Source: a virus. From it: 64,000 nucleotides of DNA. The position numbers were made by a program, and so were the translations under genes. Each line of letters opens with the position of its first letter. The first letter of the stretch is position 1. The notes below the pieces were generated by a model that was given only the letters and a program-made list of their open reading frames with translations, was not told the DNA's origin and did no database searches. The stretch covers positions 1-64,000 of the IMG/VR virus record IMGVR_UViG_3300017667_000009; one strand, given 5' to 3'. Positions 1 to 64,000 of the stretch are shown here, one piece after another.

Positions 1-801
1 TTATTGCTCTTTAACCTCACAAAATATATCCCCCTGCTTAACCAGCATGTATTCAACCCCTTTGTATGGATATCTCCACCTCACCTGTCTCCTGATAAAT
101 ACCTCAGAATCTTTCGAGTAGTAAAACTTATCTCCTCTCAATGGAGTGCCAAAGTATTTTAATCTGGCTCTTAGCTTCTCCTGCTCAGGTTGTAATGCTA
201 TTTGAAGCCACTGGTCTCGTGGTTTAAGTATTGGATTGCCGTTCGCATCCTTCAATGAGGATTTGGTGGGAATAAATTGCTTATCCCAGTTCTCCATGAT
301 CGGCTCTAAAAAGCACCAGCCTCCAAGCATTATAGGCTCTTTTTTCTCAACGCAAATTGCCAGGTCATAGTCAACTTTGAACACGTATGTTTTTACTCCG
401 TCACGATCAAACTCGTCCACAATGTTGTTAGTGTCATTCAGTACGGTTCTATTGAACCATAAAGTGTCTCCTATCTTTACCTCTTGGGCTACATCGCTAA
501 GCCTTATGTACCTATATTGAGAACCCGTAGAGTAAAGAGCTGAAGGGGCGTTTTCTACATCTCCGCGTCTTGGCCCGTAGCTAGGCATTCCTACCGGAAT
601 TTGATCTATTGGCCTTTGCCCCATGGCGTAAGGAATCTGAACTACCTTGCCAAATGTTTTAACGTACTTCAGCGGCTCCCATCTAGTATCGACTACTATA
701 TCCTTGCCTCCAATACCTTTCGCGCCTGTAGAATCCTCATATCTGCTTTGAGCTTCTACAAGTAAGTATCCAATTCCTCCTATGTTAAATTCGCTTGTCA
801 T
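1..801 (-). CDS. GroES-like tandem-domain co-chaperonin (probable)
   Basis: 266 aa, ATG start at 801, stop codon exactly at the window edge. It reads as two degenerate GroES beta-barrels. Around residues 25-165 there is a possible mobile-loop segment (KGIGGKDIVVDT), then GKVVQIP, a GDTLWF turn and a YDLAICVEKKEPI strand like the closing strand of GroES. A second barrel-like half follows (about 166-266), starting GGWCFLEPI and ending EYMLVKQGDIFCEV. GroES caps GroEL during folding; a phage form would act in the cytoplasm with host GroEL, most likely on capsid protein. The clearer tandem GroES gene lies just upstream in the same operon, which supports the call. Sequence match to true GroES is weak, so a different beta-barrel is possible. 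Confidence 0.5.
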   Translation of the reverse strand: MTSEFNIGGIGYLLVEAQSRYEDSTGAKGIGGKDIVVDTRWEPLKYVKTFGKVVQIPYAMGQRPIDQIPVGMPSYGPRRGDVENAPSALYSTGSQYRYIRLSDVAQEVKIGDTLWFNRTVLNDTNNIVDEFDRDGVKTYVFKVDYDLAICVEKKEPIMLGGWCFLEPIMENWDKQFIPTKSSLKDANGNPILKPRDQWLQIALQPEQEKLRARLKYFGTPLRGDKFYYSKDSEVFIRRQVRWRYPYKGVEYMLVKQGDIFCEVKEQ

Positions 802-806
802 CTAAT

Positions 807-1034
807 TTATTTTTTTGGTTGATCACTTTTAAAAATGTTTAGGAGGCGCAGGTTCTCTTCAATAGCACGTAACATTTCAATTGTTCTGCTGGCCTTTTTA
901 ATGTCTGGCACATTCTCAATCACCTTCTCTAATCCTACACGATTTTCGTGCAGGTAATCTATTTGCTCTTGTATGGTCGGCTTATGGGCGATTGCTTCTT
1001 GCACCGGCTTGTAGTGGAGTGATTCTGATTTCAT
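807..1034 (-). CDS. small helical hypothetical protein
   Basis: 75 aa, lysine- and glutamate-rich, predicted mainly helical (heptad-like LHENRVGLEKVIENVPDIKKASRTIEML). Not recognised. Its ATG overlaps the stop of the upstream gene (ATGA), so translation is probably coupled, and it sits between the two GroES-like genes in one minus-strand operon. It could be a small partner of the chaperonin module or an unrelated phage gene. Confidence 0.6.
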   Translation of the reverse strand: MKSESLHYKPVQEAIAHKPTIQEQIDYLHENRVGLEKVIENVPDIKKASRTIEMLRAIEENLRLLNIFKSDQPKK

Positions 1035-1207
1035 AACTTCCTTTCAAATTTTTCAAGTCTCTCTCTTACGTCTCTGAGCGTTTTAAGAAAACTCTTAAAG
1101 TCTCTCTTCTCTAATTCTGTTTTAGCTTGAAGTATTCGCTCCTTACTTATAGGAACTTTAACTTTTGGCCTTTGGAATCCAAACAAGCTAAACTGGTGTT
1201 CGGTCAT
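1031..1207 (-). CDS. small basic hypothetical protein
   Basis: 58 aa from ATG at 1207 (a GTG two codons upstream is the other possible start). Basic and helical, ending in an arginine/lysine-rich stretch (RDVRERLEKFERKL). Overlaps the upstream membrane-protein gene by 20 nt and the downstream gene by 4 nt, typical of a compact phage operon. No family recognised. Confidence 0.55.
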   Translation of the reverse strand: MTEHQFSLFGFQRPKVKVPISKERILQAKTELEKRDFKSFLKTLRDVRERLEKFERKL

Positions 1208-1412
1208 CTTCACTTTTTTTACTAAGCTGCATTACGGCTATAACTAAAAACAGATAATTGACGAGCAGATAGATCCCAAGTCCAAAATATGAGTTCTTTA
1301 AGAATGGATGCACTAAAAAACCCATAAACAACATCACTAAAATCCAGCCGATAAAAATTTTGCAGATCAACTTCAGCGATTCAGAACTATAAGTATGTTC
1401 GTGGTATTTCAT
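1188..1412 (-). CDS. small two-helix membrane protein
   Basis: About 74 aa from ATG at 1412. That start lies one base after the stop of the tandem GroES gene; the longer TTG start at 1430 would overlap that gene and is less likely. Two hydrophobic segments (roughly residues 19-38 and 44-62: ICKIFIGWILVMLFMGFLV and YLLVNYLFLVIAVMQL) predict a helical hairpin in the inner membrane, with a charged tail KKSEDD. Function unknown. It is in the GroES operon rather than the lysis cassette, so a holin role is only a possibility. Confidence 0.6.
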   Translation of the reverse strand: MKYHEHTYSSESLKLICKIFIGWILVMLFMGFLVHPFLKNSYFGLGIYLLVNYLFLVIAVMQLSKKSEDDRTPV

Positions 1413-1413
1413 A

Positions 1414-1968
1414 TTAATTAAATCCACCAATAGTATCTGACTCCCGGATGATCACGTATTCTTTGTCTTTAAGTGTTAGCGGCATTCCCGCGTTCTTGCC
1501 AAAGAGTATCTTGTCTCCCTCCTTAGTACACTTACAAGAGCTTCCCACTTTTATAACTACGCCAACAGTAGGCTCATATACCGCGTTGTCAGGGATAAAA
1601 ATACCACTCTCTGTTTTCTCCCTTCTAGGCTCAGCTATAAGTAGTATGCGGTCATTATTTACTGACTCTGCTTCATCGCCATTCATCCTGAGTATTATTG
1701 CGTATTCTCTTACTATAAGGTAATGGGTACCCTTAAATTCAATCTTTGCTAGATCTCCCCTCCCGAACATTACTATGTCGCCTTTATTTACATAAGAGCA
1801 ATCAATACCCGACTCCAACACCTCGCCAGTCACCAGATGTTTCTGAAGTCCGGTTGACTGCCTAAGATCAATACTATCCGGGATAATTACACCGCTTTTA
1901 GTAATGGGGATTCGGCTTTCATCCTCTTTTATCAATATCCGATCTCCGTAAACAGCTATCTTTTTCAT
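1414..1968 (-). CDS. tandem-domain GroES-like co-chaperonin
   Basis: 184 aa, ATG start at 1968. Two complete GroES (Cpn10) domains in one chain. Domain 1 (about 1-95) has GDRILIKED, the mobile-loop motif KSGVIIPDS, NKGDIVMFG and YLIVREYAIIL. Domain 2 (about 103-184) has NDRILLIAEP, mobile loop ESGIFIPDN, KEGDKILFGKN and YVIIRESD. Normal GroES is one domain (~95 aa) forming a heptameric lid. Both mobile loops keep the GxxIP core that contacts GroEL, so both halves look functional. No GroEL gene is in the window, so it must use the host's. The double-domain design recalls chloroplast Cpn20. First gene of a minus-strand operon, starting from a divergent promoter region shared with the plus-strand island. 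Confidence 0.85.
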   Translation of the reverse strand: MKKIAVYGDRILIKEDESRIPITKSGVIIPDSIDLRQSTGLQKHLVTGEVLESGIDCSYVNKGDIVMFGRGDLAKIEFKGTHYLIVREYAIILRMNGDEAESVNNDRILLIAEPRREKTESGIFIPDNAVYEPTVGVVIKVGSSCKCTKEGDKILFGKNAGMPLTLKDKEYVIIRESDTIGGFN

Positions 1969-2018
1969 TTGGTTTTTGTTTGTAGTTATTTCCTTATTAA
2001 TGGCAAAAATGTAAAATT

Positions 2019-2063
2019 AATGTTACGTTTGCAATACTTTTTGTAAATATTAATATACTTTTG
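2019..2063 (+). promoter_or_regulatory. divergent promoter/operator region
   Basis: Between the minus-strand GroES gene and the plus-strand island. It holds AATGTTACGTTT (2019-2030, repeated exactly upstream of the other GroES-like gene at 27839), a GTAAATA motif at 2043-2049, and a perfect Bacteroidota -7 box TACTTTTG at 2056-2063 reading toward the gene at 2084. No TTG lies at the ideal 19-21 nt spacing (nearest is 24). The block TACTTTTTGTAAATA here is the same as the one before the gene at 56586. Confidence 0.55.
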
Positions 2064-2083
2064 TGGTGTAAATTAACAAACAA

Positions 2084-2269
2084 ATGAAAAAACCACAGTT
2101 TAAAGAGACTAGAGGGAGGCCAAGATTATACGCGCCTCCAGTAAAAAAAGGTGACGTAATTGTCACTAAACGAACTCAAGCGGCTGTTTATGCGCATGCT
2201 AGGAAATTTGGCTACAAAGTTCGCACATGGAAAGATGATGGGTGCGTTAACGTTGAGAGGCTTAGTTAA
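2084..2269 (+). CDS. small basic protein, possible DNA binder
   Basis: 61 aa, strongly basic. The N-terminus contains the AT-hook-like tripeptide context TRGRPRLY, followed by VKKGDVIVTKRTQAAVYAHARKFGYKVRTWK, which may form a small helix-turn-helix or beta-helix DNA-binding fold. First gene of the plus-strand island, 20 nt after a good -7 box. A regulatory role is inferred from composition only. Confidence 0.6.
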   Translation: MKKPQFKETRGRPRLYAPPVKKGDVIVTKRTQAAVYAHARKFGYKVRTWKDDGCVNVERLS

Positions 2270-2287
2270 TTATAACAATTAAGTAAA

Positions 2288-2464
2288 ATGGGAATTATAC
2301 CAAGAAGTATTCAACTCGACAAGATGACTCCAGCGGAAAAAGCTATCAGAGAAGCAATGATTATTGTCGAAGAAATGGGGGCGGATATAAAATTAAGGCG
2401 AGCAATAATTCATTTGCAGGATGCTCAAAAATGTGTGGCTGATTTTGTTGATGGGATAAAATAG
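2288..2464 (+). CDS. 58-aa helical-hairpin protein
   Basis: Reading from ATG at 2288 gives 58 aa ending in TAG. Two helices are expected: TPAEKAIREAMIIVEEMGAD and RRAIIHLQDAQKCVADFVD. The second helix loosely resembles the C-terminal helix (A-x-x-xL-x-x-A) of the short helical Acb2/Tad1-type cyclic-nucleotide sponges carried by many phages. This is an impression, not an alignment. Follows the previous gene by 18 nt. Confidence 0.5.
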   Translation: MGIIPRSIQLDKMTPAEKAIREAMIIVEEMGADIKLRRAIIHLQDAQKCVADFVDGIK

Positions 2465-2527
2465 TAATGAGTTATGAAACACAACAATAAACATCTGTTA
2501 TAGTCTGGTGCGGCAATTAAAACGAAA

Positions 2528-2800
2528 ATGCATAACAAAGAACACATTCAATTTGTAGGCAAACACGACTATGACAAAGAATCTGCAATAACTGAAAGTG
2601 GATGGAATAAAACTTTTTCAGTTGGAATTTTTAAATGGGAACTAAAAAACAATGGTAAATCAATGAAAAAGGGGAAGGCTATTGTTAGAGTTTCGGGATT
2701 AGTCGAGAATAAGGAAAAAGTTTTTGAGTTTGCTGAAAATGTGGTAAAAGATTTAGATGCTAATTTATGGGATGGTCGTAAATCAATAGTCATAAAGTAG
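2528..2800 (+). CDS. hypothetical protein
   Basis: 90 aa, mixed alpha/beta: a beta-rich first half (FSVGIFKWELKNN, KGKAIVRVSG) and a helix (KEKVFEFAENVVKDLDANLW). Not recognised. It stands alone with 60-nt AT-rich spacers on both sides, as a single-gene cassette in the plus-strand island. The spacer after it contains ATAATGAACAA, which also appears in the spacer at about 6470. Confidence 0.55.
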   Translation: MHNKEHIQFVGKHDYDKESAITESGWNKTFSVGIFKWELKNNGKSMKKGKAIVRVSGLVENKEKVFEFAENVVKDLDANLWDGRKSIVIK

Positions 2801-2861
2801 CGCTTGCATATAATGAACAAGAGTTTATTCAGTTGCGATTGTTATCACTAAACTAAATTAT

Positions 2862-3362
2862 ATGGTACAAACTGTAGAACAGACACACGATGAGAAAGTT
2901 GAGATGTATAAGAAATGCACAAAAATGGAATTAATAGGGATGCTTATTAGTTCTAATCTCCATCTCGAATCCGTCACTAAGCAATTGAACAAACCTGTTG
3001 TTATGCAAGTGCCGCAATTCGAGGAACTTCTTCAAGTGCGGTTGGATGAACTTCCATATACAAAACACCTTGATGACGGTCAATACAATGATGGGCAGGC
3101 ATACGGTTTTGAATGTGGTGCGCGGTGGGCATACGAGAAACTGTCCAGCATCAAGGTGGTTGGGCAACTAACCTGTCAATGCGAAGTGCCAACTGGTCGA
3201 ACAGTAACAGCCGACTTTGAAAATCAAATATGTGAAAGTTGCGGAAGGTTAGTTACTTGTGCTACCGCGAAGGATGGGCTTGCCACACTTCGTAAGGAAA
3301 TGCCAACTGCTGCCAATGTACCTAGTGTATGCGTAGTAAAAGCGGCTAACGAGATGAACTAA
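2862..3362 (+). CDS. hypothetical protein with zinc-ribbon-like cysteines
   Basis: 166 aa. Helical N-terminal half, then a Cys cluster near the C-terminus: TCQCEV ... CESCGRLVTCATA, that is CxC and CxxC pairs separated by about 20 residues, which could bind zinc. The central segment (ELPYTKHLDDGQYNDGQAYGFECGARWAYEKL) looks globular. No family recognised. It sits in the plus-strand accessory island with its own spacers. Confidence 0.55.
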   Translation: MVQTVEQTHDEKVEMYKKCTKMELIGMLISSNLHLESVTKQLNKPVVMQVPQFEELLQVRLDELPYTKHLDDGQYNDGQAYGFECGARWAYEKLSSIKVVGQLTCQCEVPTGRTVTADFENQICESCGRLVTCATAKDGLATLRKEMPTAANVPSVCVVKAANEMN

Positions 3363-3417
3363 GATTGAAATGCTAAGAAACCTTTAAATTTTAAATACCC
3401 CAGCGCGGGGGAAAATT

Positions 3418-3948
3418 ATGGATAAAACTAAAATCAAACACACAACCATCAGAAATCAAAAGTTATTATGTACTCATTGCGGTGGTGAATACGCATTGCA
3501 GTTCCCACTACCAATTGAAGGAGTAGGAAGTATGACTGCTAAAATTGACGCTTTCAATTCACTACATGCCGATTGCAAACCAACATGGAAAGAACCAGAA
3601 GCAGACCAAAATAAAAACGTTATGGAAAAAGCCTTATGGTGGATTTCAAACGGGCATGTAGGCATGAGTTCTAAAACTATGTGGAATTGCTTAATGAATA
3701 GCACAAAGCCATATCCTATAAATCACCCATACGACCCTGACGATTTTAGTAGGTGTTATAAACTTCTACAAGCTTTTCCTGAGTGGAAAACAGAGATCCA
3801 TAAACTTAAACCGCTTTCAAAAGCATGGTCAAACCTTGTTGACAACTGGGATAAATTGACCGAAATGTATGAACAGAACGAAAGGGAGAAATGGAAAAAC
3901 TATAAGAAAATAGGTATGTATGAATTTATGAACACACTTATTTGTTAG
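3418..3948 (+). CDS. hypothetical protein with CxxC and conserved acidic tail
   Basis: 176 aa. An N-terminal HTTIRNQKLLCTHCGG segment carries a CxxC that may be half of a zinc finger, followed by a long helical region rich in Trp and Lys (KALWWISNGHVGMSSKTMW, FPEWKTEIHKLKPLSKAWSNLVDNWDKL). Preceded by a short GC hairpin (CCCCagcgcGGGG, about 3397-3409). Not recognised; accessory-island gene. Confidence 0.55.
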   Translation: MDKTKIKHTTIRNQKLLCTHCGGEYALQFPLPIEGVGSMTAKIDAFNSLHADCKPTWKEPEADQNKNVMEKALWWISNGHVGMSSKTMWNCLMNSTKPYPINHPYDPDDFSRCYKLLQAFPEWKTEIHKLKPLSKAWSNLVDNWDKLTEMYEQNEREKWKNYKKIGMYEFMNTLIC

Positions 3949-4078
3949 TCGCGCGGTGGCGGCATTGCCACCAATGATTCTGGTGTATGACCAGTGGCGG
4001 CCTTATACTAAACTACATGAGCCACACGGCCTTGCGCAGTTTGGCGGTGTGAGCGGTGAAACACTAAACTTAATAACT
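3949..4078 (+). repeat. GC-rich spacer with nested inverted repeats
   Basis: 130 nt between two island genes, clearly richer in GC than its neighbours. It contains the hairpin GGTGGC-ggcatt-GCCACC (starting about 3956) and a second imperfect one, CCACAC...GTGTG, around 4022-4052. The frame is open here, but the upstream extension of the next gene looks non-coding. Similar hairpin spacers follow at 6077, 6433 and 6838. Confidence 0.45.
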
Positions 4079-4855
4079 ATGGGAAATATATCTGCTATTC
4101 AATGGACTAACTCAACTTGGAATGTCGCTCGTGGCTGTACCAAAGTTGACGAAGATTGTAAGTATTGCTACATGTACCGCGATTCATTCGATGGTAGCCG
4201 TTACAATCCGCTTGAGATTGTAAGAACAAAAACTGTTTTCAATTTGCCGTTAAAGTTGAAAGAACCATCATTGATATTCACTTCATCATTGACTGATTTC
4301 TTTCATCCGGCAATTGATAGCTACAGAAATGAGGCTTGGGATATTATTCGTAAATGCCCACAGCATACCTTCCAAATTTTAACGAAGCGACCTGAGCGAA
4401 TTAATGAGCACTTACCAAAAGACTGGGGCGAAGGGTGGGATAATGTTTGGCTTGGTGCAAGTGTTGGAAGCCCGAAAGGAATGCACCGGATTTACGATTT
4501 ATTGAAAGTGCCAACTAAAGTAAGATTCCTTTCAATGGAGCCACTGCATGAGCGTGTAGATATGAATATTGATATTATTGACTTAATAAATATTCACTGG
4601 GTAATAATTGGTGGCGAAAGCGGAAATGAAAACGGTAAATACAAATACCGTCCATGCAAGATTGAATGGATTGAAGAACTGATAAAAGACTTCACGCCAA
4701 CTACTGCAATTTTTGTCAAGCAACTCGGCACATATCTGGCAAAAGAAATGAAGTTATCAGACCGTCATGGAGGCGAGATGTCCGAATGGCCTGACCACTT
4801 ACAAATTAGACAGATGCCGGTTGCTTTCAAGGCTCTTAATAAGGCTTTGGTATGA
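4079..4855 (+). CDS. phage Gp37/Gp68 family protein (DUF5131, radical-SAM-like)
   Basis: 258 aa from ATG at 4079 (MGNISAIQWTNSTWN). The frame is open upstream to 3956 from a GTG, but that part is the hairpin spacer and the family starts at the ISAIQWT motif. Diagnostic features: WNVARGC followed by a CX6CX2C cluster (CTKVDEDCKYC) with CYMYRD after it, FTSSLTDFFHPAID, FQILTKRPERI, NVWLGASVG and VIIGGESG. The family is common in phages and mobile elements. The cysteine spacing suggests an iron-sulfur cluster of radical-SAM type, but the reaction is unknown. Its stop overlaps the next start (ATGA), suggesting coupled translation. Confidence 0.85.
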   Translation: MGNISAIQWTNSTWNVARGCTKVDEDCKYCYMYRDSFDGSRYNPLEIVRTKTVFNLPLKLKEPSLIFTSSLTDFFHPAIDSYRNEAWDIIRKCPQHTFQILTKRPERINEHLPKDWGEGWDNVWLGASVGSPKGMHRIYDLLKVPTKVRFLSMEPLHERVDMNIDIIDLINIHWVIIGGESGNENGKYKYRPCKIEWIEELIKDFTPTTAIFVKQLGTYLAKEMKLSDRHGGEMSEWPDHLQIRQMPVAFKALNKALV

Positions 4856-5172
4856 GCGTTGGATTTTCGAGCGGCCTTGTTAAGTGCCTTGCCTACTGGC
4901 CACAATTACGCCAATACGTTGTTAGCGGTAAGCTGCAAGATGTTATTGAGGATTGTTTGTTTGACTTCAAAAATGAAGATCAACCACTATCTGTCTGCGT
5001 GGCACAAATACTTGCAGCGTGTGCCGACACGAAGGGTGTGCAAGCCAAGAGCAGCTTCCCAATGGTGTACGACAAAGCCTACGAGAAAACTATCAGCGAA
5101 GATGTAGCCAAGCTGCAACGCTACTGGGCACACCTGCGCACACTGGGCTGGAAGAAAGTAGATGGAGCCTAG
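4852..5172 (+). CDS. hypothetical protein coupled to Gp37/Gp68
   Basis: 106 aa; ATG overlaps the preceding stop by 4 nt. Soluble and helical, with three cysteines in CxxxxxxxxxC-type spacing (CLFDFKNEDQPLSVCVAQILAACAD). Not recognised. The tight coupling suggests it works with, or is at least co-expressed with, the Gp37/Gp68 protein. Confidence 0.55.
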   Translation: MSVGFSSGLVKCLAYWPQLRQYVVSGKLQDVIEDCLFDFKNEDQPLSVCVAQILAACADTKGVQAKSSFPMVYDKAYEKTISEDVAKLQRYWAHLRTLGWKKVDGA

Positions 5173-5195
5173 ACTGAGCCAGCAAAGTTTTAAGT

Positions 5196-5846
5196 ATGAG
5201 AAAACTCTGGACACCAGAAGAGGTTGCGTGGCTTAAAGTCAACTATCCTGTACTGCCCATGCACAAATTGCAAGCTCACCTGAGCCGAAGCAAAGAGTCT
5301 ATTTACGGGGCAGTGTACAACCTGGGTATCAAGAAATCTGCCGATTACCTGGCCTCTCCCTTCAGCGGAAGAATTACACCTGGTAAAAAGTTGGGCGGTG
5401 GCACTGTTTTCAAAAAAGGCCAAGTGCCATTCAACAAAGGCAAAAAAATAGAAACGTGGATGAAGCCCGAGATGATTGCGAAGCTAAAGAAAACTTCTTT
5501 TCAGAAAGGCCAACTACCACACAACACATTGTATGATGGTGCCATGCGCACACGAAAAGATAAAAGTGGGCTTAGTTATCAGTATATCCGCGTTGGCAAA
5601 GCAAAGTGGGAGCTATTACATCGCCATGTGTGGCAGCAACACTATGGCCCCATACCCGCAGGCATGGTAGTGGCCTTTAAAGATGGAAATCAAATGAACT
5701 GCCAGCCAGATAACCTAAAGCTGCTAACCTTCAATGACAATATGCTGCGCAACAGCATACAACGATTCCCCAAAGAAGTGATAGAAGTAATCAGAGTAGT
5801 GAGTAAACTAAAACGTAAAATAAAATCCTATGAAAAACAAAATTGA
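5196..5846 (+). CDS. HNH endonuclease with N-terminal DNA-binding region
   Basis: 216 aa. The N-terminus (LWTPEEVAWLKVNYPVLPMHKLQAHLSRSKESIYGAVYNLGI) is a SANT/Myb-like helix-turn-helix of the type found on free-standing phage HNH nucleases. The middle carries FKKGQVPFNKGKK and QKGQLPHNT repeats (NUMOD-like DNA contacts). The C-terminal HNH core is about residues 145-190: HRHVWQQHYGPIPAGMVVAFKDGNQMNCQPDNLKLLT, with H/N/N-type metal ligands. It probably cuts or nicks DNA as a selfish homing-type gene. Overlaps the next gene by 17 nt. Confidence 0.85.
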   Translation: MRKLWTPEEVAWLKVNYPVLPMHKLQAHLSRSKESIYGAVYNLGIKKSADYLASPFSGRITPGKKLGGGTVFKKGQVPFNKGKKIETWMKPEMIAKLKKTSFQKGQLPHNTLYDGAMRTRKDKSGLSYQYIRVGKAKWELLHRHVWQQHYGPIPAGMVVAFKDGNQMNCQPDNLKLLTFNDNMLRNSIQRFPKEVIEVIRVVSKLKRKIKSYEKQN

Positions 5847-6063
5847 AGACCTGCGCAACCATATGTTTGCCGCCATTGAAGAGCTGCAAGAACTAGATTC
5901 ACAAGACAAAGAAACGCGCAAAGCCGCAATCGATAAGGCCAAAGCGATAGCAAGTCTTGGCAGCGTGATTGTAAACTCGGTAAAGACAGAAGTAGATTTC
6001 TTCCGTGCCGGTGGCAAAAAGAATATGGAGGTGATGGGAAAAGAGGTGCAACAGTTGGAATAA
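5830..6063 (+). CDS. small helical hypothetical protein
   Basis: 77 aa, nearly all helix (LRNHMFAAIEELQELDSQDKETRKAAIDKAKAIASLGSVIVNSVKTEVDF). Overlaps the end of the HNH gene, so it is probably coupled to it. Proteins of this shape often accompany HNH genes in Bacteroidota phages; no specific role is known to me. Confidence 0.6.
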   Translation: MKNKIEDLRNHMFAAIEELQELDSQDKETRKAAIDKAKAIASLGSVIVNSVKTEVDFFRAGGKKNMEVMGKEVQQLE

Positions 6064-6076
6064 TGAACTTGAATTA

Positions 6077-6106
6077 CCGATAACGTAGTAGCGTGTTTAC
6101 GTTCGG
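6077..6106 (+). terminator. hairpin after the HNH operon
   Basis: Imperfect inverted repeat CCGA(TA)ACGTA / TACGTTCGG with a two-base bulge and 10-nt loop. No U-run follows, so termination is uncertain. The words ACCGATAAC and GTTCGGTTTGC are shared with the larger palindrome at 6838-6928, suggesting related elements. Confidence 0.4.
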
Positions 6107-6138
6107 TTTGCAATTTGAAAAACTAAAATAATTCAAGA

Positions 6139-6420
6139 ATGAAAACAAAAGAAGAAGTACTAGACGAGATTTTTTTTAAACCAGAAGTTGCTGATTGGTA
6201 CAAACCAGTTTTGAAAGCAATGGAACAATATGCGGCACAGTTTAAGCAAACTGACGTAAACCCGCCTGTTATGCAAGCCGAAGGGTCGGACGTGAGCGAG
6301 GGGGCGGCAGTTGCCAGCAGTGCGGTGGGAAAAGGCGTGTGCGGTGGCTTAGATCATGATTACTACATTACAGATGATGGATTTGGTAAATGCACAAGAT
6401 GTGGTAAATATGATATTTGA
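6139..6420 (+). CDS. hypothetical protein with C-terminal zinc-finger-like CxxC
   Basis: 93 aa. A helical N-terminal part (MKTKEEVLDEIFFKPEVADWYKPVLKAMEQYAAQF), a Gly/Ala/Val-rich linker encoded by unusually GC-rich DNA (about 6270-6350), and a C-terminal FGKCTRCGKYDI with HDYYITDDG before it, as in short zinc-ribbon tails. The base composition shift inside the gene suggests a hairpin element of this island was absorbed into the reading frame. Confidence 0.55.
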   Translation: MKTKEEVLDEIFFKPEVADWYKPVLKAMEQYAAQFKQTDVNPPVMQAEGSDVSEGAAVASSAVGKGVCGGLDHDYYITDDGFGKCTRCGKYDI

Positions 6421-6432
6421 GCGTGGCCTCCG

Positions 6433-6463
6433 TGCCAGCAGCCTTTTATCGGTCGTGCTGGCA
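6433..6463 (+). repeat. perfect 8-bp hairpin in island spacer
   Basis: TGCCAGCA and TGCTGGCA form a perfect stem around a 15-nt loop. Followed by GCATAATGAACAA, close to the GCATATAATGAACAA found after the gene ending at 2800. Possible terminator-like or recombination-site-like structure. Confidence 0.5.
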
Positions 6464-6531
6464 ATTGTGCATAATGAACAAATATTAGCGTTCGTTTGGC
6501 CTTATGTAAAAATTAAAAAAGAAGAAAATAT

Positions 6532-6825
6532 ATGAAGATGAAAGCAATGGCAAGTTTACTACCGCTCTATTTAGCAATGAGCGGGATGGATTATCCAGCA
6601 AAAGATGATAGCGGTAAAAGGATGCGAGATGAAGCAAGTCTATACGCTATGGTTAAGGAGTACAATCTTATTAAGAAAAAGCAAAGTAAGCTCTCACGCG
6701 CAAAACGTGATTATATAACGCAGCGTATAGACTTGCTGATTGAACAGGGTAAACTTGTTAGAACAGAAAGCGGGGAGGCTTCTTTTTTAATTTTTACAGC
6801 AGAAAATAAAGAACAATCCAAATGA
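6532..6825 (+). CDS. hypothetical basic protein
   Basis: 97 aa. A first helix with hydrophobic character (MKAMASLLPLYLAMSG) and a basic helical body (EYNLIKKKQSKLSRAKRDYITQRIDLLIEQGKLV). The N-terminal MxxMxxMxSLLPLYLAMSGMDYP pattern recurs in small Bacteroidota phage proteins, but I cannot assign a role. Last gene of the plus-strand island. Confidence 0.55.
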   Translation: MKMKAMASLLPLYLAMSGMDYPAKDDSGKRMRDEASLYAMVKEYNLIKKKQSKLSRAKRDYITQRIDLLIEQGKLVRTESGEASFLIFTAENKEQSK

Positions 6826-6837
6826 TGCTAATATGTT

Positions 6838-6928
6838 GTTATCGGTTCGGTTTGCGGGCGCGGTGGGCAGCCAAAGAAAAAGCCTCCGTGCGCTTTGGCT
6901 GATCGTGGGAAGCAAACTGACCGATAAC
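6838..6928. repeat. 91-bp imperfect palindrome, attC-like
   Basis: Outer arms GTTATCGGT...ACCGATAAC (9 bp), then GTTTGC/GCAAAC after a 3-versus-2-base bulge, then inner arms AGCCAAAG/CTTTGGCT (8 bp), GC-rich centre. The length, GTT/AAC ends and unpaired bulge bases resemble an integron attC site, but the canonical GTTRRRY core is not present. It lies between the converging island and the lysis operon, so it may also act as a bidirectional transcription barrier. Confidence 0.55.
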
Positions 6929-6972
6929 AATGTTATATCGGAGACTGCTTTTTAACAGGCGTTTAAAAACGG

Positions 6973-7584
6973 CTATTTTACTAGTATAGTGTTAATTGAA
7001 TCGACCTTAATCAATCGGTTTAAATTAGTTACCTGCCCCGTAAACTGCCATCTGCTCCATTGCAATTTTAAAAACCAATTTTTCGGCCTCGATCTAGTTA
7101 CGATCACATAGTAGCGATCTCTTATTTCTATCTTTGGCGTGTCAAGTACGGTAGCCTCGATGTGGTTGTATGAATCTTTGTAAAGGTATTTAAAGGCTCT
7201 GATCGAATCTTGGCAAGGTATATAGACCGTGTCCCTTAGTATTTTGTTTTCAGGCGCAAAGAATGAATCAAAGGTCGAAGCAGATTGGGTGTTTTTATGG
7301 TTCCTAAATTTCTTGATCCACGCCAGATCGTTCGACTCCAAAGCCTTTTTAAAGTTTGCCCGATCCAAAGAAATAGCATTCGACATAGTAACTAAATCAC
7401 CTTCTGCATTAACATACTTTGTGCTTATAGTTTTAAAATTGCTCTGGGCTGCATCAGCTCGCTTCTCCGCTTCTATTTTTTGCACCCGTTGCGAGTTACC
7501 CCACTGGAATAAAAACCAAATAGTGGCCAAAAGAACGCCTATTGCAGCGAGTTTCCAGTTGCGGATTAAAAATTCTTGTATCAT
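6973..7584 (-). CDS. membrane-anchored lysis accessory protein (spanin-like)
   Basis: 203 aa, start ATG at 7584 overlapping the lysozyme stop (ATGA). One N-terminal transmembrane helix (residues 10-26, WKLAAIGVLLATIWFLFQW), then a coiled-coil stretch (QRVQKIEAEKRADAAQSNFKTISTKYVNAEGDLV) and a periplasmic beta-rich domain. Architecture and position directly after the lysozyme match inner-membrane spanins (Rz type), which link inner and outer membranes in the last step of lysis. No partner lipoprotein was found, so another membrane-tethered role is possible. Confidence 0.55.
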   Translation of the reverse strand: MIQEFLIRNWKLAAIGVLLATIWFLFQWGNSQRVQKIEAEKRADAAQSNFKTISTKYVNAEGDLVTMSNAISLDRANFKKALESNDLAWIKKFRNHKNTQSASTFDSFFAPENKILRDTVYIPCQDSIRAFKYLYKDSYNHIEATVLDTPKIEIRDRYYVIVTRSRPKNWFLKLQWSRWQFTGQVTNLNRLIKVDSINTILVK

Positions 7585-8015
7585 GTTGTAAAATAAAGTT
7601 TAACCTCCTTTTCACGTCTGACTATTATTTCCGGGGGTTTGTTGAATCTCAAGAAAGCCTCCCTAATTGTTGGATCGTTTGGGTTAGCGTTGATCCTTTT
7701 TAAAAGAGTTGATCGTTGAAGGTTTCCAACGCCTACGTTGTAAGTGAACGAAACCAAAGCGTTAAATTGGTTTTGTGTAAGTTTGCTTTTTACCAAATCA
7801 TTAACCTGATCCTCAAAGTAAGAAAGAGTAATTTTAAACAACTCGTTAGCCGTTTCTTTTGTCAACGGTTTATCCTGCATGGTTACTTTTTTGCCGTTAG
7901 GATAATAGGTGTTTCCATATCCGATAGTTGGGATGCCTACCGTGTCCAAGTACGGTTTTGATCGGTAGCCTTCGCGCTCGTGCAGGAAGTCTATTCCTGC
8001 TTGGTCAACCTTCAT
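7581..8015 (-). CDS. endolysin, T4-type lysozyme (GH24)
   Basis: 144 aa from ATG at 8015 (a TTG three codons upstream is unlikely). Catalytic pattern of GH24 lysozymes: E in HEREGYRSKPYLDTVGIPTIGYG, with the Glu, the Asp of YLD and the Thr of PTIGYG at the usual spacing. Then QNQFNALVSFTYNVGVGNLQRSTLL, the second conserved block, and a C-terminal RREKEVKLYF. It hydrolyses the MurNAc-GlcNAc bonds of peptidoglycan. No signal peptide or SAR helix, so it needs a holin to reach the wall; small membrane proteins are encoded just upstream. Confidence 0.93.
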   Translation of the reverse strand: MKVDQAGIDFLHEREGYRSKPYLDTVGIPTIGYGNTYYPNGKKVTMQDKPLTKETANELFKITLSYFEDQVNDLVKSKLTQNQFNALVSFTYNVGVGNLQRSTLLKRINANPNDPTIREAFLRFNKPPEIIVRREKEVKLYFTT

Positions 8016-8091
8016 CGTTATCAAATTGATTGTAAAACCATTTTAAAGCTAAAACAACTGCAAGTACCCAGAAGGTAATTAACCATATCAT
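8005..8091 (-). CDS. 28-aa single-span membrane peptide in lysis cassette
   Basis: ATG at 8091 overlaps the stop of the upstream holin-like gene (ATGA), and the stop overlaps the lysozyme start by 11 nt. Sequence is a single hydrophobic helix (IWLITFWVLAVVLALKWF) with an acidic tail (DNDEG). The double overlap argues it is translated. It may be a pinholin- or antiholin-like regulator of lysis timing; that is inferred from place and shape. Confidence 0.6.
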   Translation of the reverse strand: MIWLITFWVLAVVLALKWFYNQFDNDEG

Positions 8092-8408
8092 TTCTTAAAT
8101 ATCTTTATCAAAACGTCTAGCACAGAATTAAAACTAATCCTGTAAAGGACATACTCACCAATCTTTTCGCCTGATATTGCAATAACCCCTATAATTAAAG
8201 GTTGCATTTCGTGACTAAAAGCCCCAGAAACATAGTCGCTAAAAAGGTAAGCCGATCCTATGCCTGTGATGAAACTTGAAATAGCTACCCCAAAAGTAAT
8301 TTTGTTTTTTCTTGACTGGACTGCCAGCTTTATGGAGATTGCCACCATCGCCCAAATCAAAGGCTTTAAAACCCATGTTTTAACCTCTTGGTTTAAGTTC
8401 TCTAACAT
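8088..8408 (-). CDS. probable holin
   Basis: 106 aa, ATG at 8408. Three hydrophobic helices (about residues 15-29, 38-58 and 70-88: LIWAMVAISIKLAV, FGVAISSFITGIGSAYLF, LIIGVIAISGEKIGEYVLY) with a basic C-terminus (LIKIFKK). Size, topology and place one gene before the lysozyme suit a holin of the LydA/phage-holin type, which permeabilises the inner membrane. The N-terminus overlaps the upstream gene by 29 nt. Confidence 0.65.
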   Translation of the reverse strand: MLENLNQEVKTWVLKPLIWAMVAISIKLAVQSRKNKITFGVAISSFITGIGSAYLFSDYVSGAFSHEMQPLIIGVIAISGEKIGEYVLYRISFNSVLDVLIKIFKK

Positions 8409-8730
8409 AGGTGTAAATGGCTATAAATAATGACAAAAATATTAAAACCACATCGCTTTTAAGATACCAAGTTATGCCTATTAGTTTGTCTATTGCGCTG
8501 CCAAAAGAAATGCAAAACATAAAACAGGCAACGGCTCTCATAATCTTTTCTGATAGTAAGAACGTCAATAAAAAGAAAGCCGCAAACATTAGCTCATAGA
8601 CTCTGTTTCTGCTTGCTATAAAAGCAATGTATTGATCGTAATCCGTTGAGACGTTCGGATATACCCAACCCAATACTATTGAGTTGAGTAGATACGAAAG
8701 CCCTAAAAGTATAAGAATTGTTAATCTCAT
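8380..8730 (-). CDS. four-helix membrane protein of lysis cassette
   Basis: 116 aa. Four hydrophobic segments (LTILILLGLSYLLNSIVLG, VYELMFAAFFLLTFLL, AVACFMFCISFGSAI, VVLIFLSLFIAIYTYV). Starts at an ATGA overlap with a 29-aa upstream reading frame. Likely a second membrane component of lysis (holin or antiholin), judged by position; no family recognised. Confidence 0.6.
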   Translation of the reverse strand: MRLTILILLGLSYLLNSIVLGWVYPNVSTDYDQYIAFIASRNRVYELMFAAFFLLTFLLSEKIMRAVACFMFCISFGSAIDKLIGITWYLKSDVVLIFLSLFIAIYTYVRELKPRG

Positions 8731-8816
8731 CTCTTACCTTTTGGCGGTGGTGTTGGATCGGGGTTTACGGTGTCAGGCGTTAAAACTTTCTTTTTTGGTT
8801 TGTTTTTCTTTGCCAT
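8727..8816 (-). CDS. 29-aa lysine/proline-rich peptide
   Basis: ATG at 8816, TGA overlapping the next start (ATGA). Sequence begins MAKKNKPKKKV and ends in a Pro-rich stretch DPTPPPKGKR. Too small for family assignment. The exact 4-nt overlap with the downstream membrane-protein gene suggests either a real micro-protein or a leader used for translational coupling. Confidence 0.45.
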   Translation of the reverse strand: MAKKNKPKKKVLTPDTVNPDPTPPPKGKR

Positions 8817-8827
8817 ATAGTTTTAAT

Positions 8828-9184
8828 TTATTTTTGTTCGTCTATTTTCTTGTTCGCAATGTCGACCGCTTTACCTAGTGCCTTGTAGACTATTGCCTGA
8901 CCTCCGTAACCGATTACTAAAGCCCCGCCAAAGAATGACAGGTCTAAGTATTCGAAGCCGATTACACTCGGGGGCGCATAGTTTAAAGTAACAAAGTAAA
9001 ACAGTCCATAAGCGGCCATGATCCACAAAGAGATAAAAACCGTTATCCTGTCTGTTTTCCAGAACAGTTTGAACACGTCCTCAAGGGTATCGTCTGGATA
9101 TAGTTTATCCAGTACAAGGACTTTTTGCCATGCGTTAAATCCGATTCCTAGAATCTGAATGATGAAAATTAGTAGATGCTCCAT
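8828..9184 (-). CDS. membrane protein (holin-like)
   Basis: 118 aa with hydrophobic segments at about 3-18 (HLLIFIIQILGIGFNAW), 48-66 (VFISLWIMAAYGLFYFVTL) and 85-106 (FFGGALVIGYGGQAIVYKAL), and a basic/acidic tail KAVDIANKKIDEQK. It sits between the fibre genes and the lysis genes. Holin-like membrane proteins of this pattern are frequent at this place in Bacteroidota phages; role inferred from context. Confidence 0.6.
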   Translation of the reverse strand: MEHLLIFIIQILGIGFNAWQKVLVLDKLYPDDTLEDVFKLFWKTDRITVFISLWIMAAYGLFYFVTLNYAPPSVIGFEYLDLSFFGGALVIGYGGQAIVYKALGKAVDIANKKIDEQK

Positions 9185-9196
9185 TTTTAGTTAATG

Positions 9197-9643
9197 TTAA
9201 GGTAGCGGACTCCATGAAGGTCTGTTTCCGAAAAATTCTACCTCCTTAGCGTCTGCCGCTAACTGGAGGTCTGCTGTAAGCTCCGCCCCTGTTTTATCGC
9301 TTTGAGTTGATGTTGAAACTTCTGCAACAGCGTTTTCAACAGTGCATGATGTAACTAGATTATAAAGTGTTTTTGACTCGTCTTCTGGAAATGGTCCGAC
9401 AACCTCAACTTGCCACGTTCCGTTTCTGTTAGTGTCCTGAGTTGTGAAATCTGAATTTGTCTTGATAGCATTTTCCCAGTTTGATGTATGTGTATCAACA
9501 GCATCAGAAAACGCCTGACTTGGATAAGGAGTAGCGGTTACCCACTGGCTGTTTTCACTAGCACTGTGGTTTACATCGATTACTACATTTAGGTTGTAGG
9601 GAATGATTGGTGTTCCCTCAGATACAATTGTGAAAGTTGCCAT
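9197..9643 (-). CDS. tail-fibre-associated hypothetical protein
   Basis: 148 aa, beta-rich, Ser/Thr-rich, acidic, no cysteine-rich or membrane region except one Cys. Starts MATFTIVSEGTPIIPYNLNVV. It follows two fibre/spike genes and precedes the lysis cassette, so it may be a small fibre tip or fibre-assembly protein. Not recognised. Confidence 0.55.
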   Translation of the reverse strand: MATFTIVSEGTPIIPYNLNVVIDVNHSASENSQWVTATPYPSQAFSDAVDTHTSNWENAIKTNSDFTTQDTNRNGTWQVEVVGPFPEDESKTLYNLVTSCTVENAVAEVSTSTQSDKTGAELTADLQLAADAKEVEFFGNRPSWSPLP

Positions 9644-9656
9644 AGTTTTATTTTTT

Positions 9657-11162
9657 TTAGTTGTGTATAGTGAATCCGGTTACATCGTTCAAGGTAATTG
9701 CGGTGTTATCAGTCGTACCCCTACCTCCAGTTATTGCTACCGTGATAGCTGTTCCAAAAGCAATACCTCCTTCAAAAGAGATAAACACAGGGTTACTGCT
9801 CAATGGTATTGGAATGTCAAGAGTTGCTGGTGTAGTCCCCAATGTCGGGGTTACAACGTTAAAAACTTTTAAATAACGCGTTGCTGCATTTGAATTAACC
9901 AGTAAAAACCCTATCAATCTACCTGCTGTGCCTTTCACAGTTTGAACCGCTGGGGTCGCTGGAGAATTTAAAACCGTTGGTGTACCTGCTCCAGTTGCAG
10001 ATGCACGATATTGAATACCTACGTCACCAATGGCGTTAGTCCCTGTCGCTAGTGATCCAGTTCCAATGTTAGCGGTTACTGTTCCCGATGAAATAGTAAC
10101 CGGATTAGTTGTTGACCGTAGTATTTCCACGGGAAGTGCTGTACTAACTCCCATAGGTCTAACATCCTGAATTGAAACATCTGTATTAGCGTAGTTAGAA
10201 ACACTTACAAATCCTATCGTCCAAGTCGTTGCCGTTGGTGCTGTTGATCCGTTAGCAATTCTTATTTGAAGCCTTAGATTTACATCGTCAGGAATATTTT
10301 CAACCCTTGTCGCTCTTACGCTTTGTTGAATAGTAGCAGCACTAGCAACTAACTGATCGGCAAAAGTTGCTACTAAATCATTTCCTGTAATAACTGCTAT
10401 GTGACCAGGTGAAGCGGTTGTGTTGATCGTTGGAGATGAAACGCCTGTCGCATAGCCTTTCCGTTGCGTGTCAAAGTTTGCAACCGTGGCCGTTGCGCCC
10501 GTGTAGTGTAGCTGATAGTAACTCCAACCAAAAGCTGAACAAGTCCCTGTGCCTGCGGCAAAACCTGAAACAGTAAATGTTATGTTGTCCCCGCTTACAG
10601 ATGCAATAGGGTAGCGTCCAGAAAGGAATGTTCCTGTTCCTGAAAACAAACCTAAATACATCGACTGCCCTACGTTTTCAGAAGTAAATCCGTGACTGCC
10701 AGTAAATGTTACTGTAATCGCTGTCGCTGAACTTATGGTATAGGTTAGCCCATCACCAATTACATCTACTAATTCAACAAAAAAGTTATTGTTTGCATTA
10801 CGTTGTGATAGCGTTGATCTAGCTCTTACTCTTACACCGCCTTGCCATGAATCGTTTGAACGGATAATAGTTTCGCTTCGTGCTGTTGTTCCTGCTAAAA
10901 CTATCAAGTTTCCACCAGTTTGATCTACATCCATCCCAGCCCCAATGCCTCCAACAATTGTTCCCCATTCAGAGTCTACCGAGTTGCTTAATGTTTTTGT
11001 AAATCCAATACGATCAATTTCTTGAGGGGCTTGCCTTACAACTATGCCAACTTCGTCACCTTGTGGTGGCGTGTTTAGTCTAGTTCCGGCTCCGTTGTAA
11101 GGTGGCCCCGCTTGACCAAATGCAGCCGTTGAGATTAAAAGAAAGAAAAGTATTTTTTTCAT
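9657..11162 (-). CDS. secreted-type tail fibre/host-contact protein
   Basis: 501 aa. The first 16-18 residues form a clear Sec-type signal peptide (KK + ILFFLLISTAAFGQ, cleavage expected after AFG or FGQ). The rest is Thr/Ser/Gly/Val-rich beta structure, typical of tail fibre shafts or receptor-binding trimers (for example TSGTVTANIGTG..., VTIS, TLDIPIPLSS). Starts 7 nt after the spike gene and was probably transcribed with it. A signal peptide on a virion protein is unexpected, since phage assembly is cytoplasmic, so it could instead be a surface-modifying protein of the lysogen. Confidence 0.55.
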   Translation of the reverse strand: MKKILFFLLISTAAFGQAGPPYNGAGTRLNTPPQGDEVGIVVRQAPQEIDRIGFTKTLSNSVDSEWGTIVGGIGAGMDVDQTGGNLIVLAGTTARSETIIRSNDSWQGGVRVRARSTLSQRNANNNFFVELVDVIGDGLTYTISSATAITVTFTGSHGFTSENVGQSMYLGLFSGTGTFLSGRYPIASVSGDNITFTVSGFAAGTGTCSAFGWSYYQLHYTGATATVANFDTQRKGYATGVSSPTINTTASPGHIAVITGNDLVATFADQLVASAATIQQSVRATRVENIPDDVNLRLQIRIANGSTAPTATTWTIGFVSVSNYANTDVSIQDVRPMGVSTALPVEILRSTTNPVTISSGTVTANIGTGSLATGTNAIGDVGIQYRASATGAGTPTVLNSPATPAVQTVKGTAGRLIGFLLVNSNAATRYLKVFNVVTPTLGTTPATLDIPIPLSSNPVFISFEGGIAFGTAITVAITGGRGTTDNTAITLNDVTGFTIHN

Positions 11163-11169
11163 TTGTTAG

Positions 11170-14100
11170 TTAGTTAGTTATAATCCATCTTCCATCGATT
11201 TGCTCCATGTGGCATGGAACGTTATAAAGTAATTCAGTTACTACCGTTACGCGATCTGCTAGGTAAACAGTCGCACCCGTGAAGCTCCAAACTCTTGTAT
11301 CTTCCGTATTGTAGAACTTCATTACATCTCCATTTGAACCCGTTGGAATAGTTATCACTCGGTTAGTGCTTGCAACCCCGTCTAAAATGTTGTGAACTCC
11401 GTTAATCGTTGCCGTAAAGTTCGCGTCCGTGGCGTTGGCTACAAGTGTGTTTGGTGCGTAATAGGTTCCGCCTGCCCCACCAGTCATTGCATACTCGGTA
11501 GTTCCTGTCCACCAGTACGGTTTACTATCACTTGATTTTACAAACATTACTCCACCACCTGTTACAGATGTTGATGGATTAGTTGTTGCATGATCAAAGT
11601 ACAATGTTTTTACACCGCCTCCATAAGATGCTGGTGAATAAGGTCTGAATAGACTAATGTTACCATCAGCTTCTATTATTTGTCTTACATTACTAACAGT
11701 AGCAAAGGCTAGTTTTTGACCAGCAGAAAGTGTATATAATGTTAATGAATTTGCGCCAGGGGTTCCTAAAAGAGTGGTATTAGTAGAAGATGTAAAAACA
11801 AGACCCCCACTATTGTTAGATATGTCATTCCCTATAAGCAATCCATTAGCTGCACTTGATCCGCTATTTGGATTAATAATATTTACATAACTTGCATTAT
11901 TAACTGAACTTCCAAAAGAATTAATTGTTCCTGTTGCTGTTATGTTTCCGTTTATTATACTTTGGGGTAGATTGGCGACACTAGCAGATATACCAAAATC
12001 AAAGGCTACAACACTGTAATTGTCAAAAGTAAATATTGTGGGTGCTGATGCGGTTCCTGCGGTTCCTAACCCTGCGCCCGTACCAGTTTGAGCGGTGCCT
12101 GATGTCCCAGTACCTATAAGGGTTTCGTCAGAAAATACCCTAAAGGAAGTACCGTTAGCCTCCACACGAACCGTATGAGGAAAAGAGTCATTTGGGAGTG
12201 CCGTTGTAAAAGTTCCAAAAGTGGTATTTACACCACCGACAATATTATTAAATGTGCATCCAGCAAGTGATCTTGAAAGATTTATTACTACGAAGTTACT
12301 TGAGTTTGTCCACTTTAAATAAAATTGAGCAATATCTAAAGCCGATGCCGCCGAAACACTAACGGTAACCTTTAACGTCACGTTTGTAAATCCTGCGTCC
12401 GCAATAGTAAACCAATTGTTCGTGGGCGGGTTTGGTGTTTTTGGTATAAGTCTCCCGTTTTGAATTTCCCAAACAGAAGTGTTTTGATTTACAAAAGCCG
12501 CTCCAAGCTCTGGAGTGTAACTTGAAAGTAATGTCCCGTTTGGGGCTGTAAATGATGAAACATTATACTCTACTGGCGATGACGTTGATCCAAAAACAGT
12601 TCCATCTCCTTTACTTGATGTAATCGTTCCGCTACCGGATGAAATAATCTTACCAGTATACCCAGACAAAAACAGACTTTTTAAGACCTTACCAGTGCCT
12701 ATTAAAAAAGTCCCCTCACCCGTTGATGGGTATGAGTGTTTTATACCCGTGGCTTTGATGTAGTCTATTTGTCCGTTAGAATAATCAATTAAGTTATCAA
12801 TGTGATCAGCTAATATATTGTCTAACCTTAGTGTTGAGATGTAACCTCCATTAGTTGAGTTTAGCTTTAACAACGGTGCGGTAATTGTTGTTAATGATTG
12901 TGTTATATTAGAATTAGATATGGATAAGTTTTTGACAAATCCAGACACATCTATAACAGGTAAGTTATCAACACCTCCGGTTATTTGGAGATTCTCGATA
13001 GACATATTTTCAACATTAGAATTCCTTTCAATTATAAATGTTGGAAATGTATTGGCAGTAAAATTACTTCTGGATATGTTCTTAAAAACAATGTTAGATA
13101 CATTCCCTCCTATCGTATAGTAAGTACTTTTATAATTCAAACCTATGCGTGGTGTTACCTCTAGTGATGAGTTTTCAATGGTAACGTCACTTATATACCC
13201 TGGCCCTATATTATTGGGGCAACCATCATTCCAGTTACTAATGTTAAAACCATATACAGTCGTTATCCCCTTTATGTTTGATATTGTTATTCTCTTTACG
13301 GCTGACCCAGATGATAAAAGTCTAAATCCAAATTCACTACCAGGAAGTAGTGTTACATTTCTTATATCAACATCGGTAATATCTCCAAACGTTGCATATG
13401 GATCGTAAGTAGGTACTCCCGCGGCAGCGCACATTCCTGCGGTGTTTGTTGATTGCCACGCGTCATCAGCATTTAAGGCTACCGCGTCATCACTGGCTTT
13501 TATCTGCGCGTCTCTTACATAGCCGTATTTGCTGGGGCCGCTAATATGTATTCCATCCTTTCTAAACAAAACGGTTTGGGTTTGAGATGGTGTCCAATCA
13601 ATTAGAACATCACTTACAGACCAATAATCACAGTTCATAAACCAAACAGCAAATGTTACATTGCTTAGAATTGTAGCTCCTGAAATTCCTAAGTGATCTA
13701 CCCCCACCATTTTAAACGGTACTAACCATCCTTGAGCGGTTGTTTCTGATAGACTTTGAGAACCTCTATTGTGATTAATGATGTAATTGTTTCCAAGAAA
13801 ATAAATATCGTGATCTATGTGCGTTGTTGATGCTGTGGGATTTGCATTTTGAAAAATATTTGCGTTCATCCCATTTCTCGCAATAACACCCGCATTAGCC
13901 GAAAATATTATCGTGGTGTTAGACTTGACTGTTAGCGTAGAGCTTATGGAATATTTGCCATCCCAGTAGACAGTTATAGGATTAGTTTCTGAAGCATTGT
14001 TTAAAATTGTTTGAAGGACTGTGGTATTGTCAGTTCCATAAGTCACACTACCTTCAGTTAATACCGCGTCAGATATAGCTCCCTCTGTGGATGTGTAGTA

Positions 14101-14661
14101 AACTTGATTATTTACTAAAACCCTTCCAGTAAAATTAGGTAATGTATAAGTCCTAGCAGCACTATTAGTATTTGTAAACTGTGACGTAAACGTATTGGCT
14201 ACGTTACGCATCCCTAAAGTACCGTTTAGGAAAGTTTTTAATCCTGTGTTAGTTTGAGTAGAGGCTAGTACCATGTCGCCACCTCCTCCTCCACTACCAG
14301 CTACATTCAACACCTGAAAGTTGGTGCCATCGTAACTAAGAGTATATGTCCCACCGGCCGCAAGATCACCAGACGACAAAACGGTAGTTCCGCCTTTACG
14401 CAAATTAATAGTGCCTATTGGTGAGCCCCCCGTCCCAATTACGTTTAGCGTAACAGAGCTACTATTATTGGCGTTTATAAATTTTATCTTTAATTCAAGA
14501 TCCTTTTTGTAGTAACTTAATTTGGGTATTGTAGCCGTATAGGCATTTGTCCCCGTGGCATCCCAAACCTTGTGTGTAAGCCACTCAAAATCATTAGTCT
14601 GTCCAAGACAAAGTATTGGGGCTATAAATAAAAGCGAAAAGAGTATTCTATTGCGGTCCAT
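11170..14661 (-). CDS. beta-helix tail spike / depolymerase with signal peptide
   Basis: 1,163 aa from ATG at 14661 (the TTG just before is unlikely). Residues 1-21 look like a Sec signal peptide (RNRILFSLLFIAPILCLGQ). A short head domain is followed by a right-handed beta-helix of pectate-lyase/GH28 style (about 210-600): repeated I-x-N/S-V turns, KDGIHISGP, and SDDAVALNADD, in the place of the catalytic Asp pair of polygalacturonases. Then two jelly-roll-like modules (about 700-860) and a C-terminal chaperone-like/fibre tip. It probably degrades or binds capsule or exopolysaccharide. Overlaps the upstream gene by 14 nt. Confidence 0.75.
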   Translation of the reverse strand: MDRNRILFSLLFIAPILCLGQTNDFEWLTHKVWDATGTNAYTATIPKLSYYKKDLELKIKFINANNSSSVTLNVIGTGGSPIGTINLRKGGTTVLSSGDLAAGGTYTLSYDGTNFQVLNVAGSGGGGGDMVLASTQTNTGLKTFLNGTLGMRNVANTFTSQFTNTNSAARTYTLPNFTGRVLVNNQVYYTSTEGAISDAVLTEGSVTYGTDNTTVLQTILNNASETNPITVYWDGKYSISSTLTVKSNTTIIFSANAGVIARNGMNANIFQNANPTASTTHIDHDIYFLGNNYIINHNRGSQSLSETTAQGWLVPFKMVGVDHLGISGATILSNVTFAVWFMNCDYWSVSDVLIDWTPSQTQTVLFRKDGIHISGPSKYGYVRDAQIKASDDAVALNADDAWQSTNTAGMCAAAGVPTYDPYATFGDITDVDIRNVTLLPGSEFGFRLLSSGSAVKRITISNIKGITTVYGFNISNWNDGCPNNIGPGYISDVTIENSSLEVTPRIGLNYKSTYYTIGGNVSNIVFKNISRSNFTANTFPTFIIERNSNVENMSIENLQITGGVDNLPVIDVSGFVKNLSISNSNITQSLTTITAPLLKLNSTNGGYISTLRLDNILADHIDNLIDYSNGQIDYIKATGIKHSYPSTGEGTFLIGTGKVLKSLFLSGYTGKIISSGSGTITSSKGDGTVFGSTSSPVEYNVSSFTAPNGTLLSSYTPELGAAFVNQNTSVWEIQNGRLIPKTPNPPTNNWFTIADAGFTNVTLKVTVSVSAASALDIAQFYLKWTNSSNFVVINLSRSLAGCTFNNIVGGVNTTFGTFTTALPNDSFPHTVRVEANGTSFRVFSDETLIGTGTSGTAQTGTGAGLGTAGTASAPTIFTFDNYSVVAFDFGISASVANLPQSIINGNITATGTINSFGSSVNNASYVNIINPNSGSSAANGLLIGNDISNNSGGLVFTSSTNTTLLGTPGANSLTLYTLSAGQKLAFATVSNVRQIIEADGNISLFRPYSPASYGGGVKTLYFDHATTNPSTSVTGGGVMFVKSSDSKPYWWTGTTEYAMTGGAGGTYYAPNTLVANATDANFTATINGVHNILDGVASTNRVITIPTGSNGDVMKFYNTEDTRVWSFTGATVYLADRVTVVTELLYNVPCHMEQIDGRWIITN

Positions 14662-15058
14662 CAAGAGTTAGTTGAAAGGTTGCTGAATCATTTACCATGT
14701 TTAATAAGTACTTCCCAGGGTATAGCGTTAGCTGCTTAGTTATGTTATCCCAATCCAAAAGCCCCAACGTCATAAAAAAATTGGCTGGCATTGTAAGGAT
14801 AGAAATGGCTGAAATAGTAAAGCTGAAAACGCCTTTTATGGCATTGCCTTGGTTTATAGATGTAATTGTCTTGTTGCCCCCTATTGAAGTTATAGTTCCT
14901 GATGAGTTTGCTCCCACAAAAACAACTTCCGATAGAAGTTCCCAATCCAATACAATACCAGCCCCGGTTACGTCCACTGTCTTCCTTTTTACACTAGGCG
15001 TAATTACCTTTTGAAGTGGGGGTTTTCTTAGTAAGTATCGTTTGCTCGGGGTTGGCAT
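14648..15058 (-). CDS. small spike-associated hypothetical protein
   Basis: 136 aa. Basic N-terminus (MPTPSKRYLLRKPPLQKVITPSVKRK) then a beta-rich domain (LDWELLSEVVFVGANSSG ... GKYLLNMVNDSATFQLTLDGPQ). Overlaps the spike gene start, so probably coupled. It may be an adaptor between fibre and spike, by place only. Confidence 0.55.
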   Translation of the reverse strand: MPTPSKRYLLRKPPLQKVITPSVKRKTVDVTGAGIVLDWELLSEVVFVGANSSGTITSIGGNKTITSINQGNAIKGVFSFTISAISILTMPANFFMTLGLLDWDNITKQLTLYPGKYLLNMVNDSATFQLTLDGPQ

Positions 15059-15067
15059 TGTTATTTG

Positions 15068-15133
15068 TTACTTTTTTAATGGCAATGCGATTGGCATTAC
15101 AATTCCGTTTTCTTGTGTGTGTATCTCTGTCAT
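15068..15133 (-). CDS. 21-aa micro-ORF between fibre genes
   Basis: ATG at 15133 overlaps the stop of the collar-fibre gene (ATGA). Encodes MTEIHTQENGIVMPIALPLKK. The overlap is the only support; it may be a coupling leader rather than a functional peptide. Confidence 0.3.
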   Translation of the reverse strand: MTEIHTQENGIVMPIALPLKK

Positions 15134-16551
15134 AGCTTAATGATGTAGGCCAAAGTATAGTACGGTGGCCTGTTCTCATGGGGCACATCTCCTCCAGATG
15201 GAGATATTTGACCTCCAGCTGTAATCATAAGTTCAGTACCAGAACCACCACTATCATACCCTGTTGGCGTAACAAATTCACCAACTATGCTTGTTCTTAA
15301 TAACTTATCAAAAGACCCTGTGTTATGGTTATGGGCTGGCATCTCATTAATCCCTAATGCGTGTTTTTTCTCTCCGGCACTTTTACCGATAGTATCATAA
15401 TCCGTATCTGACGGATCGTATCCAACAATAAACATTCCTCTTAAATCTGGTCTACCCTGGCTTCCATCACATAATCCCCATCCTGAAGGTGCAATTGTGC
15501 CAGCCCACATGACAATAACACCTGCCGGAATAGCCAATGGGGCTAATTGTTCAAACCTAACAGCCTGTCCATTTGAAGTAGCACCAGGGAGATTGTTGAT
15601 TTGATTCCCTACCATGTTTAGAGGCCCAGTCATTGAGTCTCCAGATCTGTTCAAAGGAACATACCCAAGGTTATTCTGAAGTATGCTCCAATTAGCTTGA
15701 GTATTCCCTGGGGTGTCTATCAGTGCTCTTACGGTATCCCCAATTTCAACTACTTGTCCTGTTGGCAAAGTGCCAGCTACCGATATGGTCCAGATATCTC
15801 CTTTTTTGATTGCGCCCGCTGTACCAGATCCTCCGATTGAAGGGTAGTTACCACCGGCAGCGCTAAAAGTACCTCTGTCATCCCAAAGCCCAACCACTAA
15901 TGAATTGGCATAATCTTCCATCTGGGCGGCATAATCTTCCATCTGGGACTTATTTATTGCATCAGCCGCATTTGTCCCATTACCCAGGCCAGTAATTTTA
16001 TTGTTTGACATGGCCAAGGCCCCAGTCATCGTATCGCCTGCCTTTGCTACCTTGGAATTAATCAACGGGTAGTCTAAAAACAAAACCGCAGGGCTAAAGG
16101 TCACGCCTCCATCGGTAGATATCCTCAAGTAATAATCTCCAGACAAATAAGTGGTGTGCCAAGTAGTGCCGTCAGCCGAGTATTGAACTTGCGTCAGCGG
16201 TGCGTCTTTCCCTATGTTCTTAATGTACGGCTTCCCTTTATGAAACAACAAAGGCGCTACTGAGTACTTATCTAGTTCCCCAGCGCTTTCCAGAGTCTTT
16301 AAAAATCGGTTTAACTGAGCGGGTGTGGTTCTTAGTAAATAACTTACATTACCGGATACATCATAGGCCACATGGTCAAGTACAGACCGAAGATTTAAAA
16401 TGATAATCCTAGACTGTAGGTAAAGTCGTTTTTGCTTCTCACTTCTACCAAACCCTTTTTTGTGGTTTCGCATCCGCAATAAGGTCAGGTCTCCAAGCTT
16501 CTGGTAGCTCTTCGCAATTATGTCCCTGGCATCGTCAAACAGCAACCCCAT
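15130..16551 (-). CDS. tail fibre with phage tail-collar domain
   Basis: 473 aa. N-terminal ~130 residues helical and basic, a likely attachment domain. The middle has fibre repeats AGDTMTGALAMSNNKITGLG and SGDSMTGPLNMVGNQINNLPG (residues about 170 and 305). The C-terminal collar domain starts near 340: IPAGVIVMWAGTIAPSGWGLCDGS, GRPDLRGMFIVGYDP, MPAHNHNTG, and ends HENRPPYYTLAYIIKL, all hallmarks of the tail-collar (MdpB-like) family. A tandem duplication in residues about 200-216 (QMEDYA AQMEDYA) is visible as a ~21-bp DNA repeat near 15907-15946. Confidence 0.88.
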   Translation of the reverse strand: MGLLFDDARDIIAKSYQKLGDLTLLRMRNHKKGFGRSEKQKRLYLQSRIIILNLRSVLDHVAYDVSGNVSYLLRTTPAQLNRFLKTLESAGELDKYSVAPLLFHKGKPYIKNIGKDAPLTQVQYSADGTTWHTTYLSGDYYLRISTDGGVTFSPAVLFLDYPLINSKVAKAGDTMTGALAMSNNKITGLGNGTNAADAINKSQMEDYAAQMEDYANSLVVGLWDDRGTFSAAGGNYPSIGGSGTAGAIKKGDIWTISVAGTLPTGQVVEIGDTVRALIDTPGNTQANWSILQNNLGYVPLNRSGDSMTGPLNMVGNQINNLPGATSNGQAVRFEQLAPLAIPAGVIVMWAGTIAPSGWGLCDGSQGRPDLRGMFIVGYDPSDTDYDTIGKSAGEKKHALGINEMPAHNHNTGSFDKLLRTSIVGEFVTPTGYDSGGSGTELMITAGGQISPSGGDVPHENRPPYYTLAYIIKL

Positions 16552-16562
16552 TTACAAATTTT

Positions 16563-17264
16563 TTATAGGTAAATCTCTTCCATCTGTCTACATGCTTCTT
16601 CCATTTCGGCAAATCTTCCTTCCGAGTTTAATGCCTGTAGTCCGTTTAGATCAGAATCAAACTGCAAATATTTTTCGTACAGTTTGGCCCTCTCTTTACC
16701 ATCACTAAACCAAGGCTTGCTATTTATGGCGTCAAGTTGGTCTCTCAGCCTATCCCTATGATAGCAATCAATCAACTGACCGTCTACCAGTACTTCAATG
16801 GTTCCATAGCTTACCAAAACAGATAGGTCGGTAATCACTTCCCAATACGTTTGCCATCCTACTGCACCGGGCTGCACAGAAATGCTTCCCGTTGTTTTCG
16901 CTTTTACCACTTGCGATGTTGGCGTATGGTAAAGAACCGTGGCGAATTGTGTAATCACTCCGTTCCCATCTTTTACTTCGGCAAGTGTATTTACCGGAGA
17001 TGCTGAGTACAGACTAAGCCGTATCAGATTAAAACGATACCATCCGTCTGTTGCAGTGGGGAAATTCCATACAATAGCACTCAATGGTGCGGTGTTGTCA
17101 ATTCCTGATAGATATGTCGGCACCCCAGAGCTACTCATCTTCGCAATTACCAGTAGGTTTGCTTTATCTGTTCTTAGCTCTCCTTGGTAGTCGCTTACAT
17201 CCTTGATCGTAGCAGCGCTGCAATCAACTTGTTCAGACTCTAGCTCTAGTTCGTAGGTTGTCAT
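16563..17264 (-). CDS. virion structural protein (tail/fibre adaptor, probable)
   Basis: 233 aa. Beta-rich N-terminal two-thirds with conserved WYRFNLIRLSLY and YWEVITDLSVLVSYG, and a helical C-terminus starting CYHRDRLRDQLD. Lies between the capsid-side protein and the collar fibre, with an ATGA overlap to the gene upstream. Proteins of this form are common in Bacteroidota podoviruses. A baseplate or fibre-adaptor role is inferred from position. Confidence 0.6.
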   Translation of the reverse strand: MTTYELELESEQVDCSAATIKDVSDYQGELRTDKANLLVIAKMSSSGVPTYLSGIDNTAPLSAIVWNFPTATDGWYRFNLIRLSLYSASPVNTLAEVKDGNGVITQFATVLYHTPTSQVVKAKTTGSISVQPGAVGWQTYWEVITDLSVLVSYGTIEVLVDGQLIDCYHRDRLRDQLDAINSKPWFSDGKERAKLYEKYLQFDSDLNGLQALNSEGRFAEMEEACRQMEEIYL

Positions 17265-18142
17265 CTATTTGGGTTTCCTATATTCAAAAACTTTTTAAGC
17301 CTGCTCTCTACTCTCTTGTAACACTTTTTACCTTCTGCTCCACTGAAGAAGTATTCTACTAATCCACCGATTCTATTCTTACCAATTTCAAGAGTTATCA
17401 ACTCTTCTTGTCCCTCTTCATTAAAGAACCATTTCCGAGTCTGCTCGTCCCAAATAATAATATTGAAGTACTCGCTCTCCATCACCACTATTTTAGAAAT
17501 AGCGTCACGGTTTGAGCTTGCCTTCATCACCATAATAGGGTCCTCCAGAGTTATCTTAAATAACTCCCCTTTAATTACTTCAAAGTGACTTTCCATGTTG
17601 AGCTTTTTGCCAATAGGCAAAAACTCATTAATGGCTTTTATCTCCTTGTCGTCCGCACTCGAAACCCAGCTTAACGCATCTGCCAACATTGCATTTTTGT
17701 TGTTGAGAGTCATGGCAACCTTTTTGGCGTCTACCTTATAGTATACCGCGGGCTGTTTTCTGTCTCTGAATATATTTGAAGCATTAGCGTTGTGTCTTTC
17801 CAAGTACTCATACGTTGCGTTCTGGTCGGCATTCACTCGATAAAAGCCATCATCAAAACGAATTGATTTTGTAACGTCTTCATATCGGTACGATCCATCT
17901 TCTTTTTTTATCGGCTTATGGCTTACCACATTGCCAATCATCACTTTGTTTCCTGTTTCAAAATCCTGCACAAGAGTTTGTCTTGCCAGCACTCTCACCG
18001 GGTTACACTTTATCGGCTTCCCCTGATCGTCTACTATGTTAGGGCTATCGGTATCAGATGCCAACAATCGGTAAATCACATACTCATCGCCCACTAAGGG
18101 CTTCACTTGCATACTTTTTGATAAGACTTTGTTTGGCTGCAT
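17261..18142 (-). CDS. structural protein downstream of capsid
   Basis: 293 aa, alpha/beta, charged, no membrane segment. N-terminal half with many beta strands (VRVLARQTLVQDFETGNKVMIGNVV), a helical centre and a basic C-terminus (KKCYKRVESRLKKFLN). Not recognised. It comes directly after the capsid gene but beyond a terminator, so its own promoter or read-through is needed. Head-tail connector or minor capsid are both possible. Confidence 0.5.
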   Translation of the reverse strand: MQPNKVLSKSMQVKPLVGDEYVIYRLLASDTDSPNIVDDQGKPIKCNPVRVLARQTLVQDFETGNKVMIGNVVSHKPIKKEDGSYRYEDVTKSIRFDDGFYRVNADQNATYEYLERHNANASNIFRDRKQPAVYYKVDAKKVAMTLNNKNAMLADALSWVSSADDKEIKAINEFLPIGKKLNMESHFEVIKGELFKITLEDPIMVMKASSNRDAISKIVVMESEYFNIIIWDEQTRKWFFNEEGQEELITLEIGKNRIGGLVEYFFSGAEGKKCYKRVESRLKKFLNIGNPNR

Positions 18143-18163
18143 TTTTTCTTTGTTTTAATAGTT

Positions 18164-18193
18164 AAAAAGTGAGGGTGAAATAACACCCTCACT
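18164..18193 (-). terminator. rho-independent terminator after capsid gene
   Basis: Perfect 10-bp stem AGTGAGGGTG / CACCCTCACT with a 6-nt loop, followed on the minus strand by TTTTT. It lies 8 nt past the capsid stop, so it probably gives extra capsid transcript relative to the downstream tail genes. Confidence 0.85.
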
Positions 18194-18200
18194 TCAATTG

Positions 18201-19586
18201 TTAGAATCCCCTATCTACAACCATAAACTTTCTCAGGTTGAATACTTGTAGCGCTTTGTATGAAATCATGTTCACGCTACGCTCCATTACATCGTTGGTG
18301 GCCCCGGTAAGTGCTCCTGCGCCATCTTCCCAAACGGCAATCTCTCCGTCATTTTGAAGGTACTGAGCGGCCATTGCTGGCGCAGCATACCGTACTTTCA
18401 TGTATGGCTGCATCTCATTTGTGTTCGGAGTGAGTGCCGATCCGCAAGGGATAAATACACCCTTACCCTTATAGCCCAACCGGTCGTTACCTAAACTTCC
18501 AGAGTGGCTAAATGCCTTACAGTCTTTCACGTAAATAGAAATTCCGATACCAGGCATTTTAATACCTGTAAACTCAAAGTTTATGGCTTGTTGTTTACCT
18601 TCGGCACCACCTCCAAAGAAGGCATAAGCAGCATCGTATTTACCTAGCTCCGCAGTGTAGTTTTGGAAAGCAAAACCTAAGTCAAGCCCCAACATACCCA
18701 AGTACTCACCGTCACCGTAGTTGGCAACAATCTGGCTCATCCAGTCTTGTACAGTAGGCAGGTCAACATCACCGTAGTAGTCTTGTGTGATACCGTTAGC
18801 GTTGATGTTAGGAATTAAACCAAGAGTAGTATTTATGGCTGCACCCGCAGCGTTCGTTACCGTTGCTGTATTGCTCTGGCCCGTTAACATGGCCGCGTCC
18901 TCATCAAACTCAAAAGTTTGAGCCGTGTTGGCAATACCTAAATAATGAAGATATTGTTTGCCGTCAATAGTTGCTACCTCAGCCCGGTTTTGCATTGATG
19001 AGTCACTGGCAGAATAGTTACCTCTGGTAATCTGTATCTTCTGGTTAATCCTGTTGATACGTGGCTGTCTTGATTCTACTTTCGTAGACCTCTCAGATAC
19101 GGCCATACCCATAAAGTTTACAACACTTCCTACTACCGCTGCTGTTTGCACGTCAGTGCTGTTGGTCAAAGATTTTACCAATACAACGTGTGCGTTAGGT
19201 GTCGCTCTGTTTATCGAGAAAACAAGTCCAGTAACCTGGTTCGCAAAGATGCAAATGTTACCCACAATAGGATAAGAGTTTGCGCCAGAGTTGTAGTGAT
19301 CTGCGGCACTCAGTGTAATATTCACTGATGGCGTAGTGTCTTGCGTTAAGTTAGCTACTGTAACTACCGTTGCGTTAGACTTCAAATGATCGGCTTGCTC
19401 AAAGTAGTAAAAATCATAGCGGCCAGTTTGCTCACTGGGCATAATTTTACTCTGCATTTTCAATTGACGGAAGATAGAAAAGTCAGAATAGGCAGTTGAG
19501 ATCATCCCCAACTTCTTTCTAAACTCTCTATCCAAAATACCATACCCTGTAAGTATGGGCATGTTTAAATTGGATTGGAATGACAT
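18201..19586 (-). CDS. major capsid protein
   Basis: 461 aa. Begins SFQSNLNMPILTGYGILDREFRKKLG; alpha/beta body with conserved blocks RQPRINRINQKIQITRGNYS, DWMSQIVANYGDGEYLGMLGLDLGF, GIKMPGIGISIYVKDCKAF and C-terminal NMISYKALQVFNLRKFMVVDRGF. Size and layout fit the HK97-fold major capsid proteins of Bacteroidota podoviruses. It directly follows the scaffold-like gene and is followed by a strong terminator, as expected for the most abundant virion protein. Forms the icosahedral head and is a likely client of the phage co-chaperonins. Confidence 0.82.
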   Translation of the reverse strand: MSFQSNLNMPILTGYGILDREFRKKLGMISTAYSDFSIFRQLKMQSKIMPSEQTGRYDFYYFEQADHLKSNATVVTVANLTQDTTPSVNITLSAADHYNSGANSYPIVGNICIFANQVTGLVFSINRATPNAHVVLVKSLTNSTDVQTAAVVGSVVNFMGMAVSERSTKVESRQPRINRINQKIQITRGNYSASDSSMQNRAEVATIDGKQYLHYLGIANTAQTFEFDEDAAMLTGQSNTATVTNAAGAAINTTLGLIPNINANGITQDYYGDVDLPTVQDWMSQIVANYGDGEYLGMLGLDLGFAFQNYTAELGKYDAAYAFFGGGAEGKQQAINFEFTGIKMPGIGISIYVKDCKAFSHSGSLGNDRLGYKGKGVFIPCGSALTPNTNEMQPYMKVRYAAPAMAAQYLQNDGEIAVWEDGAGALTGATNDVMERSVNMISYKALQVFNLRKFMVVDRGF

Positions 19587-19614
19587 TTTTTAGTTGTTTA
19601 AATTTTTAAATCAG

Positions 19615-20727
19615 TTACACAGGTCTTCGTGACTGTTCGTACTGCTCTGATTGTGATCTCGCAATCGGAGTCTCCTTACCGTCATCAACCACTTTCTCTT
19701 TTCCGGTGTTGTTGATCTGATTTAGCAGTATCGCCATACCTCGTTCTATGCCTTGAGAAAAAATATCGGCATGTACTTTTTCGCGGTTCTTAAATTGGTA
19801 CACATCATTTAGATAGGTGTTCCAGTTTATACCGGATTCTGTTTTGTGGCTGTTCACCAAATCTTTTACAAAAGTTTCTGGGTTGGCTGCGTATGCCTTC
19901 AATGCAGAGGCCTCTTCCGGACTCATCTCTACATTAAATGCTCCCTTCGGAACAATTTGCCCTGTCTTCGTTTTGTACTCTGGTAATACCACGGTAGGCT
20001 TCAAGTTTTTTAGCCCACCTTCAATTCCCTTATTAATCGCATCCAACTGCTCGGGTGTTGGTCCTGTTGGTTGCGTTTCGGGCAACTTGGCTTCCCTGAA
20101 AGCCTTCAAAGTAGAATCTATGTTCTGCTTTGCTGCACGGGTTGCCTCATCGTGTTTGAACTTCCTTAGCGGATCTGAACTTAGATCGCTCCCATCCCCA
20201 TAGGCTTCTGTATATTGCGCTTCAAATATGTCTCTTGCTTCATCTCTAGGGATGTGGGGATACTTCAAAGCAAAATCCTCAAATTGCAATCGTTTAGGGT
20301 CAGCGTTCGCGTCCAGTTCTGCCAGGTTCAAATAGCTTTTAGCCGCAGCCATTTCGTTGCCATCAAACTTTTGGGCAAACTCATATAGTGCTTTGGCTTT
20401 TTCGTTCGGAAACTCGAGGCCTTTTTTAGTCAGCGCATCAAGCTCCTCTACTCTTTTATTTAGGTTAGTCCTTTCTTCAAAGGCTAATTTTATGTCGTCA
20501 ATCTTTGATAGGGAGATGCCTCGTTCGTTAAGAACTTTAACTAGTTCTTCGTCTTTAAAAGATGGTTTCTCTTCTGTCTTTGGGGCTTCGGTAACCAGTG
20601 TGGTAACTGGTGTCGCTTCTTGGCCGGAAGGGATTTCATTACCAGCGGGCGCTCCAGTATTCTGCTTCGCCAAATAGTCTTCTAGCGATACTCTCTCTAC
20701 TTTTGATTCGGCTGTAAATGTTTCCAT
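19615..20727 (-). CDS. capsid scaffolding/assembly protein (probable)
   Basis: 370 aa, acidic, Ala/Glu/Lys-rich, mostly helix with coiled-coil (FEERTNLNKRVEELDALTKKG) and a disordered N-terminus (EDYLAKQNTGAPAGNEIPSGQE). Immediately upstream of the major capsid gene, where scaffolds are usually encoded. No protease domain is evident. Low sequence conservation is usual for scaffolds, so the call rests on position and composition. Confidence 0.65.
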   Translation of the reverse strand: METFTAESKVERVSLEDYLAKQNTGAPAGNEIPSGQEATPVTTLVTEAPKTEEKPSFKDEELVKVLNERGISLSKIDDIKLAFEERTNLNKRVEELDALTKKGLEFPNEKAKALYEFAQKFDGNEMAAAKSYLNLAELDANADPKRLQFEDFALKYPHIPRDEARDIFEAQYTEAYGDGSDLSSDPLRKFKHDEATRAAKQNIDSTLKAFREAKLPETQPTGPTPEQLDAINKGIEGGLKNLKPTVVLPEYKTKTGQIVPKGAFNVEMSPEEASALKAYAANPETFVKDLVNSHKTESGINWNTYLNDVYQFKNREKVHADIFSQGIERGMAILLNQINNTGKEKVVDDGKETPIARSQSEQYEQSRRPV

Positions 20728-20781
20728 AAATTTAACTGTGCGGTTGGTTGAGCCGAAAGTTAATTTTAATGAACTAATGTA

Positions 20782-20811
20782 TTGTTTTATTTACATTAAG
20801 GTGTAGATTTG
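20782..20811 (+). promoter_or_regulatory. Bacteroidota-type promoter
   Basis: TTG at 20782-20784, 19-nt spacer, TAGATTTG at 20804-20811 (perfect TAnnTTTG), then ATG only 5 nt later, so the transcript should be almost leaderless. A TTATTTAC operator-like motif lies in the spacer (20787-20794). Confidence 0.75.
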
Positions 20812-20816
20812 TAGAT

Positions 20817-21152
20817 ATGTTTAGAGAGACAACTCCCATTAAAGTTTACATATTCAAAGACGCATCTTATGTAAGCTCGGTAGAGTTATTTCAAATCATT
20901 TTTCCTTACTCTAATAACTACTACGCACAGTGGGTAAGAATGAACATCACAAAGCAGCCCCAAGAACTGTCTTGCAAGGGCGTTGACTATATATTCTTTG
21001 CCGATGCTGGCATAAAGCCACCTCAAAGAATTAAGGGCGGAAAAAAGAGAATGGACTATCTTCTTACCGTTGTTTTTGCTATTCAATTGTGCTACCAGGC
21101 GAAGAATTTTCAGTCTAAAAACGTAAAAGATTTCCTCCTCAAATTAATTTAA
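20817..21152 (+). CDS. AntA/AntB-like antirepressor domain protein (tentative)
   Basis: 111 aa. Pattern resembles the small AntA/AntB or related phage regulator domain: VSSVELFQIIFPYSNNYYAQWVRMNI near the start, and RMDYLLTVVFAIQLCYQAKNFQSKNVKDFLL near the end, where the family has a 'dY.lTldmAkeL.m...n..gk..R.Y' block. Such domains act on phage repressors or bind DNA. It is on the strand opposite to the surrounding head genes with its own promoter. Assignment by pattern only. Confidence 0.5.
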   Translation: MFRETTPIKVYIFKDASYVSSVELFQIIFPYSNNYYAQWVRMNITKQPQELSCKGVDYIFFADAGIKPPQRIKGGKKRMDYLLTVVFAIQLCYQAKNFQSKNVKDFLLKLI

Positions 21153-21243
21153 AGTTATTTATAACGTAGTGTAGATTTAGTTATACCGATTAGTTATTAT
21201 TCAACATTTGTTGCCGTAACTAAACAAACTAAATTAAAACACT

Positions 21244-21813
21244 ATGGCACAACAAGGATTCGCATTCGTAACGGTACGCAGGGCTTCACCTAACTCGGGT
21301 GTAGACTTGCCACAGCCTCAAAGGAGATTAGTAGCAACAAATAGCCCTTATGAGGTTCGTCAGAACCTAAAGCGCGGAGGTTCGGTCTTGAAAATTACCT
21401 CGGGCTCAGGAACCAGAGCAAAATTTGAAATCTTTGAGTCAATCACTCAGTTTAACACTGCTATGGAGCCCACCAATACCAACTCGGCTCCTGATGTTAA
21501 CTTAACCTTATCGGCCAACGGTACAACCATTGCATCAACGGCTGTTTTGGTGTCCTATTACAACATCGTCACTACTGCTGCAACGGGCGTAAACGATGCT
21601 GTTAGATTGCCTGCTGTTTCTCAGGGCGCTGTACGGGTTGTTGTAAACAAAACTGCTGTTCCTGTTTCGGTTTTCCCGAACGCGGCTGGTGAGGCTATTG
21701 TGAATAAGTTGGGTGTTCAATTAGCCAACGGTGCGTCTATATCTGTTCCTGCTGGTGAGACATGGCATTTTTCAAGCAACGGTACTGTAAACCGTGCTGC
21801 GGTAGACGCTTAA
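21244..21813 (+). CDS. head decoration or head-fibre protein (probable)
   Basis: 189 aa, Ala/Val/Thr/Ser-rich, almost all beta strand (VNLTLSANGTTIASTAVLVSYYNIVTTAATG..., GAVRVVVNKTAVPVSVFPNAAGEAIVNKLG, ISVPAGETWHFSSNG). The C-terminal block with ...FPNAAGEAI..L...ASISVPAGETWHFSSNGT is frequent in small capsid-surface or fibre proteins. It lies between portal and scaffold but on the opposite strand. Likely highly expressed, given its own start region and a strong terminator after the next gene. Confidence 0.6.
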   Translation: MAQQGFAFVTVRRASPNSGVDLPQPQRRLVATNSPYEVRQNLKRGGSVLKITSGSGTRAKFEIFESITQFNTAMEPTNTNSAPDVNLTLSANGTTIASTAVLVSYYNIVTTAATGVNDAVRLPAVSQGAVRVVVNKTAVPVSVFPNAAGEAIVNKLGVQLANGASISVPAGETWHFSSNGTVNRAAVDA

Positions 21814-21924
21814 TAAAAAACTGAAAGGCGGTTGGTTGCTTCCTTTCTTTGTTGGGCCTCATGTTCATTGGGGGCCTAATTTTAAAAACCATTTTTTATT
21901 TCAAAAACCAAAACCAATTATAGT

Positions 21925-22128
21925 ATGAGACAACAAGACGTAGAAATCGCAGAAAATCAAAAGTTCATGAGCTCTTTAAGGGCTAAGGCGGCCGAAGAAG
22001 CAAAGGCGATAGCTGATGCCGAAGAGGCTAAGTTAGCCGAAATAAAGGCTGAGGAAGAGGCTAAGATTAAGGCTGAGATCAAAGCAGCCGAAGAAGCAAA
22101 GGCGATAGCTGATGCGAAAACTGAATAA
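21925..22128 (+). CDS. Ala/Glu/Lys-rich coiled-coil protein
   Basis: 67 aa, nearly all Ala, Glu and Lys, predicted as one long helix/coiled coil. It contains an exact 29-bp direct repeat (21991-22019 and 22087-22115) encoding AEEAKAIADA twice, evidence of recent internal duplication. It follows the decoration gene and ends at a strong bidirectional terminator. Possibly a small structural or capsid-associated protein; function unknown. Confidence 0.6.
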   Translation: MRQQDVEIAENQKFMSSLRAKAAEEAKAIADAEEAKLAEIKAEEEAKIKAEIKAAEEAKAIADAKTE

Positions 22129-22144
22129 TTTTTTTCAGACAAAT

Positions 22145-22178
22145 AAAAAAGCCCCGAGTTAAGGGGCTTTTTTATTTT
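22145..22178. terminator. bidirectional rho-independent terminator
   Basis: AAAAAA-GCCCC-gagttaa-GGGGC-TTTTTT: 5-bp GC stem extended by A/T pairs on both sides, so it can act in both directions. It separates the plus-strand decoration island from the converging portal gene, whose stop codon overlaps its edge. Confidence 0.85.
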
Positions 22179-24555
22179 AAGCCATTTTCTTCTTTTGATC
22201 TTTGGCCTGAGCGGAGATGTTTGCCGCTTTCAGTGTAGTCAAGTTATCCTGTGAGTTCAAAAGTAATTGAGTCATCCTTTCCTTATCTTCATTGTTCATA
22301 TCAAGCCCCTTCTCGAGTTTAATAAGCATGGCCTTTAATTGATACTCCTGTACTAACCTCTGCATTTCGAAAGATGCTTTTTCAGATTCTAATTGGTGAG
22401 CAAGTTGCAGGGTCTGTTGTTTGGCTTGTTCTGCCGCTTGTGCGCTTTGCTGCTGTATTTGACCATTCATCTGCTGTAATCGTAAAGCGGCCTGCTCGTC
22501 CTCCTGCTTCCTTTGCTTAGTCTTGGCATCGAGGATCATGAAGGCTCTTTCCGGGTTCTTTTCATTCTCGATAATGTATACGTCCTGCGGTAATAGGGTT
22601 CCGCCCGCGGCCTTTAGGCTAGATTGCGCAGCTACTCTCAAAGAGTTTTTCTTTTCTTCGTTCCATCCCACGTCTACGCTAATTCCAAAATCCAAAAAGT
22701 CCATGTCCGAATTGGCTTCAGAATAGAGTTGACTTTCCATTCCAAGTGCTTCAATGTATCCGGGATTTCTCTTCTTTCTGGCGGCTGGTACCAATCTCAC
22801 GATAGATTTAGCCGTTTCTTCATAGATGTAATTGAAGGCGTAGTAAAAATCTCCCAGTGCGGTATTCGTGTTTTCGGCCATCATTTCACTTACTCTCTTT
22901 CCCTGATCGGGGCTAATAGTACTCGCGTCCGTGGCTTCATTTAATCCCAGAATATTCCGTATTAAATCGATAGACTGAAACACCATTTGTAAATGATGTA
23001 GGGCTTTTTCGTTTCCTCCTCCTCTTAGCTGCTGAAATGGTATGCTTATCTGCTGTCCGTTTTTATCCTTGTCGGTATAAACTAAATTACCGGTTTGCAC
23101 ATACTGGTCTACTAAATCCAAAGCGTCAAGAACTACTCCAGCTTTACCACCAATGGTAATTTCAGTAAGTGCTCGTTTATTTATGGCGGTTCCGTCAGGT
23201 ATGCTTTTGGCTGAGTGATGTAGATACTGCAGCCAGTTCAATTGTGCCGAATGCGCTACTGACTCAAGGTCTTTTATTATTGATTTGAAATCCAGTGTAT
23301 ACAGGTTCAAATCAAACTTAGCTTCTGCCAAACTGTTTATATTTCTTTGAATGTCTCCTTTTAGTCCGTAATTAAAAACGATATTAGAATCGCATACATA
23401 CCAGGCCTCGTAAATGTTTTCAATTTCTGTTCTTAAAACCTTTCTGTTTAGCCCCTGTTCTTTCTGGTAGTTCTCATACTGCGTATCTGTTACCCCTTTC
23501 TTATCAAGCCAAAATGGATTGTCTCTCGGCTCCAGAGTTATACGTCCGTCCTTGTTAGAGATTACGTAAGCAATGGTGTCTGCGCTTTTCGCCTGCCATC
23601 TTAGTATTTTCACTTTCTCATTATCATAAGGGCATTGGTAGTTAAGTCCAAAAGTTCGGGCGTTGTAAATCTGGTCGGTGCTCATGGCATTATAGGCCTT
23701 TCCTGTTTTACTAGCTAGTTCGGCTAGTTGTTTTTCGGTGATCTCGCCTTTGGCAATTTCATTCTTAGCGGCCACTCGTAGTTGAGAAATGGTCATGTAA
23801 ATGTACGTACCCCACCTGGTCATGTCGCTAAAGTCTCTTTTCTCACACGGGTTGGTAACTATCCTGTCTATTCGTGCCGGGTCTACTCTTATTACTCCTT
23901 TGCTGTCAACGTAAGTGTGTGTTCCTATAAATCCCTGTTTTACTTCTTCATCTACAAGATCACGCTCAATGTTGTCCCAATTATTTACGTTGTGGGCTTG
24001 CTTAATCTCATCGTACATTTCTACAACGTGCTTGTTCTTTGGGTAGGCTTCCGCGTATAAGTCTACTTCTTTCAAATTGGTAGGCGTAACTTCTCCCTCT
24101 TCAAAAGGAGATTCAACTTGCACTCCGTTTTGCTGGGCTGCCTGTATTAATTCTTGGTTTGCCACATAGGCAGCAATTTTATTTTTCCGTACACGTTCCT
24201 GATTTATGCTCCATGGGTCAATTGCGGATATCTTGAAGTCTTTTGGCTGGCTTAGAATTTTGTTCTTCAAAATCCTTACAAATTTTGGCAGTATCGGAAG
24301 TATCGTGTAGTCTAGGTTTCTCCATGCCATGTCTGGTTTACCTGCACGTTGTCGCGAACCTAAACTCTTCTTATACTGATCAATGGGCTGTTCACCTTCT
24401 GATAATTTTTTCCATTTGATGTAATTATCGGATGTCACTAGCGGCTTGTTAGAGTTTTGAAATGCTTTTGAAAACTGGAGAGCCCAGTCCTTAGATGCCT
24501 TTTTTCTCATCGGCAGCATGTCCGATGGAAATCCTAAATTGTTTGTCTGTTCCAT
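22177..24555 (-). CDS. portal protein
   Basis: 792 aa. N-terminal clip/wing-type body with WRNLDYTILPILPKFVRILKNKILSQPKDF (conserved in large Bacteroidota podovirus portals), long alpha/beta middle, central crown helix region (residues about 560-640, RNILGLNEATDASTISPDQGKRVSEM), and a Gln-rich coiled-coil C-terminus (about 700-790, QEDEQAALRLQQMNGQIQQQSAQ). Its size matches the ~790-aa portals of crAss-like phages. It forms the dodecameric DNA gate at one capsid vertex. Transcribed directly after the terminase with a 3-nt gap. Confidence 0.8.
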   Translation of the reverse strand: MEQTNNLGFPSDMLPMRKKASKDWALQFSKAFQNSNKPLVTSDNYIKWKKLSEGEQPIDQYKKSLGSRQRAGKPDMAWRNLDYTILPILPKFVRILKNKILSQPKDFKISAIDPWSINQERVRKNKIAAYVANQELIQAAQQNGVQVESPFEEGEVTPTNLKEVDLYAEAYPKNKHVVEMYDEIKQAHNVNNWDNIERDLVDEEVKQGFIGTHTYVDSKGVIRVDPARIDRIVTNPCEKRDFSDMTRWGTYIYMTISQLRVAAKNEIAKGEITEKQLAELASKTGKAYNAMSTDQIYNARTFGLNYQCPYDNEKVKILRWQAKSADTIAYVISNKDGRITLEPRDNPFWLDKKGVTDTQYENYQKEQGLNRKVLRTEIENIYEAWYVCDSNIVFNYGLKGDIQRNINSLAEAKFDLNLYTLDFKSIIKDLESVAHSAQLNWLQYLHHSAKSIPDGTAINKRALTEITIGGKAGVVLDALDLVDQYVQTGNLVYTDKDKNGQQISIPFQQLRGGGNEKALHHLQMVFQSIDLIRNILGLNEATDASTISPDQGKRVSEMMAENTNTALGDFYYAFNYIYEETAKSIVRLVPAARKKRNPGYIEALGMESQLYSEANSDMDFLDFGISVDVGWNEEKKNSLRVAAQSSLKAAGGTLLPQDVYIIENEKNPERAFMILDAKTKQRKQEDEQAALRLQQMNGQIQQQSAQAAEQAKQQTLQLAHQLESEKASFEMQRLVQEYQLKAMLIKLEKGLDMNNEDKERMTQLLLNSQDNLTTLKAANISAQAKDQKKKMA

Positions 24556-24558
24556 GTT

Positions 24559-26817
24559 TTAAAACATTAATTCGCTTATATCAACTTCTACACTTTGGGT
24601 TCCGCTTTGGTCATACACGGGGAATAATTCTAGTTCAATAGGCCTTCCTGTAACTTCGCTTGGCGCCATTGTTATTCGTTCGCTTGCTATCAAAGTAAAT
24701 CCAGCTCCCACTACCGCATCTTGCATAAAGTGTTTTGCTATCCTAAATTTTAAAGATTGCTCAATCAGTTTTTCAAATACAACTAAGTGTATGTATCGGT
24801 TGTAATACATATGCAACTTGTTCACGTAGTTGTTAATCACCGTGTCGTCAGATCCTACGGCTTTGTCTCCGTAATTACCTTCTTTCTTTACCCCTACCAG
24901 GGTGTCGTCACTAAAGTCCCTGCGGTACATTATAAAGGCTCCGTAGCCTCTCATGTCAAAGTATTGTCTTAGTAGCGATACGTTGTCCTCGGCAAGTATT
25001 GAGCATCCAAAGTATCGGCAAAGTTTTATCATGTCTTCGTGAAAAACTTCCGAGTCGTCCGGTCTCACCAGGTACTCAACAATAAACTTATGTGTTCTCC
25101 ATTGTTCCTTTGGTCTTCCGTGCTCTATGCTTTCATCGTATTTTCTAAAAACATACGCGGCTGCTTTTGATGCGGTGGGGTCATCTGTTTTTACGTTTCG
25201 TATCGGGTCGCATCCAATAGTAAATAGGTGGTCATTCTTGGGGTAAAAGAGTTTTTTTCCGTTCTCGTTATCCCAATCTTCGCCTACGTTGTTCACTATT
25301 TTAAATTTCTTGGTAATGTCTCCACCTGTTCCTTCTTCATCGGGTAGCCAGGCAAATTTGAATTTGCCTTTATGGTCATCTCTGAAAAATTCAACCGTTC
25401 CGTCTTTCTTGTCCCACTCTAGGTTTCCTAAAATATACTTCGGTTCGGCTCCCCGTAGCTCCTGTAATCTTTTCGAAAGAACCATGTGGTTAAAGTGACA
25501 AAACTCATTACTAACACTTTTTGCCTCCTCCCATGACCACGGAAATTTCCGCATCAATGAGGTTAGCGCCTGGAGGTCATTCTCTACTACTTTTCTATCT
25601 CTTAATAGTTGTGTCTTTGCGCCAAATTCTATTCGGTGACCGTCTTCGTCTAAAACAATTACTTTTGGGTCGGGGTCGTTAATAACGCTCCTTCCAAATT
25701 CATCAAATACATATCCTTCATAAGCTGGAATAAATAGTGAGATCAGGCCGCTCTTAGTTCTGCCATCAAACTTTTTCATTAAGCTGGGCAAACTGTCTTC
25801 AAACATTTCAATGAATGAGTCTCCGCCTTTTTCAAGCTCCTCAACGGTAGTGGGTGCGAAACACTTCCCAATTATCTTGCTTCCGTTTTTTAAAGCGGGC
25901 TGTATCTTTTGAAGGGTTGCGTATACGTCACTCTCCTCCCACTTACCGGGCTCCTCCATGCCATACCTATGCAGCTTAGATTGGTCATACGCGCTCTCGC
26001 TGCTGTCTTTAAAGTCAATGGCCGAGTGAAGTGAGGTGTCTTCGCCAAAGTTCTCTGTGGCCTTCTTTCCCTTGCCTGCCGATCTTCGGAAATCTATACT
26101 CCCCACTTGGGTACCGGCTGTGTCTACCTCCGGTCTGAAAAATTCCGGTAGTCTCCTCCATGGGTCAACTACGTTAATCTTAAACTTAACTTTGGCGTCA
26201 TTAAATTTCTTAGCCTGAAATCCACCGTAGGCATTTTTATTTCTGCTTGGAAAGTCATAGAGCCAACAGAATAACATCGCTGTCTTTCCAAAACGTCTTA
26301 GTGTGCTTAATGCGAGCCCATACAAAAACGGATTTTCCTCTACATACGAAAGTGCATAGAACACTTTTAGGTATACGTGCCTGAACCTGGGGATAAAGTC
26401 AGTGTCCCACCAGTTAAAATAAAGATATGCTGTACCTGTTAAGTAGATGTACTCAACCGGTTTTTTTTCTTTGTTTCCTATTGCAATCCAAACTCCGTTT
26501 ATTCTGCGCCTCCACTCCTGAGCTCTAAAATAGTCAGCTTCTGCGTGTGAGTAATTTGGGTTTAGTTGCTTATTTAGAGCCTCCTCTTCTAGCCACTTGT
26601 TCCAGTTCTTTGGTAGAGTAGTTCTTTGCCATTTCTTATCAACTAGTGGAAGGTCGTCAAATAGTATTTCAGATTTTATTAATTTCTCGCTGGGCTTACC
26701 AGTCTTGGGGTCGGGCATTCTATCAACAACGTACCCAATAGGCGGCAAATGGACTTCTATGAACTCGTCTCCAAATTCAATACGTTGTGTGCTGCCTCCG
26801 TCTATGGGTTGAAACAT
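24559..26817 (-). CDS. terminase large subunit
   Basis: 752 aa. ATPase: Walker A-like STLRRFGKTAML (about residue 180), adenine/Walker B region RYGMEEPGKW with acidic pair (about 285), coupling motif later. Nuclease: FTIGCDPIRN (about 545), ILAEDN (about 640) and a C-terminal KHFMQDAVVG, giving the three acidic positions of the RNase H-like nuclease. Upstream region with YIYLTGTAYLYFNWW is typical of Bacteroidota podovirus large terminases. Powers DNA packaging and cuts the concatemer. Next to portal in one operon. Confidence 0.88.
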   Translation of the reverse strand: MFQPIDGGSTQRIEFGDEFIEVHLPPIGYVVDRMPDPKTGKPSEKLIKSEILFDDLPLVDKKWQRTTLPKNWNKWLEEEALNKQLNPNYSHAEADYFRAQEWRRRINGVWIAIGNKEKKPVEYIYLTGTAYLYFNWWDTDFIPRFRHVYLKVFYALSYVEENPFLYGLALSTLRRFGKTAMLFCWLYDFPSRNKNAYGGFQAKKFNDAKVKFKINVVDPWRRLPEFFRPEVDTAGTQVGSIDFRRSAGKGKKATENFGEDTSLHSAIDFKDSSESAYDQSKLHRYGMEEPGKWEESDVYATLQKIQPALKNGSKIIGKCFAPTTVEELEKGGDSFIEMFEDSLPSLMKKFDGRTKSGLISLFIPAYEGYVFDEFGRSVINDPDPKVIVLDEDGHRIEFGAKTQLLRDRKVVENDLQALTSLMRKFPWSWEEAKSVSNEFCHFNHMVLSKRLQELRGAEPKYILGNLEWDKKDGTVEFFRDDHKGKFKFAWLPDEEGTGGDITKKFKIVNNVGEDWDNENGKKLFYPKNDHLFTIGCDPIRNVKTDDPTASKAAAYVFRKYDESIEHGRPKEQWRTHKFIVEYLVRPDDSEVFHEDMIKLCRYFGCSILAEDNVSLLRQYFDMRGYGAFIMYRRDFSDDTLVGVKKEGNYGDKAVGSDDTVINNYVNKLHMYYNRYIHLVVFEKLIEQSLKFRIAKHFMQDAVVGAGFTLIASERITMAPSEVTGRPIELELFPVYDQSGTQSVEVDISELMF

Positions 26818-26863
26818 TTCTACGTTACTGTTTTCATGGTGCTATTTTTTGGTTGCTTTTTTA

Positions 26864-27478
26864 TCAGTAATACGCTGCCGCAATTTTTTCTGGTGTTGTC
26901 AATAGGTCGTTTGCTACGTTTTTTAGATCATCATTATCGCTAAAAATTTCACTCTCCAGTGCATCAAGTGCTTTGTGTATAGCCATTGCTTGGTCTCTCA
27001 ATTTGCCTTTCTTCTCATGGGCCTCCATCAACTGCTTCTGGTCTTTCGTGTCATCTTCGTTAATGGGTTTCCATCTGGCTTGTTGCTTTTCCTCAAGTTC
27101 CTGCTGCATGGTACACCACTCTCGAAACTTCCTGTCGTTAAATACTCGGGTTAAAAAGTAAAACGCTTTTCCTAAAACATACTCTTCTTCAAAATCTGTA
27201 AATCCACTTAGTTCGCTTGCTTTTTTCTTTCGGTCTGAAATTTCTGGCTCTTGGCGTATTAGGTCGCTCTTCGAATCGTATAGGTAAATCAGGTAGCGAA
27301 TAAGTCCATTTACATTTGCTACTTCAAATTCCGTAACCTCTCCGTCCTCCTCTTTTACCACGTACTTCGTCAGGTTCTCCCTATGCTTTTTTAGTTCGGG
27401 AAATTCCTCGAACAAATCCGCAGACTTCGGAATGTTGTGTATCCTGTACTTTAGGTTTTCAAAGGGCTGTCGAGTCAT
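26864..27478 (-). CDS. possible small terminase subunit
   Basis: 204 aa, charged, helical, with a coiled-coil patch (CTMQQELEEKQQARWKPINEDDTKDQKQLMEAHEKKGKLRDQAM). Directly upstream of the large terminase (46-nt gap), where small subunits are usually encoded. No clear helix-turn-helix seen, so a different packaging or head-completion function remains possible. Confidence 0.45.
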   Translation of the reverse strand: MTRQPFENLKYRIHNIPKSADLFEEFPELKKHRENLTKYVVKEEDGEVTEFEVANVNGLIRYLIYLYDSKSDLIRQEPEISDRKKKASELSGFTDFEEEYVLGKAFYFLTRVFNDRKFREWCTMQQELEEKQQARWKPINEDDTKDQKQLMEAHEKKGKLRDQAMAIHKALDALESEIFSDNDDLKNVANDLLTTPEKIAAAYY

Positions 27479-27480
27479 CT

Positions 27481-27567
27481 CTAGTTCATATTTTTATTAT
27501 TATTCCCCATGCCTAGAATAAGCGCCAAAATGGTAAGTGCCGCACATACGATTATAAATGGTTTCAT
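27481..27567 (-). CDS. 28-aa single-span membrane peptide
   Basis: ATG at 27567 overlaps the stop of the GroES-like gene (ATGA); TAG ends 2 nt before the next gene's start. Sequence: short polar start, hydrophobic helix (FIIVCAALTILALILGMG), Asn-rich tail. The overlap on one side and tight spacing on the other support a real gene. Role unknown; similar in size to the 28-aa peptide in the lysis cassette. Confidence 0.55.
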   Translation of the reverse strand: MKPFIIVCAALTILALILGMGNNNKNMN

Positions 27568-27833
27568 TTCGCGCAAATGATGTTATAGTTTTTAATCAAT
27601 CGATATGTCTTACCATTAAACTCTACGTCAAATCCGTCTGTACTTTGGCATACAACTGTATTCCCTGCTTTCACCGGCATGGGCAAAAGTTCTGTCCCCT
27701 CTCCAGCGCTAATCACTTCGCCCATTACCAAGTGCTTCATCTTTGCTTGGAACTGAGGGGGTATGTATAGCTTGGTTTTCACCTTGTAGGGGATTATCTT
27801 CACCAAAATGTTATCATTTTTGCAGTTTATCAT
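27564..27833 (-). CDS. single-domain GroES-like co-chaperonin
   Basis: 89 aa, normal Cpn10 length. N-terminal NDNILVKIIPY, mobile-loop-like VKTKLYIPPQF, GEVISAGEG, VKAGNTVVCQSTDG, and a final VEFNGKTYRLIKNYNIICAK, matching the strand order of GroES (canonical end 'YLI.rE.DILa'). Third GroES-like gene in the window. It sits in the head operon between the helicase and terminase genes. ATG only 6 nt from AATGTTACGTTT, the same 12-mer found upstream of the tandem GroES gene. Confidence 0.8.
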   Translation of the reverse strand: MINCKNDNILVKIIPYKVKTKLYIPPQFQAKMKHLVMGEVISAGEGTELLPMPVKAGNTVVCQSTDGFDVEFNGKTYRLIKNYNIICAK

Positions 27834-27838
27834 AACAA

Positions 27839-27850
27839 AATGTTACGTTT
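27839..27850. promoter_or_regulatory. repeated 12-mer upstream of GroES-like gene
   Basis: AATGTTACGTTT, identical to 2019-2030. Both copies lie just upstream of a minus-strand GroES-like gene, and both are followed on the plus strand by a TACTTTT word. Candidate shared control site for the co-chaperonin genes. Confidence 0.45.
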
Positions 27851-27897
27851 AATTTACTTTTGTTGGTAAAATTAATACAAAATGTAATTGAAACAAA

Positions 27898-29352
27898 TTA
27901 GAAGGGTGCTTCGTCATCTTTGAACGGTTTTTGTGGCTCCATCTTTGTAAATCCTTCCGGGGCCTTGTGAATAGGTTGGTGGTGGTCATTCCAATTCGTA
28001 ACCTTAGTGTACTTCCCAATAAATTTCAGCTTTACCGTATCCAATGACCCATTTCTGTGTTTTGCTATAATAACCTCAAGTTGCCCCTGTGTTGACATCC
28101 CATTCTCATCTTCTGTTATCTTGTAATACTCTGGGCGGTATAGGAAGGCAACCATGTCAGCGTCTTGCTCAATGGATCCAGACTCTCGTAAATCGGATAG
28201 TAAGGGTCTTTTGTCTCCTCCTCTAGTCTCAACACTTCTGCTTAATTGAGAAAGCGCTATCACAGGCACATTTAACTCTTTTGCTATGCCTTTGAGTGCC
28301 CGCGAAATTGATGCAATTTCCTGCTCTCTGTTGCCATATTTTTCACCGCGCATTAGCTGTAAGTAGTCAATGGCGATCAGTTGTATGTTGTGTTCTGCTT
28401 TAAGCCTTCTACATTTGGCTCTAAGTGCTGTTATAGACAATCCGGGTGTATCATCAATAAAAAAAGGCGCAGAACTAAGTTTGGCTGTTTGATGGATAAT
28501 CCGGCTCCAATGATGGGCTTCTAAATTTCCTTGCCTCAAGGTTTCGCTGTCTATTTCTGCTTCTGAGCATATCATTCGATAAATGAGTTGAATTGCCCCC
28601 ATTTCAAGTGAGAATAGCGCCACCGGCATGTTAAAATCTACCGCAGCATTTCTTAAAGCCGAAACAATCATAGCGGTCTTACACATGCCTGGCCTAGCTG
28701 CAATGATTATCAAGTCTGACTTTTGCCATCCAGAGGTGAGTCGATCAAGCGGAAGAAACCCGCTGGCCACTCCTGTTACCCCATTGATTGATTTTTTTCT
28801 ATCCTTCATCTCCATCACAGCTTGATACATCAAAGCCTTTACGCTTTCGTAGTTTTTTGAAAGGTTTGATTCGGAGATTTTAAAAACGGACTGCTCGGTA
28901 TCGTCTAATAATTCGAATACGTCTGTCGTGTCCTCGTAAGCGTCTTGATGAACTCTAGAAGCGATTTGAATAAGTGTGCGCTTGATGGCCATCTCGATGA
29001 TGATGCGCGCGTGGTATTCGATGTTGGCTGCTGAACTGACTTTAGAAGTAAGTTCGGCAATATAATAAGCCCCTCCTACTAATTCGAGTTTAGCGTTTTT
29101 TCTTAACTTGTAAACAACGGTACGCATATCTACCGGTTCCGATGCCTTAAAAAGTTCAATAATTGCAGAGAATATTTCCTTGTGCTGCTCTTTGTAAAAG
29201 TGATCTGGCGTAAGAATCTCAACAACAGATGATAGTGCGTTTCTTTCAAGTATCAATGCGCCAAGTACCGATTCCTCTAGGTCAATTGCTGCAGGAGGTA
29301 GCTTGCCTAGCGCCTCAGAAATATCTCTTGTTGGTAATTGAAAGTTTCTCAT
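27898..29352 (-). CDS. dnaB: replicative DNA helicase, DnaB family
   Basis: 484 aa, full length. N-terminal DnaB domain (DLEESVLGALILE ... FYKEQHKEIFSAI), linker helix, then RecA-like C-terminal domain from about 185: Walker A IIIAARPGMCKTAM, Walker B LIAIDYLQLM, GNREQEIASISRALKGIAKELNVPVIALSQLSR (motif H4 and sensor), DLRESGSIEQDADMVAFLYR. It unwinds the replication fork 5' to 3'. Odd point: Walker A reads MCKT instead of MGKT, replacing the conserved Gly before Lys. Start overlaps the upstream loader-like gene (ATGA). Confidence 0.93.
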   Translation of the reverse strand: MRNFQLPTRDISEALGKLPPAAIDLEESVLGALILERNALSSVVEILTPDHFYKEQHKEIFSAIIELFKASEPVDMRTVVYKLRKNAKLELVGGAYYIAELTSKVSSAANIEYHARIIIEMAIKRTLIQIASRVHQDAYEDTTDVFELLDDTEQSVFKISESNLSKNYESVKALMYQAVMEMKDRKKSINGVTGVASGFLPLDRLTSGWQKSDLIIIAARPGMCKTAMIVSALRNAAVDFNMPVALFSLEMGAIQLIYRMICSEAEIDSETLRQGNLEAHHWSRIIHQTAKLSSAPFFIDDTPGLSITALRAKCRRLKAEHNIQLIAIDYLQLMRGEKYGNREQEIASISRALKGIAKELNVPVIALSQLSRSVETRGGDKRPLLSDLRESGSIEQDADMVAFLYRPEYYKITEDENGMSTQGQLEVIIAKHRNGSLDTVKLKFIGKYTKVTNWNDHHQPIHKAPEGFTKMEPQKPFKDDEAPF

Positions 29353-30065
29353 TTTCTGGTTCTTTTAAATTCATCATATATTTTCCTTGCCTCCTCCTCG
29401 GAGTCAGCATTAACCTCCATTCCTTCGATGATGAATTTTTCTCTTACCAATGTTGTAGCTTTTTTTCTTGGCCTCTCAATTCCCAAATCTTTTATCTGCT
29501 TATCGGTTAGTTTGGGGGCGCTCTTAAAGTCAGAAAGTTTATCTAGAAAAGATTCCATTAGCCTATTTGTTTCTGGATTGGACGCAATTATGTTTACTTG
29601 ATTACTTTTTCTTTTGTTTAGGACGCGCTCACATTCAGCACTCCACTCGTCCTGATATTTGGCTATCCAGTCATATAGTACAGCGATATCAAATCGCATT
29701 ATACCTTTTTCATTATACCTTCCCTTTACTCCGTTTGATAGCAAAATATTAAGGTCATCCAGGCTCATTGTTGGCCAGTCATTCAAAATATTTTTAGCAT
29801 ATTCAATTGCGTGTTCAGGCCTCATGTTTCCACCAACCGTAAGCATGTTGGCATATTTCGAAATAAGCACGGCCACCACCTGCTCAAGTTCCTTTCGGTT
29901 GGCTCCAGCGTGTGTGAGTTGAAAAATTGAAGGGCTGGACATCACATCGCTAACCCTGCTTTTCAAGCCAACAATAATACTAGCATGATTTCCAACGTTA
30001 TTTATTTCCGTAGATAGCGCTGAGGGTTGCTGCAGCATCAAATCCTTTTTGCTTTCCATTTTCAT
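29349..30065 (-). CDS. probable helicase loader / DUF6633-like protein
   Basis: 238 aa. Conserved-looking block VLISKYANMLTVGGNMRPEHAIEYAKNILNDWPTMSLDDLNILLSNGVKGRYNEKGIMRFDIAVLYDWIAKYQDEW, common in Bacteroidota mobile elements next to replication genes, and a C-terminal EGMEVNADSEEEARKIYDEF. It lies exactly between a replication initiator and DnaB, so helicase loading is a reasonable guess. Overlaps the initiator gene by 68 nt; an inner Met would shorten this. Confidence 0.6.
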   Translation of the reverse strand: MKMESKKDLMLQQPSALSTEINNVGNHASIIVGLKSRVSDVMSSPSIFQLTHAGANRKELEQVVAVLISKYANMLTVGGNMRPEHAIEYAKNILNDWPTMSLDDLNILLSNGVKGRYNEKGIMRFDIAVLYDWIAKYQDEWSAECERVLNKRKSNQVNIIASNPETNRLMESFLDKLSDFKSAPKLTDKQIKDLGIERPRKKATTLVREKFIIEGMEVNADSEEEARKIYDEFKRTRK

Positions 30066-30795
30066 TGCTAAAAATTATTTCGTTTTCCCAAGAATTGCTA
30101 TTGAGGTAGGTGAGTGGATTTTTCCTGTACTTTTTATCTGGAGTTGATGGAATATAGCTATCCAGATGTTGCATAATCTTTTCGCGGTCCCCCTGCTTAA
30201 TTTTTTCCCATTTTTTTTCGCATTTGGGACGGTCTACTTTTTTATCGTATTTAACCCAAAAGGATTCGAAGTCAGGCAAAATCAAAACGGTCACATCGCT
30301 TTCGTTCTTGTTCTCGTTCTTATTCTCCTTCTCGTTCTTATTCTTATTCTTATTCTTATTGTGATAGGGTATCGATAGGGTATCGATAGGGTATAATTCC
30401 TCTGATTTCGCGGTTTTTTGATTTTCGGACAGGTAGACGAAATCAATTAAAGATTTGGCTTTTACGGCATCGATCTCCTTCGAAACGTATGATTTAACTT
30501 TTGGACTGCCTTGCGGATTGTACTTTACGAAGTTCTTAATGGCAATTTCGTTTGTCTCTTTGCTCCACTTGATCTTGCCATGCAATTCAAAATACTGAAG
30601 CAATTTTTCCACCGTCTCGACATTATAACCGGTTTCAAAGGCCATTTGCCGCTTTGTGATTTCGTAGATACCGCACTGAGTAGTGTGCTCGTTAGTTAGT
30701 AGATAGAGAAAGAAATACCTTTTCTCAGGCGTTAATTCCTCAGCAACAAACTCGTCACTCCAGAATTTTACTGCAATGTTTCTGTATTTTGCCAT
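29998..30795 (-). CDS. replication initiator (phage O/DnaD-like winged helix)
   Basis: 265 aa. N-terminal winged-helix domain: YRNIAVKFWSDEFVAEELTPEKRYFFLYLLTNEHTTQCGIYEITKRQMAFETGYNVETVEKLLQYFE, as in Bacteroidota phage replisome organisers. A low-complexity Asn/Lys/Glu linker (about residues 145-166) follows, encoded by a TTCTTA-type repeat, then a C-terminal domain (FESFWVKYDKKVDRPKCEKKWEKI ... YLNSNSWENEI) of the type that recruits helicase. Start of the replication/head operon. The linker DNA contains three iterons (30363-30394), so the origin may lie inside this gene. Confidence 0.75.
   Translation of the reverse strand: MAKYRNIAVKFWSDEFVAEELTPEKRYFFLYLLTNEHTTQCGIYEITKRQMAFETGYNVETVEKLLQYFELHGKIKWSKETNEIAIKNFVKYNPQGSPKVKSYVSKEIDAVKAKSLIDFVYLSENQKTAKSEELYPIDTLSIPYHNKNKNKNKNEKENKNENKNESDVTVLILPDFESFWVKYDKKVDRPKCEKKWEKIKQGDREKIMQHLDSYIPSTPDKKYRKNPLTYLNSNSWENEIIFSNENGKQKGFDAAATLSAIYGNK
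30363..30394. repeat. three tandem 11-bp iterons, candidate replication origin
   Basis: gatagggtatc repeated at 30363, 30374 and 30385 (last copy lacks the final C), beside an A+T-rich run of ATTCTT repeats (about 30330-30361). Iterons plus an AT-rich block inside the initiator gene is the lambda ori arrangement. A protein-coding repeat is the alternative, but these bases encode the non-repetitive ELYPIDTLSIPYH stretch. Confidence 0.6.
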
Positions 30796-30882
30796 AGCGA
30801 TACATTTAGCTGTTTAAATTTTTTGTTCTGATGGTAAAATTTTTCCATACAGATACTTTACTCCAAAGAGTATAAAAGAAAA

Positions 30883-30926
30883 CCCCTGACGGTTCGGCCT
30901 GTGATGCAAGACCTCCCCGTCAGGGG
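30883..30926 (-). terminator. hairpin upstream of replication operon
   Basis: CCCCTGACGG / CCGTCAGGGG, 10-bp perfect stem with a 24-nt loop, followed on the minus strand by TTTTCTTTTA. Looks like a terminator for the tRNA transcript, or an attenuator ahead of the initiator gene. The long loop may be structured. Confidence 0.65.
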
Positions 30927-31113
30927 TGGAAAAAATAGAAAATCCGTAAACCACTGGCATCACTCAATGGTACTTCAAAAAATGCTTTTATAATTACTCC
31001 CCGCTATCGCTCCTTTAATTTTGTGTTACGGTCATATCTCCCGTTGTTTTTGCCAAATTCGGTTGACAATCCTATCACCCTTTCGGGCGCTGCTCTTCAT
31101 AAAAAAAATTTCG

Positions 31114-31194
31114 TAGCGAGTGCGGGACTTGAACCCGCGAGGCTTAACGCAGAGGGTTATGAGCCCTCCCTGATACCAACTTCAGACAACTCGC
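31114..31194 (-). tRNA. tRNA-Met-type (anticodon CAT), non-canonical
   Basis: Read on the minus strand: acceptor GCGAGT pairs with ACTCGC; D-arm CTGA-agttggta-TCAG with the classic AGxxGGTA loop; anticodon arm GAGGG-CTCATAA-CCCTC (anticodon CAT; three G:C pairs next to the loop as in initiator tRNA); T-arm GCGGG-TTCAAGT-CCCGC. The CCA end is not encoded. Odd points: 13-nt variable region (TGCGTTAAGCCTC) instead of about 5, and an extra base between the acceptor and D stems. Followed by TTTTTTTT. Could decode Met, or Ile if the C is lysidinylated. The small open frame across it is spurious. Confidence 0.78.
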
Positions 31195-31224
31195 GATTTA
31201 ATATTTACTAGACTTAGGATAAAA

Positions 31225-31255
31225 CCACGGAGGAAACTAGCACTAACCCCCGTGG
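31225..31255 (-). terminator. small hairpin upstream of tRNA
   Basis: CCACGG / CCGTGG stem, extended by mixed pairs, followed on the minus strand by TTTTA. Could stop antisense transcription from the divergent promoter region or process the tRNA 5' side. Confidence 0.45.
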
Positions 31256-31302
31256 AATTACTACTTCAGCACCATTAATCGGCTCAAAACTAAACTATTT
31301 TA

Positions 31303-31342
31303 GTAAATAATAACAACTTTTAACTATTATTTTTTACTTTTG
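31303..31342 (+). promoter_or_regulatory. promoter/operator of ejection-protein operon
   Basis: Inverted words GTAAATAATAA (31303-31313) and TATTATTTTTTAC (31325-31337), followed by a -7 box TACTTTTG (31335-31342) and the ATG 7 nt later. No TTG at the proper distance, so an activator or phage factor may be needed. Confidence 0.6.
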
Positions 31343-31349
31343 GGCATAT

Positions 31350-31859
31350 ATGGTAACTAAAACTCTTCCAGATGTGCAGGAATCGCATATTGTGCGAGAG
31401 GAATCCCGTCAGCAAATAGCTGATTTCGATAAGTGGCTACTGTCTCAGCCTAACGTCAAACTTGGAAACAATACACTCACACCCATCAAACACTTGTTTG
31501 GCTCAGGTACTTATGTAAGGGAAATGTTCGTTCCGAAAGGGGTGACATTCACCGGCAAGATCCACAACATGGATCACATAATCATAATTGCCAAAGGAAC
31601 AATAAAGGTCTTTAACGAAACCATGTCCGAAGTTCAAACACTTACTGGGCCATGTATTTTTGAGCAAGAGAGGGGGATAAAAAGAGTTGGCCTAGCCGTT
31701 ACAGATGTTTACTGGTACAACATTCACTCCAACCCATCGGAAACGAGAGATATTGACAAAATTGAACACCGGCTCGTTTCAAAAACTTTCGAAGAGTATA
31801 AAAGATTACCACTCACTAAAAAACTTTTAAAATTATGGCGTTTGTTGCAGCGGCATTAG
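31350..31859 (+). CDS. cupin-like virion-operon protein
   Basis: 169 aa. Central cupin-type beta-barrel (about 55-120): REMFVPKGVTFTGKIHNMDHIIIIAKGTIKVFNETMSEVQTLTGPCIFEQERG, matching the cupin 1 pattern with H-x(4)-H-like residues (KIHNMDH) that may bind metal. The C-terminus is basic and helical (LTKKLLKLWRLLQRH). First gene of the ejection-protein operon. Cupin-like proteins recur next to internal virion genes in podoviruses. Overlaps the next gene by 25 nt. Confidence 0.7.
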   Translation: MVTKTLPDVQESHIVREESRQQIADFDKWLLSQPNVKLGNNTLTPIKHLFGSGTYVREMFVPKGVTFTGKIHNMDHIIIIAKGTIKVFNETMSEVQTLTGPCIFEQERGIKRVGLAVTDVYWYNIHSNPSETRDIDKIEHRLVSKTFEEYKRLPLTKKLLKLWRLLQRH

Positions 31860-32542
31860 CGATAGGGGCTGGCACAGCCCTAGTAGGCGGCATAGGTAAA
31901 AAAATTGCGGCAGATAATCTTGCCAATAAGCAAAGAAATGCGCTCAACAATCTAAAAGAAAGCCAGTTTATTTCACCGGCTTTGCTAGAGGCTTTGGGTA
32001 ACTCACAAAAACGAAAAGATGCCACTATGTACGCAGGTCAAGATATTGACCAGGCCAACATTCAACGTAGCGCGGGCAGCGCATTTGCCAATCTTTCCAG
32101 AGGCACTACCTCATCTACTAATTTGGTGAATGGAGCCATGGCAATTCAAGGTCAGCAAAACATAGCTAATCAAGGCATTCAAAGAAACTTAGCTCAGTTT
32201 AAAGACCGGGCAAACCAAGACTACACCCAATTACTGCTTCAAAAGGGCAACGTCCAAATGGCAAACCGTAGGCAATACGAAGCCTCAAAATCGGCACTTC
32301 AGGGCGCCATTATGCAAAACGAAGCCCAAGGAGATAACGCCTTATGGAATGCGTTTAGCCAAATAGGGGGGGCAGCAGCCGCAGCGGGATCGGCAGGTTT
32401 ATTTAAGGGCAGTAGAGGACTAAGCGATGCAAATGGAATGGGGAGCGGGTCAGCAATGCCCACAGCAAATCAAGCACTCGGTAGCAACGGATGGAGAAAT
32501 GGATTTTTTCAAAAAGGAAATTATAATCCATTCGAAGAATGA
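31835..32542 (+). CDS. internal virion / ejection protein (small)
   Basis: 235 aa. Gly/Ala-rich hydrophobic N-terminus (FVAAALAIGAGTALVGGIG) and a second Ala/Gly patch (IGGAAAAAGSAGLFKG) flanking a long Gln/Asn/Ala helical region (NIQRSAGSAFANLSRGTTSS...). This resembles T7 gp14/P22 gp7-type ejection proteins that insert into the host membrane. Shares ATGA with the next gene. Probably packaged in the head and released to form a DNA channel. Confidence 0.65.
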   Translation: MAFVAAALAIGAGTALVGGIGKKIAADNLANKQRNALNNLKESQFISPALLEALGNSQKRKDATMYAGQDIDQANIQRSAGSAFANLSRGTTSSTNLVNGAMAIQGQQNIANQGIQRNLAQFKDRANQDYTQLLLQKGNVQMANRRQYEASKSALQGAIMQNEAQGDNALWNAFSQIGGAAAAAGSAGLFKGSRGLSDANGMGSGSAMPTANQALGSNGWRNGFFQKGNYNPFEE

Positions 32543-34335
32543 ACGCAGGAGAAGCAGTCTTTCAAGGTCGCGAAGGCACTGGGTTAGCCCAAATCCTACA
32601 TTGGCAAGACGCCAAGTCCATTAATGTTCCGTGGCAGCAAATTGCCATGCAGAAAGCCAATGAAAGAAGGTTGGCTCTTGAGCAACAAAAAATGCGTGAT
32701 GATTATGTGGACAAGCTTAAAACCATGAAGCACGAGGGGCGAGATTACTTTGCTGAAGAGGGAACTGCCGACATTCAAAACTATTTAGCCAATTATTCAA
32801 CAGCTCTAGGCCAATCTAACGACATTAACTCCGCAGGCAAGGCCACGGTTGATCAACTCAATGAAATTCAACAAAACCAGGCTAAGCAAAAAGCTTCCGT
32901 AGAACTTGAAAAACAAGTTGAGCAATCGATAAAAGCCGACCCTTTTGCAGACGATGAATTTGCTAGTACAAAAATTAAAGAGTACAACTATCCCATAAGC
33001 AAGAAGACAGCAGACCTCAATATGGAGGGGCTTAACAACTTAGTTGGAAGTCCGCGCGTTTTCGATAAATCTAAATATGTAGAGGCCTTTGTAAAACCGA
33101 TTAAGGAAATGGCCGCCACACAAAACTACCAGGGCCTAATGAATACCCCTCTAGGTCAGTATGTGGTTATGGAAGGTAATAAGGCTCGATTCGGGACTAT
33201 AAAAGACGGAAAAGCCGTTGCTGAAATTCCCGAAGGACTGATTGATGTGGCTCTAAATGAAAGGTATTCAGACAGGATTCGCTTTGACCTAGCAAAACAG
33301 CAAATTCAACAAGGTTACACCGATAAAAACGGAAACAGAATACCTCCAGACCCAACAGTTAATGAAAAACTAGAGGGTGATTATGGTGACATACTTCAGA
33401 GGTTTAATGAAATACGCTACGACAAGCAATACGCTCCAATGGTTCGTGATCAGGTGAGAAAAGACCTTTCCGCATTTAACCAAATCACAGAAAGAGACGC
33501 TATTTCAGGCAGTATGAAATACCCCTCCGCAAGAAATGGTTACGGAAACCAAAACACCGCCCCGAAAATAAGCGAAGGCACGGTAACACGAATCTCAAAA
33601 GATGCCAACACAGTCTTCAAAAACAACGGACTGGTAGCGGTAGAGGGGCCATCGGTCGATCTTCAGGGGATGCTAAAGGCATCCGATCGAAAACTAACAC
33701 TGGCAGACAAAACCGGAGACCTGATCGGGTTCGGCCCAGATCCAAACACCGGGAAGAAATCCATTATCCTTCGTGGTAAGGAGAATAAATTCACTGGTAA
33801 GTATGATATCCAATACGCACCGTTTGATGAGGCCAACCGAAATGCGATCGTAAAATACAACTCAAGTCTTTCCAAGGTTGCAGATGAGTACTCTAAAATG
33901 CCAGAGAAGAACTATCATGTAGACGATGAAAAGATAGACGGGGTAGTTGAGCAGATTAAGACCGCTGTAAAAGCAGGTAAGGACGATAGCGACACCACAA
34001 CTAAATTGCAACAAGTGTTGAGCGAAAACGGAATTAAAGTTCCCGCAGATATGATTGAGGTGGATAAGACCATGTTTGGCAAACTGGGAACCGATGACCT
34101 GAAAATCAATGGCGAGAAGTTTCCTATGAATGAGAAGGGACTAGCAGAGCTGAGGCGCTACATAATTAACAACGACATTAAAGGCGATAATCCTAAAATG
34201 CAGTTCGTGAAGGAGAGAGGGGCTCAAAAGGAACAACCAGCAAACAATCAAGAAGACTTTGATACCCAGTGGTCAAAACTTAAACCTGGAGAAACCCTAG
34301 TGGGTCCAGACGGCAAAACCTACAAGAAAAAATAA
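32539..34335 (+). CDS. internal virion protein
   Basis: 598 aa, charged, helical, without membrane segments. Long coiled-coil near residues 30-170 (QKANERRLALEQQKMRDDYVDKLKT, QNQAKQKASVELEKQVEQ), a more globular centre (about 310-460), and a C-terminal tail with PGETLVGPDGKTYKKK, a short motif seen at the end of ejection proteins. Between a small ejection protein and the giant polyvalent protein, it most likely makes part of the internal core. Not recognised in detail. Confidence 0.6.
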   Translation: MNAGEAVFQGREGTGLAQILHWQDAKSINVPWQQIAMQKANERRLALEQQKMRDDYVDKLKTMKHEGRDYFAEEGTADIQNYLANYSTALGQSNDINSAGKATVDQLNEIQQNQAKQKASVELEKQVEQSIKADPFADDEFASTKIKEYNYPISKKTADLNMEGLNNLVGSPRVFDKSKYVEAFVKPIKEMAATQNYQGLMNTPLGQYVVMEGNKARFGTIKDGKAVAEIPEGLIDVALNERYSDRIRFDLAKQQIQQGYTDKNGNRIPPDPTVNEKLEGDYGDILQRFNEIRYDKQYAPMVRDQVRKDLSAFNQITERDAISGSMKYPSARNGYGNQNTAPKISEGTVTRISKDANTVFKNNGLVAVEGPSVDLQGMLKASDRKLTLADKTGDLIGFGPDPNTGKKSIILRGKENKFTGKYDIQYAPFDEANRNAIVKYNSSLSKVADEYSKMPEKNYHVDDEKIDGVVEQIKTAVKAGKDDSDTTTKLQQVLSENGIKVPADMIEVDKTMFGKLGTDDLKINGEKFPMNEKGLAELRRYIINNDIKGDNPKMQFVKERGAQKEQPANNQEDFDTQWSKLKPGETLVGPDGKTYKKK

Positions 34336-37300
34336 TGGGCAAAAAACTCAAATGGACTCCACCGGCCGATGCAGTCGCAGTTGAGGATAATCCAGTTAAA
34401 TGGACGCCTCCTCAAGATGCTGAGCCTGTAATGGCCAATGGCCTCACCGAAGAACAAGATAAGCAGAAGTCGCTCGCGGAGTTAACCACACCCAAAAAAA
34501 CAGGCCGCGAAGCCGAGTTAGAAAGTGCCTCCGCCTTTGTAAAGCCTTTTGTAGACTTTGGTAAAAAGGCATGGTCAGCCCTTACCGACATGCTGCCAAG
34601 CGGGGTAGCCGCGGGCGAAGCGGGTATGATGCGCTCTAAAAACGCATTCGAAGATAAAATTGTAAACGAAGCCTACCCTTCAACCTCAACACCAGCCGGG
34701 CCAGTGGCGCCATTTGTTACGGACGAAATGCGCAAAGCGGCCATTGAAAACTACTCTAAAAAAGTAGGCGCAGACTCATTTCAAAAAGAAAAGCAAGGTT
34801 TTGAAGGTGCCATTGATACCCGAAAACTAGGCTTGTTAGATTACTCCCGTCAGCAAGACAAAGAATCCGCAGAAAACACAAAAGGCGTAATTCAAGACAC
34901 GAAGGATATCAAAGATATTTCGACCGCTGCATCTTACGTGGCGGGCGCAATGGGTAATGTCATCGGTCTGGCGCCAGCAATGGTAGTTCCTATATTTCCC
35001 TATCTTATGGAAAAGGGAGAAGCGTACAAAGGTGGATTGTCAGAAATCGAAAAAGCCACTGGTAAATCGGAAGAGCAAATCCTGAAAGAAGACCTCGACA
35101 AAACAGCCAGAGACAATTCAGATATAAGCGGTGCTGTTAATACCGCCCTGGAAGGACTGGGTACTCTTTCTGTATTCGGAAAGTTCATACCAAAATCTCT
35201 CTCTGTAAAACTCATTACCAAAATATTTAAAAGCCGGTTTGGTGGAATTACAGCTGGGGCAATTGGTGAAGGTGGAACGGAAGCAATACAGGCGCTAAAT
35301 ACCAAACTAGCCGCTAAGATGTCAACCGGTAAGTACAATGATATTTTTGAGGCCGCTAATGATTTGACCGATCAGGAAATTGAAGAGATAAAGCAAGAAG
35401 GATTTGCAGGTGCCGTAGGTGGAGGAGGAATGTCTGCAACATCGCAGTTAATTAGTAAAAACGAAAATGAACCGAGTATTGAACCAACAACTCAGGAAGC
35501 GCCTAGTAACCCTGTTCAACGCCCTGAAGAAGCGGCCCAACCAACAGTTGTTCAACCAGTACAACCAAGTGCTCAAGAAGTTGCAAAACCAGTAGAAAAT
35601 ATTAATTTAGCACCCGATGGAAAAGAAAATAAAGTTGACCCCGAAGCACGAGGAGCACAACAAGAAATCACTGGAATCAGTCAAGAAGATGCCGAAAATG
35701 TCACCCGAGGAGTTCAAGAAGCAAGCCCAACGACTGAAGGCGCACAGAGAAGCGAACGGCAACTAAAAAAAGATCAAGATCAGGAGCTTGAGGCCTACGC
35801 CAAGAAAACCGGAACTTTCATTGAAGATCCTAAAGAAGCGTTTGGTGAAAAACTTGCCGGTGGTGCCGAGCAAGATGTTTACCTAAGCAAAAATGGCGAT
35901 AAAGTCATAAAGGTAAACGGCCTCACAAATCACGGTGGATGGGCAGACTTTTGGGATAGGCTTACACTTCAAAAAGAACTTTTCCCCAGCACTGCATATA
36001 ATTTAATTGGCTTTACAAAATCAGGTGGTAGGCTGTCTGCTATCTCAGAGCAAAACCGAATAATTGGTACCGAAGTACCCCGTCAGGAATTAATTCAAAA
36101 CCTTGCCGAAAAAGGATTTTATCAAATCCACCCAGAAGGCTCACCCGGTCAGAATCAATTCTACAATCCGGAGTCAGGTGTAAGGCTTAGCGATGTTCAT
36201 AGCGAAAACGTACTGAAAGACGCTGACGGAAACATTCAGTACATCGATCCTATGCTCGACCGCGAAAATCCTTTCGTGGATGAAGAAAGCCAAAAGTATT
36301 TCAACGAGCAGAAGGCTAAATACGCAGAAGAAATAAAACCGCAAAGCCCCTCCGCGATAGAAGGGAAAAAACCAATCTCTACAACCGATGGCAAAGTCAA
36401 CCAAGGGGGGCAAGGGCGGCAAGAAGGGCTGCTAACTCCACAAGAAAAGGGAGAGGTTAAAAAAACCTCTCCTGTTTCTAATTTAGTCACCGAAGGTATT
36501 GACGACCTAAAGGAAATTGCAAAGGCAGAAAAAGCTACCCCACTCACCGATGAGCAGGAGAAGCAAGCTATTGAAATTGCCAAAAAGTACAATAACGAAG
36601 TAAAAAATCCTTCCAAGACTGGTAAGGAAGTGGTCATAGCTAATTCTTTCGAAGAAAGTATAAATATTGGCAAATACGGAGACAAAAACGCCATCCGTCC
36701 GGGTATGGCTAAATCCTACAAGATCAGCAAAAGCGGAACGCCAATAGACAAAATTGCTCAAAAGGCTAGTCATTCCTTTGATGGCTCCGAAACATCTATT
36801 TCCCCTGATGATGTATGGCAATTTATGGTGGACCACAACAGTGGACCTAATACAATCTACACTCCCGCAGGAAACCCAGTACTAAAAGACCTATCAGATC
36901 AATTCACCAAAATAGCCGGCAAGGGGATTAATCGAAAAACACTTAAAGCTTTCTTGTCTAATATGGCCGAGAAGTACGGTTCTATTGACAGCGTTGGGCG
37001 TTTTGTGGATAAATATTACGTGGATGGCGTATTGGATGTTGAAAAAGTAAAAAAAGACATTGATAATGATCCTGATTTCCAAGAAAATAACCAACTTAGC
37101 GATTACGAATTTCAACTTTTAACAGAAGATATTTATGGACAACAAGAGCAAGGCGGAGAATTACAGCCAATTCCTGGTAACCTCGATCAACAGGGCGGCA
37201 GACAAGAGAGCAAGACTGGCACAGAAGGAGGAGCGATTCAGGCAGAGTTTGGGGATCAGACTACAAGTGCCGAAGAGCGAGTCGCAGAAATAACTTCTCA

Positions 37301-40300
37301 GCCACTCACGCACGTTCCCGGCCTAAATATGGGCAAGGGGCTTGTCTCGGGCACATACCTAAGCACCGAAAAAGATAACAGGTACGAAGGCACTCCGCAG
37401 AAGGCAACCGTCAAAATAAAGAAGCCATTTGTATTTAAGGATGAGAATGCAATCATTCCGCTACGAAACAAAATCCTTCAAGAGAACAAAGATAAATTTA
37501 CGGCAGACGATCTCGAGAATCCGTTTGGCGAACTCGAATCGATAGATGACCTTAATGATGCCGGTATAGATAAGCTGGCCGAAATGGTACGTGAGCGTTT
37601 ACGTACCGAAGGTTTTGATAGCGTTTACCTCCCCTCTACCGAAACTCAGGAAGGTGAACTAATCGTGTTCGATCGTGAAAACGTAGACATTGAAGCCGGC
37701 TTGCAGAAAGTAGAAGAAGGCTCCCAAGAATTACTTGGCCCATACCAGTTAGAAGCCCTGCAACGGATAAATAAAGCTCAGGGAGACTTACTGGCAGCCG
37801 AAAAAGCGTACAAAGCAAAAAAAGATACCCTCGCAAAGTCAATTACCGAAGATCAAATTGATATATTCGGTAACCGTAATGGCGATGAGGGGAAATTGTT
37901 CCAACAGAGCGCAGCAGACCGTGATCAAGTCAAAAAACAACTAGACGAGCTTCAGCGCAGAGTAGACAAAGCAAGGCAAGAACTAGAGTCCGCCAAAAGC
38001 AGTTTAAAGAAAGCAATCGAGGCCGATAAAAATAGCTTATTCAAAGATGAAAAAACCAAAAAAACAACCGAAGGAGTACCCTACCTCTCAAACCCTTCCG
38101 CCAACTACGGCACAGGTAATTCCTCCGTACAACGGAAAGATTCACCCAGTAACGGTATCGGTTCTTCAATAAAGGCCGTTTGGAATAAGTTCAAAAACAT
38201 TCAGTTTACCGGCACTACTCGGGTAACATCCGCAGCAGACGTAGCCGACATAATGAGGCTACTCGAAGATAAATCGGTAGAGCACTCATTTGCCGTTCAC
38301 GTAGACCAAGACGGCAATAGCCACATTCAGTTTCTTTCCCTTGGCGTAACCGCGGGAACGGTAGTAGATGCTAAATTAGTTTTAGCAGGAGTAACCAAAT
38401 TCAATTCAAAGAAGGTGTACCTGGTGCATAATCATCCTTCTGGAAATCTTGACCCTAGCCAGTCAGATATTGTCCTTACCAACAAGATAAAAAGCGGACT
38501 TCAAGACATTGGCGTAGATTCCGAGCACCTTATCATGGATACCTACAAAAAAGAGTACACTATCATAAACGGAAAAAACTCAAAACAGTATAAGCGGAAA
38601 GATCGTCAGGATGGAGTGCCATTGGAAACTCATATAATGGATGAGCAAACTATCTTAAAAGTCCCCCAAACACAAATTAAAGACTCAAGAGATATAGCCA
38701 CGTTTGTCCAGCAGCTTCAGTACACCGCCATGCCAAAGAATGCGGTAATACTACTTAATATAAAAAATCAAATAGTTGGCAACTACGTGTTTCAAGATGG
38801 CATTGACCTAAAACAATTAACTCAATGGATAGGCGAATCCGCCACCGTTATGTCAGTTGTTTTTTACGGTAATCAAAATAACACTCTTCAGGTAAATCAA
38901 GCCACGAGCACATTAAAAAACCTAGATGTTAATGTGTTGGATTATATCGTAACCGGAAGCAACAGCCAAAGCATACAAGGGTATTATAAATCCATGAGTG
39001 ACGGAACGCTCCGTGAAGATCAGGAAAAATACGGCACCAACAATGTAAACAACCCAGACCGCAAGGCATCTATTAAAAACGCCTTACTCAAAATTGCCAA
39101 GGGATTAATTCAGTCTAAGCAAGCAACTCCAGATAACGTAATCGAAAAATTACGCGAATACCTTAAAGGAAAAAGATTTGGCGTGACTGCTAAAGAAATA
39201 GATCAGTCTATAAAATCATTTAATAGATACGATAAGGAAAAACTCACCGAATTTGCAGAGTTCGTAAAAAAGGAAGAGGGAGATCAAGTCACTGATAAAA
39301 AAAGCGTTCAAAAAGTAATGCAAGATGTGTTTGGGCTATCCGAAGAAGAATCCCAGTCCACCGCTGAGGTTTACGATGCCGTTCTTTCCGCTATTGCCAA
39401 TAGACAAGGCACAACGCTCGAAGAGCAATATCAAAAGATTAAATTCAGTAAAGCCGATAAGGAGTTAGCTGATGCATTAGCGCAAAACCCAGCCGTTAAA
39501 TACCAGATTTCACTCTTCCACTCAAGCCCATATCTGTTTGATAAATTTCGCTTGAGTGAAGTTGGCAAAGGTGTTGGTCAACAAAAACTAGGATACGGAC
39601 TGTATTTCTTAGATCAGGAAGGGCCAACAAGAGGTTATGCAACCTATCCATTTGTTTCAAAAATACTCCCTCAATTTTTCAAAAAATACAAAGCCGGAAA
39701 GATAGATGTTGCCGAACGATTAGCCTATGACTTTGGAGGTGATCTTGCGATATATAAAAATCAGCTGGCAAAAGAGGGTAAAAAACTTTTTGGGGCGAGT
39801 CAGGCAACGAACGAGTTATCACAACTGGAATCACTTGAGCAAGAAATAAATAAAAGAGGTTTAGGCACCTTCACATACAAAGCCAGCGCCCACCAAGGCA
39901 AGTCTCCCGATCAATATGACTACTTGGATGGGAATACCCCGTTAACTGCAAAGCAAGTCGAAAAACTTGCCAACTCCGGTATTTCAGTAGAAGGCATGAC
40001 TGGCCAGCAGGCGTATGATGCAATCGCGAAGGAAAGAGGAGGCCAGAAACAAGCGTCTGAGTTCTTATTAGAAAATGGAATTGATGGCATAACCTATTCC
40101 GATGAGGCTATGTTTGTAGACAAATCTCGCGCTAAAGGAAGCAAGGTTTATGTGGTGTTCGATGATAATGCGGTTTCCATAGAGGAGACAATAAAGTTTC
40201 AGCGTGACGCAGAGAGGGTCAAAGGAGCCATGCGCGACATGATGAACGGACAGGCAATTATTTACGCGCTAACCAATCCAGATGTCTCCACACCGGTTCA

Positions 40301-43300
40301 TGAACTCGCGCACATATACGAGAATTATTTAAGCTCAGCAGAACGTAAGGATATTTTAGAATGGTCAGGTCAAAAAGAATGGAACGTTGAGACAAGCGAA
40401 AACTTTGCCCGTGGTTTCGAGCAGTATTTGAAAGATGGACAGGCGCCTAATTCCAAATTACAACAGGCATTCGAAAACTTCAAAAAGTGGCTAAATGATA
40501 TCTACCAAAATATCAATCCGTCTAAGATAGAATTAAACGCAAAGATGAAGGGAATCTATGCGCAAATGACGGATGTAAAAGCGTCTGAAAATAAAAGTCA
40601 GAAGCAAAAACCAGCACCCAAATCCGCAGAAAGTAATCAATCCATAGAATCCTCTAAAAAAGAACGGACTATTGCCAAGCGGTACCTGTCAGATGAATCC
40701 GTATCTGATGAAGTTAAACAAGGTCTTTCCCAAGAGGGCCGTTACTACATTCCCACTACTGATTTAACTCGCCAGGCCGAAGCCGATGCATACATTGAAG
40801 AAAAAGGCATTGATCAGTCCATTGCAGATATTACAGATCCTAACAACGGATTGTCTGATCAAAATAGAATATTTATTGGTAAGACTATTTACGCTCAGCT
40901 CAAGCAGGAGGTAAAAACATCCGAAACACCCAACGCGGTAAGGGATAAAATTAACCGGTTAGTAGAGGAAATCGCCAAACTAGGCACTAGGGCTGGCCAA
41001 ACAGTGCAGGCCTTTGCCAATATGTTTGCCTCCGATGCCGAACAAGTAGCTTACTCTCTCACAAAAGAGTACAACAAAAGCCGTAATGAGGCCCTAGACA
41101 TCAACAAGGCCAATGTAGATGATCTCATTTCTTTAATCCTAGATAAAGCCCCAAAAGAGGCGCTGCAGTCACTATTGAGCGATCCCCGAATTAAAGCAAT
41201 CCTAGACGAGTCAAAAAAATCAGAAAACCTCCGTCAGTCCAAGCGTAAACAGTTCACTCAAAAAGTACTTAATAAACTTGACGAAATTGAAAAGCAGATT
41301 GATGATAGCATTAAAAGTGGCCGGGTTAATTTAGACTTTTCTATGGGCCTACTGCCGCTGACTTACAAGGCAGCGATTAATACTATTCGGTTAGCGGTGA
41401 AAGCCGGAGATAGCCTAGCTGATGCCGTTGAGAAGGCAATAAACGAGGTAAAGCAAAACAATAAAGATTGGGATGAGTCCGACTTCCGCAAGCAATTTGC
41501 ATCTGATATTAAAGAGGAGCGCAAGGCCGATCGCAAAACCCTGTTAGAATACCTTCAGGGAGAGAGTTTTAAAGACCTGGCCATTGGGCATTACAAAACC
41601 CTAAATTCTAAAAAGCAAGAACTTCAGGAGGCGTTAGAGAAAGATTTAGAGCCCAGTGAAGCCAAGCGATTAATGGACACGCTCGAAAAAATAGTAGGCG
41701 AAAAGCGCCAGAAGCTAATTGAGCAAAAATTTGGATCTAAACTATCACTTCCAAAAAAGAAGAGATTGGTTAAGCAAATGGCCGACAAGATCAAAGAATT
41801 TACAGATTTAGGCGTTCTTTCCGATAAGAAATTAAGAGATGCTTATCTGGAATCCATCGAGCTCCCCGCTATCAGCGATGAGCAAAGTAAAAAACTTGAA
41901 GAGTTAGTGGAAAGAGCCGAAGCAAAGCCAATGGGCTGGCAGCGTTTCGAAGCCGTGCAGGACATTATCAGGTACCATCAACAAGTTACCCCTTTAAGTT
42001 GGGGCTCAGTGGTTGAAAGCATCTGGTATGCCAATATGCTTTCCAGTCTTTCTACCCACAAGGTAAACTTCGAGGCCAACGCAGTTCGCACCATGGCAGA
42101 AACATTTGTTTCCTCCGTGCAGTCTGTAATTGAGTATAAGAATCCAAAGGTGGCATTCAAAAACATCTCTTTCCAACTCAAAGGTTTGGTAGAGGGGTAT
42201 AATAGAAATTTGAAGGAGGCGGCTAACATTTTAAAGAATGGCTACTACCCTGTAAAGTCAAACAAGTTCGAAGGCTTTGCGGGGGTAAAGACGTCACAGG
42301 CATCTGTTTTGGAGGTGCTTAATAAAAAAAATCCTCTCAGCTGGTGGAGGTACGTTGGCAGGTTACTAACCGCTACTGATATTCTCTTTTATGGAGGGTT
42401 GAAACACATGCGGGCGCACCAGCTTGCTTTCCGAGAAGCGTATAGCAAAAATCAAAATACGTTCGATAAAACCACGTTAGCGAAAGCAAACGAGTTAATA
42501 GGCAGGACCTCCATTCAATTAAATGCAGCCCAAACCCGTGCAGAGTCCGAAGGATTAACTGGCAAGCAGAAGAACAGAAGGATATATGAGATCATGGAAC
42601 AGTCATGGTCCGAACTTAACCGTGAAGACGCGACTAGCTTTGCGGTCAAAGGAACGTATAACCATGAGCCAGAAGGCGTAATGGGGTTATTGTCGAGCAG
42701 TATTAGCACCCTCACCACCTCAGTCCCTATCGTTAAAACAGTAGTCCCTTTTACACGGGTAATTTCTAACGTAGTTAATGATTACCTGGACTACACCCCT
42801 TGGGGACTTGTGCGCGCAGCAAAAGGAGGTATGGGAATACCAACCAAGCCAAGCTATTCTAAGTTTACCGCAGAGGAGTTACTGAGGGAGAAGATCAAAG
42901 CCATATCGGGCTCAATGGCAATGGTTACTCTGTACGCCATGAGCCAAAGTGAAGATGATGACGAGCCCTTGCTCGAGATCACCGCAGACGGCACCGGTAG
43001 TTTTAAAAACAATTTTGAGCTGGCTAGAACTGGCTGGAAAGAGTACACCGCTAAGATAAAAGGCACTGATATTCGTTTCGATTATCGCAATACTCAATTA
43101 GCCATTCCTTTTGCTGTTATTGGTTACATCAACGATTCCAGGAAGTACAAGAAAGATGAGATGAACGATACCCAAATCGGACTTATCGTTTCAGGAACAT
43201 TCCACTTTATTTCAGATCTATCTTTCCTTTCCGGAATGTCAGACTTCTTTCAAATACTTAGCGATGATAAAAACTTTGGAGACAAGATCACCAAGTTTGC

Positions 43301-43838
43301 GGGCCGCACGATAAAAACGGGGTTGGTTCCCAATGCATTCACCCAGGTAAGCCGAAGCATTCAGGAGATCACCAATACCCCAATGAAAAAGGGGGATAGC
43401 TTCTACGCTCAGTTGTTCCGCGACTTCCCGGCCATGCGAGACAACTTTGATACCATGTATAATACCCTGGGCGAACCGATTGTCACCGAAACTCTATACA
43501 AGTTCAACCCTCTCAAAATGTCTACAATGGCAGATGAGAAGGAAAAGGATAGCTACAAATTATGGGAGCTTATTTCCAGCACAGGAGCTTACATCGGCAC
43601 CCCAAGCAAGTCCACTAGAATCTACGACTCATTAACCGGTGTAGATAGAGCCCTAACCCCAGAAGAGTATAACATATACGCTCTGCAGGCAGCCAAATAC
43701 ACCAAAGAGATGCTATTGATTGACTACGATGATCTAGTAACAGAAACCGATAAAAGGCTGATCAAAGATCGTATCTACCAAATCAAAGAGATGGCCAGAG
43801 AGAGAGCTAAAGGGGAATTGTTTGAGTCCATGTATTAA
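34335..43838 (+). CDS. giant polyvalent virion protein (kinase-like, ART, JAB, zincin domains)
   Basis: 3,167 aa, start overlapping the previous stop (TAATG). Regions visible by motif: KWTPP repeats at the N-terminus; hydrophobic Gly-rich segment (about 200-235); kinase-like fold (about 505-650: GGAEQDVYLSKNGDKVIKV, LSDVHSENVLKDADG, IDPM); first ADP-ribosyltransferase-like region (about 985-1115: GLVSGTYLST ... GFDSVYLPS); RadC/JAB metalloprotease-like domain (about 1285-1420, HNHPSGNLDPSQSD); second ART-like (about 1720-1945: LFHSSPYLFDKF, GYGLYFLD, GIDGITYSD); zincin HELAH (about 1987); then ~1,150 residues of helical packing domains. Domain mix is that of polyvalent proteins delivered with phage or plasmid DNA. 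Probably ejected to act on host targets. Confidence 0.8.
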   Translation: MGKKLKWTPPADAVAVEDNPVKWTPPQDAEPVMANGLTEEQDKQKSLAELTTPKKTGREAELESASAFVKPFVDFGKKAWSALTDMLPSGVAAGEAGMMRSKNAFEDKIVNEAYPSTSTPAGPVAPFVTDEMRKAAIENYSKKVGADSFQKEKQGFEGAIDTRKLGLLDYSRQQDKESAENTKGVIQDTKDIKDISTAASYVAGAMGNVIGLAPAMVVPIFPYLMEKGEAYKGGLSEIEKATGKSEEQILKEDLDKTARDNSDISGAVNTALEGLGTLSVFGKFIPKSLSVKLITKIFKSRFGGITAGAIGEGGTEAIQALNTKLAAKMSTGKYNDIFEAANDLTDQEIEEIKQEGFAGAVGGGGMSATSQLISKNENEPSIEPTTQEAPSNPVQRPEEAAQPTVVQPVQPSAQEVAKPVENINLAPDGKENKVDPEARGAQQEITGISQEDAENVTRGVQEASPTTEGAQRSERQLKKDQDQELEAYAKKTGTFIEDPKEAFGEKLAGGAEQDVYLSKNGDKVIKVNGLTNHGGWADFWDRLTLQKELFPSTAYNLIGFTKSGGRLSAISEQNRIIGTEVPRQELIQNLAEKGFYQIHPEGSPGQNQFYNPESGVRLSDVHSENVLKDADGNIQYIDPMLDRENPFVDEESQKYFNEQKAKYAEEIKPQSPSAIEGKKPISTTDGKVNQGGQGRQEGLLTPQEKGEVKKTSPVSNLVTEGIDDLKEIAKAEKATPLTDEQEKQAIEIAKKYNNEVKNPSKTGKEVVIANSFEESINIGKYGDKNAIRPGMAKSYKISKSGTPIDKIAQKASHSFDGSETSISPDDVWQFMVDHNSGPNTIYTPAGNPVLKDLSDQFTKIAGKGINRKTLKAFLSNMAEKYGSIDSVGRFVDKYYVDGVLDVEKVKKDIDNDPDFQENNQLSDYEFQLLTEDIYGQQEQGGELQPIPGNLDQQGGRQESKTGTEGGAIQAEFGDQTTSAEERVAEITSQPLTHVPGLNMGKGLVSGTYLSTEKDNRYEGTPQKATVKIKKPFVFKDENAIIPLRNKILQENKDKFTADDLENPFGELESIDDLNDAGIDKLAEMVRERLRTEGFDSVYLPSTETQEGELIVFDRENVDIEAGLQKVEEGSQELLGPYQLEALQRINKAQGDLLAAEKAYKAKKDTLAKSITEDQIDIFGNRNGDEGKLFQQSAADRDQVKKQLDELQRRVDKARQELESAKSSLKKAIEADKNSLFKDEKTKKTTEGVPYLSNPSANYGTGNSSVQRKDSPSNGIGSSIKAVWNKFKNIQFTGTTRVTSAADVADIMRLLEDKSVEHSFAVHVDQDGNSHIQFLSLGVTAGTVVDAKLVLAGVTKFNSKKVYLVHNHPSGNLDPSQSDIVLTNKIKSGLQDIGVDSEHLIMDTYKKEYTIINGKNSKQYKRKDRQDGVPLETHIMDEQTILKVPQTQIKDSRDIATFVQQLQYTAMPKNAVILLNIKNQIVGNYVFQDGIDLKQLTQWIGESATVMSVVFYGNQNNTLQVNQATSTLKNLDVNVLDYIVTGSNSQSIQGYYKSMSDGTLREDQEKYGTNNVNNPDRKASIKNALLKIAKGLIQSKQATPDNVIEKLREYLKGKRFGVTAKEIDQSIKSFNRYDKEKLTEFAEFVKKEEGDQVTDKKSVQKVMQDVFGLSEEESQSTAEVYDAVLSAIANRQGTTLEEQYQKIKFSKADKELADALAQNPAVKYQISLFHSSPYLFDKFRLSEVGKGVGQQKLGYGLYFLDQEGPTRGYATYPFVSKILPQFFKKYKAGKIDVAERLAYDFGGDLAIYKNQLAKEGKKLFGASQATNELSQLESLEQEINKRGLGTFTYKASAHQGKSPDQYDYLDGNTPLTAKQVEKLANSGISVEGMTGQQAYDAIAKERGGQKQASEFLLENGIDGITYSDEAMFVDKSRAKGSKVYVVFDDNAVSIEETIKFQRDAERVKGAMRDMMNGQAIIYALTNPDVSTPVHELAHIYENYLSSAERKDILEWSGQKEWNVETSENFARGFEQYLKDGQAPNSKLQQAFENFKKWLNDIYQNINPSKIELNAKMKGIYAQMTDVKASENKSQKQKPAPKSAESNQSIESSKKERTIAKRYLSDESVSDEVKQGLSQEGRYYIPTTDLTRQAEADAYIEEKGIDQSIADITDPNNGLSDQNRIFIGKTIYAQLKQEVKTSETPNAVRDKINRLVEEIAKLGTRAGQTVQAFANMFASDAEQVAYSLTKEYNKSRNEALDINKANVDDLISLILDKAPKEALQSLLSDPRIKAILDESKKSENLRQSKRKQFTQKVLNKLDEIEKQIDDSIKSGRVNLDFSMGLLPLTYKAAINTIRLAVKAGDSLADAVEKAINEVKQNNKDWDESDFRKQFASDIKEERKADRKTLLEYLQGESFKDLAIGHYKTLNSKKQELQEALEKDLEPSEAKRLMDTLEKIVGEKRQKLIEQKFGSKLSLPKKKRLVKQMADKIKEFTDLGVLSDKKLRDAYLESIELPAISDEQSKKLEELVERAEAKPMGWQRFEAVQDIIRYHQQVTPLSWGSVVESIWYANMLSSLSTHKVNFEANAVRTMAETFVSSVQSVIEYKNPKVAFKNISFQLKGLVEGYNRNLKEAANILKNGYYPVKSNKFEGFAGVKTSQASVLEVLNKKNPLSWWRYVGRLLTATDILFYGGLKHMRAHQLAFREAYSKNQNTFDKTTLAKANELIGRTSIQLNAAQTRAESEGLTGKQKNRRIYEIMEQSWSELNREDATSFAVKGTYNHEPEGVMGLLSSSISTLTTSVPIVKTVVPFTRVISNVVNDYLDYTPWGLVRAAKGGMGIPTKPSYSKFTAEELLREKIKAISGSMAMVTLYAMSQSEDDDEPLLEITADGTGSFKNNFELARTGWKEYTAKIKGTDIRFDYRNTQLAIPFAVIGYINDSRKYKKDEMNDTQIGLIVSGTFHFISDLSFLSGMSDFFQILSDDKNFGDKITKFAGRTIKTGLVPNAFTQVSRSIQEITNTPMKKGDSFYAQLFRDFPAMRDNFDTMYNTLGEPIVTETLYKFNPLKMSTMADEKEKDSYKLWELISSTGAYIGTPSKSTRIYDSLTGVDRALTPEEYNIYALQAAKYTKEMLLIDYDDLVTETDKRLIKDRIYQIKEMARERAKGELFESMY

Positions 43839-43866
43839 AAAGGCTACCCTCAAATAGCCTTTTTTG
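43836..43866. terminator. terminator after the polyvalent gene
   Basis: AAAAAGGCTA-ccctcaaa-TAGCCTTTTT, stem of 5 GC-containing pairs flanked by A/T runs, so it can work in both directions. Its first bases overlap the stop codon region of the giant gene. Confidence 0.8.
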
Positions 43867-43984
43867 TCTTTGTTTGCGCAGAAAAAAACGAGCATTTTTT
43901 ACCCTATTGCATGGGGGCTATATCTGGTGGCCATCCTAATTGATTAACAAATGTATATTTTTATTTACTATTATCAAATAAATA

Positions 43985-44377
43985 TTACATTTTGTTTATA
44001 AAGCGCTCAGGCAACCACACGTTTTCAAGTTCCTTGGCATCTTTAAAAAGCGGGGCTATTTCTTTTGGGTTAATTCCTGCCAATCCGCAACCCACTTCTG
44101 TTACTAAGAAATCCAAATTTTTGTTATTCTTAGCGAACTCTATAAAATCATCTACAAAAGGGGCTATCTCATTGATTGATAGCGTTCGAGTTACACTGGC
44201 ATCCTTAGTTGGAATGCCGTATGTTTTGCCTTGCAATCCTTTTGCTTGCCCCCACTTTGCTCCCCAGCTCAAAGCAGTTTTGGCGGCTCCCCTGCCGTGT
44301 TTCCCTGATAGGTTAGATCCAAATACAAAAATCTGATTGTCTTTTAACTCGGTGATGTTTGGGTTAGTTATTCTCAT
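43985..44377 (-). CDS. macro-domain (ADP-ribose binding) phage protein
   Basis: 130 aa from ATG at 44377; a GTG start 27 codons upstream would lie in the promoter region and is less likely. Phage-type macro domain: NQIFVFGSNLSGKHGRGAAKTALSWGAKWGQAKGLQGKTYGIPTKD, then FLVTEVGCGLAGINPKEIAPLFKDA. The GSNLSGKHGRGAA loop and GCGLAG loop would hold ADP-ribose. Family members bind or hydrolyse ADP-ribose (from proteins, DNA or the 1''-phosphate). Placed convergent with the ART-containing giant gene, and last in the minus early operon. Confidence 0.82.
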   Translation of the reverse strand: MRITNPNITELKDNQIFVFGSNLSGKHGRGAAKTALSWGAKWGQAKGLQGKTYGIPTKDASVTRTLSINEIAPFVDDFIEFAKNNKNLDFLVTEVGCGLAGINPKEIAPLFKDAKELENVWLPERFINKM

Positions 44378-44454
44378 AAGTTGGCTTATTTTTCCATAAA
44401 TGTAAATAATATTTATTATTTGTTTTGTTATTCTTCCAACCAGCGTCCGTAATA

Positions 44455-45345
44455 TCACATTCTATCAATCAAATGTCTGCCCGAGTTCTTCACCATCCTT
44501 TCCAAAAACAGCTTATCTCTCTTTGGTATTTCAAACCGAATGATGTTTAAGTTCTTGTAGTACCCATGGTCCAAGATAAAAGGAAGTCCATCGAATGGAG
44601 GCCCTTCGATAATAGCTTGAGATATAAAATAGTATTTTCTTTGCTCCAAAGGATCATCAATTTGCCCAGCTAATTCCATTATTGATTCCATTTCGCTTTG
44701 ATACGGGCAAAAAATAATAAGCTCTCCAAAATCACAGTTAGGCACAATTCCGTTTACTTCGAGTAGGGTTGCGTTGCTTACGATCTGCCAGTAAAATTTC
44801 TCCCCGTCAGCGTGTTTTTTTACCTTCAGCCCTTTCTTATTTGTGTATCCGAAGCGAAGTGCATTCATGGCATCTATACCCGTCAGTCCTTCGTACAGTG
44901 GATCCACTAGAGAGCAGAATGATTTTAAAGTGAATGGCGCTTTAATGTCTCCACAGGTATTTTCTTTTTCTGCATCGGGCGTACCGCACCAAAAGTCATA
45001 TTTCGGGTGAACAATGGTTTCCTTGGATATCAGTTTATAATCTACATCGAGCACTTCAAATACTTTCTTCTCTACCAGTTTCCCCCAGGCTAATGGTCTT
45101 GCGTTCGATTCCGCGTCAATAGACTTACCCATTCTCCTCTCCATATTGCACTCATGGATGTAGGTTGTTGCGGGGTCGCTCAAAATGGTCTCGTCCTCAA
45201 TAGTAGTAGTCGCGCTCCCCACCCCTTCCTTTGGCCTTTTACCAAGTTCTTCCTTGGTCATCTTCCGGGTTCCAAAGGTTGTCAGGGCTACTATCTCGCT
45301 AGAGGTAAATGAGCCGTCTCGTAGTTTGTTGTCTAGTGTTGTCAT
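44455..45345 (-). CDS. YqaJ/RecE-like exonuclease (PD-(D/E)XK)
   Basis: 296 aa. Conserved nuclease pieces: RPLAWGKLVEKKVFE (helix with Glu), YDFWCGTPDAE (acidic position), CGDIKAP (D-x-K) and EKFYWQIVSNATLLEVNG (QxxxxxxLL helix). This order, G-xxD...D-I-K...Q, is that of lambda Exo/YqaJ nucleases. Degrades one DNA strand to give 3' overhangs for the annealing protein. Its likely partner (RecT-like) is at 57263 in the opposite early operon. The downstream macro-domain gene may be co-transcribed. Confidence 0.78.
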   Translation of the reverse strand: MTTLDNKLRDGSFTSSEIVALTTFGTRKMTKEELGKRPKEGVGSATTTIEDETILSDPATTYIHECNMERRMGKSIDAESNARPLAWGKLVEKKVFEVLDVDYKLISKETIVHPKYDFWCGTPDAEKENTCGDIKAPFTLKSFCSLVDPLYEGLTGIDAMNALRFGYTNKKGLKVKKHADGEKFYWQIVSNATLLEVNGIVPNCDFGELIIFCPYQSEMESIMELAGQIDDPLEQRKYYFISQAIIEGPPFDGLPFILDHGYYKNLNIIRFEIPKRDKLFLERMVKNSGRHLIDRM

Positions 45346-45353
45346 TTTATTTT

Positions 45354-45644
45354 TTACTGTAAATCCACTAATCTCTCCTCCTCAAATTCACTATTATTAG
45401 TCTGCTTTATTCTCCTGCTAAGAAGGGTTGCTAATTTCTCGATTTCAATCATCAAAAGTTTTTTTCTATCCCCTAGATTCAGAAATAAAGAAACCAAAAC
45501 CCTAAGTTGATTAACGTTAATTTTCAACAGGTTTGCGGCCTCAACTTTCGAGTAGTATCGCTTCATTTCCTTTAGCTTTCTTGTGGCATATTGACGGTAC
45601 ACAATTTTCCCGTTCTCGCACTTTTTTTCGGCTTTTGGTTTCAT
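45354..45644 (-). CDS. small HTH (MerR/excisionase-like) protein
   Basis: 96 aa; an internal Met (MKRYYSKVEAANLL...) is the more typical start and would give about 69 aa. The segment YYSKVEAANLLKINVNQLRVLVSLF looks like a helix-turn-helix of the excisionase/MerR sort. The rest is a basic helix. ATGA overlap with the preceding gene. Possible regulator. Confidence 0.55.
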   Translation of the reverse strand: MKPKAEKKCENGKIVYRQYATRKLKEMKRYYSKVEAANLLKINVNQLRVLVSLFLNLGDRKKLLMIEIEKLATLLSRRIKQTNNSEFEEERLVDLQ

Positions 45645-45844
45645 TTCATCTCTTTTTTATGGATTTCGCCTAGTTCGGATGCTATTCGCGCTCCATCTCT
45701 CAAAGAATATTCACCTCCGAGCCTTCTCATCTCTGACTGTACGACAAGGATTAATTCAGATAGATTGTCGCTGATTGCAACTACCCCTGTCATTCCTAGG
45801 GCCATCCTAAGAAATTGAACTTGTTTTTTTGTTGGTCTTTTCAT
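45641..45844 (-). CDS. small hypothetical protein
   Basis: 67 aa, basic N-terminus (MKRPTKKQVQFLRMALG), helical; possibly RNA- or DNA-binding. ATGA-coupled to the following gene. Not recognised. Confidence 0.5.
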   Translation of the reverse strand: MKRPTKKQVQFLRMALGMTGVVAISDNLSELILVVQSEMRRLGGEYSLRDGARIASELGEIHKKEMK

Positions 45845-45855
45845 GTCTAAGTTGT

Positions 45856-46065
45856 TTAATCATCCTCATGCTCTCTCTCCCCCGCAGAGTAATCCGGTTC
45901 GTAATCAATCTCGTTCTCAGTGCCACAGAAAGGGCAAATTTCCGTATGTACGTCCTCGCCACAGTCCTCGTTTGTGCAGGCTTGGATAACTGGTACCATT
46001 GGGTACGGATTTGTTGGTAGCCCATCTGGTGAGTCGTATGGGACGTGGTTAGAGTGCTTTGCCAT
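45856..46065 (-). CDS. zinc-ribbon protein
   Basis: 69 aa. Cys pairs CTNEDC ... CPFC (Cx4C and Cx2C with 9 residues between) form a likely zinc ribbon; the C-terminus is very acidic (EREHEDD), as in small DNA-mimic or protein-docking tails. A frame-shifted open frame on the same strand (45807-46025) overlaps it and is not considered real. Confidence 0.6.
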   Translation of the reverse strand: MAKHSNHVPYDSPDGLPTNPYPMVPVIQACTNEDCGEDVHTEICPFCGTENEIDYEPDYSAGEREHEDD

Positions 46066-46067
46066 GC

Positions 46068-46391
46068 TTAGAAATAAATTGCTTTCTCTTTAAGTAGTGC
46101 CTCCTGCAAAATCATGTAAAGTATAATATCCCCTAGCTTCTCATCAATCAGTTCTGCACTCGGGCATTTACCTTTATCCAAGTCGTTTAGTATATCCTGG
46201 TACGATACAAAGTGTTTCAGAAAGAACCCATGCAGCGCTCGTTGTGGAGTAATATTCTCTACTCTGGCTGCTGAATTGAAGTTGTGGAATACATCATTAT
46301 TACGTCTGTACTCCTTACCTTTTACTACAAGCAGTTCGCGGATTTTAGCTATCCTGTCTTCTACTATTTTATTGAACTGTTCTTCTGTCAT
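46068..46391 (-). CDS. Nmad1/DUF1599-like nucleotide-modification-associated protein
   Basis: 107 aa from ATG at 46391 (MTEEQFNKIVEDRI); the longer frame upstream would overlap its neighbour. Pattern VKGKEYRRNNDVFHNFNSAARVENITPQRALHGFFLKHFVSYQDIL ... SAELIDEKLGDIILYMILQEALL matches the DUF1599 family (K-G-x-E-Y, NF, KH, EKLGDI-x-Y). The family is associated with modified DNA bases in phages; the exact reaction is uncertain. Confidence 0.7.
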   Translation of the reverse strand: MTEEQFNKIVEDRIAKIRELLVVKGKEYRRNNDVFHNFNSAARVENITPQRALHGFFLKHFVSYQDILNDLDKGKCPSAELIDEKLGDIILYMILQEALLKEKAIYF

Positions 46392-46395
46392 AATT

Positions 46396-46584
46396 TCAAA
46401 CTTTATACCTCCTACAAGTCTTGCATTTTTTGACTCCGTACTGGCCTTCATCCCAGTCGTGGCCGTACTCGCACAATTCAAAGTTTAATTTGAACCGAAC
46501 GGGCTCCGATATATGTAGGATTTTGAGAATGACATTTTGCTCTGTAGTAAATGTTTCCATAGATATTTTTAGCGATTTACTCAT
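46396..46584 (-). CDS. small protein with C-terminal zinc-finger motif
   Basis: 62 aa from ATG at 46584, overlapping the upstream stop by 8 nt. Ends CEYGHDWDEGQYGVKKCKTCRRYKV, with C-x-x-x-H and CxxC that could bind zinc. The longer frame from 46668 overlaps the upstream gene and is not favoured. Not recognised further. Confidence 0.55.
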   Translation of the reverse strand: MSKSLKISMETFTTEQNVILKILHISEPVRFKLNFELCEYGHDWDEGQYGVKKCKTCRRYKV

Positions 46585-47116
46585 ATCGGAAGTCGGTAAA
46601 GTGTAGAATTTTGCCTTGCCAGTCGATTTTAAACCATTTGCAAAACTGATGAAGTCCATAAAAACCATCGTTTTGAACCAACTTAACTACATTCATGGTG
46701 TCTTCAATTTCTTTTCCGTCAACCTTAATACAAAATTTTGCTCCATGCTCCCTGTATACTTTAGGATCAATCGATCCGGCACAAGTTATTTTGATCTTCT
46801 GTATACTCTTTATCGTGCCCAGTTCCGGAATCCCTTCGTTGAAGTGATGTAGTATCTTGTAGCCTGCGCCACGGTAGACCATGGATACTTTCATTCCTGC
46901 CTTCCAGCGATCGTGTTTGTCCTCTCGGAACGTGTGAATTTTGGGAGTGTAGTACTTTATTGAAACCGAATGAGTGTCAGGCCCATTGCGTACTGGTTCC
47001 TCACCACTAGGCTGAAAATAGCCTGCTCCGGCCAATATCTTCTCCCTAAAATTTGTCGGCTCAGGCTTTCCGTCTTCCCCTTTCCATGGGAAATATTGTT
47101 TGAATCCTAGTATCAT
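46577..47116 (-). CDS. ASCH/PUA-like domain protein
   Basis: 179 aa. Contains KIHTFREDKHDRWKAGMKVSMVYRGAGYKILHHFNEG and KSIQKIKIT, then a C-terminal KLVQNDGFYGLHQFCKWFKIDWQGKILHFTDFRYE. The 'IHT-R...RW..G' and 'DGF......W...GKI-HFTD-RY' blocks are characteristic of phage ASCH-type proteins, which probably bind RNA or modified nucleotides. Early-operon member between DUF1351 and Nmad1, so linked to nucleic-acid metabolism. Confidence 0.65.
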   Translation of the reverse strand: MILGFKQYFPWKGEDGKPEPTNFREKILAGAGYFQPSGEEPVRNGPDTHSVSIKYYTPKIHTFREDKHDRWKAGMKVSMVYRGAGYKILHHFNEGIPELGTIKSIQKIKITCAGSIDPKVYREHGAKFCIKVDGKEIEDTMNVVKLVQNDGFYGLHQFCKWFKIDWQGKILHFTDFRYE

Positions 47117-47118
47117 GG

Positions 47119-48198
47119 CTACTTGTTTTCGGTTGCCAACTTAGAGGCTTGCTTCAGAAGCTCGTTGATCTGCTTTGCTACTGCCTTGCCTTTCTTAGAT
47201 TTGAAATGAGTCCAAATCATTACGTTGTCACCAATCAGGGCATCATTTAAAGTGTCAGCAAGCCACGCAAACTTATCCTTGTCAGAACTTAAAAGAAGTT
47301 TCTCTTCGGCTTCTTCTTTAGCCTTGCGATCGCTTTCAATTTTATCCTCTGCTTCGCGCTTGGCTTTTGCTTCGGCCTCAATCTTTGCTTTCTCCGCAGC
47401 TTGCTTTTTTGCAAGTTCTAGTTCCTCTTGGCGAACTTTTTCCAGTCGCTCTTTTTCTTTAGCGTCCTCGATGGCTTTTTTCTCTGCATCAAGTTTATCT
47501 TGCTCTGCTTTCAACTTAGCCGCCTGATCCTCGTTAGCCTTTTTTATCTTCTCTTGCTCCAGCCAGAATGCCTCTTGCTGCTCACGTAGTTCTTTCTGCT
47601 GCTGCTCAAACAAAGCCTTTTGGCGCAATCCTTCTGCTAGTTCTTCTTTCTCTTTCTCCTCACGATCAATGCGCTCCATTTCCTTTACTCTCTCACTCTC
47701 TTCAAATGCCGCAGTGGCCTCAGAAAGTATCTGCTCAAACTGAAAATCAGCTATCTCTTTCAGTGTGTGAAAGTCCATTGCATAGTTCACCGCGTTCAAT
47801 CGGTCCAGCATAGATTGTATTCTGGCAGATTCTTTTTTCTCGGCTTCAAGCCTGATTTTTTCTTTTTCTTCGTAAATCTCATCCTCCATTACACCTAAAG
47901 CATCCTCCATTGGCTCGATAATGTTCACCAAGTGGTTCTCTCTTTCAATAACGGCTTTCTGAAACCTCACGGCAGAGTCACGAAGCATCTTAGAGGCGTT
48001 CGTTATTGTCACACGTTGCTTCTTTAGGGTTTTCCGGGCGGTCTCTACAGCTTTCAAACCTTCTTTGTCGTCTACTCCGTTTACTTTCAAATCTTTGAAA
48101 GAGTCCCGAAGTGTGATCAGGCCCGCCTCTGTGATCTCGAAGTCTGTCTCAAACTTTTTGAGCTCTGTTTCGATGAAGTCTGTTTTTGCTATTTCCAT
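47119..48198 (-). CDS. DUF1351-like coiled-coil protein
   Basis: 359 aa. N-terminal ~110 residues (LKVNGVDDKEGLKAVETARKTLKKQRVTITNASKMLRDSAV) match the start of DUF1351 proteins, which sit next to recombination genes in many phages. A very long coiled coil follows (about 100-300, Glu/Lys/Ala repeats), and a small C-terminal domain (KDKFAWLADTLNDALIGDNVMIW). Its place beside NinG and the exonuclease fits a recombination role, still unknown at the biochemical level. Confidence 0.7.
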   Translation of the reverse strand: MEIAKTDFIETELKKFETDFEITEAGLITLRDSFKDLKVNGVDDKEGLKAVETARKTLKKQRVTITNASKMLRDSAVRFQKAVIERENHLVNIIEPMEDALGVMEDEIYEEKEKIRLEAEKKESARIQSMLDRLNAVNYAMDFHTLKEIADFQFEQILSEATAAFEESERVKEMERIDREEKEKEELAEGLRQKALFEQQQKELREQQEAFWLEQEKIKKANEDQAAKLKAEQDKLDAEKKAIEDAKEKERLEKVRQEELELAKKQAAEKAKIEAEAKAKREAEDKIESDRKAKEEAEEKLLLSSDKDKFAWLADTLNDALIGDNVMIWTHFKSKKGKAVAKQINELLKQASKLATENK

Positions 48199-48208
48199 GG
48201 TTGCTTTT

Positions 48209-48595
48209 TTATAATCCCTTTTCTTTTTTAATTTTTTCGATCTCTTTTTTGTAGTGGTCTGTTAAGGCGTTAATCTCGAACTCAGCACGTTTACAAATTT
48301 GCCTAGATAGAACAAGTAGCTTCTCAGCGGTGCCAGCCCCATACTTTTTATTTATAGCCAGACTGTATTTGAACTGATCGCCTGAATTAAACCTGTTCGA
48401 CCCGCGAGATTGAGCATGTACGTTTTGCTCATGGAACTTTGTTGCTAGGTGTCTACGTCCAATAAAATGACCTGCATCGGCATCCTTCCAGTGCATTCGC
48501 TTACCCGTTGTTATGCAGGTTACAATGCCGTTATTATCAGCATCACGAAGCCTTATGTAAATAGAAAACACCCGCCAAAGCTTATCGTCTTTCAC
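48209..48595 (-). CDS. NinG-like recombination protein, zinc cysteines missing
   Basis: 128 aa. Starts at GTG 48595 in a GTGA overlap with the previous stop. NinG/Rap pattern: KLWRVFSIYIRLRDADNNGIVTCITTGKRMHWKDADAGHFIGRRHLATKFHEQNVHAQSRGSNRFNSGDQFKYSLAINKKYGAGTAEKL. In the family the HNH core has paired cysteines around 'C-x-TCG' and 'Q-C-x-x-CN'; here they read CITTG and QSRGSN, so three of four expected ligands are replaced. Lambda NinG aids RecA-dependent exchange, probably by resolving branched DNA. The aspartate and histidine core (DADAGHFIGRR) is kept. Confidence 0.8.
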   Translation of the reverse strand: MKDDKLWRVFSIYIRLRDADNNGIVTCITTGKRMHWKDADAGHFIGRRHLATKFHEQNVHAQSRGSNRFNSGDQFKYSLAINKKYGAGTAEKLLVLSRQICKRAEFEINALTDHYKKEIEKIKKEKGL

Positions 48596-48792
48596 TTAGG
48601 AAGATTGTAGGCAGTCCAGAATTTTACGCTTACTGGAGTTAAGTCCCAACTCTCTAGCACTCTATACCATCCCAATAAAGGCACAAACACAACTCGTTTT
48701 GGGATGTCAGGACTTAAATCAGTGATCCCCAGTACTACTCCCCCCTCCGGCTTCTCAACCTTTTCATCAATCCAATTAATTTCTGTTTTCAT
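48592..48792 (-). CDS. DUF551-like small protein
   Basis: 66 aa. INWIDEKVEKPEGGVVLGITDLSP, then GWYRVLESWDLTPVSVKFWTAYNLPK. DUF551 proteins start with a WI-x-x-x-EKP block and end with a W-x-x-LP motif; both are here. Family is widespread in phages and of unknown role. Confidence 0.7.
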   Translation of the reverse strand: MKTEINWIDEKVEKPEGGVVLGITDLSPDIPKRVVFVPLLGWYRVLESWDLTPVSVKFWTAYNLPK

Positions 48793-48798
48793 ATTATT

Positions 48799-49623
48799 TT
48801 AAAATTTGGTTTCCTTCTTAAATCTGGTACTCATTTCCACCGCATCATCAACGTCTTGTTTATTAGGAGCCTTCAATGGATAACTTTTTAACTCCTCCCC
48901 GTTGATAATAATTGGCCATTGATTTTTAGTCACCCTTGAGCACACGCCCACATAATCCAATCCCTTCTTATTGCATAAACCGAACAGATCAATACTCTCC
49001 TCGCCTTGATAGCTATATTTCCAAATCATACCTGTCAGATGATTTCTCCACTCATCCGGCAGCATAACCATCTTTCCGTGAATGCCATTATCATCATATG
49101 CCATGATTTGCAGATTGTCCACTTGAGCGATACGATGAATAGGAATGCCAACCCTAAACCCAAAAAACACCGGCACGATATGGTCTATAACATATCCAAG
49201 TGTGAGTTTACCATTAGCGTCAACAACCTTGTCAATACCAGGAATAAGACCCCTATAAGCTGTAGTCAATCTCCTTACCTGCTTATTGTAGAACTCGTAA
49301 TCATACCCAACCATACACTCTTCACAGTGATCTACCAATTTCCCATAAGGCATGCGATACCCGTTTCCACAGTGGCATATATTCCATCTCATCTTCCCGT
49401 ACTTAACCCTAGCGCCAGTCAAAGGAAGTGTCCCGTTAACCAGTCTCGTTATAATCACATCCGGAGACTTAAACCGAAACACATCGTAGAGACTCGCCAT
49501 ACCCTTCACCCTGTTATACAGCTTCAAGCTATCCCCGCACCATTCACGAAGGCTCTTCACCTCAATCACCTTCTCGCCATCGTTAATCAGATAACTTAAA
49601 TTCGCGCCCTTCCTAATTCTCAT
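48799..49623 (-). CDS. HNH-type nuclease (homing-like)
   Basis: 274 aa from ATG at 49623. Zinc knuckle CHCGNGYRMPYGKLVDHCEEC (about 83-105), then HNH-type core IDHIVPVFFGFRVGIPIHRIAQVDNLQIMAYDDNGIHGK (about 146-185), with D-H, H and N positions. It is the first gene of the minus early operon, facing the control region, and is likely a free-standing endonuclease of the large phage HNH group. An N-terminal DNA-binding region is present but not identified. Confidence 0.7.
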   Translation of the reverse strand: MRIRKGANLSYLINDGEKVIEVKSLREWCGDSLKLYNRVKGMASLYDVFRFKSPDVIITRLVNGTLPLTGARVKYGKMRWNICHCGNGYRMPYGKLVDHCEECMVGYDYEFYNKQVRRLTTAYRGLIPGIDKVVDANGKLTLGYVIDHIVPVFFGFRVGIPIHRIAQVDNLQIMAYDDNGIHGKMVMLPDEWRNHLTGMIWKYSYQGEESIDLFGLCNKKGLDYVGVCSRVTKNQWPIIINGEELKSYPLKAPNKQDVDDAVEMSTRFKKETKF

Positions 49624-49820
49624 ACCCAAAAGTATGTATAGATAGTAAATAATGAAAGATATATGTCATTATTATTTACATCGCCCCCAGTAACCCTCGA
49701 TTTTAGCCCAATTTCACACCCTCAAACCAACAAAGCCGGTCTAAACCCCGTGTTTTCAGAGACCAGCCACCATAAAACCCCTATTCTAACTAAAACGTAA
49801 TCCCAACAACACTCTCAAAC

Positions 49821-49833
49821 GCAACAGTGTTGC
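49821..49833. promoter_or_regulatory. palindrome GCAACAnTGTTGC, copy 1
   Basis: Perfect 6-bp arms around one central G, followed by ATAT. Its twin with a central A is at 50181-50193. Two matching palindromes in a divergent control region suggest a dimeric repressor or initiator binding site. Confidence 0.6.
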
Positions 49834-50032
49834 ATATTGGACACCGAAACCACTAAAACAGTTTTAAAGTCAGAAGGAGTATGAGGGGAGGGCAGACCAT
49901 ATAAATATGACCACGACCAGACCGGCAGCGGAACGAAACCAATACGACCGGGTGGGGTGCCAGATACGGAAAGCCGTTTTTATTTTTAAAAAAGCCCCTC
50001 CCATGAGATGCAAACAAAAGCCATTAAAAGCT

Positions 50033-50061
50033 TATTGCAAATGTATTGCAAATGTATTGCA
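50033..50061. repeat. TATTGCAAATG iterons
   Basis: Two full copies at 50033-50043 and 50044-50054 plus a partial copy (TATTGCA) to 50061. A near-identical word, TATTGCAAATA, overlaps the -33 box of the promoter at 50829. Candidate binding sites for a phage regulator or replication protein. Confidence 0.7.
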
Positions 50062-50180
50062 GTTCAGATACAAAAGCCTGATTAATAGCACTTTACACAA
50101 GTCGGGAAACTGATTACAAATCAAAAGCATATTATATTTGCAAATCCAAACCAGACGCGGCAGCCAGAATAAATTTATTT

Positions 50181-50193
50181 GCAACAATGTTGC
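50181..50193. promoter_or_regulatory. palindrome GCAACAnTGTTGC, copy 2
   Basis: Same arms as the copy at 49821, central A, followed by ATTT. Lies 120 nt past the iterons. Confidence 0.6.
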
Positions 50194-50367
50194 ATTTAAG
50201 TGATTGAACAAGGCATCCCACACCCCTGATAGTATTACATTCATTTAATGTAGTTAGTATAGTTGTGGACAAATTGTGTATAGATTGTGTATAACTTTGG
50301 ATTACTTGTTTATTGGTTTATTGTCTTGTTTTTTTGGTTACTTGTTTTGTTTCTTTTGCTTTGTGAT

Positions 50368-50754
50368 ATGGAAGGAGAACAGAGCGAACCGGTAACGGTT
50401 AGTAAATCATATAAGCCGCACAGGAGGGGAAAGGTCCTTTTATTTGATGCATTAAGTAGTTATCATGTGGTAGGGGGGCAGGTTAAGCGGTTCAGGCTTG
50501 AATTTCCCGACCTGGATAGGCGTTTAGTAATGTCATGCATAGCGGTTTACATGTCGGACGGGTTAAATATCGTTTATAAGCACAAAAACGCGGTTTCAGC
50601 AGCTAAATATATCAATATAAAAAACGGCCTTTACTCGCTAACGGATGCAGGCCATAGAATCGTAATAGGTTGCCTTTTTGCCTTGAGGCATGCACGGGAG
50701 AAAGGAAAGCAAAACAAGGCTCTTTTCGGTATAACGCGAAGGTTCAACGATTAA
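50368..50754 (+). CDS. hypothetical early protein
   Basis: 128 aa from ATG at 50368. An upstream extension to a GTG at 50287 would add an all-Leu/Phe/Trp hydrophobic helix, but it overlaps the -7 box and low-complexity T-rich DNA, so the ATG is preferred. Basic alpha/beta protein: KPHRRGKVLLFDALSSYHVVGGQVKRFRLEFPD ... KYINIKNGLYSLTDAGHRIVIGCLFALRHAREKGKQNKALFGITRRFND. May bind DNA; unrecognised. First gene of the plus early arm. Confidence 0.6.
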   Translation: MEGEQSEPVTVSKSYKPHRRGKVLLFDALSSYHVVGGQVKRFRLEFPDLDRRLVMSCIAVYMSDGLNIVYKHKNAVSAAKYINIKNGLYSLTDAGHRIVIGCLFALRHAREKGKQNKALFGITRRFND

Positions 50755-50828
50755 CAAAAAAACCGCATTTATTTTAAACTTTTTATAGCTCATTATCAGC
50801 TAGTTACAAGATATTTTTATCTTATGTA

Positions 50829-50858
50829 TTGCAAATATGTAATTTTTATTTACATTTG
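50829..50858 (+). promoter_or_regulatory. strong Bacteroidota-type promoter
   Basis: TTG (50829-50831), 19-nt spacer, TACATTTG (50851-50858), a perfect consensus. The -33 box is inside an iteron-like word TATTGCAAATA (50827-50837), and TTATTTAC (50846-50853) overlaps the -7 box, so two factors could compete here. Drives the genes from 50893. Confidence 0.8.
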
Positions 50859-50892
50859 TAGCGTATTAATAAACAATTAAACAAAACGACCA

Positions 50893-51027
50893 ATGAAAAA
50901 CACGACAGAACAAGCAGCAAAAATCACGGGTAATGTTATCAATTTTTTAATGGCAGTAAGTGGAGCGGCCGTCTGCATATACGGACTAGCTAAAGCGGTT
51001 TTATTGTCCCATGCATTCGGATTTTAA
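50893..51027 (+). CDS. 44-aa single-span membrane protein
   Basis: Short polar N-terminus (MKNTTEQAAKITGN), a hydrophobic helix (VINFLMAVSGAAVCIYGLAKAVLL) and a short tail ending FGF. Directly after the strong promoter, so probably the most highly expressed early gene. Function unknown. Confidence 0.55.
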   Translation: MKNTTEQAAKITGNVINFLMAVSGAAVCIYGLAKAVLLSHAFGF

Positions 51028-51040
51028 CCCACGTTTAAAA

Positions 51041-51274
51041 ATGAATCAAATAAATTTATCGGGAACGATTGACACCGTAACGGACACAAGCCTGCAACAG
51101 GAAGCCCAGCACATAGCGGAAAGGGAGGCGAAGCAGATAACAGCAACGCAAAAAGCCCAGATACTAGAGGCAGTGCGCCAAGGCTTGAAGATCAAAATAA
51201 GACAAGCCACGGCACCGAGAACCGAGGCGCCATTATTCGGAGAGTTTAACGCGAAGCAATCAAATCTATTTTAA
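51041..51274 (+). CDS. small helical hypothetical protein
   Basis: 77 aa from ATG at 51041 (an earlier ATG at 51011 overlaps the previous gene and is less likely). Basic helical middle (QHIAEREAKQITATQKAQILEAVRQGLKIKIRQ) and C-terminal PLFGEFNAKQSNLF. Not recognised. Confidence 0.55.
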   Translation: MNQINLSGTIDTVTDTSLQQEAQHIAEREAKQITATQKAQILEAVRQGLKIKIRQATAPRTEAPLFGEFNAKQSNLF

Positions 51275-51298
51275 CCAAACCAAAAAACGACCAAGACA

Positions 51299-53329
51299 AT
51301 GAAAACGACATTTAGTAAATCAATTCGAGGAGGTTACAAAGCCGAGACAATGACAGAGACGGACGCCAACGGCAACGCATGGCAAATTTCAACATTTAAG
51401 AGATCAAATGGCCTAGTATGTTGTTCAGCTATTCAGGGACAAGACACCGGCAAAGGGAATTTTACCTATGAGATGTTTGGAGCTAAAAGGTTGGAACTTG
51501 CCCAGGAAAAGACCAACGGCACAGAGGCAGCAATAAAAAGGGTACACGCGGCCGGACTAATTGAATTTAACAGGATACAGGCAGAAGCCCCCCAGATAAC
51601 CGCGCCCGCGTATGTTGTGGGGATAGGCCAAATTATTTTTACCGATAGTTGCGGAAATTGGGAAGAGAAAAAACGCGTAATTTATGAAGTAAAAAGCCCC
51701 GGCCATTTCAAAACCGTGACTTTAGACGGCAAAGAGTTAAGACATGACGACCGAGTAAGACCATACAGTGAAAAATTCGGAATTGGAGTATACTACAACG
51801 AAGGCGAAACGCTACCAATTGAAGAGGTTAACAACCTAGTAAACCAAGCCCGCCACGCCACCGAGGAAAGGAACCAAGCCGAAGAGCAAGCCCGCACGGC
51901 CGCAGCAATAGAGAGAAATCAGAAAATCGCTGCAGGCATTAAAATACTCCCAGCTATACCAGAGGGAGTAAAATCTGTAATAATAGGCGAAAAATTTTCG
52001 ACAGGGTACGACCCATACGCAGATTATAACACTCACCCAGAGACAACCGAGGAAATAATTTATTTACAATGGAGCAGCCACACTAGGGATATTTTCAGCG
52101 AAATGAGAAAGGCAGCAGACACAAACGAGAAAACCGCGCACCTAGGAACGGGAAAAGGAATTTTTGAAACCTTCCAAACAGACGAAGACGGCCGATATAG
52201 CGAACGCGGGGAAGTATTCACAACAGAAGCCGAAGCCATAGAGCTAGTAACAGCCAAGAACAGCGAGAGCCAGCCAAAAGGCTACAAATGGTCATACAAA
52301 GTCGAAGACATAGAGCACCGCGAAAAATATTCGATGGGTTCAGGTTATTATTTGAAAAGCGGAGAATGGAAAGTAAGAAAAATAAATATAGGCGAAAACA
52401 GCCTAGCCACTTTGCAAATTGCGGCCGCGGAAAATAGGTTTTTTTGCAACTCCCAACCCGAGGCAACCAAGGAGACACCGAAATTTGAAGCACAGGAAGT
52501 ACAGGCCGGAACCGTTCAAATAGTTGACTACTCGGAAAAGGCGATCGCAGTAATCGGAGACACCAAGCCGATAAAAGACAAATTAAAAAGCCTAGGAGGC
52601 AAATTTAATTTTCGCCTAAGTTGTGGAGCGGGGTGGATATTCAAAAAATCCGACCTGGAAAGACTGCAAAAGGCACTAACACCACAAGAAGAAGGAGACA
52701 CGCCAAATAGACTCGAGACAGAGGGAAACCTAATAGCCGCACAGCACAGAGGAACATTGCTAAGGCATCCAGAACTAGAGCCAGCGCACCCGCTTAATAT
52801 TTGCGACCCAGAGGGAGGCCAATATAAAGAAGCCTTAAAAGAGCACGAGAACAGGCCAAGCAAAACACCAGAGGAGGCAAAGCAGCGGTTAAGCGAAGAA
52901 GTTAAAAAGATGGAGGAATTTTTAGGACTTAATACGCCCGACCCCGAAACAATAGAAGCCAAAGCCCAGAAACAGGAAGCGATACAGGCAGACGGTTTAT
53001 CAATTGAAGAGCTAACCCCTTGCAATTGTTTTCTAAATGCTGATAACTGCATTTGTGAAAAGCCAATACATGAAGCAATAAAAGCGACAACCCGTAAAAC
53101 TATAAACGTGACTCCACAGGTTGCAGCATCTTGGAGCCCACACGGAAACGCAGAATATAAAAAAGCAATTGAAGACAAGGACGAGGAAAAAATTACCATG
53201 ATCGTAACACGCAGAGCCATAGGCACCAGTTCAGACGGGTTTTTTAGGGTATCCGGACCAGAGCCAAGGAGCAGCAAAGCAGGGAGGACTAATGTGAGCC
53301 TACCAGCCCCCCAGATGTTTTTATTTTAA
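51299..53329 (+). CDS. mobile-element multidomain protein with GGKFN...GWIF motif
   Basis: 676 aa. N-terminal ~120 residues form an unfamiliar alpha/beta domain. The middle has Glu-rich helical stretches and YGSGYYLKSG-like strands. A small domain near 405-460 reads VQIVDYSEKAIAVIGDTKPIKDKLKSLGGKFNFRLSCGAGWIFKKSDLERLQKAL; the 'GDT...LK.LGGKFN..L..G.GWIF' motif occurs in Bacteroidota conjugative elements and in large eukaryotic DNA viruses, usually beside DNA-processing domains. Ends with a Cys cluster (CNCFLNADNCICE, about 605-617). Function unknown; probably acts on DNA early in infection. Confidence 0.6.
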   Translation: MKTTFSKSIRGGYKAETMTETDANGNAWQISTFKRSNGLVCCSAIQGQDTGKGNFTYEMFGAKRLELAQEKTNGTEAAIKRVHAAGLIEFNRIQAEAPQITAPAYVVGIGQIIFTDSCGNWEEKKRVIYEVKSPGHFKTVTLDGKELRHDDRVRPYSEKFGIGVYYNEGETLPIEEVNNLVNQARHATEERNQAEEQARTAAAIERNQKIAAGIKILPAIPEGVKSVIIGEKFSTGYDPYADYNTHPETTEEIIYLQWSSHTRDIFSEMRKAADTNEKTAHLGTGKGIFETFQTDEDGRYSERGEVFTTEAEAIELVTAKNSESQPKGYKWSYKVEDIEHREKYSMGSGYYLKSGEWKVRKINIGENSLATLQIAAAENRFFCNSQPEATKETPKFEAQEVQAGTVQIVDYSEKAIAVIGDTKPIKDKLKSLGGKFNFRLSCGAGWIFKKSDLERLQKALTPQEEGDTPNRLETEGNLIAAQHRGTLLRHPELEPAHPLNICDPEGGQYKEALKEHENRPSKTPEEAKQRLSEEVKKMEEFLGLNTPDPETIEAKAQKQEAIQADGLSIEELTPCNCFLNADNCICEKPIHEAIKATTRKTINVTPQVAASWSPHGNAEYKKAIEDKDEEKITMIVTRRAIGTSSDGFFRVSGPEPRSSKAGRTNVSLPAPQMFLF

Positions 53330-53358
53330 CTATAATTACAACATGAATACAAACGACC

Positions 53359-53691
53359 ATGAAAACAAGCACTAAACTAAACAAGCACTTAGAAGAGATC
53401 AAAGCTAACGCTATCCAAGGCATTAAAGATTTTTTCAAATTAAGCAATTCAGGCCATTATATATTCAATGATCCGGCAGGCAGTATCCTAAATTCAGACA
53501 TAACTATTAACGGAGTTTTGATAGAATGGAGTTTAGAACACGGCCAAGTTTTTTATTTAATCGGTGAGGATGAGTCCGGCACCGAACTACACGAAGACAA
53601 AATAGAGGAGTGCAATATTCAAGATTTGCTTTGGGTATTGACAGAGCTAGAAAATAAGAACTACGAATTTGAACCAGTGGAAGCAAACTAA
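53359..53691 (+). CDS. hypothetical acidic protein
   Basis: 110 aa, acidic, mixed alpha/beta (ADITINGVLIEWSLEHGQVFYLIGEDESGTELHEDKIEECNIQDLLWVLTELE-like layout). Not recognised. Part of the 50.9-56.0 kb operon. Confidence 0.55.
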   Translation: MKTSTKLNKHLEEIKANAIQGIKDFFKLSNSGHYIFNDPAGSILNSDITINGVLIEWSLEHGQVFYLIGEDESGTELHEDKIEECNIQDLLWVLTELENKNYEFEPVEAN

Positions 53692-53693
53692 TT

Positions 53694-53918
53694 ATGAAAA
53701 AGCTATTAAAAAACATTGAAAGAATAGCCATGAAAGCAATTGTAACGAGAACCAAGGAAGGAATAATGGCCGAGATTAGAGACCTGAAAAATGCCATATC
53801 CAAAGAGGAAGAGTATTTAAAGACTGGCAATAGATTAGGCACATACCACCATCCAAGGCAGAGGATAGCGGCCTATAAAATAGCAATCGAGGTAAGAACA
53901 AGACAATTGACAGCATAA
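53694..53918 (+). CDS. small basic helical protein
   Basis: 74 aa, two basic helices (KNIERIAMKAIVTRTKEGIMAEIRDLKNAISKEEEYLKTG and QRIAAYKIAIEVRTRQL). Starts 3 nt after the preceding stop. Unknown. Confidence 0.55.
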   Translation: MKKLLKNIERIAMKAIVTRTKEGIMAEIRDLKNAISKEEEYLKTGNRLGTYHHPRQRIAAYKIAIEVRTRQLTA

Positions 53919-53929
53919 ACTTTACACCC

Positions 53930-54070
53930 ATGAAACGACTACCAAAAATAGGGATAACCCCAATAACCACAGGGAAGCAAATAGTAGAGACATTCACAGG
54001 GCACGACATCTTCAGAGGTGAGCACCCAGAAAATGAAAACGCTTTAAAAAGGCAACCAAAGCTAGAATGA
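53930..54070 (+). CDS. 46-aa hypothetical peptide
   Basis: ATG at 53930, TGA at 54068. Sequence starts MKRLPKIGITPITTGKQIVE and ends ALKRQPKLE; basic, no membrane helix. Fills the space between two genes of the operon. Coding is plausible but not certain. Confidence 0.45.
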   Translation: MKRLPKIGITPITTGKQIVETFTGHDIFRGEHPENENALKRQPKLE

Positions 54071-54128
54071 CTGCAAAAAAAAGAAGGAGTGTATGGTATC
54101 GGTTTACAAATAATAACCACGACTAAAT

Positions 54129-55733
54129 ATGTTCGGTCCTGATTTTTACCCCACACCACAGCCCGTAATTGATCAATTACTTTCGAGCATTGACCTACAC
54201 GGCAAAATAGTACTAGAGCCTAGCTGCGGAAGCGGAAATTTAGTTAAAGCAATCCAACAGGCAGGAGCCAAGGAGGTTTTAGGTTGCGAGAACGAACCGC
54301 AATTAGTTAAAATTGCGCAAAGTTATTGCAAGATAGTTGAGAGGAATTTTTTAGACCTCACAAGCGATAAGGTAAGCCACATTGATGCAATACTTATGAA
54401 TCCGCCCTTCAGTAATGGAGCTCAGCACATTCTACACGCGTACAAGATCGCGCCAGACGGATGTCAGGTAATTGCCTTATGTAATCTTGAGACAATCAAA
54501 AACCCCTACACAAAAACAAGGGAGGAATTAAAAACCTTAGTGGATACATACGGGCAATTTTCGGACCTCGGAGAATGTTTTACAACGGCAGAAAGAAAAA
54601 CAAACGTACAAGTTGCATTGATCCGACTACAAAAGCCAGTCAACAACTACAAGGCAGAGTTTGAAGGTTTCTTTTTAGATGAGGACCCAGAAGAAGGCCA
54701 GGCCAGCGGATTGATGAGATACAACGAGGTCAGGGACTTAGTTAACCGTTACGTTGAGAGCGTAAAAATTTACGATCAGCAACTTGAGACGGCAGTAAAA
54801 TTAAACAGCTTGCAAAAAGATTACTTCGATACCTCCAGCGCATACAACGACAAAAAACAAATTTCGATAACTATTAACCAAGGAGGCGTTGCGGTTGCAA
54901 GAAATGAGTTTAAAAAGCGGATGCAGAGAAGCGGATGGAAATGGATATTTGATAAAATGGATTTAACCAAGACCGCTACAAAAGGACTCCGAGAGGATAT
55001 AAACAAGTTTGTTGAAAAGCAGCAGGAAATTCCTTTCACCATGAGAAACATTTACCACATGCTAGACATGGTAAACCAAACAACAGGCCAGCGCATGGAT
55101 AAAGCTATTTTAGAAGTATTCGACAAGGTAACAAGACACAGCCACGACAACGAGTACCGGGTAGAGGGATGGAAAACAAACAGCCACTATCTGCTAACAA
55201 AAAGATTTATTGCGCCAAGCTACTGCAAAGAAGAAATGGAAGACCTAGTAAAAGCCCTTTGCTACATTACCGGAAAGAACTACGATAATTTTATGACGCT
55301 CGAGCACCGCATGAATAACAAATACACGCTAGTCGATGCCGAGGGGAATTTAATAATTGACGACACGGATCGTTGGTACAAATACTATCTTTGGAGTGGT
55401 TACGAAATTGATCAATATGGATACGGCAAAGAAGCGCTTGAAAAACACCCTGGAAGCAAGATCGAAAAGTTAGAATGGGATTACGGCAAGTGGTTCGACT
55501 GGGGATTTTTCACCGTCAGACATTACAAAAAAGGAACGTATCACTTTGAATTTAAGTCCGAGGACGTTTGGGCAAACTTCAACCAGAGAGTAGCTAAAAT
55601 CAAAGGATATCCACTACCAGAAAAGAAAACGCAAACCGCATACCAGAAACGCCAGACCTATACCAGAGACGCAAAGCCAGCATATAAACCAACAGCACAA
55701 AAACCTACTATCTTAGCAACCTTTAACGTTTAG
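54129..55733 (+). CDS. DNA methyltransferase fused to DUF4942
   Basis: 534 aa. N-terminal SAM-dependent methyltransferase: FYPTPQPVIDQLL (FxPTP), LEPSCGSGNL (motif I), CENEPQLVKIA, LMNPPFS (catalytic NPPF, N6-adenine type). C-terminal DUF4942 region from about 200: RDLVNRYVESVKIYDQQLETAVKLNSLQ ... EVFDKVTRHSHDNEYRVEGWKTNSHYLLTKRFIAP. This fusion is typical of Bacteroidota phages and mobile elements. Probably methylates adenine to protect phage DNA from host restriction or to mark it; target sequence unknown. No cognate endonuclease seen, so it is an orphan enzyme. Confidence 0.88.
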   Translation: MFGPDFYPTPQPVIDQLLSSIDLHGKIVLEPSCGSGNLVKAIQQAGAKEVLGCENEPQLVKIAQSYCKIVERNFLDLTSDKVSHIDAILMNPPFSNGAQHILHAYKIAPDGCQVIALCNLETIKNPYTKTREELKTLVDTYGQFSDLGECFTTAERKTNVQVALIRLQKPVNNYKAEFEGFFLDEDPEEGQASGLMRYNEVRDLVNRYVESVKIYDQQLETAVKLNSLQKDYFDTSSAYNDKKQISITINQGGVAVARNEFKKRMQRSGWKWIFDKMDLTKTATKGLREDINKFVEKQQEIPFTMRNIYHMLDMVNQTTGQRMDKAILEVFDKVTRHSHDNEYRVEGWKTNSHYLLTKRFIAPSYCKEEMEDLVKALCYITGKNYDNFMTLEHRMNNKYTLVDAEGNLIIDDTDRWYKYYLWSGYEIDQYGYGKEALEKHPGSKIEKLEWDYGKWFDWGFFTVRHYKKGTYHFEFKSEDVWANFNQRVAKIKGYPLPEKKTQTAYQKRQTYTRDAKPAYKPTAQKPTILATFNV

Positions 55734-55738
55734 CAACC

Positions 55739-55966
55739 ATGAAGAATCCAAAACTAGATTTAAACGCCCTCTTCACCGAGATCAAAAAGCACAAAACAAA
55801 AGTGAATAAAGAGAAACCATACTGGCCAGATTTTGCCGCCTATCTTTCAGAAAAGTACATGAAGCCACTGGACAAGCGGTGGGGAAAGAGAACCAGCAAC
55901 AAACCAGACCCGTACACCGATGTACTACATGAGGCTATGGGAGCTTGCGGAATTAAATTAGATTAG
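55739..55966 (+). CDS. small basic hypothetical protein
   Basis: 75 aa, highly basic (FTEIKKHKTKVNKEKPYWPDFAAYLSEKYMKPLDKRWGKR). Starts 5 nt after the methyltransferase and is last in the operon. Possibly DNA-binding; no family recognised. Confidence 0.55.
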   Translation: MKNPKLDLNALFTEIKKHKTKVNKEKPYWPDFAAYLSEKYMKPLDKRWGKRTSNKPDPYTDVLHEAMGACGIKLD

Positions 55967-55977
55967 TAGCATAAAAG

Positions 55978-56025
55978 CCCGGGGGGAGTTTAAACTTGGT
56001 CGTTTTGCCCTCCGGTGTCTTTTTA
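55978..56025 (+). terminator. rho-independent terminator
   Basis: Stem of CCGGGGGG-type 5' arm and CCCTCCGG 3' arm (one G-T pair), 20-nt loop, followed by TGTCTTTTT. Ends the methyltransferase operon. Confidence 0.65.
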
Positions 56026-56099
56026 AACCCAAACAACCAAGGAGTTCCTGAAAGACTAATTTTTATTGATAAAAATAATAATAATAATACTTTACGCAA

Positions 56100-56131
56100 T
56101 GTAAATTATATTTACATTTTGACTACTTTTG
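56100..56131 (+). promoter_or_regulatory. palindromic operator and -7 box before the repressor gene
   Basis: TGTAAAT-TAT-ATTTACA (56100-56116), a perfect palindrome with 7-bp arms, followed by TACTTTTG (56124-56131). The operator motif is the same GTAAAT/ATTTAC word found at other start regions. Probably the autoregulated promoter of the XRE gene at 56175. Confidence 0.65.
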
Positions 56132-56174
56132 TTCTTGTTCGTAGTTTTTTAACCTGCACATAAAAATTAAATTT

Positions 56175-56543
56175 ATGAGAAAGCGAGAGCAAAAATCATT
56201 TAACCGAAAGCTATTCAGCAATCGTATCAAAATGGTAAGAAACCAACTTGGGTTAAACCAGGCTGAGATGGCGGAAGGATGCCACAGAAGCCGATCAGCT
56301 TACAACATCATTGAAAACGGAGCCGTAAGCCCATCTTTAGACTTCATTGTAGACCTCCACGCCTTCTTTATCAAAAAAGGAGTAAGCATTAGTTACGACT
56401 ACCTTCTGTGCGCCACCGAGCACATGAACGAGAAGGAAATGAGCAAAAAATTGCAAGACGAATTAGACGTGATTAAGAAAGATTACGCCCACCTAAAAGA
56501 AGTAACAGCCTTACAAAGAGAATTAATTTCGTCAAAAAAGTAA
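56175..56543 (+). CDS. XRE-family transcriptional regulator (repressor candidate)
   Basis: 122 aa. Helix-turn-helix of the lambda-repressor class (about 12-75): NRIKMVRNQLGLNQAEMAEGCHRSRSAYNIIENGAVSPSLDFIVDLHAFFIKKGVSISYDYLL, then a C-terminal coiled-coil (LDVIKKDYAHLKEVTALQRELISS) for dimerisation. Flanked on both sides by the strongest copies of the GTAAATAA-type palindrome, which suggests it binds them and controls itself and the next operon. Could be a lysogeny or early-late switch. Confidence 0.85.
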   Translation: MRKREQKSFNRKLFSNRIKMVRNQLGLNQAEMAEGCHRSRSAYNIIENGAVSPSLDFIVDLHAFFIKKGVSISYDYLLCATEHMNEKEMSKKLQDELDVIKKDYAHLKEVTALQRELISSKK

Positions 56544-56544
56544 T

Positions 56545-56580
56545 TTTTATTTACTTTTTGTAAATAAAAGTATAATTTTG
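56545..56580 (+). promoter_or_regulatory. 20-bp palindrome overlapping promoter
   Basis: Arms TTTTATTTAC (56545-56554) and GTAAATAAAA (56560-56569), perfect over 10 bp, spacer TTTTT. Then -7 box TAATTTTG (56573-56580) and ATG 5 nt later (near-leaderless). A repressor bound here would block the promoter of the recombination operon. Confidence 0.75.
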
Positions 56581-56585
56581 TCACT

Positions 56586-57056
56586 ATGGATTTAGTGACT
56601 AAAACAATCAGAGACTCTACCGGATTGACTTTGATAGAGTTTTGCGAAAACTATCTTGACAGCGATTCACGCAGTTTTTCCGCCCGATTAAGAAAAAATC
56701 GACTCTACCCAAACGAGGCCGTATTGATTTGCCTTCTCAGCGGTAAAAAACCAATAGAAATATTTGAAAGGTCTACACTTGAAACTTTTTTTATCAAGGG
56801 AAAAAGCAATCAGGTGAACTTGCGTATTCAAGAACTTATAGACAATGGTTCAGCCATTGAAATTCTTGCACCTGATATCGGAGAAAAGCCCGCGCCAGTA
56901 AAGAAAAAACTAAAGCTAAAAAGCAGAGAAAAAAAATATTCTGATGCATCTGTAAAATACCAAAAAGAGATTGATACTCCAATTCAAAAGTTAAATAAAC
57001 CAGATTTTAAAGAAGACATGGACACGGATTTTGTTGACATGAAAGTCTTCCAATAA
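56586..57056 (+). CDS. regulator-like protein with disordered tail
   Basis: 156 aa. N-terminal ~85 residues look like a helical HTH-like domain (TKTIRDSTGLTLIEFCENYLDSDSRSFSARLRKNRLYPNEAVLICLLSGKKPIEIF), the rest is basic and disordered with KKKLKLKSREKKYS. Near-leaderless transcript from the operator above. May be a regulator of the downstream recombination genes. Confidence 0.55.
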   Translation: MDLVTKTIRDSTGLTLIEFCENYLDSDSRSFSARLRKNRLYPNEAVLICLLSGKKPIEIFERSTLETFFIKGKSNQVNLRIQELIDNGSAIEILAPDIGEKPAPVKKKLKLKSREKKYSDASVKYQKEIDTPIQKLNKPDFKEDMDTDFVDMKVFQ

Positions 57057-57080
57057 AATTAATTAACCCCTATAAATCAA

Positions 57081-57266
57081 ATGAAAGTAATAGCTAAAAA
57101 AACACACGGAAAAAATCTAGTTCAAAACGAATTAGAAAATTCAATGGCAAGTCTTTTAAAACTCTTGCATTTTACGCAAGCTCATATCGAGACTTCTGAT
57201 CGCGTAAAGTCCATCACGGTAAAAAACGAGACGCACACATTAACACTTAAACCCAACATCCCATGA
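57081..57266 (+). CDS. small hypothetical protein
   Basis: 61 aa, mixed alpha/beta, coupled to the annealing-protein gene by an ATGA overlap. The coupling suggests a role with recombination, not otherwise known. Confidence 0.55.
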   Translation: MKVIAKKTHGKNLVQNELENSMASLLKLLHFTQAHIETSDRVKSITVKNETHTLTLKPNIP

Positions 57267-58045
57267 GCAGCCAACTAGAGACAGTAAAAAAATTAGATAG
57301 TAGTATTATATCCTACCTATCCGAACGGCAAATAGGCGGCCTTGAAAAGTCCCTAAAGACTGCAGAAGCTATTATGATGGTAAAAACAGCGCTCACCCCT
57401 GAGCTTATGAAGCCCATCATGGCCCTGCAAGGAAGTAGACTTGGATTCAGAACCGACAAAGACAAGGCAAGCGGGTATGATGTGGAGACAGTTAAAAATT
57501 GCCTTGTAGATGCCTCTCTTATGGGGCTCACTGCCTACGGAAACAAGTTCAATATCATTGCCGGAGGAGTTTATGTGACAAAGGAGGGATTTAGCGATCT
57601 GTTAGCCCAGGTAAAAGGCCTTGACTATGAAATCTCTTTCGATCTGCCAAAGATTGCGCCAGACAAGACCAGCGCCACAGTAATAGCTAAAATAAAGTGG
57701 ACGATCCAGGGACAAACCAAAGAAAGGGAAATGCCTTTTTCTATTAAGTCTGACAGTTATACTACTACCGATTCGGTCATAGGTAAGGCCACCCGTAAGG
57801 CTAGAAAATGGCTGCACGAAAAGTTAACCGGTTTAGAAATTGCCGATGGAGACGTAACCGAAGTTTCCGCCACAGTGGTTAGTTCTAAGATTGAACTACC
57901 AACACCAGAGGAACTGCAGGTGCTTCTTGATGAGAAGGCGCCTGAGCTTACCGCAAAGGAATTTAAACGAGCGCAGGAGATCATTCAAAACAAAGAGGAG
58001 TCTTCCTACTCGAAACTGAAAAGTAAACTTTTAGAGCAGGCGTAA
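57263..58045 (+). CDS. RecT-like single-strand annealing protein (probable)
   Basis: 260 aa. N-terminal helical region, then PIMALQGSRLGFRTDKDKASGYDVETVKNCLVDASLMGLTAYGNKFNIIAGGVYVTKEGFSDLLAQVKGLDYE, a pattern seen in phage annealing proteins of the RecT group (the 'GL...GN.FNI..G..Y.t..G' block), followed by alternating beta strands and a helical C-terminus (ELPTPEELQVLLDEKAPELTAKEFKRAQEIIQ). Next to an OB-fold SSB-like gene. Likely partner of the YqaJ-like exonuclease at 44455 on the other arm. Confidence 0.68.
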   Translation: MSSQLETVKKLDSSIISYLSERQIGGLEKSLKTAEAIMMVKTALTPELMKPIMALQGSRLGFRTDKDKASGYDVETVKNCLVDASLMGLTAYGNKFNIIAGGVYVTKEGFSDLLAQVKGLDYEISFDLPKIAPDKTSATVIAKIKWTIQGQTKEREMPFSIKSDSYTTTDSVIGKATRKARKWLHEKLTGLEIADGDVTEVSATVVSSKIELPTPEELQVLLDEKAPELTAKEFKRAQEIIQNKEESSYSKLKSKLLEQA

Positions 58046-58046
58046 T

Positions 58047-58433
58047 ATGGAAATAGAAGGAAGAGTGATAAACCTATTGCCCATCCAAAAGGGACTGGGC
58101 AAAAACGGAATTTGGAAGAGTCAGGATTTCGTAATTGAAACCCGTGACCAATACCCAAAAAAGGTCTGCATAGGCATTTTTGGAGACCCCTTAATTACCA
58201 AGGCCGAAGGCATGAGAGAGGGTATGAATATCAAAGCTCATATCAATTTAGAAAGCCGCGAGTACAACGGTCGTTGGTACACCCAGATTAGGGCATGGAA
58301 ACTAGAGTGGTCCGAAGAGTCTGCCAAGGCGGCATTCCAAAGAGGGCAAGCAGGACACGCGGCACAAGACCCAGATCCTGAGCCCGCAAAACCTAGCTCA
58401 AACGATAATGATAATGACGATTTGCCTTTTTAA
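58047..58433 (+). CDS. SSB-like OB-fold protein (DUF3127)
   Basis: 128 aa. OB-fold of DUF3127 type (about 1-95): EIEGRVINLLPIQKGLGKNGIWKSQDFVIETRDQYPKKVCIGIFG ... INLESREYNGRWYTQIRAWKLEW, then a disordered Pro/Asp-rich tail ending NDNDDLPF, like the acidic tip of bacterial SSB that recruits partners. Binds single-stranded DNA in replication or recombination. Starts 1 nt after the annealing-protein stop. Confidence 0.85.
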   Translation: MEIEGRVINLLPIQKGLGKNGIWKSQDFVIETRDQYPKKVCIGIFGDPLITKAEGMREGMNIKAHINLESREYNGRWYTQIRAWKLEWSEESAKAAFQRGQAGHAAQDPDPEPAKPSSNDNDNDDLPF

Positions 58434-58444
58434 CCTCCATACCA

Positions 58445-58837
58445 ATGAGCACAATTATTTACCTCTTACTAGCAATCCCTACTGTTACTCACCTTTTCTT
58501 CGACTACACCAAGAAATATACAGGTGGCAAAATACGGCACTGGCTTTCTGCGCTAATCGTAGTTATCCTTTCTTTTGGGTTAGGGTTTTTTGATCCCCTT
58601 GTTTCATTCTGGCAATTCGGATTTTATGCCCTTGGTATTCACTTTGCATTTTTTGACATATTGTGGAACTGGCTCAATGGCCACAAATGGCACTACAACG
58701 GAGACAGAACTAATCCGGAAAGAGCATGGACAGACAAAATGTGGGACTTTGTCCCTGTGTACGCACAACCATTAATTAGGTTTATCGGGTTCTACATTGG
58801 ATATGGCTTCTACTACCACCTAGAATGGATTTTGTAG
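58445..58837 (+). CDS. multi-span membrane protein
   Basis: 130 aa, four hydrophobic segments (about 1-18, 34-55, 58-78 and 108-128: IIYLLLAIPTVTHLFFDY, WLSALIVVILSFGLGFFDPL, FYALGIHFAFFDILWNWL, IRFIGFYIGYGFYYHLEWIL). Aromatic-rich; Trp and His are abundant. End of the recombination operon; may alter the host membrane. Not recognised. Confidence 0.6.
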   Translation: MSTIIYLLLAIPTVTHLFFDYTKKYTGGKIRHWLSALIVVILSFGLGFFDPLVSFWQFGFYALGIHFAFFDILWNWLNGHKWHYNGDRTNPERAWTDKMWDFVPVYAQPLIRFIGFYIGYGFYYHLEWIL

Positions 58838-58844
58838 CTCTTTA

Positions 58845-58875
58845 TTGAATTTTAGTAAATAATTCAATATATTCG
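58845..58875 (+). promoter_or_regulatory. promoter of tail operon
   Basis: TTG (58845-58847), 20-nt spacer, TATATTCG (58868-58875; one mismatch to TAnnTTTG). Spacer contains GTAAATAA (58855-58862) flanked by TTGAATT/AATTCAA inverted arms. Drives the tail genes from 58898. Confidence 0.6.
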
Positions 58876-58897
58876 CGTCTAATAAACAAGACCCGAA

Positions 58898-59539
58898 TTG
58901 GCCAAGGCAATTAAAAGAATTGCGGATAGAATAGAGTTTGCCATAAAAAAAGGGCTTACTGGCTACGTTTCGCCCGATAAAATGGGCGAAGAGACATACG
59001 CGGAAGTCTTAAACGTGTGGAGAAAATACGTTGACGAATACGCCAAGACGGAAAAGATAAGCCTTTACTTACAGCCTTTCGAAAAAATTGAAGCGGTCGC
59101 AACCCTAGCCGGAGGAACTACTGAAGGAACCAAAACCGTAACGGCCTGCCACAATTACCCAATTTCAATTGTAGCCACAGCAACCGGAAAGAAGGTTAGC
59201 AAGCTAACCATTTCTGAATATGCTGATAGATTCAATCACCCCACCAAGGGACCAAGTGTAGACTACCCTATTTGCAAGTTTGTTGGTAACGTGATTTACG
59301 TGGCGCCAAAATTAGATGTAACCGTAACTTACATAGCCACCCCCGTAAAGCCAGTATACGCATACACTCTATCAGGAGAGGATTATATCTATGACGATGT
59401 TAATTCGGTTGACATAGAATTTCCAGACGTCCTGCACGATGATATTATGAATCGAGTACTTTCTAATCTGGGTATAGCTATGAGAGACGGTCAGTTGACA
59501 CAGTTCAGTGACCAGCAAAAAGCCATGGAGAACAGATGA
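58898..59539 (+). CDS. virion structural protein (tail/connector, probable)
   Basis: 213 aa. TTG start (MAKAIKRIADRIEFAIKKGL...) supported by the strong promoter 23 nt upstream; the next Met would drop a conserved-looking helix. Beta-rich second half with a central VTVTYIATPVKPVYAYTLSGEDYIYDDVNSVDIEFPDVLHDDIMNRVLSNLG, typical of small crAss-like connector proteins. Starts the tail operon, overlapping the next gene (ATGA). Confidence 0.6.
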   Translation: MAKAIKRIADRIEFAIKKGLTGYVSPDKMGEETYAEVLNVWRKYVDEYAKTEKISLYLQPFEKIEAVATLAGGTTEGTKTVTACHNYPISIVATATGKKVSKLTISEYADRFNHPTKGPSVDYPICKFVGNVIYVAPKLDVTVTYIATPVKPVYAYTLSGEDYIYDDVNSVDIEFPDVLHDDIMNRVLSNLGIAMRDGQLTQFSDQQKAMENR

Positions 59540-60162
59540 CAACTCTTAGAATTTTAGCCAATCAATTCATAGACGACATAAGCGGTCAGAGTAAGACCGC
59601 AGACAGCCGATGGGATGAGCGCGAAGTAGTTCTAAAGATTCGCCAACTTCTTAACGAGGTAATGATACTGGCTTACTTTGGCAAATACCAGGAAGGAGAC
59701 AGAAGCGCAATCACTCAGTACATATCTACCTATAAACTACCGCTACAGAACGATAGCGATTTGAACAGGGCATTTGTAACGCTACCAGAAGGATATGCCG
59801 CATTGCCGTATAACAGAGGTATACACAGGGTATTTTTTAAGCGCGATGATGAAAACTACAAAGACGTAGTGATCTCACACAATCCAAGCATAGGGCAAAA
59901 TACAAAAGCTGGCCGGGTGCCAGATGTTGTTTACGGATACCTAGAAGGGTTCAACGTTTTTTTTAGGAACCTATCAGTAGAACCAGATGATGATCCGCTG
60001 ACGGTAGTAGCTCAGTTGATCATTGCGGCACCAGACACCATAGGTTTAAACGATCCTCTTCCAGTAGTACCCGAGCAAGTAAGTGAGGTAATGAAAAGAT
60101 TGATGGCTTCGTACAGGCCTACTCCTATTGATTTAGCGGCTAACGGTAATCCTCAGTTATGA
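59536..60162 (+). CDS. tail ring/connector protein
   Basis: 208 aa. Begins MTTLRILANQFIDDISGQSKTADSRWDEREVVLKIRQLLNEVM, a motif set seen in Bacteroidota podovirus tail ring proteins, then an alpha/beta body with FVTLPEGYAALPYNRGIHRVFF. Position in a four-gene tail operon between the connector and the muzzle-like gene supports the call. Would form one ring of the tail tube. Coupled by ATGA to both neighbours. Confidence 0.6.
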   Translation: MTTLRILANQFIDDISGQSKTADSRWDEREVVLKIRQLLNEVMILAYFGKYQEGDRSAITQYISTYKLPLQNDSDLNRAFVTLPEGYAALPYNRGIHRVFFKRDDENYKDVVISHNPSIGQNTKAGRVPDVVYGYLEGFNVFFRNLSVEPDDDPLTVVAQLIIAAPDTIGLNDPLPVVPEQVSEVMKRLMASYRPTPIDLAANGNPQL

Positions 60163-60944
60163 AAGGCAATAGACAGTCATACGTTACCATAGAAGAAATT
60201 GTAGATGGCGTTTGTCTCGACTTAGGCGAAGGCAATCACCGCAAAGAACAGTATCTACGCTGGGCTATTCAAGAGGCGCAGCGCTGGAAAATGGACATGG
60301 CAAAAGAGGTTAAGACTGTTAAGTTGAATCTTACTGACTGGAAGTCTATTGTTCTCCCTAGCGATTGCATTGATTGGATTAAAATAGGTATTCAAGACGG
60401 AGACGTAATCAAAACATTCGTTAACCGAAACGATACCGCCATTTATCACGACTTGGATCCTTTGAACATAAAGGTCGCAAACCCCGATCCTGTAAGTTTA
60501 CTTCAAACCGATCTAGCGGGCTACACCGTTCCTTTTTACAATTATTCCGGCTGGCAAGATTCGGGCAAGATATTTGGGCAGATAGTAAAGGAAAATCAGT
60601 TTGGCTACTTCACTGTAAACAGAAACGACAACAGCGATGAGATCCAATTCAGAACAAAGGTAGACAGCACAAGCAAAATTTACCTCGAGTACCTGGCAGA
60701 CGGGTTTAATCCCAATTCTCAAAGTTTAGTGCATCCATACGCGGAAGAGCTTGTCACGCTGGGCATTCATTATCGCAGGCTGAAATTCAACAAAACAGAA
60801 AGTCGCCAAATGGTAGCCGAAGCCAAGAGAGATTATCAGGAAGAATATTACAGAGTAATAGACAGGATTTGGGATTACTCTATCGAAGACATTACCGAAA
60901 CATTAAACAACGGATACGGCCTCACCGCTAGACCTCAGCATTAA
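60159..60944 (+). CDS. tail ring / tail tubular protein
   Basis: 261 aa. N-terminal SYVTIEEIVDGVCLDLGEGNHRKEQYLRWAIQEAQRWKMDMAKEVKTVKLNL matches the start of tail tubular/ring proteins; middle beta strands; C-terminal helix VHPYAEELVTLGIHYRRLKFNKTESRQMVAEAKRDYQEEYYRVIDRIWDYS. The order, before a very long muzzle-like gene, matches crAss-like tail clusters. Probably a ring that joins portal and muzzle. Confidence 0.65.
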   Translation: MKGNRQSYVTIEEIVDGVCLDLGEGNHRKEQYLRWAIQEAQRWKMDMAKEVKTVKLNLTDWKSIVLPSDCIDWIKIGIQDGDVIKTFVNRNDTAIYHDLDPLNIKVANPDPVSLLQTDLAGYTVPFYNYSGWQDSGKIFGQIVKENQFGYFTVNRNDNSDEIQFRTKVDSTSKIYLEYLADGFNPNSQSLVHPYAEELVTLGIHYRRLKFNKTESRQMVAEAKRDYQEEYYRVIDRIWDYSIEDITETLNNGYGLTARPQH

Positions 60945-63900
60945 TGGAACTGGAGAGAGTTAAAATCACCGGCCTCAATAAAGATATTTCTCCTCGCGGT
61001 GTAGACAACGGGGGCAATAGACTTTTGGTAAATCCTTTGCTCGATGCCGTAAATTGTAGATATCACACTTCCGAAACCGGGGAGATTGAAAGCCTCCAAA
61101 ATATTCCGGGAACAGTAGGATATGACATTACGGGATTGCCAGTAGGAACTAATTTAATTATTGGAACATTTACCGACATGGAGGGCGGCCGCTTAATCCT
61201 TTTCAACTGGAATAGCGGAGGCCAGCACGGGATATACTCTTGGAATCCCACAACAAATGTTTTTTCTACTCTGATTGTGAATAGCCTTTTGGCATTTAGC
61301 AACAACCCAAGATACAGGATAACGGGTATAGGCATAGCTCAAAACTTATTGTATTGGACAGACGGACTCAATCCGCAACGAATGATCAACATGACTAGAA
61401 GTTATGCTGGAATTACGGATCAGGGATGTATTAATATGTACGCAAGACCCCCAATATTTGCTCCTAAAATTATGAGCTCAGATATTGACGTGGCTTATAA
61501 CTCGAGCGCAATAGCTACTAATATTTATCAATTTGCTACTCGGTACAATTACAAAGACAAAGGCTACAGTCCACTTAGTCAATGGAGTGAGGTTTATTTG
61601 TTGACTGGCGCAGATACCATAACCGATTTTAACACAAATAGGGTTACGGTGCGCGCATACATGCAAGTTGAAGTGCAGTCCATTATTGAAAAAGTTGAAT
61701 TATTGTATAGGAAAAATAACTCTCCGGATTGGTTTGTCTACAAGGTTTTAGCAGTAACAGATTTTACCGCTGGCGTTGCGGATGTGTATTTTATGGATGA
61801 TAATTCAAATCAAATCGTACCGCAAAACGAGTCGAATAAAATATTTGATTCCATGCCATTGAGAAGCAAGTCGCTTTCTCTGTTTAGAAATAGAAATTTT
61901 CTGGTATCCGATGTGGAGGGTTACGAAGTAGAGCAAAGCCAGGCCTTTACGGTGAACAAAACAGTAGGCCTTGTATCATCTTCGTGGTTAAAAGACGGTG
62001 GAAGTTATTCTTATGGTCCTGTTTATTGGGATGAGGAAATGAGAACCCCAGGCATAAATAAGTTTGTCAAATTTAATGCAGACTACCAAGCGGGCAACGC
62101 AGCATCAGGAGGCGTTAATACCTCAAACAAAACTTTTGGAATACCTGCATTTGGAGATAATAATCACCCTTCCTGGGCCAAATATGTATCAATAGCTAGA
62201 ACCAAAGAGCAGAACTACGCAATGTACATGCATATACCAGTTAAGGTAATGTTTTATGTGTCCGAGGGAGATTTAAAAAATGAGGCAGGGGTCTCTATTC
62301 CAATTCCCCCGGGTATGGAACGTTATAATAACGGCAAAGTATACTTAACGGCATTGCCTGATTTAGTAACTCCAACCAAACAGTTTACTCACCTACATCT
62401 TCAGGCACCTGATAATATTCCTTTTGTGCCAGATAGCTCATGCTTAGTACGGCTAATCACTCCATTAACGGGAGTTACAGATCAACTTATTACGCCTATT
62501 TTAGATTTTAATGGGCAGGTAATTGTTTGTTCTAATTTTAGAAGCAGACTAAGCGGAAATTTAAATTGGAGTGCAAGCGGTTATAATGCATTTACTGCCC
62601 CATTTATCTACATAGAGGTTTTCAAATTAAAAGCAGGTGAAGATAAGCCATTTTATGAAATACCCTATTTTAGTGATTTCCCCGTAAGCACATTTATCAG
62701 GAAGGATATTGATACCTATGACCCTAGTGTTACGTATGTATTTAAAAATCTTAAGATAGACGGAAAGGGAAGTGACATTACGTATGACAAAGATACCTTG
62801 TTTGCAGATAGTGTTAGTCTTGAATCTCCTACTACAGTAATTACTAGGGTTGCCCCTGGTGAGAGCGAGATTAAAGCTGTTTTTGGCGAATATTACATAT
62901 CGTCTGCTAATCCATTCGAGGCAGTCGCAAAAACGTATGTTTCGCTTAATAGTAACACAAGTTTTTTACCAGATTATAGAAGGATACCAGATTTAGGCAG
63001 AAGGATTGCATATAATCCTGCCGGAAAACAACTTTATAGAAATACCACCGTAAGATACAGCAATGCCTATATTCAAGATAGCAATGTGAACGGACTCAGC
63101 TCATTTGAGTTTGTGAACGAATACCCATTACCTACTTATAGAACTCCGGTAGTGAAGTTACAGCCGGCTGGAAACGTGCTTTTAGCCATTCACCAAAGAA
63201 CAACCTCTAGTCTTTACATTGAAGAAAGCGTATTGACTGACGCAAACGGAAATATTCAAACCGTAAAAACAGACCGCGTAATAGGCCAAGATAATGAGCT
63301 AGAAGCTAAGTTTGGCTCCTACCATCCTGAAAGCATCGCAGAGTGGGGATCAATCGTATTTGGATTTGATATTTTCAAAGGTGTAGTTTGGATGTATAAC
63401 AACAGTGGCCAGGTTCCTGTCAGTGATTACGGCATGAAGATTTACTTCAAAAATAAGGCAGATCAGTACTTTAGTGAAAAAGATAACGTGGCCATTCTCG
63501 GAGGCATAGACCCATATCATAAAGAATACCTAATTACATTCCCCGAAATATCTGGAGTAGAAGCCGAAACGTGGGCGTTCAACTTTGTAAGCAAGCAATG
63601 GGTTTGTCGCATGAGCTTTGCTCCTGATGCCTACGGGTATATCAATAACACCCTAGTAAGTTTCAAGAACAATAAACTTTGGTTGCACAACCAAGACGCG
63701 GCCAATCACAATAAGTTTTACGGAGTGAAGTACGATAGGTCGGTAACCATTGGCGTTAACCCATACCCATCTCGGGTAAAGAACTTTGCGGCCATACAAA
63801 TAAGCGCTGAAGAACTCTGTGAGGGAGATAGGTATACCATAACGGTCAACTATGCTAATTTGGCCGCCTTCCCCGGCACCGGTGTGGTAGGAAGGAAGTA

Positions 63901-64000
63901 TGTGGCTCTCGATACCGGAAAGATTTATCGATGGGCGGAAACGGTTTACGTGGAAATCCGTGAGACACCAATTGTCACTTGCACAAATCGTGAAGGTCAA
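60944..64000 (+). CDS. muzzle-like tail protein, partial (runs off window)
   Basis: At least 1,019 codons without a stop to the end of the window; ATG overlaps the previous stop (TAATG). Starts MELERVKITGLNKDISPRGV. Beta-rich throughout, with YARPPIFAPKIM, YQFATRYNYKDKGYSPLSQWSEVY, RSKSLSLFRNRNFLVSDVEGYEVEQSQAF and GPVYWDEEMRTPGINK, features of crAss-like muzzle proteins, which close the tail tip and touch the receptor. The open frame continues to the last base, so the C-terminus is missing. Confidence 0.7.
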   Translation, partial: MELERVKITGLNKDISPRGVDNGGNRLLVNPLLDAVNCRYHTSETGEIESLQNIPGTVGYDITGLPVGTNLIIGTFTDMEGGRLILFNWNSGGQHGIYSWNPTTNVFSTLIVNSLLAFSNNPRYRITGIGIAQNLLYWTDGLNPQRMINMTRSYAGITDQGCINMYARPPIFAPKIMSSDIDVAYNSSAIATNIYQFATRYNYKDKGYSPLSQWSEVYLLTGADTITDFNTNRVTVRAYMQVEVQSIIEKVELLYRKNNSPDWFVYKVLAVTDFTAGVADVYFMDDNSNQIVPQNESNKIFDSMPLRSKSLSLFRNRNFLVSDVEGYEVEQSQAFTVNKTVGLVSSSWLKDGGSYSYGPVYWDEEMRTPGINKFVKFNADYQAGNAASGGVNTSNKTFGIPAFGDNNHPSWAKYVSIARTKEQNYAMYMHIPVKVMFYVSEGDLKNEAGVSIPIPPGMERYNNGKVYLTALPDLVTPTKQFTHLHLQAPDNIPFVPDSSCLVRLITPLTGVTDQLITPILDFNGQVIVCSNFRSRLSGNLNWSASGYNAFTAPFIYIEVFKLKAGEDKPFYEIPYFSDFPVSTFIRKDIDTYDPSVTYVFKNLKIDGKGSDITYDKDTLFADSVSLESPTTVITRVAPGESEIKAVFGEYYISSANPFEAVAKTYVSLNSNTSFLPDYRRIPDLGRRIAYNPAGKQLYRNTTVRYSNAYIQDSNVNGLSSFEFVNEYPLPTYRTPVVKLQPAGNVLLAIHQRTTSSLYIEESVLTDANGNIQTVKTDRVIGQDNELEAKFGSYHPESIAEWGSIVFGFDIFKGVVWMYNNSGQVPVSDYGMKIYFKNKADQYFSEKDNVAILGGIDPYHKEYLITFPEISGVEAETWAFNFVSKQWVCRMSFAPDAYGYINNTLVSFKNNKLWLHNQDAANHNKFYGVKYDRSVTIGVNPYPSRVKNFAAIQISAEELCEGDRYTITVNYANLAAFPGTGVVGRKYVALDTGKIYRWAETVYVEIRETPIVTCTNREGQ

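What the first reader, a model, noticed from the sequence alone, without database searches (positions are those of the whole stretch)
34335..43838. 3,167-aa multi-enzyme polyvalent protein in an ejection operon
One reading frame holds motifs for a kinase-like fold (GGAEQDVYLSK, SDVHSENVLKDADG), two ADP-ribosyltransferase-like regions (GLVSGTYLST; LFHSSP...GYGLYFLD), a RadC/JAB domain (HNHPSGNLDPSQSD), a zincin HELAH and long helical packing domains. The genes just before it look like internal virion proteins, so it is probably packaged and injected. Known theme: polyvalent proteins of phages and conjugative elements carry such mixes. Putting a kinase-like and two ART-like folds in one injected phage protein is unusual, and it may be a full host-takeover kit. 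Domain limits are by eye.
Basis: partly seen in the sequence, partly recalled or inferred. Interest (0 to 1): 0.9.

Follow-up and report, generated by a model that had tools for sequence, protein, structure and literature searches.

The report
Phage ejection protein carrying enzyme cargo
One phage gene encodes a giant protein whose tail end belongs to the machinery that pushes DNA into a bacterium and whose front two thirds carry a string of enzymes (kinase, RadC, two ADP-ribosyltransferases, protease); related phages keep the same tail end and swap the enzymes, so the phage's injection machine appears to double as an effector carrier.

Summary
The 3,167-aa ORF is real. Kinase-PolyVal (E 9e-31), RadC (8e-17), a complete zincin (H1989, E1990, H1993, E2022) and an ART-PolyVal-type domain at 1716-1960 are confirmed by profile. 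The first "ART" (about 960-1125) is probable only: a compact ART profile gives 84% against at most 1.2% for shuffles, but its AlphaFold model is uninformative. The new result is the C-terminal core (2440-3160). It is homologous to "internal virion protein D"/gp16 of T7-like phages P-SSP7, Syn5, HTVC011P and ProddE (E 6e-22 to 4e-39), though not detectably to T7 gp16. About 60 distinct virus proteins share it, with N-terminal extensions from about 120 to 3,340 aa and different enzymes; the sister sequence (36% identical) lacks cargo. The gene is last in a fibre / gp14-like / gp15-like / giant operon that recurs in relatives. Best reading: a gp16-like ejection protein with exchangeable N-terminal cargo, entering a (probably Bacteroidota) host with or ahead of the DNA and cut up by its own protease. 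Polyvalent proteins are a known theme, and kinase+ART and kinase+RadC combinations occur elsewhere. Packaging, injection and enzyme activity are inferred.

The parts
31350..31859 (+). short tail-fibre/adhesin-like protein (169 aa), first gene of the operon
   Evidence: PHROG 12032 short tail fibre E 1e-27; homologous gene in the same place in 15 relatives
31835..32542 (+). gp14-like small ejection protein (235 aa), N-terminal hydrophobic segment 1-21
   Evidence: iterated profile finds the matching gene upstream of the giant gene in about 10 relatives and, with a model built without them, upstream of the RadC-bearing giants L292 (5e-18) and L293 (6e-14); the gp14 role is by position and size, no sequence link to T7 gp14
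32539..34335 (+). gp15-like protein (598 aa); ATGA overlap with the gene before, TAATG overlap with the giant gene
   Evidence: position, size and overlaps; no sequence homologue found, so the gp15 role is by synteny only
34335..43838 (+). giant polyvalent ejection protein, 3,167 aa
34335..35744 (+). N-terminal region 1-470, no homologue; one hydrophobic segment at residues 202-221
35766..36254 (+). Kinase-PolyVal domain (478-640), conserved residues present
   Evidence: Pfam PF18762 E 9e-31; alignment with relatives
37212..37709 (+). probable compact ART-PolyVal-like domain (about 960-1125)
   Evidence: hhalign 83.8% against shuffle maximum 1.2%; AlphaFold pLDDT mostly below 50, inconclusive
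37740..38045 (+). long helical spacer (about 1136-1237)
   Evidence: AlphaFold helices
38172..38564 (+). RadC/JAMM domain (1280-1410), metal-site residues complete
   Evidence: Pfam PF04002 E 8e-17; Foldseek 2qlc
38652..39014 (+). degenerate second RadC-like domain without the HxHPSG site (about 1440-1560); forms one cassette with RadC
   Evidence: profile-profile 92% to RadC; travels with RadC in relatives L208-L229; AlphaFold JAB-like alpha/beta domain at pLDDT about 90
39480..40214 (+). ART domain of the ART-PolyVal type (1716-1960), H1729 and Y1757 conserved
40212..40604 (+). zincin-like metallopeptidase (about 1960-2090), H1989 E1990 H1993 E2022
   Evidence: PHROG 9880 E 1e-19; 15 homologues; invariant site
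40602..41654 (+). helical domain H1 (2090-2440), N-terminal part of the conserved ejection core
   Evidence: found in 37 virus proteins; AlphaFold
41652..43814 (+). conserved C-terminal ejection core (2440-3160), gp16/internal virion protein D-like
43837..43864 (+). terminator-like hairpin right after the stop codon
   Evidence: 10-bp stem then T-rich tail; such hits are no more frequent than in shuffles, so position is the argument

Best explanation
The gene encodes the gp16-like (internal virion protein D-like) member of a short-tailed phage's ejection set, extended at the N-terminus by an exchangeable cassette of about 2,000 residues: protein kinase, probable compact ART, RadC with a degenerate RadC partner, second ART, and a zincin protease. 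Shown: the ORF, most domains and their intact sites, the operon position, homology of the C-terminal core to annotated internal virion proteins of T7-like phages, and variation of the extension across relatives. Inferred: several copies are packaged, leave the virion with or ahead of the DNA, and thread partly unfolded through the tail. The C-terminal core helps form the conduit across the inner membrane. The zincin then cuts the cargo free, and the kinase and ARTs modify host proteins in the first minutes of infection. The RadC pair most likely acts on nucleic acid (protecting or repairing the incoming genome), with the degenerate copy as a structural or regulatory partner. Likely host phylum: Bacteroidota.
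For: A core profile built only from giant-protein rows finds exactly one ORF per phage in HTVC011P (8e-39), ProddE (4e-39), Syn5 (9e-24) and P-SSP7 (6e-22) among 398 ORFs, namely the gene annotated internal virion protein (gp16/D). Foldseek of the core model against viral predictions matches internal virion proteins of S-CBP3, S-RIP1, S-CBP2 and EXVC018P as well as proteins annotated ART-PolyVal or LPD (E to 4e-15). The core occurs in about 60 distinct proteins, C-terminal in the large ones, with extensions of about 120-3,340 aa; the sister L093 (support 0.97) has no cargo. Pfam of 22 long extensions gives ART-PolyVal in 6, ddrB-ParB, LPD14, LPD23, GNAT and sigma region 4, none with kinase or RadC. 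Operon order recurs, with a homologous gp14-like gene. The RadC pair is a cassette shared at up to 66% identity with giants that carry no detectable copy of this core yet sit in the same kind of operon. TerL is nearest Flavobacterium and Cellulophaga phages. P-SSP7 loses its inner core on attachment and T7 ejects gp14-16 (PMC8954989).
Against: No sequence or fold link to T7 gp16 itself (no PDB match below E 0.25). The gp15-like gene has no detectable homologue. Nothing here shows that the protein is in virions. At 3,167 aa it is more than twice the reviewed gp16 range of 609-1,337 aa (PMC8954989), although phages with injected polymerases package proteins this big. The first ART is not proven. 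In T7, gp16-N stays in the periplasm, so N-terminal cargo would need release or a different topology to reach the cytoplasm. No enzyme was assayed.
Confidence: 0.74

Rival explanations
1. A virion protein whose enzyme-like domains mainly act inside the phage-producing cell or in the particle (zincin for head maturation, ARTs as structural folds), with no effector role in the next host.
For: It lies among virion genes, and self-cleavage in the virion is equally compatible with the zincin site.
Against: Kinase, RadC and zincin catalytic residues are all kept, and cargo differs between relatives while the core stays, which is expected of effectors rather than of morphogenesis parts.
Confidence: 0.12
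2. A non-virion protein made during infection and used in the infected cell, with the ejection-like core only marking ancestry.
For: No proteomics; the ORF is on the opposite strand from portal and terminase.
Against: Overlapping start with the gp15-like gene in an operon with gp14-like and fibre-like genes; the core is homologous to internal virion proteins.
Confidence: 0.08
3. A conjugative-element polyvalent protein captured by a phage, since RadC was reported only from conjugative elements.
For: Iyer et al. 2017 place RadC, within polyvalent proteins, only in conjugative elements.
Against: The genome has terminase, portal and a fibre gene; RadC giants L292 and L293 lie in the same ejection operon and L050 carries RadC with the phage-type LPD38 and InPase domains. 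RadC is a phage cassette here.
Confidence: 0.03

Closest known systems
Polyvalent proteins (Iyer et al. 2017, PMC5512222)
   Same: Many unrelated enzyme domains in one polypeptide; Kinase-PolyVal, ART-PolyVal-type and zincin domains; encoded near virion genes; protein predicted to be injected and processed by its own zincin
   Different: RadC occurs here in a phage-type protein, against the 2017 statement; the C-terminus is a recognisable internal virion protein core, a link not made in that paper
T7-like internal virion protein D / gp16 (P-SSP7, Syn5, HTVC011P, ProddE)
   Same: Homologous C-terminal core, last gene of the ejection operon, mostly helical
   Different: Extended N-terminally by about 2,000 aa of enzymes; no detectable link to T7 gp16 itself, no transglycosylase domain found
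Kinase-PolyVal giants: Bacteroidales contig JAIRNR010000025 (L146) and IMG/VR 3300021254_000084 (L290)
   Same: Kinase plus 3 ARTs (L146), or kinase then RadC in the same order (L290), in one giant ORF
   Different: Carry PBECR nucleases; no match to the C-terminal core where tested (L290's record)
Phage N4-type virion RNA polymerase and crAss001 cargo proteins
   Same: Very large virion proteins delivered through a short tail, probably partly unfolded (PMC10172136)
   Different: No polymerase here; cargo is protein- and nucleic-acid-modifying enzymes
T4 Alt
   Same: Head-packaged, injected ADP-ribosyltransferase as functional precedent (PMC5512222)
   Different: Alt is a different ART clade and a single-activity protein

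Membership tests
Polyvalent protein | Two or more unrelated enzymatic domains in one polypeptide | tested here: met
   Kinase, RadC, ART, zincin
Polyvalent protein | Encoded by a phage or conjugative element, for phages near virion genes | tested here: met
   terminase, portal and fibre genes in the window; ejection operon
Polyvalent protein | Injected with the DNA | not testable with these tools
   needs virion proteomics or a translocation assay
Kinase-PolyVal | Above the family cut-off and the conserved active-site residues, including Glu before strand 2 and Gln in the last N-lobe strand | tested here: met
   107 bits against 27; all invariant columns of the alignment kept
RadC | JAMM site E..HxH..S..D and JAB fold | tested here: met
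ART-PolyVal (residues 1716-1960) | Above the Pfam cut-off | tested here: not met
   17.4 bits against 31.2; homologous by iterated profile to proteins that do contain ART-PolyVal, so it is an ART-like relative rather than a scoring member
ART fold (residues 960-1125) | Significant profile match or ART fold in a model | tested here: inconclusive
   83.8% profile match over the second half only; low-confidence model
Zincin-like metallopeptidase | HEXXH and a downstream Glu | tested here: met
   H1989, E1990, H1993, E2022 invariant
Internal virion protein D (marine T7-like gp16) | Sequence homology of the core | tested here: met
   E 6e-22 to 4e-39; viral-model fold matches
Internal virion protein D (marine T7-like gp16) | Third gene after gp14- and gp15-like genes | tested here: met
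   order and overlaps in the window and relatives; gp14/gp15 identity itself is by position
T7 gp16 proper | Detectable sequence or structural similarity to T7 gp16 | tested here: not met
   hhalign within shuffle range; no PDB hit

The most novel reading that the evidence does not exclude
The gp16-like ejection core is a general delivery chassis in short-tailed phages. One conserved C-terminal module puts itself through the host envelope and carries whatever N-terminal enzyme cassette the phage has recently acquired, so the ejection conduit and the early-effector load are one molecule, with a toxin-like 'conserved trafficking part plus swapped payload' logic.
Probability: 0.5. Interest if true: 0.75.

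Novelty: new variant of a known kind. Interest (0 to 1): 0.55.

Why it matters
It gives phage polyvalent proteins a concrete physical anchor: a C-terminal core homologous to a known class of ejected virion protein. 'Are polyvalent proteins really injected, and how?' then becomes testable in existing T7-like systems. It also yields a search handle, the core profile, that pulls out early-infection enzyme cassettes regardless of content, and it shows RadC with a degenerate partner as a phage-borne cassette, correcting an earlier generalisation.

Tried and rejected
Direct link to T7 gp16: hhalign of the core profile against the T7 proteins of that region gave nothing above shuffles, and Foldseek against the PDB gave no match. 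ART1 through the ART2 profile: no signal; only the compact ART profile gives one. AlphaFold of ART1 without homologues: uninformative; ART rows forced into that alignment landed on RadC and were left out so as not to bias the model. Kinase relatives in virus and genome contigs by single sequence: none; found instead through the Pfam family in Bacteroidota and Verrucomicrobiota genomes. Close relatives of the whole protein: none in INPHARED. A first RadC/second-copy comparison was contaminated by profile drift and was repeated with strict inclusion. Bacteroidota-type promoter motif: no more frequent than chance. Rfam: only the tRNA. Considered and rejected: a chance long ORF; a conjugative-element origin; uniqueness of kinase+ART.

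Full report
Observation. The window lies in a 68,443-bp IMG/VR virus record. Pfam finds Kinase-PolyVal at 478-640 (E 9e-31) and RadC at 1298-1402 (E 8e-17); PHROG 9880 matches the zincin region 1921-2075 at E 1e-19. ART-PolyVal reaches only E 0.008 at about 1727-1830, but that region aligns through the zincin with giant proteins of other phages at 29-38% identity, and its iterated profile recruits 84 proteins, some of which score as ART-PolyVal in Pfam.

The uncertain first ART. A profile seeded on a compact ART-PolyVal domain of another giant protein (L050) matches residues 1017-1118 at 83.8% probability. The best of 40 shuffles reaches 1.2%, and every other 260-residue segment of the protein is at most 1.5% except the one that contains the second ART (80%). 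The match covers only the back half, and AlphaFold without homologues gives no usable model there. I rate it probable (about 0.7).

RadC is a pair. Directly after RadC lies a second RadC-like domain that lacks the HxHPSG metal site. A strict profile of this copy aligns with the RadC profile at 92% probability, and AlphaFold models both domains at pLDDT around 90. The model's best PDB matches are RadC 2qlc. The JAMM residues of the first copy are invariant. The pair occurs together in giant proteins of other virus contigs, up to 66% identical over RadC, so it behaves as one cassette.

The C-terminal core. Residues 2440-3160 match the last gene of an ejection-type operon in podovirus MW202801 (27%), and through it proteins annotated internal virion protein D/gp16 in marine T7-like phages. 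To remove circularity I built a model only from giant-protein rows. It hits exactly the gp16/D genes of HTVC011P (8e-39), ProddE (4e-39), Syn5 (9e-24) and P-SSP7 (6e-22), plus the corresponding gene of podovirus MW202733 (2e-31), among 398 ORFs. T7 gp16 is not found by sequence, nor does the core model match anything in the PDB. The model does match predicted structures of internal virion proteins of several cyanophages and a pelagiphage, and of proteins named ART-PolyVal or LPD, with E down to 4e-15; rmsd values are large because the matches are long and flexible. In P-SSP7 the gp16 annotation rests on synteny and size, but its inner core is known to leave the capsid on attachment (PMC8954989).

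Cargo varies on a conserved core. A scan of IMG/VR with the core gave 54 loci. With earlier loci, 63 distinct core sequences were compared. The core is C-terminal in the large proteins, and the part before it ranges from about 120 residues (some of these truncated by contig ends) to 3,340. The window's sister sequence, L093 (36% identical, support 0.97), has only 394 residues before the core and no cargo domain in the 22 kb held, nor a kinase in its whole record. In L103 an upstream 2,688-aa ORF carries ART and LPD23, so cargo may sit in a neighbouring gene; in L106, L107 and L099 large upstream ORFs have no recognised domain. Pfam on 22 long extensions finds ART-PolyVal in 6 and single cases of ddrB-ParB, LPD14, LPD23, sigma region 4 and GP88, but no kinase and no RadC.

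Operon. The order fibre-like, gp14-like, gp15-like, giant is tight: ATGA and TAATG overlaps and a hairpin with a T-rich tail right after the giant gene's stop. The gp14-like gene is found by homology in the same position in about ten relatives. With a model built without them, it is also found before the RadC-bearing giants L292 and L293 (5e-18, 6e-14), although those giants have no core detectable with this profile. The gp15-like gene has no homologue I could detect, so its name rests on position and size.

How unusual is the combination? A 4,771-aa protein in a Bacteroidales contig has Kinase-PolyVal, three ART-PolyVal, PBECR nucleases and MuF_C. A 3,895-aa protein in a virus contig has kinase, then RadC, plus two PBECR. 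On the other hand, Iyer et al. [quoted passage not shown] this window, L050, L292 and L293 show phage cases. Kinase-PolyVal was present in 12 of 396 Bacteroidota genomes and in 8 of 195 genomes of the phylum of L170 (a Verrucomicrobium), mostly as small stand-alone genes, in line with that paper.

Host. TerL is nearest Flavobacterium and Cellulophaga podoviruses (27%), the kinase family is mostly from Bacteroidota and Verrucomicrobiota, the highest-identity RadC database hits are Bacteroidota JAB proteins, and a protein near the end of the record has a crassvirus muzzle C-terminal domain. Bacteroidota is the likely host phylum; this is inference.

Mechanism. Best supported: packaged ejection protein with cargo. 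In the T7 model the gp16 N-terminus is periplasmic and the C-terminus reaches the cytoplasm (PMC8954989). If the topology is the same, N-terminal cargo would first be in the periplasm and would have to be released by the zincin or threaded further; if the protein is delivered N-terminus first as proposed for crAss001 gp45 (PMC10172136), the cargo would lead. The sequence cannot decide between these. Targets of the kinase and ARTs are unknown; T4 Alt and the T7 kinase are functional precedents only.

Literature. In the open library held here no paper joins polyvalent proteins with internal virion or ejection proteins; the library lacks most subscription journals, so this is not proof of absence. 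Phage protein databases already name some core-bearing proteins after their polyvalent domains.

Noticed in passing
window 54129-55733 (+): Methyltransferase-like protein with DUF4942, related to the methylase parts of very large phage proteins (PHROG 32703 E 3e-141, PHROG 15406); possibly an anti-restriction gene.
   Followed up: partly
record position 60944-64234 (L004 945-4235, + strand): 1,096-aa protein with a crassvirus muzzle C-terminal domain (E 3e-7), hinting at a distant tie to crAss-like tails.
   Followed up: no
window 3956-4855 (+): DUF5131 protein (E 1e-53) in the phage genome.
   Followed up: no
window 31113-31195 (-): A tRNA-Met gene (CAT) just upstream of the ejection operon on the other strand.
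   Followed up: no
window 51299-53329 (+) and 11170-14664 (-): Large proteins of 676 and 1,164 aa without any Pfam or PHROG match.
   Followed up: no
L005 1685-11926: Core relative with 3,413 aa carrying ARTs, a GP88 domain and a sigma-70 region 4-like domain; a packaged sigma-like factor would be notable.
   Followed up: partly
L103 1-8064 and 8570-12151: Cargo (ART, LPD23, metallopeptidase-like) and core appear as two neighbouring ORFs rather than one fused gene.
   Followed up: partly
L290 7842-19526 (-), IMGVR_UViG_3300021254_000084: 3,895-aa protein with PBECR1, Kinase-PolyVal, PBECR5 and RadC, same kinase-to-RadC order as the window.
   Followed up: partly
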